Source: Scatophagus argus
Taxonomy: Eukaryota; Chordata; Actinopteri; Scatophagidae
Length of the DNA: 64,000 nucleotides
Direction: 5' to 3'
NCBI RefSeq assembly: GCF_020382885.2
Contig: NC_058497.1
Coordinates: 16,050,330-16,114,329, forward strand
The first letter of the stretch is position 1. The number at the start of each line of letters is the position of its first letter. The translations under genes and the position numbers were made by a program. The notes under the pieces were generated by a model that was not told where the DNA came from, made no database searches, and worked only from the letters and a program-made list of their open reading frames with translations. Positions 1-64,000 of this stretch are shown piece after piece.

Positions 1-880
1 TAATGGTGAGGCTTAAACGTTGCTCAGGTTTGACAAGCTGTTAAACCCAGAATTTAGCTGCTTGTTTCATTTTAATCTTCTTCTTCTTCTTCTTCTTCTG
101 AATGACAAAAAAGAGTTTTTATTAATAAAGATAATCAACAAATTCTATTTAACCAAAATGTCCCCTTTTGTTTATAAGATATGTGACTGTAACATAAAGT
201 CATAATTACATAGACAGTTATTATTATTATTTACTGCTTCAGTCCATCCTTATGTGTTTCTTACAGTTCATCTAATGTGTCAGTCATGCATCCCAAAAAA
301 TCTGTAAAAACTCTTACAGCGATGGATAATGCAGGCGAAGTTTCTTAGCAGTAAAACTGATATATAAATAATCATCAGGGCTTTGAGTGATGTTACCAGT
401 AACTGTTGCTCAGATTAAGATGTTACTACACAAAGAAATATTAAATCTGAGATCTGCAGACTAACAAACACCTTTAACATCTCACAGTAGTCATCTTATT
501 TTTAGAAGCACACTTTCTTATTCCTTTTAAATTATAAGATGTAATAAAACAAACAAAATTAAGAGATGTCTTATGTAATGAAAATATGTATTTAAGTATC
601 TAATATAGAAATGCAGACAATCTACTGTAATGTCAAAACTCTAAACAGTTCATCAGAATTTTTTAAAAATAACATATGCATAATTTGATTAAAAAACTGA
701 TCTATAAACATGTGCTGTGGTTGTCAGAAAAATAAAACACACATGAAATATGTTAAATCCTTTTAGAAAAGACTGGCCCGTATCAAAACACCATGAAACA
801 TAATCTGGACCATTTAAACTCAGTTGTTTTACATCTCTTTTCGCATTATCAGAGCTTGTCACTGTCCACTGTCGTTTCAG
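1..880. other. intron sequence upstream of the first visible ppp1r37 exon
   Basis: AT-rich sequence with a short TTC repeat near 78-101 and no recognisable exon. It ends in the polypyrimidine tract and AG that precede the exon at 881, so it is read as intron of ppp1r37. The earlier exons of that gene must lie left of the window. Confidence 0.6.
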
Positions 881-3844
881 CCATGCACCCAGAGTCTGGA
901 GACGCTGAACCTCGGCCATAACTCTGTGGGTAACGAAGGGGTCCACAAGCTGAAAGACGGACTCATCGCCAACCGCTCTGTGCTCAGACTGGGACTCGCT
1001 TCCACCAAACTCTCCTGCGAAGGTGGGAGCTCGTGCCTCCGTGCCTCTGCTTTGGTTTTTGTGGATGATTTTACATTTTTTTGATCTGTGCTGTAGGAGC
1101 TGTGGCTGTGGCTGAATTCATCGCTGAGAGCCCCAGACTGCTGCGTCTGGACCTTCGAGAGAATGAGATCAAAACAGGCGGACTGATGGCCTTGTCGCTC
1201 GCCCTGAAAGTCAACACCTCTCTGCTGCGTCTCGACCTGGACAGGGAACCCAAGAAAGAAACTGTGAGTATGGGGGCAAGGCATGAGGGAAGGCGACAGA
1301 GGAGAGAAGGTTAAGGACCTAATGTTATCCTAAGCTGCTGTGGACATTTATTCTACGCTGAGCGTCTGCATGAGGGTTTGTTGACATGTCTTTCTTGCGG
1401 TCCACAAATCCCTTGAAAAGACCAACACAAAGAATGAAATGAAAGCCTGATGTAGTTTATTCCTCTGTTCCATGGAAGCTTTCGTTTAGTTACAATCCCA
1501 AACATACCATCTCGCTGCTGTAAATACTCAATACAGCACCAAATCACCAGTTTACTCCCAGATGTTTTAAAAAATTATTTAGCCCGTCCGTCTGTCTATG
1601 ACCTGTTTTCAAGATTTCTGCCTTCACAAGGTGCAGATGAGCTACAAACAGGGTGTTGAATTAAGTAAAAGTACTAACAGACAAACTAGTGCAACTAGTG
1701 CGTCACTGGTTTTTGTTATAATATGCAGTACATCAGCCATAAACTTTTTTTTATCCTTTTTTTTGGGGCGGGGGGTTGTATACCTTTTTTTAGAGAGCTG
1801 ACAGTGGAGAGATGACAGGAAATAAGGGCAGAGAGCAAAGGGCCACCACGGCACCTGGAGCTTTAGCTGTGTAAGGAGCTGGTTGAGCTATGTGTATGTT
1901 TTTTGTCTCTCAGGTGAAGAGTTTCATTGAGACCCAGCGTGCCCTGCTGGCTGAGATCCAGAATGGCTGCAAGAGGAACTTCATCCTGGCGAAGGAGAAG
2001 GAGGAAACAGAGCAGAAAATGAGACAGTCGACGTCTATGGCTGAAATCGACACAGAGGATGGGACCAGAGAAGAGGAGGAGCAACCAGCATCAGAAGAGA
2101 CAGGGCAGACAGAGAAGAAAGTGGGAGAAGATGGTGAAACAACAGGAAATGAAGGACAGATGAGCACCGAGTCAGGAACGAGCACTGACGCCGGTGCTTC
2201 TCAAGTGAATCCGGAGTCGGACTCGGACACTGACGATGAAGAGGAAGAGGAGGTGGTGACCAAGTCCTCTTCTATGTCAAACTCCTCCGCTCGCCTAAAC
2301 CAGACTGCCCCTCAAACCCACACAGGGGTTGCACAGCCCCTGATCAGTGCCTCGCGTTCATCCTCGTCTGCGGCCGCCTCACCTGCCGGCGGGCCGAGTG
2401 TCATTTCTGGCATCACCGTCACAGAATCTGCAGCTCCTCCCGGCACCCCTCCATCTCCTGGTCGCTGCATATCTGTCTCTAGTCCAGGGAGGGGTCATAA
2501 GATCTTCATGGTAACTCGGGTGGAGAGCCCGCCTGAACAACAGCAGCAGCTACAACTCAAGCTGAGCACACCTGCAGCTCCCAGCCAGGCTAAAGAGGCC
2601 TCAAAGAGACCTGCAGACAAGAACACACCCACTGCGCAGCAGACACAGCCTCCACCTCCTTCTCAAACCCCTACACAAACACAACTGACACAGGAGGATG
2701 TGAAGGAGAGCTCATCTGCTCTGCCAACAGACTGTAAGCTGACAGAGCAGAGTCCTGTAGCACACTTAAAGACCGCACTAAATACTACACACACTCACAC
2801 ACTAGAGCCACAGTCTGCGAGTTATCCCACAGAGCATGTGACAGCTAGCACTTTAGACCAAGAAGCGACAGATCCGAGTCAACAAGCACCAGCCCTGCCT
2901 TCAGATTCCTTATCAGTACAGCTCACTGGAGAGGTAACAGAGAGCACTAAAAGCCCCCAACCTGAGAGAACTTGTGTAGAAAGAAACAAAGAAGGAGAAG
3001 AGGAGGAAGGTCAGAGAAAAGACGGGGGGCAGGTGATGTCCCGTGACATCACAGAAGGAGAGTGTCAACAGCTAGACGGACTGAGTCAAATTCAGACCAG
3101 TATCTCAGCAGTAGAAACACAGCAGCAGCCATTACCGTCTGCTCTTGAACAGCTACAGAATGAGCTAGCGTCTGCCTCAGAAGAAACCCGGTCACAGAAC
3201 CAAACAGAGCAAGAAGGAGATGAAGAGGAGGAGGCAGTGAAAGACACACCAGCCAGCTTCTCAGAAAATGAAAAATCCAGTTTAACAGAGAACAAGTTCA
3301 GCCAGCCAAACCAAGAGGAACCACATCCCAAGCAGGAAGCAGAGGCAGATAAACAGGGACTAGAGCCCGTTCTCTCTGACGAGACCGATCAACAGACACC
3401 ACCGGGAGCTCAGGAGGCAAATCCTCTGGCAGGAGAAGCTTCAAAGAGTCCCGAACCCGCCTCGATTGTGTCCGTCTCCCTGAGCGAAGTGGAGGATTCA
3501 CCTGACGAAAGCTCTGCAGAGGAGGGTGAGTGTTTCACTGAGGCTCAGGAGGAGGAGGAGGAGGTAGTTGCTTCAGCTCTACCCAACGGCCTGAAGCCCG
3601 AGTTCTCCCTCCATCTTCTCGACAGTGAAAGCCCCAAGCCTGGCAGCTGTGTGATGGAGCACGGTGAGTCGCTCTATTCACTGATGTGACTGATGAAATC
3701 GCATGTGCAGTTTGTTTTTGGCGTGAAAATCCTGTTTGATAATGTGTGTTGTGTGTTGATCATGTAGTGAGTGTGAGCTGCGGACAAGACCTGGAGGAGC
3801 TGCTGCTTGAAGCCAGTTTGGAGACGGGCAGAGATGCGCCATGA
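881..3844 (+). CDS. ppp1r37: protein phosphatase 1 regulatory subunit 37 (LRRC68), 3' part
   Basis: Four exons are visible: 881-1022, 1097-1263, 1914-3663 and 3768-3844, ending in TGA. All junctions are GT-AG and phases join exactly, giving 711 residues. The first two exons encode the last leucine-rich repeats (LETLNLGHNSVGNEG, then LLRLDLRENEIKTGG and LLRLDLDREPKKE). The next 583 codons form a low-complexity tail rich in Glu, Ser, Pro and Gln, with a conserved-looking island GHKIFMVTRVESPPE near 2492-2536. The C-terminus (EELLLEASLETG) resembles the end of human PPP1R37. Family knowledge: PPP1R37 binds and inhibits protein phosphatase 1, with the docking motif near the N-terminus, which is outside this window. 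The tail is clearly longer than the human one as I remember it. The 5' exons are missing because of the window edge, not truncation. No other LRR family fits both the repeat sequence and the C-terminus. Confidence 0.93.
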
Positions 3845-4574
3845 GGCTCTGGGGTAAACATTTGTGTAAGTCAGATAGCTCAAATCTAGTGATCTGATTG
3901 GTTGTTAGCCATGGTCTGACAACCCTTTGTAACTGCAATGACGTCCAGTTCCTTCACGTAATTCTGTATCTCTCTGCTTGTAAGTAGCTTTGTCTTGCCT
4001 CTTTCGTATCTAGGCAACACAGTAAGACAATTACAAGTACCGATAGATATCACAGTTTTGTCTAAGAGCCACAAAATGGCAATGTTTAAGATCAGCTTCG
4101 ACCTCTGTGGTGGACTAACTGCAGATGAGTTGCACAGCATGTATTTCCAGGAGAAAAATCACTTGCTGCTGAGCCTTAAAGAAGGCGCCCAGTGATAGAA
4201 GTGAAAAAGTGAAAAGAAGGTCAACAAATTGGAAAAAAACATGCATGCAGTTTTAAAAGTCACCCTAATGATGCTGAGTTGTTTTGTAGTGTTTGTATGA
4301 TAAATGGCATTAATACAAATTAATGTGAACAAAAATAATGACATCAATCTGTAAATAAGCAGCGTTATGTAGTTCAACATGACAAACGAGCATTTATTTT
4401 TCCATAAGTCTATGTAGTGTTAGTGCTGCCTGCGTTGCTGTGTGCCTCATGTCCATCTCACTTTCCGTTTTTCTATAAATCATCGTACTTAAGAGAGTGC
4501 AGTTGCTTCTCGGCTGTCGGGGCCTTGTCCTTCGTCCAATTCATGCCAGAGTTTGTGACGAACACAAGCCATCC

Positions 4575-4615
4575 TACCTGATTACGTGTGACAGATAAAG
4601 TTGATTGATTGATTG
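4575..4615 (+). repeat. possible retroposon 3' tail with TTGA repeats
   Basis: A GATAAAG word followed by tandem TTGA units is a common ending of fish non-LTR retroposon copies. Only the tail is visible and the family cannot be fixed from this fragment. Confidence 0.3.
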
Positions 4616-4733
4616 CTTGATAACACAGCTGATGTATTTGTCTGACTCTGGTGTTTAGACTGAATTGGGTTAAGCTAACAGGGCATCAGGCTAATTTCGG
4701 TCCCTGTGCTAGTGAGTTGCATAACAACTATAC

Positions 4734-4739
4734 AATAAA
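4734..4739 (+). terminator. candidate polyadenylation signal for ppp1r37
   Basis: An AATAAA hexamer about 890 nt after the ppp1r37 stop. Other AATAAA-like words occur nearby (around 4814), so the site actually used is uncertain. Confidence 0.35.
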
Positions 4740-6786
4740 AATCCTAAAGAAGTGACTTCATGCTGAACAAGTAGGTGTGAATAGAAAACTGCCTGCCCAA
4801 AAAACAATATTAAATAAACTGTTGTCTTGAAGACCAAAGTTTAGCTGTGTTTGCACAGTCAGTAAGACGTTTTATTGACAAAACTCTCCACAGTTAAGTG
4901 CTGTAATGGCTTCAGACACATTTTTACTCAACCAAGCTCATTTTTGGTACAAGCTCCTCAGCTGCCATGTTGCTCACAATAACTGAGTTTGTGTTGTGTA
5001 CAATATTTTGTTGTTATTTTGTTTGGTTTTATAAATGATGTCTGCTACATTCAGGCCTGATTCAGATCCTCTCTACCTCAACAGGGCCCCGGAAGACACA
5101 GGAGAAAACCGCACTCGGACAGTTTTGTCTGGCTCTACTACATGACTGGTTGCCCTACAATGTTTTTCTTGTTTCTTTGACTTTACCACCAACATGACCT
5201 TTCCACAAAGGACAGAAGACCTGGTGTTGCAGTCAAATCTCCACACGTGAACGTACAAACAAATTACGGAAAGACACAAAGGACTAAATCATCCTGTCCA
5301 ACTTGACTGTAACTAACAAGCAGTCATTTACATCCACACTACATCAACCAATGAAACACTCATACATGTGTATATTGAGTATGAGGAAGGGGGGACGGGA
5401 GGAGAAACGAAATCACCCTGCTGTCACTACATTTTGTCAATCTGCAGTCTTTAACAAGCAGCTGCCTGTGAGTGAGAAAGAAGAGATGGAGACAAAGGGA
5501 GGAGGAGAAAACACTAACCAAAGACAGAACGCGGACCTTTCTCACAGTTTACTTGCTCTCTTGTGTAGATTTCCACTGTAGTTGGGAAAGTAACTAAAAG
5601 TTTTGTCACATCACACGCACACACTCACACGAAGACTTAGCGGTGATAATGGGGGAAAAACGGGGTTGACGGCACAGTCGGAAGACAAAATAACGGTGAC
5701 GGACCCTGCTGAGCGCACTTGCTGGCTTTAAACACTTGCTCCAGAGGTGCAAGTAGGTCACCGTCAAAAGCTTTTATATCCGAGGAAGCTGAAGATGTTG
5801 AAATGTCTGCTTAAATGTCAACATTTTATGTCTGTGTCCCCACTGTCCTGACCGTTCTCTACCTTCGGGGAGAAAAAAAAACAAAAGAAGAAGAAGAAAC
5901 GCTTAAAGAACCTCTGCCAAAGTGACCTCCTCTCCCGTCTGTTTTCTCTTCGTCTGCTCACTTTGGCCCCTCAGGAATCAGCACACCCCCCACCCGGTCA
6001 GGCTCCTCAGGTCTCACTTGGAGGAGCTGCAACTCCCCTGTCCCTCCCCTGTCTACACTTTTTTGAAACCCCTCGCCGCCCCGGCTTGAAAGTCCAGAAC
6101 TTCTGTGAATGTCGGAAAGCAAGATGTCAGCTTTCAGTTGTTATTTACAGAAAAAAAAACATCTTTTCCTTTCCCTGATGTTCTGCAATTTCAGACGCCG
6201 TAATTACTTTGTTCAGTTAGTCATTGTTGTGTCAAACTCCTTCTAGCAAAGCAGCTCAGTCTCCGTCATCGCCTCCCCTCTCCTTCCTCTCGTTCCTTCG
6301 TCATCTGCTGGTACTTTGTACTGTCTCACCTCTCCATTCCAGCACATCATTTATGTTGCCTTCAAACTCACCACTTCGGTTTTCTGTCTTGTGTGTGTGT
6401 GTTTTTTTTTGTTTGGCTGCTTTGATAATTCAGTTATTTTGTATTTATTTTATAGCTATATGAGCCGTTTTTCTGCTTTATTTTTTTTCCCCATTTCTTC
6501 TTCATTTTATCTTTTATTTTCTTTTGGGGGTTGCTTTTAAAAATTAGCCCTATTTTTTGATGTATATTTCAGATTCAAACTACTAGAGCAAATATTTAGT
6601 TTTGTTTTTTGGGGTTCTGGGCGGGGTAATATGTGTTGGGAGAAAAAGCAAATATGATTAAATGGTTGACCATGGTAGAGGCTGGGCTGCAGTAAAGAAA
6701 GCAAACACAAGGAAGCAGCAAACATAACAGTTCTCCTTGAAGTCCTTGTTGTTGTTTTAACACTACTCTGCTGGGTGACGCTGAGG

Positions 6787-6802
6787 CCACAAGGGGGCGC
6801 TG
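6787..6802 (+). promoter_or_regulatory. CTCF-like binding site
   Basis: CCACAAGGGGGCGCTG agrees with the vertebrate CTCF core CCASYAGRKGGCRS at all but one degenerate position. It stands alone in intergenic DNA between ppp1r37 and the ZnT1-like gene. No occupancy data are available. Confidence 0.45.
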
Positions 6803-8810
6803 CTGGTTGTGTTGTTGTCCATCAGTGGAGACATAACTGAAGGATATCACAGTCCGAACAACAACGTGGTGCAGCCGCTGGCGTCTTCTGCTCATATCCA
6901 GCTCCTGTGCCGAGTCTTTTCACAGCAGAGCAGTGAAACCTACATGAAATATCTTGTTGTTTCGTGAAGAGAGCTGCTTTACCCTGCTTTCAATTTGTCC
7001 CTGAAGCAGACACTGGCAGGTGTGTTGTTTGTTTGTTTACTCCCTCCCTCCAAAAAGGAGCAGCATTCAACACTCCTGCTGCTCTACACCCAATGGATAG
7101 TTTGCCCCCACTGTTTGTTATGCTTTAATTTTTAGAAATTTTTAATAATAATTTGTTAACTTAATTGAAATGTGCTGGTAATCACAAAGATATGTATGGC
7201 GAAATTTGTTCCTCTCAAATAAATGCATGTAATGATTAATGATGTGACTGTATGTTTCAATGAAATTACTCATATTGGGACTTCAGAAATGTCTGAACTC
7301 TGCAGATGAATGCATAAATTGTGTGTCTTTGAAACATCCATGAAAGTGTTTGCTCACAGACCAGTTTTGCAGGCAGTAGACTGCACATATTGCATCTATT
7401 AAACCAATAATGCACAATTAGATGATTAGTCATCAGGCCAACAGTTTTTCCGTTTGGCCCTTAAGGTCCCACACTGTTTCCTGAGTTGTGGCCAAAAAAA
7501 AGCAGAGAAAAGCATTTTTGAGAAGTTCTAATGTTTGCTTTTGTTTCTTGTGACATACTAACTGTAGATAATGTTAGATGTTTCAAGGCTGCTGAAGATG
7601 ATCCAAATAAAACTGAGGCTGATTGTCCACAGTCTCACTTGAAGCCTGACGAGACTGTAGTGAGTCATATGGGAAAGGATGGTAGTGCTGGTAAAAGGAA
7701 AGGGAGCTTTCACGTCATCAACACAGCTGTATGATGATATGAAAATACACTGCAATGACAATGTAACACTTACACATTTACATTTACGTTAAAATACACT
7801 GATAATCAGTCTAGCTGTGTGGTGGTAGACTCAGGTATTTTAAGTGTCAAGTTGGATATATCACAAGCTTCCTGAATAGTGCTGAAATTATGAGTTCAAA
7901 CATCACATGAACACTGTTTGAGAGTCTTGTGATTCTGACAACACTGCTAAAGCAACTAGACGGACGTAAAACACAACAAGTCGCACCTTAATAAGTATAA
8001 ATAATAAGAAAGTTTTTCTTCTTTTTAAATTCTTCAAGCCAAAATTATGTTGATTGTTTTATTCCCCCCCTCTCATCTGTTTTTGCTAACTTTGTTTCAT
8101 GGAATTTATTCCAGTAAAACAAAGGAAACCCCTGACCACCACGCCCCGCAGCTGGTGGGACCCTCACTCCAGGAGACATGTATCCCACAGTGAGGGTGTG
8201 GAGCTGTGGCAGGGGGTGGGGGGTGTGCTGGGTGGGAGCTCTGCTCTGTACAGTACATGTCTGGAATTCCAGACGCTGCACTAATCCTGCCCAGTAACCT
8301 TCCAGCAGTACAGGGAGGGGACATCGTGAGACACTGAGAAGTTATTAAAATGTGATTTTATGAAGCCTGCAACATTTTCAGATGAGCCCAGTGGATCCGA
8401 TGCATCCACCATATCACACAGTATTTCTGACTAAAGTTTTTTCTTAGTATGAACCCCAATCACTGCTTTTTCTGGTTTATGACCCCCCTCATAATAAAGC
8501 TTCTCAGGCAACGTTATCTCCTACAAAATATTTGTGTGTACACAGCAATGTAATTGCTGCCCAGATTATCATCATGGTCAACTGATTTTTTATTAAATGT
8601 CAATAAACAACATGTGCTTCAAGTCACTTACCATTCGGTAATTAAACTAAACATGAACTTTATCTAGCATTAAATTTTAGTTTACTTTGGGTGGCTTGTC
8701 ACTTGCTGAAAATGTGCACGTTAAACTATCCTGGTATTTCACAAGCGTAAGGAAAGTAGTTTTTTGTGTAGCAGAGTTATATTTGCCATTTTTTCCCCAA
8801 TCCTATTCAT

Positions 8811-8949
8811 ACAATAGTTAGACATTCTGGGAGAGATGCTTATTTTCCCTTTTTGCCAAGAGTCTGATAATAAGATTGATACCACTCTCATCATTGTACA
8901 TTATAAAACTACTCCAAACCGAACCTTAGCTTAGCTTATCTTAGCTTAG
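8811..8949 (+). repeat. fold-back MITE fragment, left arm
   Basis: Shares the order of words seen in the other copies in this window: an AATAGTT-ACATT-TGGGA start, GATTGATACCACTCTCAT, and a TTAGCTTAGCTTA block. It is a diverged half copy of the terminal-inverted-repeat family also seen at 12140, 23683, 26465 and 28912. Confidence 0.6.
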
Positions 8950-9347
8950 TGTAACGACCAGCTGATGGCCCAGCTGTTGCTTCCCTTGTACATTTTGACT
9001 GTGGAACAGTTTTACCATGAGCTGTTAAAGCCTTTGGTTAACATGGACGCTGTGCAACACTGCGGTAAAGCTCACACAAAACATCCATACTGCAAAGGAA
9101 AGGAGCCTCATTATCACAGTGAGTTTAATCATTCCTGAAGGCCTGCAGTCACACACGTACACCCGCCATACAGTTTGCTGTTTTTCAGTGCAGTTTCGGT
9201 CTGGATTCTCTCTGTTTTAGGCATTAAAAACATTGTGATACTCACCACATGGTTTTGGTTTCATTGCACCTATGGGGTGATGGTAAAATTCTAGTTGAAA
9301 TAAAACATTTCTTCTTCACCCCAGGGTACAGCGGGGTCCACATCGGT

Positions 9348-9390
9348 ATGAAACATGTGATTGTGCACCTCAGGGTGAACAGCTGAAGAG
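9348..9390 (+). repeat. direct repeat copy A
   Basis: 43 bp aligning without gaps to 10389-10431, about 35 of 43 bases identical by eye, including TCAGGGTGAACAG. A second shared block (TCAGAYGAGCCAGTTTAA) follows at 9471-9488. The family is unknown. Confidence 0.55.
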
Positions 9391-10388
9391 TCTATCAATG
9401 TGCAGTTTTCTTTCTGTAATGTTGTTGGTTTTTTTTGTTTTTTTTGTTTTTTTTAAGATTCACAGGCCGGTCAGACGAGCCAGTTTAATTTCCTCGGTCT
9501 AAGGTACGAAGAAGCTGGACTTCTGTTCTCAGCAGGGAGTCCAACTGGACCAGGATCAGAGATGTTTCATAAGCGTTAATGAGTATGTTGTGTTCTGGTT
9601 GACATTCCAAATGTCTCATACCTACCAACATAGTCAACCACCGCTCCTCAATGTAAAGTACACACTATTTATATAGTCTACCACCAGTATAATATTGACT
9701 CTAATTGGACAACGTAGCGATTTAAGAAACACAGCCAACATTTATAACTTTTGCAGGTTTTGTCCTTTCATTAAATCTTTGTGCAAGAAAAGTGTTCTGC
9801 AGTAGTCGTCAGTCTCTAACTGGAATCAAAAGCGTCTGGCTGGGAGAGAGACTGAGACTCACAGATGTCACACCCAACCACAGTGCGCCGGTATCCCACT
9901 CGCCTGGGCCAATCAGTGACTCAAAACTTGGTTATTGCAGGGCTGGGGTTGTTTGGGCACAAAAAAAAACCAAACATTATCTGCATCCGCCTGAATTGTC
10001 AAACAGCCCACGGGGAAAACTCCTGGTGTTCAGCATGGTTGGTGCAACCATGCCTGTTGTTGATTGGCTACAATAGTGTTGTGTTTTTGTATGTTATTTT
10101 GTCATAATTCTCTCAGTTTTGTAACAACTGTCAGGAATATGTAGTGGCTGGGCTTGCTTTCTGTTCTCGCCTCTACTTTCTGTTCCCATCTGACACATAT
10201 GCACTTCACAATGACAAATGAGATTGGGAATCGAGAACAGCAAGATAACAACATTAGGGCCGTGCAGGCAGGATCAGCAGATTTTTGATGGGGTTTTTTT
10301 TCTAAACTCAGCTGAAAGAAAACATTTGCATGTGTTTTTGCTGTTTCCTGTTTTTCGTGACTCACCACCCTGAGGCAAGATCCTGCAC

Positions 10389-10431
10389 ATGGAACATGCC
10401 ATTGTACGGCTCAGGGTGAACAGTTGAAGAG
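10389..10431 (+). repeat. direct repeat copy B
   Basis: Partner of 9348-9390, 1,041 bp away in the same orientation, with the second shared block at 10474-10491. The gap between blocks differs (80 bp in A, 42 bp in B), so these are old copies of one repeat or of a duplicated segment. Confidence 0.55.
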
Positions 10432-11229
10432 GTTGTTTTGTAGATATTTGTAAATCTAACAAATCACCATCACTCAGATGAGCCAGTTTAACTAAGTAAC
10501 ACTGGGCCAGTAGCTACTCACAAGGGACAAAGGGACAAAAAAATAAATAAGCAAAAACATATAAAAATAAAAACACCACTATTGTACAAACAGTAAGTAT
10601 TCTGAAATAGTCTGAAATGTTGCAAGAAACATAAACTGTGGATGAGCCACACACAACAAAATTACGGATGAGTATTTGAAACTTTTGTATAATAGTGCAA
10701 GAGGAACAAAACGCTCTTAGGAGGAGGCTGGCTGGAAGGAGCACATGATGACACGGTGGCGCAAACATCTTGTTTCTGGCTAAATCTGCAGATCCGCTAT
10801 CCACAATCTGAATGAGTAAATGAGAAACATAAATATAAATGAATGTTAAATAAATACATACAGAGGGGGGATGACACAGGACAATATGGGTATGAGTATT
10901 GACAGGCCCTGACAGCTTTGATGTTGTTTCAAGATGGACCAAAGTGCAACACCCAGACACAGGTGAGGTGAATTTATCAGGGTTTATTCCAGGGTGCTAC
11001 AGCATGAAGGGTAAGAGGAGATGTGATGATGGCTGGCTGGCAGAAAATTGATCAGGAATCAGTACTGAAATGAATATTGATAAAAGTGATTTGGTGAAAA
11101 AATTGAGGGACATTTAGAAGATATTTGCAAGTTTTCATAACTAACTTCATGAATCGGCGGGTAATCTAGATGTGAGTGATTAGGGGACATCTTTTTTTTC
11201 CACATCTTTTTCTCACCCACTCCCAGTTA

Positions 11230-11519
11230 TCACAGGTGTGGCCCCAGGAATCTGTCGTTGGGCCCTGCTTTTTGATGGGGTTGAGGTCAGGGCTCTTTGT
11301 GGGCTAGTTGAGTTCTTCCCCACCAAACTCATCCAGCCATGTCTTTATGGACTTTGCTTTATGCACTGGGGCACAGTCATGCTGGAATAGAAAAGGACCT
11401 TCCCCAAACTGTTGCCACAAAGTTGGAAGCATAGCATCATCCAAAATGTTTTGGTATGCTGAAACATTAAGATTTCCCCTCACTGAGCTAAACATTACTA
11501 TTGCTATTGTAGCTATCAA
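11230..11519 (-). mobile_element. Tc1/mariner transposase remnant
   Basis: The minus strand encodes the C-terminal part of a teleost Tc1-type transposase: LPTLWQQFGEGPFLFQHDCAPVHK, whose Asp belongs to the DDE catalytic triad, followed by KSIKTWLDEFG and then SPDLNPI. A stop codon (TAG) sits where Trp is usual, between EELN and PTKSPDLNPI. The N-terminal DNA-binding part and the terminal inverted repeats are not visible, so this is a dead, 5'-truncated DNA transposon copy. It lies in intergenic DNA and serves no evident host function. Confidence 0.88.
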
Positions 11520-12139
11520 GGCTAACTGAGGCTAATGCTACAATTAGAATTTCATGTGTTCTCATATAAACCCTGTATTGTTTGGATGCCATGTTGAAAA
11601 CTGATCCGCTCAGCATTCAGCTGTACAGGAGGCTACCTGCCCACCACAAACAACAGACAGACATTTAGCAGAGCAATTAGCAGAGCTAAAGAGACAGCTA
11701 TATTTTCCTCCAGAGTTAATGGAAACCAAAACTTAAACAGTTCTCCTGAGGTAAACGAGAAGGTAGTGGAAACCCAAAAAACAGCTTTGTAGGCACAAAA
11801 GATTTGTCCAACCTACCAGGTCTGAGGCCCCTCTCTGTCAGGGACAGTGGCAAGCGATAAAATACTTCCTCATTGGGTCTTTCCTTGGGCTTAGCTGTAC
11901 CTCAGGAATGTGCAGGCGTGCTGGTAGGACAGCAGGGATTTATCCAGTGTCAGTCTGTATCGGGCATGTTGATTCGCAGTCCAGTCGACTGCAACAAACC
12001 CCTACGGCCGTGGCACACAAGAGCAGGGGCAGATGGGAATGCTGCATCAGTGGCGGACAGAGAGGCTGCACCTCCAATAAATACAAAAATATGTTTTAAA
12101 AAAGGTTGTGTCAAAAAGGTTTGACCGATAATGGCCTTT

Positions 12140-12455
12140 CATGCTGAGGTTAGATGAGAGGCTTGGCATCAATTTCCTTTCTGTTCGCTAAACATGAAGC
12201 TACAGCTAGGAGATGTTTAGCTTAGCTTGAAATAAATGCTGGAAACAAAAACAAACAGCTAGCCTGGCTCTTTGCAAAACATACCTACCAACACCTTTTA
12301 GGAAGCTAACTAATTAACACTAGTCTGTTTAGTTAGCTTTAGACCTTTTTGTTGGAGCCAGGTTCTGTTCCCCTTGTTTCCAGTGTTTATGCAAATCTAA
12401 CTACTAGTTATAGCTTCATATTAACACTTCAGACTAGCATCAATCTCCCCATTTC
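12140..12455 (+). repeat. fold-back MITE, both arms
   Basis: The left arm (12140-12345) runs from a GATGAGA block through ATGAAGCTACAGC and TTAGCTTAGCTT to CTAGCCTGGCTCT. The right arm (12346-12455) holds the same landmarks in reverse complement: GAGCCAGGTTCTGTT, TTTCCAGTGTTTATGC and TATAGCTTCATATTAA. The two arms make an imperfect palindrome, the layout of a non-autonomous fold-back DNA transposon. It has no coding capacity. Confidence 0.65.
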
Positions 12456-12789
12456 CATATAATGTTTACAAACTCTTCCTTTAGTTTGCCCTTTAAACAA
12501 CTCTTTCTCCTACAAAGAGTTGAATTCATAAGTAATAAAATGCACCATTGTTCACTCCAGTCTCCAACGCTCTGGGGTTTTGTTGGTATACCCATATTTG
12601 GTTTGGTTTGTCCAGTACGTTGTGGTGGATAATTTTATTAAATGCATACATTTTAAGATTTATCCTAAAATTTGTTGAACATAGCAGCTTGATTGTTCAT
12701 CTGTGCATAAATTATGTCTTGTCCTGTCTCACTGTCTGTATAAAGTGTTAGATGTAGAACCAAATTGTTCCTGGGGAAACATAATTTCA

Positions 12790-12850
12790 TCTCACTGTGT
12801 ACTTGTATATGGCTGAGAAGACAATAAAACCCACTCAACTTGACTTGACT
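12790..12850 (+). repeat. possible LINE 3' tail
   Basis: CACTGTGTACTTGTATATGG followed by GACAATAAAA and CTTGACTTGACTT resembles the 3' end of fish L2-like or related non-LTR elements. Only the tail is present. Confidence 0.35.
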
Positions 12851-13732
12851 TTACTTCATCTTATTTAGCACAAATTTCCACATGTTCTTCCAGCTCTTGA
12901 TTTGATTACAGCTGTATGACATTTGCTGGGGGAAAATGTTCGATTTTAGACCCAAGATTGCATGTGTTTAATGGCTTTCTATCTTATGGAAATATTCGCT
13001 ATTTTGCTTCCTCCATTTCATGGTTAATTATTTTTGCTGGATGACCCAGTGAGGCAGAACTTCAGTGGCTTCTGCTTTATTTTATATCTCTACCAAAAAT
13101 TTGAATTAAGATCCCACATAAATTCATTAACTCACCGACAGCCTAAACTAACATCACTGTGGTTGTTCTATTCATTCTTCATTAGGCAGCCTGATGTTTC
13201 CAGTAGGCAAGGTTTTCTGGTTGATCTGGTTACGTAACACCAGGTCTGGTATCTGTAATCCTGATAACACAATGGCCACTCAATTAGGACAAATTAGCTT
13301 CACTTGATCTGCTCAGAGAGTGTACGAAGGGTGGGTGGGCTGCGTGATGTGTCGCTGAAGGTATTTTCTCCCACCGATGAGCGGAGGAGGGAATGCAAAC
13401 AGGGATAAGTGAGGAGAGGACGATACCATCCACCCCCTCCTCAAACTCACATGACTGCGATTAGAGCAGAGGAGGAGTGTGGTGGGACAGAGAGAGGGAG
13501 AGATGGTGAGCACGATGAATGACATTTTTCTGATTTCGGCGCACAGATCACATCCAAGAACCCGACTTGCCTTTGATTGCTGGCTGAAGGTCATCACTTT
13601 TCCGGGGTAATTAAGCTTTAGACTCAATAAAAAAAACACAGTATATTGTCTTCAACTGCTGCTTGTGCAGATAGTTTATTGTGTGTTGCATGTACATGCT
13701 GGTTTAGCCGTGAGTTTTAAGAGTTGTAGCAT

Positions 13733-13980
13733 TTGTAGTCAGAGTTTTTCCTTGAGGAAAAGTAGTAATAACACAGTGTAAAATACTGTTTTGCAAGTAA
13801 AAGTTGTGCATTCAAACAATTCAATAGTGGCATGAAAAATCATTGTAGTGCAAAAGTGCATTTTATTCAGTTTTATACTTCTAAGCCACTACATGTCAAT
13901 AAAGAAGAAAAAGGATTATATTTTTACTAGAACTGGGAAGATTTTACTGATACTAATGTCATTATTGATGCCGCTTATTG
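13733..13980 (+). repeat. dispersed teleost repeat with AAGTAAAAGT words
   Basis: Contains AAAAGTAGTAATA, GTGTAAAATACTG, GCAAGTAAAAGTTGTGCATT and similar words. They recur, in part reverse-complemented, at 20335-20480, 23975-24030 and 33920-34000. It looks like one dispersed palindromic family of unknown class. Confidence 0.45.
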
Positions 13981-14254
13981 GTCTGGTTCTTCAAGGGATG
14001 CATGTGACTAATCTAAAGCCTTGCTGTTAAATTGTTGTTTAATTTGGAACTGTTTCTCATCTGGAACTGGTTCTTGATTCAACTCCCAATTGATAATCTC
14101 CTAAAATGATTTACATGAGAGAATATTTGTACAACATTTGTTTTAATTTTGCTTCTTCAAATTCTCTGGAGCTCATGTTACCATCAAACAGGACATTTAC
14201 CTTCTGTATCAGACATCCAGTAGCTGAGTGTCAAATACACGACATTCCTGGAAT

Positions 14255-14579
14255 TTAAAGGAACAATGTGTTGGATTTAGGAGTATGCACTGTCAAAATG
14301 GAAAAATATTCATATCTATGCTTTTACCAGTGTATAATCACTTGAACAGCATATATGTCATGCTTTTGTTAGCTTAGAATAAGCTGTTCATGTCTACAGT
14401 GGGAGTGGGTCCTCCTCCACAGACTCCTGCATGTTACACCTCCATGCCTTTATGGTAGCCCAGAATGGACAAACCAAACAGTGGAGTTAGAGGGGGCCTG
14501 TCACGTTTTTTTGTCTTTTCAGCAACCATCGCAGGGGAGGGTACAATATACCACTAAATCCTGCATACTGAACCTTTGA
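14255..14579 (+). repeat. MITE with imperfect terminal inverted repeats
   Basis: The left end TTAAAGGAACAATGTGTTGG and the right end CCTGCATACTGAACCTTTGA are imperfect inverted repeats of about 25 bp. The interior (GTGTATAATCACTTGA, TTAGCTTAGAATAAGC, GTGGGTCCTCCTCCAC, GCCCAGAATGGACAAACC) matches a short non-autonomous DNA transposon family that I know to be abundant in percomorph fishes. It ends about 105 bp before the ZnT1-like start codon, so it probably lies in that gene's promoter or 5' UTR. Confidence 0.75.
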
Positions 14580-14683
14580 TCCCATACAAGATTGAAAAAA
14601 TGCCAGTTTGTATTGTTTTCTGTCAGGATGCTTCCTACTGGTCCTCTACAAATTGTTCACTCTTTATCCTCTTAGTTGCAAGT

Positions 14684-17600
14684 ATGAAAGTGCTACACTG
14701 GTGCCTGCTGGGAGTGACCATCCTGCTGCTGGTGTGCGAGGTCACCATCAGTCAGCTGTGCAACTCCCTCATCGTCCTGGTGGATGGTTTTCATGCTCTT
14801 TTCATTCTCATGCGCATGGTTATTACTCCTCTTCAAACTGCAAGCACAATAAAACCTCCTCTCAGCTCTTTGGACTCTCCTGCATCTCCTCCACATGCTT
14901 CCTCCTCCTCAGCAGCATCTCCTGCCAACCTGCCTGACACCCAGACCGCCACTAATGGGTCAACCATCCCAGATCGACCCCCCACTCCTACTAAAATCTC
15001 ACCTGCAGCCTTCGTCTGTGGTTTGTCCTATACCTCCTGCAGGATTCAGGTTGTGGGGGGTTTTGTTTCTGCTCTCCTCTTGGCCTCTCTGTGTCTCTCC
15101 TATATTATGGAAATTGTTGGCTTTATCCTGGAGCCACAACCAGTACAGCGCCCCCTGTTGCTTGTAATGGTCAGCACTGTCAGTCTGCTCCATAAGATGA
15201 TTGTGCTCTGGCTGATGTGGGACCAGCTGCAGGCCCCGGAGAGCAAATCTCACCTTGAAGTGAACCAGAAAGGTAACATTTCCAATGGATTAGATGTTCA
15301 CTTTGACAGCTGATGCACAAATATGCAGTATGACAATAAGAGGTATCATTTTCTAATAAGGTATATTTATAAATTTTTACACATTCTAACTCATAAGTTT
15401 ACTAATGATTGTTAACAATTTCTTAACTATTTCAAAAACAGATTCTTGCATAATTGCATTAACTCTGAAATTCATAATTTCACCATTTTATAGGAAATCA
15501 GCTCCAGGAAATCTGGAACAAAGTCTGTCTGTTTGGAATTTATTAATATATAGAACAGAAGATATTATGGATTCATATTTATTCATGACTTATTAACATG
15601 TAACAGCAGAACCGATGGCTGTAACTTTCATGAGGAAATGAAAACTGGGACCATGGAGCTGAAAGAGATGGGGAAAAAAACAACAACTGTACACAAACAG
15701 GCAGAATTAAGTGTATAGACTGCAAAATAAAACACAATATCAAGAGAAAGCTATCACAAATGCAAATACATTTAAAGATATTTTTTCAGAAGCTTCACTG
15801 AGACTTTGAAAGATGTTCCAGATTTGAACAATCACCTTCAATTTTCAGCATTGACCTTACAAACATTCAGACATCCCCTGCTCTGAAAAGATCTGATATG
15901 TGAACGTCTGAGAAGATAAGCAAAAAGAGAGATGAAGGGACTAATGTCTATGGACAAATATCTGGATATAGACTCTGTCGACGCAGGGCAAGTTTATGGC
16001 AAGACTTTTTAACATTTAATTAGTTGCAATTGCTTTTTGACAGGTTAGGATTCCACATCGTGGAAAGAGATGAGACAGAATGAATAGTACAAATGGAGGA
16101 CAGTTGGATGCACTTTCAAACAGTCTCCCACGAGGGAATTCATGGCGTTATACTTGGCTGTTCACAGGATAAGTGACGGAAGTGCGGAGCAAAGAATAAA
16201 GAAAAGATCATTTTAGTGAGCGGCTCAAACTCTGCTACTTTTTGCTCATTTTTCCCAACTGCAATGTTGGAAAAGTGTGGGAGGAAGGCGTTTCAGATAC
16301 ATACTGAGCCCCTTGTGATCCCCAAACAATAAAATCAGTGGAGGCCACAAAATTCCAATTACTACTTTAATCAGGGTTATAGAAGGACTGCAATAATTGG
16401 TCATTTAATGTGAGATAACCATTTTTTCACTGTATTTAAGAGTTTAAAAAGTTCATGTCATGTAAGATACATTGCTGCAATTCTGGTAATTCAAAATTGT
16501 GGGGAAAAAGTATGATTTACTGCAGCTTACAATGACAATGATGCTTTTTTTTTTGCATCTTGTTTCTCCCAGGCGTATGTTAAATAACATAACTGAGATA
16601 CTATCAAAATTAACAATTACTTGTGTGTTTAAGTCAGTCAGTGTGAAAGTACATACTGGTGTTTTGCAATAATAATCTTTTAGTGCAGAAGAATTCTTGT
16701 GCCAGGTGATGATATTACCATGACAGTTTTCACTTTGGTGAAGCTACCATGTGTATATTCAGCTGTGAGGAACATCAAACAGCGTCCATGTTTGTTTTTC
16801 ATTCCTCTCTTTGACTCAACCAAAGGCCAGGCTGAGCCGAGGCGAGCCCTGTGTGACGTTAGCCAAGTCCAGTCTGCTGTGGACGACTTGCTCCACAGTG
16901 GGACGCTTGTCCTCTGTAACCCGGGAACCTCCAGCATCCCTGATACTGACTCTCAAACCCCAGAGCCACAGGTAGAAGTTCATACCGCAGCTCCACAGGA
17001 CAACAGAGACTGTGAGGTAGTAAGCGGCGCTGCAGATTTGAGTCATTCAAAAGACATCACAGAGCTTTCCAAAGACAACACCTGCATGGAACATCTTGGT
17101 AAGAGAGTTCAGCTCCTTGGACTGTCACCTTTCTCACCTTAGTATCCCTTTAAAAAAGAGCCATATGAAATTTATTGGCATTCAGTGAATCCAAATTCAC
17201 ATATATAACAAAGTGTTTTAAATTCACCAAAGACACCAGGTATTTTATAGCCCAAAAGCAGATATACTGTAGCTCTGATCACATGTGTAAAAAAAAAAAA
17301 GTTTTTGAAACAATCATGTTTTGCTGTGTTCTACCCCTTCAGGAAGTCAAAATGCATCTAAAACCTCATCAGTCTACAAGTCATCACATCACACTGAGAG
17401 GCCCCTACCAACCAGCCAGTGGCCAGTCCGTCTCCCTTTGTTCATCCTCATCATTCAGGGCCTTTGTAGCTCCCTTCTAGCTCTGATCAACAGTCTGGTG
17501 ATGCTGCTGATTGCTCCGCAGCACTTGCACAGCTCTGGAGCCTGTCGCCTCCTGGTTTACCTGGATCCTATCCTGTCCTTACTGGCTGTGATTACACTGA

Positions 17601-18900
17601 CTGCCACAACTACGCCACAGGTGAGGCTCTGTATGTTTATGTTAAGGCCAAATTAAGTTCAAATTGACTTCAACAGCTATTACATGAACCAAGAGAGGAT
17701 GAGTTTGAAAAGATTTTAAAGGATTGCTTATTTATGTTCATAATTGCTGCAGCTCAATCAAAACCCGCACTGACTGGCAACTCTATCCAGGTGCACAGGT
17801 ATGGACTGCTGCTGCTACAGGCCACGCCTCCGCATGTTTGTGTATCTGATCTTGGACGGAGGATTGCCAGTGTCCCTGGGGTGCAGGCGGTACACGACCT
17901 CCACATCTGGCAGTTAAATGAATCTTTCACGGTGGCCTCCGTCCATGTACACTGCCATGTGGACTTTCCAGCACACAGGTGAAGTGGAAAAGTTTGACAT
18001 TTGTACTTGTGGTTCTACCATTTCTTTATCTAAACCTCTGAGAACTGTCAGCTCTGGAGGGTGAGGATAACGTTTTTGTAACCTGACACTATAGCTAGGT
18101 ACCAATAATAACTGTTTGCTGCTGTCAGTATTAACCTGCAGGTAAAGACAGCAACAATGAAGCTTTATATTGATGGAGCTGGGATAATTTGTTGTGGTAT
18201 AGGTTAAAAAATATTACAATGACTGGTTTCTGTGGCTTGATTGAGTTTTACCTTTATTTGTCAACCAACTTCAAATCAAGAAGATGAAGAAGAAGAGGAA
18301 GAAGAAGCATTAGGAAAGAAAATGGTGAGCTCATGAAGGCATGAGGAGCTCTTTTGTTGAGAAGGGTCCACGTGTAGTCTTGCAGACGAAACGACTCACC
18401 TGTTTTACCTTTACTTTTTTGTTTTTTTAAATTTTAGAAACTGCATCACTACATGATGCACCCTGAGATATTTTCCTAACCCTCACCAAATACTTTTGGT
18501 GGCCATGAAACGTTCATAGACCAAAGTCACCCTTTGCATGCGCCTTTATATGTTTTTCTTCAGATTAAAAACAATATATTTTATTAATAGGTGTCCTGAT
18601 CTGATGCTGGGGATCACTAACGTGCTACAGAGTGTAGGAGTGAACTGCTGCACTGTTCAACCTGAGTTTCCTTCCTGCCCTGGATCATGTGGAGGCTGTG
18701 GTGACGCCTCCGCCGTCGTCCACAGAGAGGATCCCTCCCTGCCTGCTCTCCTGGCCTGCAGTCTTGCCTGCGGAAAGGCCTGTGCAGGGAGTCTGTGCTG
18801 CTCTCCCTTAGAAGAGGAGAGCAGAACTCTGCTGGCCCCACCAGCTGGGGAAACAAAGGAAGAGCCTCAGAGTCTGGTCATCGAGAACACCTTCCTCTGA
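14684..18900 (+). CDS. SLC30A1-like cation diffusion facilitator, probable pseudo-transporter
   Basis: Five exons: 14684-15272, 16826-17098, 17343-17620, 17791-17978 and 18591-18900 (TGA). All are GT-AG with matching phases, giving 545 residues. It aligns along its length with zinc transporter 1 of the plasma membrane. TM1-2 are VLHWCLLGVTILLLVCEVTI and SLIVLVDGFHALFILM; TM3-4 follow a Ser/Pro-rich insertion; TM5-6 include LFILIIQGLCSSLLALINSL and LLVYLDPILSLLAVI. The cytosolic CDF domain (GVQAVHDLHIWQL) and the ZnT1-type Cys-rich tail (LACGKACAGSLCC) are kept. The transport site is not. In TM2 the His remains but the Asp four residues later is Ile, and the TM5 HxxxD pair reads as Leu and Gly. 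The His-rich TM4-5 loop is replaced by an acidic, Ser/Thr-rich one. It may act as a regulatory or heterodimer partner rather than a pump (inference). The start was chosen at the Met aligning just before TM1; a CTCTTAG acceptor lies immediately upstream. Confidence 0.85.
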
Positions 18901-19121
18901 ATGTCGGTTTTAACCAAAGAGTGCACTGATGTAAAAACAAAGATGTCATCTGTCTGAAAATATACTTTGTGCATTTTATGTAAATGTTCTGTTAGATTTA
19001 TGACATTTACAGGGTGCTGTGCCAAAGATTTTTATGCAGTATCAAGAGACTGCATTTTCTCCCCCTTGTGTTGTTTAATTTGTACCTGAAGTATTTCTGT
19101 TCTCACCCATTAATGTACTGA

Positions 19122-19127
19122 AATAAA
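19122..19127 (+). terminator. polyadenylation signal of the ZnT1-like gene
   Basis: AATAAA about 220 nt after the stop codon, with a second overlapping ATAATAAAA a few bases on. This gives a short 3' UTR. Confidence 0.6.
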
Positions 19128-19129
19128 AC

Positions 19130-19776
19130 GTATAATAAAATAGCCTCTTTTTATTTGAACATAACGTAAATTTTATTGATCCTATGCAAGTGACAAAGCA
19201 GGAAAAGGAAGAGCAAGAACCAACCCCCCAAAATAATTGATATGATATTGTATGAACACCTACTATACATCCATCCATCCATTTTCTATACCGCTTATCC
19301 GTCAGGGTCGCGGGGTAGCTGGAGCCTATCCCAGCTGACTACGGCGAGAGGCGGGGTACACCCTGGACTGGTCGCCAGTCAATCGCAGGGCCCACCTACT
19401 ATACAGTATATACAAAATTAAATTCATGTCTATGTACACCGAATGATAGAAAGTAGAAAGTACATTTTCTGCGTGTGCTTAAGGTGTTTGTACTGAGAAT
19501 TTTTATTTTATTCAATTTTTATGCCGCAACAAAATAGTCACAAATTAGGTTGTAAGAGTAAAACAGATTACATCCAGGGTTTTTTTTTTATTACAGACAT
19601 TACAGTAGCCGCTATTAATTTTATTAGTTACACCTGTGCCTCTCCTACTATGCCATACCGAAACTGATATCATCGTGAACTTGTCTCTTACCTGTGCTAA
19701 CGCGATATGGCTCCACCTTTTGTCTTTAGACAACCAATCACAATGTGCCTGCTTTGCATAATACATAACAGACAAG
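19130..19776. other. intergenic spacer between the ZnT1-like gene and tRNA-Sec
   Basis: Apart from the LINE tail at 19257-19405 it contains AT-rich sequence with no supportable gene. Its right end merges with the tRNA-Sec upstream control region. Confidence 0.5.
19257..19405 (-). mobile_element. 5'-truncated Rex3/RTE-like LINE tail with target-site duplication
   Basis: A 123-bp insert (19270-19392) is flanked by a perfect 13-bp direct repeat CACCTACTATACA at 19257-19269 and 19393-19405. Read on the minus strand, the insert ends in GGTATAGAAAATGGATGGA with tandem ATGG units. That is the 3' tail common in fish and typical of Rex3-like RTE elements. Extreme 5' truncation plus a target-site duplication is the usual outcome of LINE insertion. 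The intact duplication suggests a fairly recent event. It lies between the ZnT1-like polyadenylation site and the tRNA-Sec promoter. Confidence 0.75.
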
Positions 19777-19799
19777 ACTACACTTTCCCTTAAAATGTG
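19777..19799 (+). promoter_or_regulatory. Staf/ZNF143-like activator site of tRNA-Sec
   Basis: The site begins ACTACA, continues with CTTTCCC and ends AAAATGTG. This resembles the ZNF143 (Staf/SPH) consensus, whose core is ACTACA, TTCCC and ATGC. It lies about 165-185 bp before the tRNA start, close to the distance known for the Xenopus and mammalian tRNA-Sec genes. An octamer-like ATGCAAAA follows at 19867-19874. Confidence 0.55.
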
Positions 19800-19895
19800 T
19801 TTATATAGCTTAAATGTGATTTAGAACATACAGCATATGATTGCAGTGTATGTACTCTCTGGCATAAATGCAAAATAACTGCAATAATGTCAGCG

Positions 19896-19913
19896 ACACC
19901 ATATTCAAAAAAG
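19896..19913 (+). promoter_or_regulatory. proximal sequence element (PSE) of tRNA-Sec
   Basis: ACACCATATTCAAAAAAG lies at -67 to -50 relative to the tRNA. It matches the vertebrate snRNA-type PSE pattern (ACC-TA followed by an A-run), which recruits SNAPc. With the TATA box it forms the gene-external Pol III promoter known for tRNA-Sec and U6. Confidence 0.6.
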
Positions 19914-19929
19914 CTGATGGTATTGCGAC

Positions 19930-19938
19930 GTATATATA
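19930..19938 (+). promoter_or_regulatory. TATA box of tRNA-Sec
   Basis: GTATATATA at about -33 to -25 from the tRNA 5' end, 16 bp after the PSE. This spacing is typical of type 3 Pol III promoters. Confidence 0.7.
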
Positions 19939-19962
19939 CTCCGTTCTGCTGTTTTAGAAAGT

Positions 19963-20049
19963 GCCCGGATGAGCCTCGGTGGTCCGGGGTGCAGGCTTCA
20001 AACCTGTAGCTGCTTAGCGGCAGAGTGGTTCAATTCCACCTTTCGGGCG
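19963..20049 (+). tRNA. trnau1: tRNA-Sec (anticodon TCA)
   Basis: An 87-nt gene nearly identical to human tRNA-Sec. It begins GCCCGGATGA, has the anticodon loop CTTCAAA with TCA at 19998-20000, a long variable arm, an internal B box GGTTCAATTCC at 20027-20037, and ends CCTTTCGGGCG without an encoded CCA. The 9-bp acceptor stem and 6-bp D stem are the hallmarks of eukaryotic selenocysteine tRNA, which decodes UGA in selenoprotein mRNAs. Compared with the human gene as I know it, the D stem carries a paired A-U to G-C change (CGG with CCG). The variable arm has a paired change plus a G-U wobble, so the folds are preserved. The gene symbol follows vertebrate usage and is not certain for this species. 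Confidence 0.97.
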
Positions 20050-20066
20050 AATGTTGGTTTCTGTAC

Positions 20067-20071
20067 TTTTT
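20067..20071 (+). terminator. Pol III terminator of tRNA-Sec
   Basis: A run of five T on the sense strand, 18 nt after the mature tRNA 3' end. Confidence 0.65.
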
Positions 20072-20660
20072 CTACTGCGTCGTCTGTAACAGTGATCAGT
20101 GTTTGCATATGTAGCATCACGTATAAAATTTTATCTATATCCACGAAGACGACATAACGGACAGGTTTGCCACATTTAAGTCATGTCATAGGATCAACGT
20201 CAGCTAAAGTACAGCAAATCAACTCGTAGACCCTTACATTCGTGCCTTCTTTTCACTTTTAATAACTGTTAGCGTCTCGTGACTACGTCACGAAGCTACT
20301 TCCTGTTGTCCTCCGATCTTATACTTCACAAAAAAAATCCAGCAGTTTTTTTCGTTAAAGTATATTCACTCAAGTACTGTACTTTAGAACAATTTTGAGG
20401 CACTCATACTTTATTTATTTATTTCCATTTTGAGCTTCACTACATTTTAGACGATATTGTATTGTATTTTTACTTTCGCATTTTTCATTTTCTTCTCATG
20501 TTTTTTACTTCTCCATATTTATCTGGCACCTAACCTTACCATAATTATAACAAAAAATTAAAATCTATAACCAGTGGGACTACTCTAAATGGATATAAAG
20601 ACGTAATCAACGCAAGCTCTTTGGCGAATCTTCCGTGAACCTACATCCGCTTTGGCCGAG
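20072..20660. other. spacer between tRNA-Sec and the mrpl28 promoter
   Basis: No gene is seen. The part at 20335-20480 (CTCAAGTACTGTACTTTAG, CACTACATTTTAGACGATAT, GTATTTTTACTTT) belongs to the dispersed repeat family also present at 13733, 23975 and 33920. Confidence 0.45.
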
Positions 20661-20855
20661 GAAAAAAATGATTGACATTGATTGGCAGCCTGTGAAAGCC
20701 AATCTTCAAGGACTTCCTGTCCGCCATCCAATCATCTGTCTCTCTATTGTAGGCGGGACGATGAATGAGGAAATCTACCCCAGCGGAGAAGGCGTGATGT
20801 CCTTGCTTGCTCTATTTCGGGATAACTTGGATTAAAAACTCTTTATTCAATAGAG
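20660..20855 (+). promoter_or_regulatory. probable mrpl28 promoter and non-coding first exon
   Basis: Within 120 bp there are CCAAT-type words in both orientations (GATTGGC, GCCAATC, CCAATC), an ETS-like ACTTCCTG, a GCCATC (YY1-like) word and a GGCGGGAC box. A plausible splice donor follows at 20855/20856 (TAGAG then GTCAGT), and the mrpl28 ATG exon begins with an acceptor at 21331. Together these suggest a TATA-less promoter with a short untranslated first exon. The transcription start is not visible. Confidence 0.4.
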
Positions 20856-21355
20856 GTCAGTGTCTTATTATTACCCGTTAATACAAACGTTTGTTCGGCT
20901 TGTCAGTGGTATATTAGACTCTTAGAGGCCTCGTTTAGTAAAATAAATGGACGAGTAACTGTCCGGTTGCCCTTTGCTATTCAGCGTCCTGCTAACAAGC
21001 GTAACGTTATTCACTCGTGGTTGTGAGTTTCTGCAAATCGTAATTAGTTAATTTAAAAAAAAAATAGTACAGTACAGTTTATTTTATACATTATTTTCTT
21101 GAGAGTTTAAGGTAATCGGTATATGTCGAATATGACTGAAATATTCAGCGTGCAATTAATTAAACAAAGAAAAGCATACATGAAACTTCCAACTTAAAAA
21201 TTCTTAGTATTAAACATTTATTGTGTGTGAAGGAAAAGTGGAAGAGCTTTTCCCTCTGAATTTTAATCCAATACAAAGAGTTTTGTTGTTCATGTTGTTT
21301 CATCCCAACATTTTCCTTATCCCATCCCAGATTTGACTTCGAAAGACGGCCCATT

Positions 21356-23169
21356 ATGCCTCTTCATAAATACCCCCCCAAAATCTGGGATGCCCTGAAG
21401 ATGAAGGAGGGCATCTACAGTCGTCTCCCTAAACACTACCTCAAGTCCCTGGAGAAGAAAGAACCCAGCCCTGTCCACTGGAGACCTCTGGGAGTCCAGT
21501 ACAGAATCAGCCCAAAGACAGGGCAGAAGGAGCGGGTGCAGGATGTACCGATCCCCATCCACTACCCTCCACACTCGCAGAATGGCCTGTGGGGAGGTGA
21601 GGGTTGGATATCAGGCTACAGATATGCCAACAATGACAAGGTGAGTCTCCAGGCAGATGATTTTTCTCTCTTTCATTCTTGTGTGTTGACATGAAATAAT
21701 AAATTATGCACACAGCACAAGATTCTAGCTGCTGTTGCATAACTGTGAGAAAAATCTACTTTGGTCCTAGTGGGAATTCACATAAAATGGTTATGGATTA
21801 TGCTAGCAGTAATATAAGCAACTGTTTGAAGCAGTCTTCTTAGTAAGAGCAAATCACGTGTCATACAGTGTTATAGTATTAGAATACTTAAGTACAATGT
21901 CTTCATTTTGTTTTATTTTAATATTGTGTAAATGTAAATCTGTGTAAATCCCATCTCTAACTGAAGACTTTCTCAAAATATTATATACACACACCATATT
22001 TATATAATTAGCCATTAAGATTTTGTCCATAAAATACATTACAAGATATATTAAGTGTTTACTCTGTTTTGTGTGTTTTTGACAAGGTTTATGGCATATT
22101 TGAAATATAAAAAAAAATACTCAAATATTAAAATATTTACACAATGTTGCCTTGAAAAATATCACATTCAGTTGTTGTTAATCTTTTTTCCCGAACTCCA
22201 ATTTGTGCTTTTTTGAGACAGTAGATTTCTGATGTTCTACACTTAAAATTGTCCACAAAAGTAAGTTTTTAACATGTGTAGCTGTACTTTAGTTATTCTG
22301 TCTCATGTTTTTGTTGATTTCTGAATTGTCTTCTCCGTAGCTGTCAACTCGTCTGAAGAAGGTCTGGAAGCCACAGTTGTTAAAGCGAGAGTTGTACAGC
22401 GAGATCCTTGACCACAAGTTCACCATCACAGTCACAGCGCTCACTCTGGACCTCATTGACGCAGCCTTCGGATTCGACTTTTATATTCTTAAAGTAAGAG
22501 AGTGCCACGGCTGTGTGACAAAATTACATGTTTAACTTTTCATATGACTGTAATCATCCATCCTCTGTCAGACATCGAAGGAAGACCTGAACTCCAAGCT
22601 GGGGATGGACCTGAAAAGAGCCATGTTGCTTCGTCTGGCACGTAAAGACACAGAGCTTTACCCTGAGGACCCTGTCAAGCGACAAAAGATCTACAACAAA
22701 TACAAGGTAGATGGGATGTTTCCACTAAGTGATGCTGTATGTGATGTCTGGCCTAACTCACCATGTTGTTTAGTAAAGACAAAAAGAAAATCGCTTGTTT
22801 CTTTCTCTGCCTCCTTCTTCCTGAGCAGCAGTTTGAGATCCCAGAGGAGGAGGCAGAGTGGATGGGTCTGAGTCTGGAGGAGGGCGTAGAAAAACAGAGG
22901 CAGCTGGAGCACAAGGTAACAAAGTCCTCAAACATAAAACAACAAGCCGTTTTACCTCACAACAGCAAAGGACTTTGACTTGGGTTTTTACATATTTTGT
23001 GAGACAGCAACACCTGATTTGGTTCTTATTTTGCTCTATGTGTCCTGAATCCGTTTTGTTCTTGTCTTTCCAGGAGCCTGAACCTCTGTTTAAGGTCTTT
23101 GTGGATGAGCTGGTGAATCAGCTGTATGTCCAAAAACTCACGGAGCCACACCTTATTGAGAAGAAGTGA
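21356..23169 (+). CDS. mrpl28: mitochondrial large-subunit ribosomal protein bL28m
   Basis: Five coding exons: 21356-21640, 22341-22493, 22572-22706, 22829-22915 and 23074-23169 (TGA). All introns are phase 0 and GT-AG, giving 251 residues against about 256 in human. The protein begins MPLHKYP and matches human MRPL28 closely ([60 protein letters not shown]). It is a structural protein of the 39S subunit of the mitochondrial ribosome and acts in the matrix. The ATG was chosen because it matches the human start. An acceptor at 21329-21330 leaves a 25-nt untranslated leader in this exon, so another 5' exon should exist upstream, probably near 20790-20855. AATAAA lies 330 nt after the stop. Confidence 0.97.
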
Positions 23170-23495
23170 CCGACTGAACCATCTGAGCAGGACCAGAGCC
23201 AACTTTTCTATCTGAAAAATTAAGTAAGCTGAACTCTCAGGCTTCTCACCATTTTCAGTACTGACTGTACAGCTGGGAGAATTCACTTCAGTTTAAATTT
23301 GCTTTTTCACCTGGGAATGACACAAAGGTGGAAGAGACACAAATGACAAGGTTGTGTTGGAGTAATGCTTATTTATTTCCCCTTGCATTTAAGATCCATT
23401 CATAAGACATTTTAGGAATTAAGGGAGAAGTTTCCATCAGCGTAAATACTCCCTGAACATCGGAGATATAGAGGCCTTGTACATAATATCTACAA

Positions 23496-23501
23496 AATAA
23501 A
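23496..23501 (+). terminator. polyadenylation signal of mrpl28
   Basis: AATAAA within TACAAAATAAAAG, about 330 nt after the stop codon and followed by a T-rich stretch. Confidence 0.6.
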
Positions 23502-23682
23502 AGATTACCTTTTTTCTAAAGTCTTGTTTCTGCTCATCTGTTTCTCAGTACAGTTCATCAAAGCAGCTAATTATATACTGAAATTCATGCAGTGATTCAG
23601 TGAATCATTTCATAATTATTTAATTTACTGACTTTCTGGTTGTGATGTGAGAAATGACTCCTGTATCATAAGCAAAAACAAG

Positions 23683-23852
23683 TTAAAGGAATAATTCAAC
23701 ATTTAGGGAAATATTTGTTTTCTTGCTCAGGGTCACATAAGAACACATTTCTTGTGTGTGGTAAATCTGAAGCTGGAGGTAGCGGCTGCTAGCTTAGCTT
23801 AGCACAAAAACTGGAGACAGTTAACCTGGTTCTGTCCAGTAGTAACAAATTT
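23683..23852 (+). repeat. fold-back MITE, left arm
   Basis: Starts TTAAAGGAATAATTCAACAT, the terminal repeat of the family, and continues through CTGAAGCTGGAGG, GCTAGCTTAGCTTAGCAC and CTGGAGACAG to CCTGGTTCTGTCC. The matching right arm is not adjacent. Confidence 0.65.
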
Positions 23853-23974
23853 AACCCAAGATCAAATTAGCCAGAAGCACATAAAATAACTAAAATGATT
23901 GACGAGTGTACATGATAATCATCATCATATTATATGTAGTAATATGCATCAGGAGCTGTTCTACTGCATAACGA

Positions 23975-24030
23975 ATACTTTTACTTTTGATACTTTCAAT
24001 TTTGCTCACAATACTAATTTGAGTTGCAAT
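23975..24030 (+). repeat. dispersed repeat fragment
   Basis: GAATACTTTTACTTTTGATA followed by TTTTGCTCACAATACTAAT matches the fragment at 33920-34000 and, as words, those at 13733 and 20335. Confidence 0.4.
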
Positions 24031-26464
24031 ATTGAAGGCAGGTATTAAACTTGTAATCTAGTACTTCTATATTATGGAATGGATACTTTTAATAAACTCT
24101 CAACACGCTCGATAGAGGGAGCCAAAATGCTTTAAATGAGAAAGATGAAACGCCATCTAATACAGTAAGAGACTATGGTTTGTTTGGTGTTTGGAGTCTA
24201 CTCTGTTTTACTAAAATCAATTTAGGAACTCCAGATATTATTCAAGCCCATCCAACACACCATTCAACACAACTTATCTGCCTCAAAACAGCAGGTAAAT
24301 GTGTTCTACCTCCAAAACCTGCAAAAATATTTATTTTAACTGTTAGCAATGACACGTAGTACCAAACAAGGTAGTAATAAACCTTGGATGTGCCCGTGAG
24401 GACAGCACAAATTCTCCTTATATGATATCCTTATATGGTGCTGGAGTTGACCAGTGGAAAAAAAAAGACGAAGGGGTTTATGTAAACATCAAAACAGCCG
24501 TTTCTCACCTGGTTTCGCTTTCAACACTTCTTTCTGATTTGTGTCGGTTGTATTTGGTGTCACTTTGTGGTTGCAACATGCTATTATGGTAATATGGGGA
24601 GTCCCTACTGTTGTGGGGACTCCCGTGGGTGTGGTAGCCTAGCAACAGAGAAGAAGAAAAATGATACCTACCACCTATAAACAGAATGATTCACTCCTTA
24701 TATAGATAAAACCTCAGCGTGGAATTACCCTTTCATATAGTGATAAGCAAATCGTATCAATGAAAACAAACCTTGAAATGGACACAAACCAAAGTGCCAA
24801 AGTTGATGATTTTTCTATGCCGATGGGCAGATTTTAGACAAACATCTGGTCAGTTCATCTTCACTCCCCCTCAGCCAAACGAGGCTTAAATATTGGTGAA
24901 GTTTGAAAGCTATGTAAAGCCTTGTGGCTTTGGGGTTTCATTTGAATTCTAGTAACTTTTCTTATAGTTCAAGGACATTTTTCTTCAGTCTTGTTTGTAC
25001 AAACACCCAAATCCAACTCATTTGTGGCAGCTGTTAACCCTCCTGCTGCAGAAGAATCTGTTTTCAGTTTCAGAAAGCATTCAAAATGATTAGTCTTCAT
25101 TCTTTATCTGCAGAGATCTTTGAATTGTTGATACGTTTGTGTAGCTCTTGTGGGATTATTTGTATTTGTGAGGATATTTCAAAAACAGGGACAACAAAAT
25201 ATTGCCTGTAATTCATGCCTTTATTAATTAATAAGGAAGAATAGTGTAGGGTTGGGTGACATAATTGCATACATTTATCAAGAGATTCTGCCATAGTAAT
25301 ATTTTTACTTTTAGTGTGTCTGCTTTTGCACAAAGTTGATTATGTACGTTGATTTGTCAGCTGAAAAAAGATGAATCCAAAAAGTTGTCACTTAATTTTC
25401 AGAATATATATAGGATCATATACAGTATCACAATATATATTGCCAAATAAAAAAAAACTTTTACTCCAATTGGTGCATTATTTTCCTCTAATGTGTGTGA
25501 TTTCACAGAAAGTAAACAGCTGTGCCCACAAGTGGGAGTGGCTCCGGGGAAAACTTCTGTTTTAAAGAAATGGTGTGAGATAGTCTGAGCGAAAGTTACA
25601 CCTTCCCTTGCTGAGGGCATACCTGATGAACTCTGGCAGGATCACAGACTCTAATTTGATCATTTCTGCCACACATGACTCATCTTGTCTGCTCAGTATT
25701 CCCCAGAGACTCCATCAACCAACAGACATCCTTCAAATCAGACACCTGAAAGCTCAGGTACAGTCTGAAACTGGTAATCTAATACATTTAGAAAAATAAA
25801 TAAACAAATAGCCAGACATAATAATAGCAATGTGTAATGAAGTCTATTTTACATCATTTACAAGAATTTTAGCAAATACGCTTTCCCACGCTCATTTTGT
25901 CTTTGGTTTCATTCTTATTCAGGTGAGGAAGTAGCTGCGACCTTCGGGCCGTTATCCAGTCTGATATAGCTTGAGTACAGATCATGTGTGGGTCTTTTTA
26001 TGATTAAAATGTGAAATTACAGCAGTCCCTGAAGTATTTAAGTGACTTGTGCTAGGATAACCTCAATGTGACCATTTTAATGTGTGTCCTTTTTAAGCGC
26101 ACAATCTTTTCACAGGAAATAATTCTTTTAATGGCAAAGACTTTAAGTTTCAAGTTCACAGATGAATTTGATCATAATTATTAATCTCAGGACAAACTAA
26201 ACCTGACTTGGAGGTGTTACATTTGTAACCAAAAGAAAAAAAACAACAAAAAATATTGTAATACAGGCTGTAAATTTCTCTTAAAAGGAAATTGTGTCAC
26301 ATTTCGGTAATCACACTTGCTAGCGTCTTTGTCGGCCATTAGGCCGAGATGAGAGAGCTGATAACGCTCTCAGGTCCTGTGAAAAATGAAACTACAGTGG
26401 CAGGTTGTCTTTACATGTCTTACCATGAAGACGGGAACTGGAGAGAGGTTGTTAGTTTGGGATA

Positions 26465-26617
26465 GAGACAGGCTAGCTATTCCCTCTGTTTCCGGTTTTC
26501 ATGCTAAGCTAAGCTAAGCTAACTAGCTGCTGGGTCCAGCAGACATGAGAGTGGTATCAATCTTCTTGTCCGTAAGTCAGTAAGCGTACTTCTGAAAATG
26601 TTGAACTATTCCTTTAA
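26465..26617 (+). repeat. fold-back MITE, right arm
   Basis: Runs from GACAGGCTAGCTATTCCC through CATGCTAAGCTAAGCTAAGC and CATGAGAGTGGTATCAATCT to ATGTTGAACTATTCCTTTAA. This is the reverse complement of the left-arm sequence at 23683-23852. Confidence 0.65.
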
Positions 26618-28284
26618 AATTTTTTGTATAGCACAGTCTCAGAGAAATGACTAATCTTTTAAACACATCATGAAGAATGATTCCTGTAGTTGTTTGAATA
26701 AACCACTACAACCACACTGTGGCTGAAATGAACATGAACGTACGCTTGTTAAAGTCTTCATTAAACCACCCATTTTCTTCCTTTTAACAGAGAGGATGAC
26801 CGTGCGTTAAGAATGTGGACATGTCCAGACGAGTCCTAGCAGCAGTGAAAGGTGGTACGATTTCACAGGAAATAATGTGTTTCTCTGTGTGTGTACACCA
26901 GATAAAAGGCCTTGGACGCCAGCCCAGCGTGGACTTTCCCAGTGGCTGTAAGCCAGGTGTGCTCTGGCCAAGTCAACAGTGACACACCGATCCTGAAAAG
27001 GTAACACCTGCTCTCACCAACACACTCCCATGGGGGATCCAGATGGATGACTGAGAATTGTTGTCGAAATTATTCATCTGTTTGTTTACTTCTCAGTAAA
27101 AAACAATCGTTTGTCAGTGTGACAGTGAACAAAGTGTAGTGAGAGCTGAAAGGGCTGAGTCCACTAATCAACGCACAGAACCAACAACTGTGTTAATTTA
27201 TTGATCAAAAATACCAGCTTTTATTGGTTTAATAATTGAATATTATTTTATATCTTTGGTTTTTGGACTGTGGGGCAGACAAAATCACCTTGAGGATGTG
27301 ATCTTGGAACTCTGGAGTTCGGGAACTTGTGATTGATGGAAACATTGTTTTCTGGCATTGTATGACTTAACTAATACCCAGTACAGAAAATAATCATTCA
27401 ATTTTTAATCCTTGCTAAACAAATCTATGTAGTGAAAGATAGATCTTTGAGCAGCAAATTTGTCAGAAATACAGGAGCAAATCAAATGGTGTTTCTGTTG
27501 TGTGAAGGCAGTTCAGTCACAGCAGGAATGGCGGACAGCGCCGCTAATAATGAAGACCACAATTTAGAGAGGGAATTACAGAACGCAAACATGAAACTAT
27601 TGCAGAAAAAAATTCCGATCATCCAAACTGTATCAAAAGCTGAGTTTCATGTGAAAATATCAAAGGTTGTAACTTGAGGAAAACATGCTCAGAATCTGCT
27701 GACAATCATTAAATTGCATGTTGACATTAAGGTTAGCTAACACTGTGTTTCCCAGTCTGTCTCAATCTATGAAAATTTGTAAAGGGCTATTTGGTTTCCC
27801 AAGAAGCTTGTGGCCTCAGCAGAAACCACACAAACTGAAAGGAGAAACAGAGTTTTTTTTTTAGCCTGGATTTCTTAAGATGTGACAGCCACGTTTTTTG
27901 ACAATATAAAGACTTTGTGTTGCTAGTGTGAGGTTAAGACGCTAGTAAACTCACCAGCACGGTGTCTGATAAACAACAAAACATGACTGTGACTGTATTT
28001 CTGTAATTTCAATTAAGTCAGTGTCAAGGGAAAACACGTCGATGTCTTGTGACATTGCTGACATTTAAAGCTCAGACATGAAAAGTGTAAAAATCATCCA
28101 CTTGCGGTTTCCAAGACTGATTGTTTTTGTAAGTGAGCAAGCAGGTCAGGAATGTGAGTCGGCAGGCTGTTCAAGACGGGTCACATTCTGAAGCGTCTTC
28201 TTCCCTTTTCTGCATTCTTTTGTTTCTTTTTTACATTTACCAAATCACGACAAAAGCAGTAGTGAGACATGACAAAAATACCAT

Positions 28285-28290
28285 TTTATT
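28285..28290 (-). terminator. candidate polyadenylation signal of relb
   Basis: AATAAA on the minus strand, about 860 nt beyond the relb stop codon. The site used cannot be told from sequence alone. Confidence 0.3.
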
Positions 28291-28911
28291 TTTGTCTCTT
28301 TGCGGAAATATTGACACTACAGTGCTACAGCAAAAAGGGGGTGGAGCTGGACTTGTGACAAGCTGTGAGTGGAAATTCGAATGTCTGGCACGAGAGTGAA
28401 ACTGCAGAACAAAAGAGACTGACACAGACGGACCTACGAATACAAGCAAAGCTAGTTTCTATCGATTAAATATTAAACAAGCCAGCTGGGGTGAGAGCCA
28501 CATCAAAAGAGAGTAACAACAGAACAATGTGGAAAATCTACTTGAAACTTTGGGTTTTCAGACTACATTTCTTTCACACTGCCAACAGCATCTAGTAGGA
28601 AGTCATGTCGTTTCCTCAAAATCATACTGAAGCAAACAAAACAGACGACACAAACATTACATAACAGGGATTTCAGTCTTAGCGCGTCAATGATTGACTA
28701 CAATACAGAGCAATTTCTTAAAAGGTTTCTACGGTTCTACAGTACCATGAGAATCACCTTCTTCTGACCTTAAGATTAATGCTAGCAGCATTTTAATATT
28801 TAGGAATGTCAACCTGATCCTGGTTGCTAAAGCCTTGACCAGCAAGGCCTGTAGACAAAGATAAAGACACGGGGTTAGTGAGTAGACAACATAATCTTGT
28901 TTAGCTCTAAC

Positions 28912-29099
28912 TCCTGAAGTTCAACATTTTGGGAAATCCACTGATTTGCTTTCTTGTCTGGTGTTTTAGGAGAAGATCGACACCACTTTCACGTCTGCGT
29001 GCAGAATACGAAGCTGAAGCTAGCAGGTGGCACAAGACTGGAAACAGGAGAAAAGGTCATGAACATGTTTTCCCAGAATGTTTAATTATTCTTTTAAAG
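28912..29099 (+). repeat. short MITE with terminal inverted repeats
   Basis: The left end (GTTCAACATTTTGGGAAAT) and the right end (TTTCCCAGAATGTTTAATTA followed by TTCTTTTAAAG) are imperfect inverted repeats. The interior has GAAGCTGAAGCTAGCAGG and AAGACTGGAAACAGG. It is an internally shortened member of the same family as 23683 and 26465. It lies just beyond the relb stop codon, so it is part of the relb 3' UTR on the opposite strand. Confidence 0.65.
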
Positions 29100-29145
29100 T
29101 GGACAGAGAGAATGTGTGAAAGCGCTACGTGATCCTGGCCCATCC

Positions 29146-32100
29146 TCATAGTTCTTCTTCTGTCTTCACCTGAACCGCATTGAAGGAGCTGTCCTGTGCC
29201 TCTGACTGGGAAGTCTGACTCTCATTGACGAGCATGCTGAACTGCATGTCGTTGTAATGGGAAATGTCCTGAGTGTACAAGTTCTGGTTAAAGTTCATGT
29301 CCATGTTGACAAACGTGGCGTTGCCCTCCGGCCCGTGTTCAAAGCTGGAGGACATGGGCAAGGAGAAGCTCGGGTCAGAGATCACGTCCCAAAGCGGCGC
29401 GGGTATTTCCTCCATCAGCTGATTAATGATGGCCATCGCATCGTTGCCACTGATTGAGTCCTGGAACTCGTTGTAACACATTTCCGCTAAAGCGGCCGTC
29501 CCAGGCTGGGCAGCACAAAGCCTTTCGTCTGGAGACGTGGTCTGAGGCGGTTGGAAGTGGAAGGGCTGCTCTGCTGCAGGTGCACTTTCTGCTGGAGGAG
29601 AAGACACAGATGGTGTTACAAAGACAATGAGTACCTGTTAGAAATACGATCGCAGGTCAGTTATTATGTAAAGAACTTTATACTGGGATCGCGACACGTG
29701 ACTGTTGCCGTTTGAACCTAGTATACCGCTTCACATCACTGACGTTAAGTCATGTAACAGAAACTTCCCCCTGTATAACACAACACACTACAGTAACTCC
29801 TGTCCACAAACTCTTGATGAAGGTAGAATCTCTGTGCAGTTAGTACTTTAGTGCTCCTTTGTAGTGTTCTACTTCACCAAATTTCTATGTACACCTGACT
29901 TAACTTTGTAGTATAATACATGCACGCGTGACAAATTTAACTTCCCCTCTGAGATGAGAGCTAACTGGGCCTTTCCACAGAAAGCACAGGTTTAAATAAT
30001 AAAATTAATGGCTGAATTTCATTTAGCTGCTCCATTTTCAGGGTTGTGGTGTTGTGCGTGATATGTCATGGCTTAGTGGTATACCAGATCGGTCGCCACT
30101 CAACTAGTTTTACATTAGGTATGAATTTCTGTGTGACTGGAGGATAATGTGCAGTGATCGGGCTCTCAGATGACTAGATGGATGTTCTTTGATGTCAAAT
30201 TTTGGGTCAGTAATCTTGCGATTTTATGCTTTGTGCGCCCACCTGGCTGCTGTTACAATTGAATGTTACCTTGACGACGGCATAAATTGACCTGGGTCCT
30301 GTTACGTTCAGTGAGAGCAAGTTCTGATAGCGCAAAAAGGCTGGTTAAAGCAAGCAGTCTGAAGAAAACCTTCTACAAGCCAGTAAACACGTAAATGTAA
30401 TTAAATACAAAGTAAATGTAAACACGAAAAGAAGTGACAATCCCCAGGCCTTACCTGTCACACAAGGTTTCTCTCTGAAGTTGATCTCTGATTTTATCTT
30501 TCTCTTCCGCTTCACCTCATATGGATCTGAAATTAGGACAGAAATACTTCACTTGATCTCCTGTTATTGCTTCAAAAAAATTATCTGCCAGCCAAAGTCG
30601 ATCCCTGCCATTAGAATCCCCACAGACCACACAGTTCAGCGCTGCACAGTCTTGGACTGACCTGGGTTGTGTGGCAGGTACGTGAAGTTGACAGGCTCGC
30701 TCTCCATCTGGTCTGAGAGCCGACGCAGGGAGACGCTGACCTCCACCTCCTCTGTGATGTCCTGGTCCTGGTAGGGCGGAGTCTTAAACACGATAGCAAT
30801 CTGCCGGTGAACGTCTGTCTGGGCAAACTCCCCATTCGCCTTCCATGACCCTCGCCTGAAGATGATTTCGATGTCATCTGTGGATCAGAAACCACACACA
30901 CACAGAGCCATGTTGATCGGAAAAAATACAGGGGAATATAGGATTATTTTTGAGTTCAAGTGTCCAGTGTAGCTGCTATAGTCCTCTATCATCCTAACCA
31001 AGTATTTCGTTTAAGATAACAAGGGAAAATAACTGTAAAATGAAAATGTATCAGAATGAGAAACAGCGACTGAAAGATGGCCCTCTTCAACGGTGACTGA
31101 AATAAATTTAGTAAGTTGCAGTAAAAATACCCTTTGAGGTTAGCGAAAAGTCATCAAAAAACAGCCCACACCCTCGCTCACTTGTTTAAACATGACTCAA
31201 TTACCCTGCTTAAACAATAGCTGCTAACAACAGTAGTGTAACATTATACCTTAAGTGTCTGCAGTTTGACCAGGCATGTATCTGACCCAGCAGACGATGT
31301 TTTACACACTGGTCTCCTGCAGTGAAAGTTTACCTTGTCTTGTGTTTGCTGTGTGAAGCCTAATTTTGTCCACCCTGTGTATATTCTGTAAAGAAGGGAC
31401 ATGAATAAAACTTACCTTTCTGCACTTTGTCACAAAGCATGTAGATCTCCGTCTTGCCGGTGCAGGGACCCCTGTTCTGGTTCAAACAGCTGATCTTCAG
31501 CTGAGACGTTGTCGTGGCCTCTGTGAAAATACAAGCCAGGCAAAATGTGTGAGTATCTATCAATGCAGCTGCTCATGCTGTGGTCAAGTGTGTGTTTGGC
31601 AATGTCTCACTCTTGTCATAGATGGGGTTGGACACCACTGGGTTGAGACAGTCTTTTCTGCCATCATCCCACTCCAGCTCGCACTGAAAACACAGACGCA
31701 CTGCGTTCATGTCCATGTCTTCAATGCCCTTTGATTCACCAGCTGAGGGATGAAAAGACGCAAAATCAATCATGGAGCCTGTTTTCGATGAGTCATAATG
31801 CGTTGCAACAAAAAGGATAGAAGAAACTGTATCATAAATATACAGATGTTATAGGACAGTGACAAAATGAACTGCATTAGGATCCATCTTACTTTGAAAA
31901 GGATCAATATTTTGGCTTCTTCTCTTCTGAAGTGAAATGTCCAGCTCTTTCCTCCTCACACACTGAATACCAAGGTTAGCAAAGCTGCAGGTTCAGATCG
32001 GAAGAAGGAGAAGAAGAGGAAGAAGAAAAAACACATTTGCTCAGAAGATATTACAATGTTATTTAAATATATCTAATAAAGAAGAAATGCAAGAAGACAT

Positions 32101-35100
32101 GAACCACAGATGTGATGTGCACCTGTGCCGCCGGTTGCTGTGAGGATTGATCATGACCACACAGATTCCTGAACCATTTGGACAGTCTTTACCCACGAGG
32201 CAGTGGGGATGAGGCCTGTGCGGCGGGTCTTTGGTTACCAAGGAAACAGTGACTGTGACCTTTTTTAAGTGGTCAATCGGACCTTGAATCTGAAATAGAG
32301 AACAGGACAGGAAGATGAAAGAGAGAAGAAGCAAGAAGACAGAAAATTACAGCATGATATGCTAAGTGATTTATTGTTATTCAAGACGTGTTGCAACACA
32401 GTGATATTATCAGAATGAAGGAGAGGAGCTGTTTAAATTCAAATTTAAATCCAGAGACATTTTCATCAAATAAATATTCTGGCGCTCTTCCTCAGGTACC
32501 ATCTGAGGCTAATGCAATTCAGAATACCTGTCAATCAAAGCTTTTTTTTTTTTTTTTTTTTTTTAATAAATCTGCTCACCAGTGCCTGAGGTACCAATTC
32601 AGGAGAGATTAATTACTGCTAAAACCCAAATTTTTATCAAGGGCTTTACTTAAATTACTGTAGTTCATATACACAGACTGCAGTCATCCACTGATGTTGT
32701 GCCTCAAGTGCAGTGCTCACTGTGTGATGGTGTTTGTATAAAATGTGAAAACGAATGTGTCAAAATGTTTGTTAGTATGCAGGCAGGGGATAAACCGCCC
32801 ATCTCTGACCACACTTGAGCTGGGATTTGTGGGGACTTTCTAATTGACTCTAACAACCCACATCCTTCCATCTCTACCCGTCTGGGTTCAAGTGTACACA
32901 CCAAACAGCGATGGCTAGAACCCTCCCAAACGGTCTCTGACAGCTAGTAAACCCCCTTTGAGGCCAAAAACAAATTTAACTGTAATGGGTCTACCTCTAT
33001 GGCAGGCTGAGACTTGTTGGTTTCAGTGCTGGACGCCCCCAGGATGCTGCCGGCTGAGCGTCCCTCACACTCATAGCGAAACCTCATGCCTCTCTCTTTG
33101 GGCTCCTCCACCACCACCAGTTTGGGCTTTTGTAGAAGCCGCTCCAGCATCTCAGTGTTGGACGTCTTGGAGCCAAGCGAGCACGGGGAGTAGCCTCGAC
33201 CACGGCGAGAGGAACCGCCTGGAGAGGCAGCTCCCCGCGAAGGATGAGCCATCTCTCTTGAAGTGCACGAGTTCTGCAGGGGTTGGGGGAAGGTGCAGTT
33301 TTGCTGTGCCTAAAAAAAAAAATAAATATAACACAACCTTATTAACAACTGAGGCTGGAACCCTCTTTTGCAGACATGGTCAAAGCGGCAGCATAAAAAG
33401 ATGTCGACAAGACGAGATTAGGGATAAGAACAAAGAGAATTAAGAATGGAGACAGCAGATAATGTCTTGTGATCCGAGACAATGACTGCTAACTAAAATT
33501 TAACTAACTTTGCACCACCACATTAACACCAGAATGGCTTTAAAACATTGTTGAGAAACTTGTGTCTGATATAAAAACCAAACTTCAGTCTGTTTCTTCT
33601 CAACATGTTCTCAACATGTTGCTAAAGATAAAAGACATTTATCAAGCCAAACTCTGACCAACCCTTGATGTCCAAAGAAATAAAACTATTCAAACTTTCA
33701 CAAGAAAAGAGAATAAACACAAAATGAATCGTCTTACATTTATCTCATGGCCCTCAGGTTGGGAGCCACTGGACAAAATGACCAAAATGTAAATAAAAGT
33801 AGTTAAAACGAGCTTCACCTCGACGTGCTACAACAATAAAATGCTTCTCACAAGTTAAAGCATCAATACTGGTGATCTAATCATGTAATAGATAACAGTA
33901 TATCAGCCATAGGGGGATAGTATTTTTACTTTTGATGGTACATTTTGCTGATAATACTTGTCTACTTTTACTGAAGCATTTTGATAACAGGACTTACTTT
34001 TAAAAAAGCATTTTTTTGTACTGGTATTATGACTTAAGAGAAAGACATGAGTACTACTTATGTCTGTAGGCCTCCGTGTATCACAAAAACAACATAAACG
34101 TAGAAGAAATAACAACGATATTAACTGCACAGTCACAGGCTTGTTTGACACTGTGGATAAAGCACTCTGCATCATATTTGCAGTGAAACCAAGCAGCAAA
34201 ACTGAGTCACTGCATGACTCTCCTTCATACATGTGCTTTCCATCAGTGCACAGACTCGACCATGTGCTCATTTGACTCCTCCTCTTGCAGTCTAAATGTC
34301 TTATTTTTGCATTGCACCACATTGCACCAACCTCTTTCCGTTCCCACTCACACTTGTTATTGAGTGTATCTCCCTCAGTACTGCTTTTACTTTCTCTATC
34401 TACAACGCTCCTTGCCTTCACCCATCAATTTATGACCACTTAGGCCCTCAGGGTGGCTTCCATGTGATGGTGGAGGAAAGAATAAAAGCATTCAAAGCAT
34501 CACAACAAAGCTGTAGTCTTCCTGAAACATCAGTTTGACAAATAAATAATCAAACCTGGCGGGAACAAAGCAGTAAAGAAGTTGACCCCCTTTGTCGCCT
34601 GTGCTCGCTGAACCACTGCTGCAGAGATCTGGATGATGCCTGTGCATGAGATCGGGTTTCACAATATCCTGCTGAGCCACAGATGTCTGTTCATGAGTGT
34701 GCCTCTACGAGCGAGTCGGCATGGCCATACCTGTTAACCATAAAACACCGGAGCTAAACAAAAGCCTGGCAGACTGTCCCAGCGAGCAGGAAGCAGGAAG
34801 TCAGCTCAGCTCGACGACCAATTGGAGAAGTAGTTCAGTGACCTATAACCCCTCCCGAATACTACCCAGTGGGTTTGACTAGTAAACAAAAATGACGGCG
34901 AACTGAAAGTGGGCGTCAGATTACAGTTCTTCATCTCCTCGTTCTTCTCTCTCTCTCTCTCTCTCTGACTCGTCCCACAGGAAAGCCTGCTGAGGAGGTG
35001 TGTCAGCCTCTATAACAGGCCACAAAGACTTTTTTTTTCTCCAACAAACTGTGTTTACTCACACCAAAGCCATTTGCTCATAAAGGGTTTCAGTTGTTTT

Positions 35101-37435
35101 CTTATGCCCTACTTTGTTACCTGTCCGCGCAGGCTACAGCGTCACTACAGTCTTATCAGATTACACCACTTCTGATCTCCCTGCTGTCTGTAAACCACGT
35201 GCTTTATGGTAAGAGCCTGACCTGCATAGCTGCCTGATTACTACTCAATATGACGACAAAACAGACAACAGCCAAACACCTGGAGGATACACATGTACAA
35301 CACTGACGTTTCATCCACCGCAGACGGTGGCACATTATTTTAACAGCGACTGACAGCCTGACTGTAGGTTCCGCTATTATTGAATTCAACATCAACAAGC
35401 ATCCAAGAGCAACATGAAGGCTGTCAGAAAACAGCGAAAGATTCCCAAACTTCTTCAAACTGCTCGCCTGGCTGAACGTTTTGACTCACCAACAGTCCAA
35501 AACCCACAAAAAACATTCTCTTAAAAGGGACAGTTCACCCCCAAATCATTTTTCCTCCTAACCTGTAGTGCTGTGAGTCCATCTAAATTGTTTTTGGTGT
35601 GAATTTTGGAGAGATGTCACTTGTGGAGCTCAACAAATAAATATAGATAGATAAAAGCAAGACGACATTGATGTTTACGACCTGTCTTGTTGTGAGAATG
35701 AGCCTAATTGGCGACTCACACCAAAACAATCAAGCTTGATAAATAAAACTTACAAGAGGAAAAATAGGGAGGTTTGAGTATGGGGTGAAACGTGAAACGT
35801 TTTTGGTCATTTTTGTTTGATACTTGACCTTAAACCTGCAGTTCAGGACTCTGATAGATAAATGAACAGTTACATTCAACTACTTGGCAAACAATGCCGG
35901 TGAAGCCTATCACCTTCAGATAAATACCAGAGGTTAACGCCAGCCAGCAAAGACTGCTTGGCCAGAGCCGAAGGGTGGAGCGTGTATCGTGACAGAGTAG
36001 GCTACAGCAAACAGGAGACTGGCAAAAACTGTGGTGTCATAAGCACGTCTACAGTGTTTGCGCAATTACAGTCACTGCCAGAAACAACAGACAAAAGTTA
36101 CACACTGCGCATTAAACAACTGAATAATTACCACAACTTTCATCTACAGGTTTTCTGAAAATAGATGCATCGATTAATGGACGATTTGTTTTGATGATAA
36201 CGGAGTGAAACTGGGAAAAGCCACAGTTCTGAATATGCAGAGCAAAATGCAGGAAAACACTTGACATTCAACAATCACTAAGAAAATTATTTAGCGTGTA
36301 TAAAGCAACTTTTTCCACTCTCTCCTTCTTTTAGCACACAAACCACAGCTAAGAGAAACACCTTCACGTTTGCCCTCGGGGTGTTGCCAACAGTCATACC
36401 AGGAAACCGCTCACTGAGGAAGATCAGTGCCAGACCAAAACAACACAAACGACCACACCGAGACAAACACACCAGAGCAGACCACGTGGGCTTCTCGGTT
36501 CCCTCCAGCCCCCCACCCACCCCTCCACCTCACCTGAACTGCGGTGCTTCTTGCTACCAGCACAGGCTGGGAGGAGCTCTGTCGGAGCTTCCTGGGGTTG
36601 ACACCGTGTGGCGTGCACATGAGGCTAGAAGGAGGGGGAGGAGGTCCAGGGAGGCAGGCTGTCCTTTCTTCGTCCGCTGTGATGATCTCTTCAATGAGAT
36701 CTGTAAAAAAAAAAAAACCCAAAAACTTATTGATGATAAACAGATCAGCATCTCATATGGCAAAGTAGCGCTGAACCAATGTAAAGTGTCTGAGAACAAT
36801 GACACTTCATAGCCGATTTCTCATTAAAGCAATGAGGAATAAAGGCTACTTTTTGCTTGTATATACACGTTTGTAGTTAACAGTAGTGAAGTGCACGGTG
36901 CGTCCTCATTTAAATCTGTGGTTGAGGTATATCATGTCTGACACCCCTCTAACCAAACAGAAACTAGAGCTTCCTGTAGCCACGCTGCGTGACATATCGA
37001 CCAAGTTGTCACTAAACACATACAATGCAGTTACAGCAGGAAAACATTCATCCACCAGGCAATCAGCAGAACCTTATCTTCAAAAACTGTGATAACTGAG
37101 AAATAATTTCACTATTTTCTGGGAGAAAACTGAATAACAAATCAATGGCTCGAGTGTATTTGCTGTGATAGTAAACTCGATGTTTTGAACTGCAGTTGTG
37201 ACAAATGAAAGCAATTTGACTGTACAAACTCGGGAACTATCACGATTTTCAGTCAGAAGATAAAAGGGAGACTAAGGAATATTGCGTATGCCGTTGAGTC
37301 TCGTGAAATATTTTGCCTTGCACATCGGGGCCACCGTACTAACCATAATATAAAAGGAGGAAGCAGAAATACTAATGATCTACATCTGCATGAGGTCGCC
37401 TCAGGTCACACATTTCAACAACACATCACTGCCCC

Positions 37436-37477
<42 letters not shown>

Positions 37478-37716
37478 GCTGCATGAGTAGAAGGTAAACG
37501 GCAGAAACCAGAGTTTATACTCACCGAAGTCATTCGGTCCTCGCTCTGCAGGACAAACAGAGAGCAAACGGTCAGTGGCTACACGATACAAACACAGCTG
37601 TGCGACTGCAAATGTTAAAGCCTGCACCGAGCAGAGCAGCAAGAGCCGGCTTATGGGTGTTGGCTCCCCTGCTCTGACAAATCACATGCCTGGTGATGAT
37701 GTCAGCTCTCTCTCTC

Positions 37717-37762
<46 letters not shown>

Positions 37763-37825
37763 GAACGTGAAAGTTAACTCCAAAAACCTACCAGGGGTCC
37801 CGTTGAAAACATCCATGTCTTTCAT
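29146..37825 (-). CDS. relb: NF-kB family transcription factor RelB
   Basis: Eleven coding exons on the minus strand: 37792-37825, 37525-37545 (a 21-nt microexon), 36534-36700, 32995-33309, 32123-32289, 31893-31984, 31611-31742, 31416-31520, 30662-30877, 30455-30526 and 29146-29591. All are GT-AG with matching phases, giving 588 residues (human about 579). The Rel homology domain starts near residue 137. Its DNA-recognition loop [13 protein letters not shown] is at 150-162, followed by the RelB-type SILGASSTE. The dimerisation half includes [24 protein letters not shown] and [15 protein letters not shown], and the nuclear localisation signal KRKRK is at about 422-426. The C-terminal exon is an acidic activation region ([15 protein letters not shown]). 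FRRGSW and the exact SAGSILG context favour RelB over RelA or c-Rel. RelB acts with p52 in the non-canonical NF-kB pathway. Introns hold a MITE, CT and AC repeats and a dispersed repeat. Confidence 0.96.
33920..34000 (+). repeat. dispersed repeat fragment in a relb intron
   Basis: GTATTTTTACTTTTGATGGT, then ACATTTTGCTGATAATACTT, then CTACTTTTACTGAAGCA. These are words of the family also seen at 13733, 20335 and 23975. A long minus-strand open frame across it (33903-34421) is attributed to chance. Confidence 0.45.
34946..34967. repeat. CT microsatellite in a relb intron
   Basis: A perfect TC dinucleotide run of about 22 bp within the intron between the exons at 32995-33309 and 36534-36700. 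Confidence 0.85.
35521..35800 (+). repeat. MITE in a relb intron
   Basis: Starts TTAAAAGGGACAGTTCACCC and ends near GGGGTGAAACGTG, imperfect terminal inverted repeats. The interior (CCTAACCTGTAGTGCTGTGA, TTGTTTTTGGTGTGAAT, GGAGAGATGTC) is typical of a non-autonomous DNA transposon family common in teleosts. It lies in the third relb intron (33310-36533). Confidence 0.65.
37439..37470. repeat. AC microsatellite 3' of the relb microexon
   Basis: A perfect (AC)16 tract; in the relb transcript it is read as (UG)n. It begins 54 bp after the microexon splice donor. Confidence 0.9.
37719..37762. repeat. AC microsatellite 5' of the relb microexon
   Basis: An (AC)n tract with one AA interruption, preceded by a short TC run. 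It is read as (UG)n in the relb pre-mRNA and lies 173 bp before the microexon acceptor, in the first relb intron. Confidence 0.9.
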
Positions 37826-38106
37826 CGCATGTGAGGAGTCTTTAACGACCATCAACTCCGCCTTCGTGTCGCTGAATTCTTTCCAAACCGAATAATTTCC
37901 GGTATGTGACTTCTTTCCTGGGTCGAAACTCGACGCTCTCTTTAAAACCAGCTCGGGTTAATAAAAAGCAGCTCTTCGGGCTGTGAACCACCTCTGACTG
38001 TTACTGTAGACCCGGGAGGAGCTGTTATGCTGTCTTCTAGCCATGTGTCGAATGATGTCTGAAGCGAAGTTTGCTTCAGTTGCGTTATTTTCACAGACTT
38101 GCTCTG

Positions 38107-38170
38107 ATTGGTTGGTTCCTGGTGTGGAAATCCCCTTAACATTACGTCATCTCCCAGGCGGGAAAGCCCC
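38107..38170 (-). promoter_or_regulatory. relb promoter elements: two kB sites, ATF/CRE-like site, CCAAT box
   Basis: Between about 280 and 345 bp upstream of the relb start codon lie four sites. GGAAATCCCC (38126-38135) and GGAAAGCCCC (38161-38170) read on the minus strand as GGGGATTTCC and GGGGCTTTCC; both fit the kB consensus GGGRNWYYCC exactly. ATTACGTCAT (38141-38150) is an ATF/CREB-like word, and GATTGGTTGG (38107-38116) is an inverted CCAAT box. Mammalian RELB is known to be induced through kB sites in its promoter, so this arrangement fits NF-kB autoregulation. The transcription start is not visible. Confidence 0.6.
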
Positions 38171-38701
38171 CCCCGGGGACAAGCAGGTACTGCAGCCTTT
38201 TTGAGCCTATTACAATGTTCACATATTTGAATATTCATCACCTTGATCTCACACGAACTTTTTTCCATTAGGTAATATTTTTGTTTGTTTTATTGTGTAT
38301 GCACAACACTTTTAAAACTATTAAAATACCCACCCGACACACTTATTTACCACCAAATCTAAACCAAGTCAAAGCTATCTTCTCCTAGCTTGACAAACCA
38401 CTGATGTTTTAGATGTGCATCATGGCTGCATTAGGCCACCATCCTGCTGCAAACGCTGTGGTAGTTCCTGATTTTAATCATGAATAACCAGAGGTGACAA
38501 ACGATCTCTGCATGTTAAGTGACTGCTGTTAAACAGCGATATGCTCCAGCCCCCCTCTTTCTTTACTTTGTCATTTTGGTGCACTTATCAGGCACTACGG
38601 TGACACCTGCCGGTTACAGAAAGGCCAGGCGATTTAAAGGAAACGGAAAACGAAAGTGGAGGCGTTTAGAGGAAGCAAAGAAATAAAAAAAGAAAAAAAA
38701 G

Positions 38702-39040
38702 GGGGGCAGCCGTGGCCTAAAGGTTGGAGAAGCGGCTTGTAATCGGAGGGTCACCAGTTCGATTCCTCCACCGGACGGGCAGGAAAAATTTGGGTGTGGT
38801 GGAGTGATAAATGTGAAAAAATGCCCCCCCCCTCCATTAGTTGGCTGATGTGCCCTTGAGCAAGGAACTCAACCCCCAATATGCTCCCCAGGCGCTTGAT
38901 GCTGCCCACTGCTCCTGTGTGTGTTTCACCGCATGTAATTTGCCGGGTTTTGCATGTGTGTGTTCAACTAAGGATGGGTTAAATGCAGAAGATGAATTCA
39001 GTGTGTGTTTGTAAAAAGCTGATTCTTCTAGGTTCTTCTT
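38702..39040 (+). mobile_element. tRNA-derived SINE
   Basis: The head contains Pol III control elements: an A-box-like GTGGCCTAAAGGTTGG and a B-box-like CCAGTTCGATTCC, 40-odd bp apart. The body has landmarks common in fish SINEs: TGCCCTTGAGCAAGGAACTC, CTGCCCACTGCTCC and GGATGGGTTAAATGCAGA. The 3' end is TTC-rich (GATTCTTCTAGGTTCTTCTT). The length of about 340 bp suits a near full-length copy. No clear target-site duplication was found. Confidence 0.75.
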
Positions 39041-41180
39041 ATTCAGTGACTCCATTTTTTAAGATAAAAAAGTGGTAGAGGTGTTAGGTAAGAAAGCTGC
39101 AACTGTAAGAAAAATGTGGATTCACAGAAAAGTTGGGGGGGAAAAAAAGTCCAAGAAGTAATCAAACATTTGAGATGATTAACAAGGTAGGAAAGAAGAA
39201 AAAACATTTCTGTTAATCACTGAAAAAAAAATAAACAAACAAAAAAAACCCAAACCCTTAAATGCTGAACAGTTTTACCACGTTAGGATGCTGGCAGTTA
39301 AAATTACCAGTCACATCTCACTTTGATCAAACTGCTCACAGCCACACTGAACCTGCACATTAAAGGTCTGCACTGCTTGGCTGCGAAGGGCCCCCAGCCC
39401 AAACAGTCACTAACAAATGAATTATGTGTCAGACGCAGCACCAGTCCTGGACTCAGGGCATCACAGTGTTCCTGCAGATGCTTCGTAAAGGCAAGAGAAA
39501 CTATTTTACAGATCTGCTTATCAACCAGGTTGACAAGCAGGCTTCACGTCACCCAGCCGCCAGCCTGACAGGATTACATTACTATTATTGTACGATTAAC
39601 TATTTGAAAAGCTGAGAGAAGGAAAACCATACGTGTTGTTGGAAATTCTGAGAAGATTCAACTGATTGTGACAAAAAGGGTTTGTTGGAAGTTTAAAAAT
39701 AAATAAAAAAAAGGCTCTGCAACATTTTCACTGTTACACTGTGTGCCAGCAATACTCCTCTGTGAAAACAAACCAAGCTTTGCTATTAGAATATACAGTG
39801 ACTGACGATACAGCAGCCGATTTCATCATCTGACTATAAGGAAAAAATACCAAATATTTGCTGGCATAAGCCTCTTGATTGTGACTACTGTTTGTTCCTC
39901 TCATATTTATTTATTTGTAAATTGAATCTTTTTGAGTTTGGGGTTTCTGTTTGGACAAAGCCAGCAAGAGAAATCAACACCTTTGGTTCTGAGAAAACTG
40001 TGATGGCCATAATTCACCGTCTTCTGTCAAAACAAAAACGATTCATCAGGGAAGATAACTAGCATAGTAATCAATAATGAGAATAGTCATTAGCCTCAAG
40101 CATTAGAAGATCACAAAGACCTAACCACATAACGAGGTGCATGCTGTATAAGCACACAAATAAACTAACAGCAATAACGTGGAAGAATTGAGAGTTTCAA
40201 GTAAAACCTAAAGAGGAAAAATTCAAAAAAAAGCTTTGCATAGACAATTTAAATCACACTTAAGTTTTACTATAAACATGAATGAATCAAAATTTGACAT
40301 GTACCAACATGGAACCCTCTTCGTTTCATGATTTACAGCACTCAAAATTAAAACAAGAGACACTGTAATTGCTCCAGCGCACACACACCCCTCACGCCTG
40401 TCTCCACTGCATCTGCAAAGGTGATTTTGTTTGGAGTGTGAACGTGAAACAAACTGAAAACCAGACATGTGGCTGAGGGGGGCAATTTAGTCCTGCAAAT
40501 TAGATATTGCTAGACAGTTTTGACATTGGTATTACTGACATGACAAGCTGAGGTTCTGTACAGTTTAAGGACATACAAAATAATTCTTCGGTGACTGAAA
40601 AACAAAAATGAACTGACAATATTAATATATTTATATTAATACCAACAAGGTTGTTATTTTTTTTTGTTTTTATGTTCAAGTTTAGAACATTAACCATTTG
40701 TTTAAAATTGAGGGTAGAAGTCACTCTCTTGCGGGTAGTGTCTCGTAGGGTCCTCCTTCTCGTCACCAGGTAGTGGCTCAGGATCTTTCCAGTTTCCTCC
40801 AGCACTTCTCACCAGTTTCAAGGCAATCCGAAACGTGGTGCTCACATGGAATGAAAAGAAAAATTCACAAGGAATCTACACAAAGAACAAAAGTTGCACT
40901 TGGCCTCTTTCTTCCCTGTATTTATAAAAAAAAAAAAAAAAAAAAAAGTAAAAAAAAAAGTTGTGTAACTGTGACCCGTTCCCCTCCCAACCTCTACTCC
41001 AACACATTGTCACCCTCTGAGAAATCATACAGAATACAGTACATCACGTTTTGTTTTACTTCACTTGAACTGCAAAACGAGAGGGCGGGGAACAGAAATA
41101 AGAATTTACCAAGTCTACACTGAATATGATTCTCTGTGGGTCCACACAGAAATCAGAGGGAACAGCTGAACTGCATTTTT

Positions 41181-41186
41181 TTTATT
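41181..41186 (-). terminator. candidate polyadenylation signal of clptm1
   Basis: AATAAA on the minus strand, about 140 nt after the clptm1 stop codon, inside an A-rich stretch. A longer 3' UTR is possible. Confidence 0.4.
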
Positions 41187-41324
41187 ATTATTAATTTTTT
41201 TTTTTTTTTTGTAGTGGCGTCCATGCCAGCTAAACGACAACTCCCCTCCCTGCCTAATTTCCGCAAGTCCTCTTCGCCGCCATAGCAGTGAGGGCCAGGG
41301 AGGTGAATAAAGGCAGGGTCTTGC

Positions 41325-52060
<10,736 letters not shown>

Positions 52061-52200
52061 CTTTCCTCGTCTATATCACGCACACGCCACACCACACAGT
52101 GCTGGCTGGGAAACTGCGCTCCGCCTCGCGAGATGACAGTTGTAGCGTCATTGGAATGACGCTGGTCTTTAGGGGGGTGATGAAGAATGTGAGGCTGATG
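52061..52200 (-). promoter_or_regulatory. clptm1 5' UTR and core promoter region
   Basis: Upstream of the clptm1 ATG the sequence is locally GC-richer (CGCGAGGCGGAGCGC) and contains GTCATTGGAATGACGC, with an ATTGG (CCAAT) word flanked by TGAC half-sites. No TATA box is seen at a fitting distance. Confidence 0.35.
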
Positions 52201-54797
52201 AATATTTTTAGCTGTGTTTTGTGTGACAAGGATGATGAAACAGCACGAAACACTGCTTAGTCACGCATATTCGGACGCGTGAATTAATAAAACGAAAACT
52301 AAAAATGCGACTTGTACTGTAGGGTTTATTTTTCTTACCATTTTATGTTTCTGGGAAAAATTTTTTACTTCTACTCTATTGCACATAAAGGCAATATTTT
52401 TTACGCCCTAGTGAACATTAGCTCCACTTGAACTAATTACGACATTAAATGCTGTCTACATGTTAACTAATCGGAAATAATAAGTACATTGACATTTAAT
52501 ATTTGAAGTATACCTTGCTGTTAGTACATCTATGCCACAAATAAAAAGAAGCAAGGTGGGGACGTACTTCTCAGCAAAACAAGTAATTCAGTATTTTAAG
52601 TATTTCAAGATGTTTTACATGCTTGAAATTCACATATGGGTATTATGTTCCGTTCTTGCCACGTTAAGACCAGACATATTCATTAACGTAGGCCTAAGTA
52701 GTTCGTACATTCTCTAATTAGACTCTTAATTCATACAAGGAAAAAACTGAGAAACCTCAGGGAGAGACATGTACAGACAAAACAAGTTAATCTGACAAGC
52801 TTGTGTACTGGCAAATCATCTTTATTATTATTATTATTATTACCCTTTGGCACATAGTGACACCAGCACCTTAGAGATTAATGGAGCTTTTGTTTTGAAA
52901 AAGGAACAAGAACAACAACATATGTTCCTGTTCCTTGTGTTTTGACACACCACTTTAACAGTCAACCGCGTATCAACAGCAAAAATTGCAAAAACATTTT
53001 GTACTTATTCTACACATGGGAAACAAACAGGTTTTAGACTTTAACATCTCCACTAAATGACCGATTACTTATGTCACCCGCCTGAAATAAATACTATTTC
53101 TATAGGATGAAAGAAGGACATGAATGTTTAGAGGTTAATACTAACAGATTGTAGTATATACACAGGAAAAAACAAACATTCAGGATTTTTTTAAACTGCC
53201 TATTAGGTAACACTTAAAATTGAGCGTTATTTTTTTATTTTAGTACAAATAAAGTTAACTTCACAGTTTATCTACATTTAGTTGTTTGGGCTACACCACA
53301 GGACTCAAGAAGAAAACCATGATCCAGTGTAGGCTCTGTTGATTTATTCATCAAGGACAAACGAGTATAGCAAATGAATGGATGTATAAATTTTGGCATA
53401 CATTTGTATACTTGAGACCTCAGTGTAAATTAAGCTTAACTGATTTGATGAATCACATTTCAGTTTAAGAAATCATGAAATTTATTGTTTTAAAAGTGAA
53501 AAATTCTTGTCATTTCAACATTTCAATATAATCTGGACACATTAGACTATTTTAACGAGAAGATTTTTGTCACAGAAAAATAAAGGGGAATTACATCTTA
53601 CATCCATTTGATGAAAACCTAAAAATCTGGTTTACACACAATACACAAACATCACAAAATGAATTGTACTTAAAGTTGTTCAGAAATGAAATATCTACTT
53701 CAGACTATTGATGCTACTGAGGGTGGACATTTATTGTCCTTTCCTCTTCAACTAAAAATTTCTTGTCCATCAATCATGATGGAAATAAGAGTGGAATGAG
53801 TTTGACCTTCACACACTGATTTTAATGAATGACTGGAAAAAGGTCCGTCCAGTTCTAACTCAGTTGCGTATGTGTGTGTATACAGTATGTGGCATCATGT
53901 TAGTCAGGAATACAAGGTGCAATTCCACTGTAGATTTTAGTGTCAAACGATCTTTAAGCGTGATTCTTCCTTCAACAGACAGATTACCGATTCCTGGACA
54001 ATCCAGCAACAATTTACAGTCTTTTAAAAAAAAAAGAGCAAAGGCTACAGTTAACTATAAACAGTTATATACAATCATCTCTGTACAAACTGAACTCAAT
54101 GAGGAGAAATGTTACCTAAGCTGATCAAATTTAAATTGTCAATACAAACCTATAGATTACACAAAAGACTTCCATCCCAGCTTGGGAACAAGTGCGACTA
54201 AAGCAACCAAATCAAACTGAACAGAAGTGCGTAAAGTGAAAGACTACATACTAACCTTAACTATGCTGCTTTAAATGAAACAACAATCCCCTCCTTTATC
54301 AAACCATCCTGGCGTGAGCTCCTCATGTGATTATCCTGTGTCATTATCCCCATGTGCAGCACACCAAAAGATGCGCTTCCTGACATCTCTTCTATCAGGC
54401 TGCATTGATGTTAGAACTTAAAGCCAAGTTCAGACAGGAGGTGGAAGCGTCGCTTAGTGCTGCTCATGTTAACCAAAATTTGACTGTCCAGACAGTGTGT
54501 GTGTGTGTGTGTGTGTGTGGTTAGACACACATACAACAAGAAGGTGGTATGCAAGTTGAAATATTGAGGCATTCTGCAAAGCTTCTGCCTCCAGTCTGAA
54601 ACTGGTATAGATGACCTTTGGATGCCACTCATTGGATTTTGCCTTCCAGAGAACCAAAACAAAACAAACAGAACCAAAAGTTTCACTTATTACAATAACA
54701 ATAACTTTGTCTCATCTCTGGTTGGTGAATGGATAACAGCTTGAGGTTGATGCTCATATTCCAGGGCAGAAAACACTCTACCCACTTTGTTTCAGTC
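52201..54797. other. spacer between clptm1 and tbcb, including the tbcb 3' UTR
   Basis: AT-rich sequence without a supportable gene. It includes a short ATT repeat near 52821-52842 and a (GT)n run at about 54498-54519. Minus-strand AATAAA words at 53730-53735 and 53481-53486 could end tbcb transcripts. Confidence 0.5.
53730..53735 (-). terminator. candidate polyadenylation signal of tbcb
   Basis: AATAAA on the minus strand, about 1.06 kb beyond the tbcb stop. Another lies at 53481-53486. Confidence 0.35.
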
Positions 54798-57725
54798 CTA
54801 GATCTCATCTAAACCGTAATCCTCCTCAGGAAAGTCTCCCACAATCACATTCAGGGGTTTCACAAATCCACCATATTTGTCCTCACATTCAAAGTATTTC
54901 TTCCCATCAACGCTGTGGAGACACAATTTGTGAAAAAAAAAAACAAGAAAGGTCAAATGGAAAATCAAGACCGACATGATTAAAATTTAACAGATTTAAG
55001 AAAAGAAGACAGTTCTCTTACGTTCCATTGTTCTTTCCCAGGGGCTCATCGTACTTCACACCTACCCAATAGCCCGATTTGAAATCCGTTGGACCTGTAA
55101 TGAACATTACAACATTATTGTTTATGCCAAATACGCTTAGTTATCATTCTACATTCTCAACTGTCACTACTGATTGTTGGAGAAAAAAACATGTTAGTTA
55201 GATTTTGTAAGGTAATTACAAAACTGAGCATTTTTTTTAGAAGTCTGGGGACTTTCCCCAAAGACAACAATAAGCCTATATTGTTAAAAGATTTCTTTGT
55301 TTCTAAAATTTGACATGTTTACCGTTAATAAGATTTTATCTTCTTTAATGAACTAAGTGTAAATGGTAACTAATTTGAAAACAGTCAAGCAGCTGCTAAT
55401 TTTGCAAGCGGGCACGAATGATTTTGAATTTTCTGTATTTGTTTCGCAGTTTATAAAGTTCCCCTCCTCTTTCAGGGAGTCTCTGTAAAGTTCAGCTGCT
55501 AGTTCAATGGTGAAATCAGCTGAAACAACCAGTGTGTTCAAAAACATCTGCTGTTTACCTCAGCAGGTTAAGAAACAACATTAAATTTATTATGCACGTC
55601 GTCGTTGTTGCTTCTTGTTGCTTCGCAGAAGATGTGAGTTGAGTAGGCAGTCCTTCACTGTGGCCCAGGACACACTGATGTACACACTACTAAAAGAATG
55701 AAATAATATTTGGCCCAGACCACCTCCCCAATGTTGTCTGAGTGATTGGATCTCAAATGAATCCTTAGTGCACCTGGCAGTAGGTGGGATTCACCAGGCA
55801 GCAAGGGAACATTTCGTACTTGAGGTTAATGCATTGGAAGCAAATAAAAAAAGGGTGGGCAAGAATAAGAATTTAGTCCCATGGCCCTTATGACTGATCG
55901 GTGTATAAAAAGGGCTACAATTCCTTCAGTATTGCTTTATGGTGTGATGGGCCACCACAAATTACAGCTAAGCCTGCACTGTTGAAAAGAAAACCCTTTG
56001 TCACACACAGGACTTAAAATACGGTAAGTAAGACAGTAAAGCAAAGTTTTATCCAAACTTACCAACAAACATGACTGTACCAAGCTTTGTGGGCTGCCCA
56101 GGGACCTGCACTTTGCATCGGCTGCCAACAGTAATGGCACCAGCAGCAGCCTTCTGTTCCTCCTGCCGAGCAGTAATCTCAGCTTTCTTCTTGGCCACTT
56201 CTTCATCGTTGTATCGACCAATATGATGTTTTTTCATGAATGACTTTGCTGAATCTGAATGAAAGAAAGTTGGATTGTAATAAACATGGGATTCTTAAAA
56301 ACAGACTGTGAATGCTACACAACATCTTTTATCAAGATTGGATAATCCCTTTACCACATTTGCAAAGGTTAGCATAAGGGGAGATCTTCTTAGATTAGAG
56401 CTCAGGCGTTGTGTGATAGGAGATATTAAGATTTTTTCCTCTTTCACTGCGACCATCAACTGATATTCCCCATCGTATACTTTACCAATTACTGTCTGGA
56501 TCTACTGATTGATAGATAGCAAAGCGTTATCTTTTTACGGGACTGACTTCATTATCTACTAATCAATATAGTTAAAGTTTTCAATATTCTACTCACTATA
56601 ATATTATCCTTTACTGCTACAATAGTCTCATTTAAAAAATATATTATTAACACCAAAAGCACCAGAAAAAATGAAGAGAATTACAAATTAGACAGAAGCT
56701 TGAGGATGTCAGATTATACCTGTTCTCTTATCATAAGCATCAGCTGAGAGTTCAAACTTCTCCACTTTGGAAACATCAGTGAACTCGCCCATCTGAGATC
56801 CACTTCTATCAAGAACCTGTGATTCAGGATGAGACACTTTTAAAAACGATCACAACACTAATTATGCATGCTCTAGCCAAAAATTGCAAATCAGTTCGAC
56901 TTTAAACAAAGTAAGTTTTTTTTGGGTGTTTTTTGTCATTATTCTTTTCTTATCGTTAACCACCATCTACATAACAGGGCTTTCATTTCTAACCCATTTC
57001 ACAAATGTTTTACTGAACTCTTTTAACTATGAAAAGTTTCTGTTCATGTCTTGAAGAAATAAATAATCTCACTTTGTTGTGCTAAGAACGCTTGTTGTCT
57101 TACTTAAAGCAAATCTGTTTTGCCTACAGGAAGACAGAATTGCATTTGTAACAAATGACTGATCTGAAAAGCTGTTGCTGCCTGTATTTTACTACATTAT
57201 GACAGCAGTCATGCCATTATTTCAAAAGCGATTCCAAACTGATCAGAAACATACATGTATTCTGCAGTCATCATCCACAGGATAGGAACCCAGCAAAGCA
57301 TCATTATCGTCCATTTTCTGCAAGAAGTTGTCAGTAACGCTGAACAACTCCAGGTCCATGGAGGAGGGGGATGCACCCACAACCATCTCCAGTCTTCCCT
57401 AATCACAACATAAATGAAACAACTCATGCATTACAATTAACTTGTAATAAATTTGTTAGACCTCTAAAAAAAAAACATGAGGAATGCAGAAATTAAACGA
57501 TGATCTCAATATTAAGTGGTACAGGTTAAATCTGGCAAAATCCGACAGTAGTGCCCATGTATGCATCTTTGAAAGTGTTTAATGTATTGGTAGGCTGAGA
57601 CTCACCTTCAGTTCTGCTATACTGATCCCTCTATTGAACCTGCGCTGCACCTCAAAGGAGGAGAGGGTGCTTGTTATGCGCACATTCACCGTGGGATTGG
57701 TAACTACTGTCACTCCGCCGTCCAT
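54798..57725 (-). CDS. tbcb: tubulin-folding cofactor B
   Basis: Six coding exons on the minus strand: 57606-57725, 57255-57398, 56720-56816, 56063-56254, 55022-55094 and 54798-54912 (TAG). All are GT-AG and in phase, giving 246 residues (human 244). The N-terminal half is a ubiquitin-like domain ([31 protein letters not shown]). A coiled, charged linker follows ([20 protein letters not shown]), then the CAP-Gly domain ([39 protein letters not shown]) and the terminal EEDYGLDEI. Family knowledge: TBCB works with TBCE to dissociate tubulin dimers and in the alpha-tubulin folding route in the cytosol; the acidic C-terminal tail can bind the CAP-Gly groove. The Met at 57725 was chosen because it aligns with the human start. 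The acceptor at 57762-57763 indicates a separate 5' untranslated exon. Confidence 0.97.
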
Positions 57726-57761
57726 TATGCCGATATTATGGATACAGCTAATGGTCAAATA

Positions 57762-60700
57762 CTGAAAACAAAGGCCAGACAATGTGACATGTTAGCCAAC
57801 GTGACCGAAACACAATCTTACAAGCAAACAAATATTAAAAACACGTCATTTCCTGTTGCTGGGTTATGAATATTGACACCTGACAGTAAGTGAACTTATT
57901 TAGCTATTTTCTTTCAATGCAGCTACAATCAGTCTCTGAAGACCTACTACAATGAATGCACGCCCCCTCACATGTCACAGCGAAGTTAGTTGCTCCCCTG
58001 AAACCACTGATGATTTGATCTCATGCTGTTACTATGCACATTCTAGTAGTTAAATTTAAGTTTATGGTAAATAATCACACTACTCTCTGGCGTTTACACA
58101 GTTCATAAACTGACTGTGTAAGTTTCGTATATTTCGTATCTTATTAATTCAGCTAGCTAGCTAAGTTTGTTACCTAGCCACAGTCTGGATTTAGCATAGG
58201 GGTTTGGGCGGCTAGCACCAGCACAGTCTATTCGGACAACACTTAGGACGGCCGGTTGGTATAGTTACGTACAGATACGTCTTTGCTCTAATGACGACTT
58301 GCCCGATTCAGACCTCTCAACACAATATCCACTCCTCAAGACAGAAGTAGCGCTGCAAGACGTTCCGACGGGTTGCACCACCACATTATATCAGTTCCTG
58401 CTACACCCGACTCTGGAACATTCTACCTGCCCTCAGACTGGAGAAACGCCAATCACATCAGGGAGGAAGTACATTCAGCCAATAGTGTTATGAAACGTAA
58501 GGAAATGGGCTGAGCCATCGCCTACTTTTTAGTAGATTGACGCGGCCGTAAACCAATCATCACACAAGAACAAACAAGGCCGTTAAACAGCCACACAGTG
58601 GCGCTATTCTCCCGTTTGAACCGTGACAGCTGACGAGTTTCTTCTCCACCAGGCACTTCGGCTGCTGTTTGGAAGTTAACAACTCTGTAATAACAAAAAT
58701 ATACGTATGTACTGTATATCACTTCAGGTTAAGTGTAATCTTGATGTCCAGCCTTAAAGAATCGTTTTGGCTTTCGCTCCCGTTGATGAGGAAATCTGGA
58801 CTACAATATCTGATTTCGAATATTACATTAATATAGCCTACAAAATAAAACGTATCTTATTGTGTAACGTGGATATGAAATCATAATGCCATACGTTTTG
58901 TGACGAATGATCTGTGAAAAGGAAGAAAAAAAACTCCTCCTTGCATGAACACAAGCCTTTTCCTTGATCAACAGCGAACCAAAGTGTTACTCAAGCGCAG
59001 ATATCAAACTAGAGTCTACACAGGTGTGGGCAGGAAAGAAAAGATCAAAGAAAGCAGGGAGCTATAACCAAACCCCAGGCAGAGAGAAGCAGAGGGGCGC
59101 TGAGCCCACAGTCCCACCCGAAAGATTTACATTCCTATGGTTGTTGATGGGGATGGAGGTATGCAAAACTGCTTGCAAATCCCCCGGCAACTAGTGGAGG
59201 CTCATTCACCCCTCATCTGTGGGTCACCTGTGTGTGGCACATTTATCTTGCTATTTTCTGTGTCCGACACACAATTTATCATCAATGTCTGATATTCAGT
59301 GTAAGGCCTGTAAAAAAATTAAGCTTTTGGTTTGTATTATAATAATAATATTTTTTATTATTCTTGTTGTTGTTAGTAGCAGTAGTGTGATATGAGAGGT
59401 AAGTCATTTCTGTGATATGCAGAAACTTAAGTGGTGTAAATTAATGTTACAGGATATTCTCTCTCTTTTTTTTTTTTTTTAAAAAAACATGATCCACACC
59501 TGTTGCTAAAATCCAAACATGATGCATGTCACAAATGCAAATTCTACCTTCTTTGTTAGCATATACTCAATTGTGTGTCTTTGTACTGATGGTATTTGCA
59601 TTGCGAAACCACCTCAGACACTACAAACCATAGGATCCGGTTGGAAAGCCGGGCCTTACCAGAGCAAATAGTGTTGCAAAAGCCTTATTCATTACACTTA
59701 ACAAATGGTATTGTTCTTTGGAATACATATCATAAGCTGTTTATGATTTAATTTCAAATTCTTCAGAGATGTGATATTGACACAAGTGCCTGATATTAAA
59801 TTTGGACAATTTTCACTCTCTGAATTAATTGCCTAAGAAACACCATCTGAACGTTATTACATTATTATTATATTTTACAGGATTCTAGACAGTTTCCATT
59901 AAAAAGGACCTCAGTAGTTCTTGATCATAAAGTATGTCTGTCTGTGTGACAACAGGATCTCTTAGGGGTGCTATTAAAAATAAATTGCAACCATTGAAAT
60001 AATTAGTTGATCATTAAATATACTAAATGAAAATGCAAAAATAAATAAAATAAATATCAAATCACTGGCAGTGATTTTCTTAGTCTTGCATGTTAATAGG
60101 CTGAACATCTTTCGGTTCTGGATGCAGTGTGACCCACAAACCATCTGAATAGATCACACTGAGCTCTGAGAGCTTTTGCTGGACATTTTTAAAATGTTTA
60201 TTATTTATACAATATTGTTTTCTGTGCTAGTGATCGATTGATCTTTTCCAAGCAGCAAATTCTCACATTTCAAAAAGGTTTGGCATTTTAGCTTGAAAGG
60301 TAACAGATCGACTAGTTGTGAAAACAGTATTTGATCTTCTGTCTATCTGGTAGCACAACTAATTAAACTGGTTCAGCTGTTTCTATATGTACCATAGGAC
60401 TTAGTTCTAGTTTTGCTGAAAAAAAAATTCTGAATGCACAACTTTTAATCAAAGTTGAATATTTTAAAATTAAAATATTGTATACTGTGAAAGTGAAAGC
60501 TCTCTGTCTCACAGTTAGATGGTTATGAAATTTCAGTTTCATTCAGCAGCAAATAAGCGCTAGTGAGATGAACACTGGAGCCAGTAAAAAATCATTCAGG
60601 ATGGAAATGCATGAATTTATTGAGGATAACTAACACAAAACATTGACCTAAAAGGCAGACTAAAACAAAGGCGCAGTATTATGTTATTAAAGGGGCGTGG
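57762..60700. other. spacer between tbcb and six5 promoters
   Basis: The two genes are transcribed divergently. An untranslated first exon of tbcb is expected near the left end but its borders cannot be fixed. No coding gene is seen. There is an ATT/TTG-rich stretch near 59338-59385 and a T run followed by an A run at about 59466-59487. A KLF/Sp1-like GGGGCGTGGCC at 60691-60701 probably belongs to the six5 promoter. Confidence 0.45.
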
Positions 60701-60769
60701 CCGTTTGTGGTTTGCAGGCACGTTCATGGTTTGGCGGAGAGTGGGAGAGAGGGCTGCGCTGCCTGCAGA

Positions 60770-60784
60770 GGGAGGGAGGGAGGG
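60770..60784 (+). promoter_or_regulatory. G-quadruplex motif in the six5 5' leader
   Basis: GGGAGGGAGGGAGGG, four G-triplets with single-A loops on the sense strand, 57 nt before the six5 start codon and inside a longer purine tract (60767-60829). Confidence 0.7.
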
Positions 60785-60841
60785 AGAGAGAGAGGGGAGG
60801 AGGAGGAGGAACTACTGGAGGAAAAAAAAGTTAAAGTAAAA

Positions 60842-63800
60842 ATGGCTTCCTTGTCTTTGGAGTCTACCGAACAATCTGAGAACAGCCCCGAAGAGCCAAC
60901 AGCAACGGAGTGCAAAGAAGAGAAAGACCCGGTCCAAGTTTCGGAACAACTACTCCAAAGTTTTCAAAAGTCGGCTCTGAGTTTTTCCACTGACCAAGTA
61001 TCATGTCTGTGCGAGGCCCTCCTGCAGGCGGGCAATGTGGATCGCCTGTGGAGATTTCTATCCACCATACCTCCTTCGTCCGAGCTGCTACGTGGCAACG
61101 AAACCCTGCTGAAGGCCCAGGCACTGGTGGCTTTCCACCGGGAGGAATTCAAGGAGCTGTACGCCATCCTGGAAAGCTACGCCTTCCACCCGTCTAACCA
61201 TGGGTTCCTGCAGGACCTGTACCTGAAAGCCCGCTACAAGGAGGCGGAGAGGTCCCGTGGCCGCAGCCTGGGTGCAGTGGACAAGTACCGGCTCAGGAAA
61301 AAGTTCCCCCTGCCCAAGACTATATGGGACGGAGAGGAGACCGTGTACTGCTTCAAGGAGAAGTCACGAAATGCCTTGAAAGAGTGCTATAAGAGCAACA
61401 GGTACCCCACTCCGGACGAGAAGAAAAACCTGGCCAAAGTCACCGGACTGTCCCTCACACAGGTTAGCAACTGGTTCAAGAACCGCAGGCAGAGGGACAG
61501 GACCCCGTCCGGGACCCACAGCAAAAGGCAAGATCAGCAACACCGCAAACACATTTATTGCATTTACTGAGTCTTTATGGATAGAGCTCGGTGAAGTTCC
61601 TAAGTCATTTTCGAGGCGACAACTGTCCACAACTTTCCTTTGTTGTTTTGAAAACAGCTGGTTCATGTAATGCCGTGTTTTGTGACATCAATAGTGACTG
61701 AAACCATCAGACCTTGATGGTAAACAAAGACCGACAGGCGTTCACAAGGGAACACAGCACGATTATGTACACATTAAACTTAAACCCAGCAAATCAAATG
61801 TAAAAGTACTGCATCAGGTAAGAAGACAGACAGAGGAGTTGACTCTTGACAGCAGTAAAGCCACACAGGTCTGAGACCAGGAGCATGTTGCTTTGTTATG
61901 AAATGTGAGATCCAGGCACCTACCATGGCTCAAGTTTCTAGAAACCCTGCACTGCTGCCGGGGGCCTGCAGGGTGACCGAGGTTAGAGACGGAAGGTGGG
62001 GGTGGTAAGCAGAAGGGGGGGGGGGGTATCCTCTTAAGTTGCTTTCACACAGGTTGAAATCTCTGAGTTTTGCTGCCACTGTTTTACCAAGCAGGGGTGG
62101 GTGGGGTAAGAGAGAATAAAGCTGACTTATCTTATCAGACGTGAGTGTTTGCGGTGGTCTGGCAGACCGTCAGTCTGAATGGTTGACCGGGCTGCTATAC
62201 TATGTTAGACACATTAACCGAGTTGAAGGCCCTAAAAGTGTTTCTAGGAATGTATGTATGGCTGAAGAAGCACCTTGAGTATAATTATGTATAATACAGA
62301 GGGGACATTGTTTGTCTGAGGATGTCTGGGCAGTTTCTGAAATGCGAAAATGATTATTTATGATAACTTAAAATGTCCTACTGAAGACAGGCATGGTTTG
62401 GAGAAAAAAAATGTCATAGACATAGCAGGTTTAGTAGCTGTTTTGGAGTTGAACTTTGAAAACTTAAAATTTAATTTTGTTAAACACAATTCACACACAA
62501 AGCATTTCTTTGAGCGGGTAAAAATCACAGAAAGTGAAGACAGCTTATGCAAAATCAGAATTATACAATTTATTACTGGCCAATTTACCTGAGAGCTCTA
62601 ATTACAAAGTGTTAGGGGAGACCTGAAAACATGTATCATAAGGAGACTGGGAATCAGTATGTACTGAAGCCCACACTCAATGAGTTAATACTCGACACAG
62701 ATTGTTACAGTATAAATGGTTAAATTAAATCATTGTGATGGCAGTATCCCAGATTTATGCACAAAATGCATAGAGGTGAAGAGGACATTATTTCATTGTG
62801 TTTGGCAGCGCTGTAAAATAAAATATTTTTTGGGAAGAAGTTCTTAAAACAATGTAATTTTAATCCTCCCTTCAAATTCTATCAATCAGGCTCCTACTTC
62901 TGTTGATTAATGGCATAGTTACAAAATAATCACAACCTCTCTAACAATGTGTAATCCATTAACAATTGTGGATTAAAATGAACAGAAATCAGTGGAATGA
63001 TGATGCCTAATGCTATAAGCTCAAAGCATTTACATGATTGGATTAGCGATCAGTAGCTTGTTTACACTGATTCAGTTCAATGCATAACCCTCTCAAGCCA
63101 CACACACCTTTCCCTTTTATTTGACCCATGTATGTCTCCTCTGTTCCAGTGAGTCTGATGGGAATCACAGCACCGAGGATGAGGCGAGCCCCATGGACGA
63201 CGCCCCTGACAAACCAGAGGAGGCTGCTGGCTCCACAGCGTCCATCATCTCTCTGTCTGCTGTCCCCTGTAGCACAGGAAGCCAGCTCATCCTCAACGGG
63301 TCGGGTGGCTTCCTCACAGCCTCTCAGTCATTACTTCTGAATGGAAATTCCCTGATCTCTAGCGCTGGTGGCGGTGTCATAATTAACGGACTAAGCTTGG
63401 GCGATTGCCAGACAGTCACGCTGAGTCCTGTTGCAGCCAACTCTCCTTTGATACTGAATGGGGCTCAGGTAATAACCAAACCTACTATCAGTGTGCAGCC
63501 TCAGCAAGTAGTTTCTGTACCAGAGCGGGAGGTTTCATCCATGGAGGTCAAGCCAAGCAGTCTTCCAGCAGTCGTTCTTAGCACTAACACCACACCAGTG
63601 TCAAACCCTCCATCCATCATCTCTCCTCCTCTGCAAACCAAGACAGAAAGCGACAGTGCAATGGATTTCATCAGTGTCCCTGATTCAGAAGGCAGCAGCC
63701 AGACAGTATCTTCCTCTGCTTCATCTTTATCTCCCTCCTCACCAACGCTGTCCTCCCCAACCAGTATCCCTTCACTAGTTTTATCACAAAGCACCCAGCA

Positions 63801-64000
63801 GCAGGAGTCCCTCGCCCTCAAGGCCTTTATGTCAAATGTGGGCTCGGTAATCTCCAGTGCTACCGGGTCTCTCTCCACTCAGCAAGGCGAATATGTTGTT
63901 TTTACCACTGCTAGCTCCCAGTTAAACCCATGTGGGTCTGTGGTTTCCTCCAGCAACTCCACCCCTCAGGTCTTCTCTCTGCCCCAGGTTGTGCCTTCCA
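60842..64000 (+). CDS. six5: homeobox protein SIX5, 5' part
   Basis: Exon 1 codes from 60842 to 61527 and exon 2 from 63150 to the window end, still open. Exon 1 gives 228 codons plus two bases. The SIX domain covers about residues 47-155 ([56 protein letters not shown]) and the homeodomain about 157-216 ([34 protein letters not shown]). FLQDLYL and [10 protein letters not shown] fit SIX5 better than SIX4. Exon 2 begins with the shared SESDGN and has the SIX5-like [10 protein letters not shown] within a Ser/Thr/Val-rich activation region. SIX5 is a nuclear DNA-binding regulator; mammalian SIX5 adjoins DMPK. The donor of intron 1 is GC, not GT. The start chosen (AAAATGGCT, MASL) matches human MATL; an in-frame ATG at 60707 would add 45 low-complexity residues and is less likely. 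Confidence 0.94.

Follow-up and report, generated by a model that had tools for sequence, protein, structure and literature searches.

ZnT1, encoded by SLC30A1, holds zinc at a site of four residues, His43, Asp47, His251 and Asp255 (PMC11549101; this and the other papers named here are cited from excerpts). Five conserved C-terminal cysteines are a feature of the ZnT1/ZnT10 subgroup of CDF proteins (PMC1868760). In ZnT1 an extracellular Cys-rich loop helps to join the protomers (PMC11549101), an inter-subunit disulfide is described (PMC12949048), and deletion of much of the extracellular loop cut efflux only modestly (PMC11549101). ZnT6 is the putative auxiliary half of the ZnT5-ZnT6 pair, with pairing likely to occur via the cytosolic domain, and mixed dimers of ZnT1 with ZnT2, ZnT3 or ZnT4 change location (PMC7949119). 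Zebrafish knockouts of slc30a1a and slc30a1b have also been described (PMC8706747).

A sequence-only reading of the locus analysed here had proposed a non-canonical protein of the ZnT1 group that looks intact while most of its metal site is gone. The reading frame, the alignment of the metal ligands and a search for substitute residue pairs all agree with this description, and we hold with moderate confidence that the protein is a non-transporting CDF subunit that would pair with Slc30a1, a role like that of ZnT6 reached separately in the ZnT1 group.

Gene structure and open frame

The window, meaning the whole 64,000-nucleotide stretch of Scatophagus argus DNA that was analysed, contains a ZnT1-like gene at 14684-18900 on the forward strand, whose five exons join in frame to give 545 codons and a stop, for a protein of 545 residues (Table 1). 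Every one of the four introns is GT-AG, the donor of exon 1 being gtaaca, and the earlier description of five well-formed exons with an open frame thus holds. GC content is 52-58% in the exons and 34-37% in the introns. When 2000 first-order Markov copies were made of each exon, only 8, 52, 92, 370 and 25 copies of exons 1 to 5, respectively, stayed open (product ~1e-8), so chance would not be expected to leave frames of these lengths open in all five exons. No metal response element occurs in the 2 kb preceding the gene (1.1 expected) and one lies upstream of canonical slc30a1 (1.3 expected), counts that carry no information either way.

Table 1. Positions of the ZnT1-like gene and its features within the window
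Feature	Position	Strand	Content	Basis
Exon 1	14684..15272	+	start codon, TM1-TM4, Ser/Pro-rich TM2-TM3 insert	frame, hydropathy, own-genome match
Exon 2	16826..17098	+	part of cytosolic TM4-TM5 loop, without His-rich run	frame, hydropathy
Exon 3	17343..17620	+	TM5 (lacking His and Asp); TM6 with its conserved YLDP	frame, alignment, hydropathy
Exon 4	17791..17978	+	first part of cytosolic dimer domain (VHDLHIWQL)	frame, Pfam, alignment
Exon 5	18591..18900	+	remaining dimer domain, Cys-rich tail, stop codon	frame, alignment
TM2 metal-site remnant	14792..14806	+	HALFI replaces HMLSD; H37 kept, D47 equivalent is I41	
Tail motif CxxxCxxxCxxxxCC, ZnT1 spacing	18757..18801	+		DNA pattern search
aataaa, probable polyadenylation signal	19122..19127	+	~220 bases past stop	read directly

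Family membership and protein architecture

A search of solved structures returned human ZnT1 as the best match (90.9 bits) and ZnT10 as the next best named protein (60.1 bits), which together with the alignment points clearly to homology with the CDF family. Profile scores were lower in the membrane part: Cation_efflux reached 24.7 bits (E 2.3e-5), below the Pfam cut-off of 26.6, and exon 1 alone scored 26.5 bits against the NCBIfam CDF profile, below its cut-off of 82.35. ZT_dimer passed its Pfam cut-off (27.8 bits against 26.7), so the CDF dimer domain named in the sequence-only reading is indeed kept, with ~32% identity to human ZnT1 (17/48 and 11/40). Identity to canonical slc30a1 of the same genome is 26.7% over 412 aligned columns. 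Kyte-Doolittle hydropathy placed six main peaks, taken as six TM segments, where they are expected, and three weaker rows corresponded to a TM2 shoulder (38-56) and the Cys tail (493-514).

All five tail cysteines of the ZnT1/ZnT10 subgroup are retained at the cytosolic C terminus, and the last 106 residues hold 11 cysteines. Searched as a DNA pattern, CxxxCxxxCxxxxCC matched once in the window and in none of 100 shuffles. This tail had been called ZnT1-specific; it is kept and its spacing is that of ZnT1, but a Cys-rich tail is also present in ZnT10.

Three loops depart from ZnT1, two of them as previously described. The Ser/Pro-rich insertion between TM2 and TM3 is ~62 residues long (about residues 49-110), with 13 Pro, 12 Ser and five Ser/Thr-Pro sites, and is predicted to be cytosolic because ZnT1 topology places that loop there. 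The His-rich loop is lost, as the TM4-TM5 loop carries 7 scattered His and 19 Ser in 138 residues and lacks the HGHSHGGHSHG stretch that fish ZnT1 has. The third difference adds to the earlier description, which omitted it: the extracellular Cys-rich loop between TM5 and TM6 is reduced to a few residues, one of them a Cys.

Such an architecture might suit a stand-alone, non-transporting homodimer that would serve as a sensor or scaffold and bind metal or partner proteins through its cytosolic domain and Cys tail. The retained dimer domain and the five invariant tail cysteines agree with this idea, as do the abundance of cysteine near the C terminus and the Ser/Thr-Pro sites of the cytosolic insert, but the membrane part would then be a mere anchor and yet all six TM segments are kept. 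We consider this explanation unlikely, and prefer the reading of the protein as an auxiliary subunit.

Loss of the metal site

In an alignment with human ZnT1, the protein keeps His43 (as H37) and replaces Asp47 by I41, His251 by L323 and Asp255 by G327, confirming that three of the four ion ligands are gone. The TM2 pair reads HALFI and the TM5 pair LIIQG, so that HxxxD is present in neither place. A better alignment restoring the ligands, which the sequence-only reading had named as a refutation, does not exist: a search for any [HNDEC]xxx[HNDEC] pair found none in residues 20-60 or 300-352, and the site therefore cannot be recovered by realignment. The TM5 alignment may shift by one or two residues, and the loss of ligands stands regardless. 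As a control, eight other CDF loci in the genome, found with Cation_efflux (two on C19 and one each on C1, C6, C12, C15, C17 and C20), were read in the same way; HxxxD was read in TM2 at all eight and in TM5 at seven, the C12 locus giving no match to the loose TM5 motif.

Substitution of a TM2 or TM5 ligand abolishes function in most cases given for other CDFs in the mutant table of PMC1868760, in which, as excerpted, no entry alters three ligands at once. Some single changes are tolerated: FieF D49C behaves as wild type, H153C and D157C are partly active (PMC1868760), and ZnT1 H43A retains about 30% (PMC11549101). A flat claim of no transport is weakened by these tolerated changes, and we conclude that metal transport by the canonical route has probably been lost, judging by the aligned residues.

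Alternatively, the protein might still be an active transporter that moves another cation along a re-built ion path. Its membrane part does retain polar residues (E19, D34, H37, E143, H170 and D362), but TM5, although the most hydrophobic segment (Kyte-Doolittle 2.35), has no acidic or His residue. TM4 carries His170-Lys171 where human ZnT1 has Val-Asn, and the position of K171 is Asn in both ZnT1 and ZnT10. A bacterial CDF requires an Asn in TM4, as its N135A mutant indicates (PMC1868760); this residue is possibly the counterpart of ZnT1 Asn127. Copper does not rescue the idea, because ZnT1 takes up copper through the same four-residue site (PMC12949048). The "different ion path" of the sequence-only reading thus found no positive support, and we regard it as improbable. 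The TM6 Asp, D362, is kept, and we equate it with the Asp that PMC1868760 ties to stability and localisation.

Signs of maintenance and of decay

The frame might also belong to a decaying gene under relaxed constraint and be open by chance. The low identity to slc30a1, the sub-threshold Cation_efflux score and the loss of two loops would fit decay, but the frame is open, the splice sites are intact and a probable polyadenylation signal follows the stop. In simulated neutral substitution of the ZnT1-like gene, run without indels, stop-free copies fell from 58/400 at 0.05 substitutions per site to 8/400 at 0.1 and 1/400 at 0.2, and none of 400 remained at 0.3, 0.5 or 1.0, so neutral drift closes the frame well short of the observed divergence.

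Loss was also uneven along the protein, with the tail and dimer domain favoured. Residues invariant among fish ZnT1, human ZnT1 and ZnT10 were kept at 53 of 128 positions in nine regions: 3/9 in TM1, 6/15 in TM2, 8/21 in TM3, 5/11 in TM4, 2/18 in TM5, 7/12 in TM6, 17/37 in the two regions of the dimer domain and 5/5 in the tail. TM5 differed from the rest (Fisher P = 0.004), as did the tail (P = 0.011), and a permutation over all nine regions gave P = 0.033; these values come from one query and three reference sequences with borders set by us, and TM5 was chosen post hoc from the nine.

A long-dead pseudogene is unlikely: at such divergence a neutrally drifting frame would already be closed, and the loss is heaviest in TM5. 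The early closure of neutral frames, the uneven loss and the membrane character that TM5 retains favour selection, and the gene is probably expressed and selectively maintained. Such signs bear on a long-past loss of constraint and not on a recent one. Decay seems to us a doubtful explanation, placed below the sensor or scaffold homodimer and above the re-built ion path. It is as a probably maintained, putatively auxiliary subunit that the gene is considered below.

Paralogues, neighbouring genes and origin

Searches of the same genome covered 570.7 Mb in 48 contigs, the window lying on contig C5. Among the matches listed there was one canonical slc30a1, a two-exon gene on C19; no further ZnT1/ZnT10-group gene appeared among those listed for the family profile, the ZnT1-like protein or fish ZnT1, and neither a canonical slc30a1b nor an slc30a10 was found among them. 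ZnT6 was not identified among the 13 matches listed for the CDF family, and since only best matches were scored, the list of CDF genes is incomplete. An apparent second copy at C12:18374688 (38.7% local identity over 31 residues, genome-wide E 0.18) was rejected as chance, being a lone AT-rich frame without companion exons in its 9 kb locus. Weak matches at C20:690306, C1:26993371, C16:10550759 and C16:17864600 were likewise set aside as chance, with no coherent similarity to the ZnT1-like protein, fish ZnT1 or ZnT10. In two collections not meant to hold fish, no relative was found among viral contigs, and none of eight pattern matches among genome contigs was confirmed.

ZnT1 orthologues are described with nek2, lpgat1 and rd3 adjacent (PMC4281218), and an exon of a kinase that we read as NEK2 adjoins canonical slc30a1 on C19. 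Around the ZnT1-like gene, Pfam searches of 10 frames identified RHD, CLPTM1 and SIX domains; a tRNA-Sec gene is also among the neighbours, and beyond the window lie another SIX-type gene and an M28 peptidase. We take the RHD neighbour to be RELB; a frame at 21260 is presumably MRPL28-like and a gene on the left PPP1R37-like. For the latter two, Pfam gave no hit or LRR below cut-offs, and NCBIfam gave none. The neighbourhood presumably resembles human 19q13.32, where we know of no SLC30 gene.

Instead of an old paralogue, the gene could be a fast-evolving teleost duplicate of slc30a1, comparable to zebrafish slc30a1b, or the slc30a10 missing from spiny-rayed fishes. The lack of canonical slc30a1b and slc30a10 among the listed genome matches is consistent with this, as are the single SLC30A1 and absent SLC30A10 given for medaka, fugu, stickleback, Tetraodon, tilapia and cod and the five-exon SLC30A1b of carp (PMC4281218). 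The sequence tests lean the other way for a teleost duplicate. Of 18 sites with a derived residue in fish ZnT1 only, the ZnT1-like protein shares the fish residue at none, has the ancestral one at 6 and differs from both at 12. The 22 sites derived in human ZnT1 served as a noise control; there it agrees with human ZnT1 at 4 and with fish ZnT1 at 3. Across all discordant columns it matched fish ZnT1 at 14 and human ZnT1 at 22.

Four-sequence trees (374 columns, 18 parsimony-informative), in which the ZnT1-like protein failed the composition test, disfavoured but did not reject its grouping with fish ZnT1 (AU P = 0.067), and also left unrejected its grouping with ZnT10 (AU 0.59), which agrees with an slc30a10 origin, and with human ZnT1 (AU 0.48). 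Identity, site-state and tree counts used all aligned columns, a poorly alignable loop included. They also take in a few uncertain letters of the fish ZnT1 reference at an intron junction (KNGKCKDN, for which the in-frame splice is probably KNGNCKDN), which lie outside the nine regions counted above. Against an slc30a10 origin stand the ZnT1-like tail spacing and the position of ZnT10 intron 3, which presumably falls after residue 319 and coincides with no intron of the ZnT1-like gene. Zebrafish slc30a1b, moreover, shares 54% identity with human (PMC3944790 Table 3), which counts against a teleost duplicate.

We regard the duplicate or slc30a10 origin as possible but short of an even chance. 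Teleost-specific duplication is weakly disfavoured by these tests, and the site states, discordant columns and AU values make an origin before the fish-tetrapod split the likelier of the two. The excerpted SLC30 counts of PMC4281218 for six fishes include no extra ZnT1/ZnT10-group gene, so that the gene was either missed or is absent there. For coelacanth the same paper gives two SLC30A10 genes, which may point to an additional old paralogue. A more specific scenario, which we offer tentatively and think unlikely as a whole, is that a third old ZnT1/ZnT10 branch persisted in ray-finned fish within a 19q13.32-like block and became a dead protomer tuning Slc30a1, a second invention of the ZnT6 design.

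A putative auxiliary role

Since the ZnT1-like protein has lost its ion site yet retains the dimer domain and the tail, its likeliest role is that of an auxiliary protomer. It would be a CDF of the ZnT1/ZnT10 (SLC30A1/SLC30A10) group that no longer moves metal by the canonical route and in which the membrane scaffold, cytosolic ZT_dimer domain and Cys tail stay. As a catalytically dead protomer it may pair, chiefly by its cytosolic domain, with canonical Slc30a1 or another ZnT, and could alter the activity, stability or location of that partner, by analogy with the presumed effect of ZnT6 on ZnT5. Replaced metal ligands together with a kept dimer domain are the combination expected of a ZnT6-type auxiliary protein, and on that analogy heterodimerisation with a regulatory effect is the most likely outcome. 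The earlier suggestion of a regulatory partner of ZnT1 is therefore plausible, given the kept dimer domain and the single canonical slc30a1 among the matches listed. This reading is weakened by the absence of the extracellular loop linking ZnT1 protomers, although ZnT1 itself tolerates deletion of much of it with modest loss of efflux, and by the low identity of the dimer domain to that of human ZnT1.

Should the gene prove conserved and expressed, a pseudo-transporter subunit would have arisen separately within the zinc-export subgroup. It would then provide a natural regulator of ZnT1 and a probe of whether both protomers in a CDF dimer act independently, and it would warn against taking each fish SLC30 gene as a zinc exporter.

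Comparison with known CDF proteins

The ZnT1-like protein shares with ZnT1 (SLC30A1), a proton-coupled zinc antiporter, the six TMs, the ZT_dimer domain, the identical CxxxCxxxCxxxxCC spacing, a TM3 Cys and the YLDP of TM6. Unlike ZnT1 it has neither D47, H251 and D255 nor the His-rich and extracellular Cys-rich loops, it carries the Ser/Pro-rich TM2-TM3 insert, and it is encoded by five coding exons where slc30a1 of the same genome has two. With ZnT10 (SLC30A10) it shares the subgroup, the Cys-rich tail and a TM4-TM5 loop without a His-rich run, whereas the ZnT10 site reads N, D, H, D and its tail is one residue longer. At 123 columns where both ZnT1 sequences agree against ZnT10, the protein sided with ZnT1 at 32, with ZnT10 at 14 and with neither at 77.

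ZnT6 (SLC30A6) belongs to a different CDF subgroup and, to our knowledge, lacks a ZnT1-type Cys tail, and Zrg17 has a partner role with Msc2. The likeness to ZnT6 lies in a CDF protein with two ligands turned hydrophobic (PMC7949119), and ZnT6-like proteins also have a Ser-rich loop instead of a His-rich one (PMC1868760), to be compared with the 19 Ser of the TM4-TM5 loop here. Zrg17-like fungal CDFs have similarly lost the TM5 HxxxD, which there reads TxxxS/T, and in the excerpts of PMC1868760 they occur in Ascomycetes only. The sequence-only reading had called precedents for divergent CDF sites few; their number is indeed small, but a direct one exists in ZnT6 with its two missing ligands (PMC7949119). 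Among the titles listed in our literature search on ZnT1-like or slc30a1-like genes, none concerned this gene. Its kind is known, that of a degenerate and probably auxiliary CDF protein; as far as the literature searched goes, what is new is the occurrence of such a protein among vertebrate members of the ZnT1 group.

Past the ZnT1-like gene, ~1.06 kb further downstream, lies a selenocysteine tRNA gene, called by ARAGORN and matched by Rfam RF01852 with a score of 78.1 bits. Separately, the stretch at ~19265-19395 (ccatccattttctataccgctt...) has the appearance of a candidate dispersed fish repeat. Reading the translations showed that several frames stay open across ~47830-48090 through repeat alone: an extended CT-type tract there gives way to one of TA type.

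Neighbouring genes (L031, flank beyond the window, numbered within itself)
Feature	Position	Strand	Evidence or location
Selenocysteine tRNA	19963-20049	+	ARAGORN, Rfam RF01852
RHD (RELB-like), CLPTM1, SIX-type homeobox genes	29149-45694; 60647-63999	-; +	
Second gene with SIX1_SD domain	L031:4601-5137		directly outside window

The SIX gene at 60647 has a second SIX1_SD gene nearby. Together with flanking DNA (L030, L031), the RHD (RELB-like)/CLPTM1/SIX-type set resembles the human region 19q13.32.
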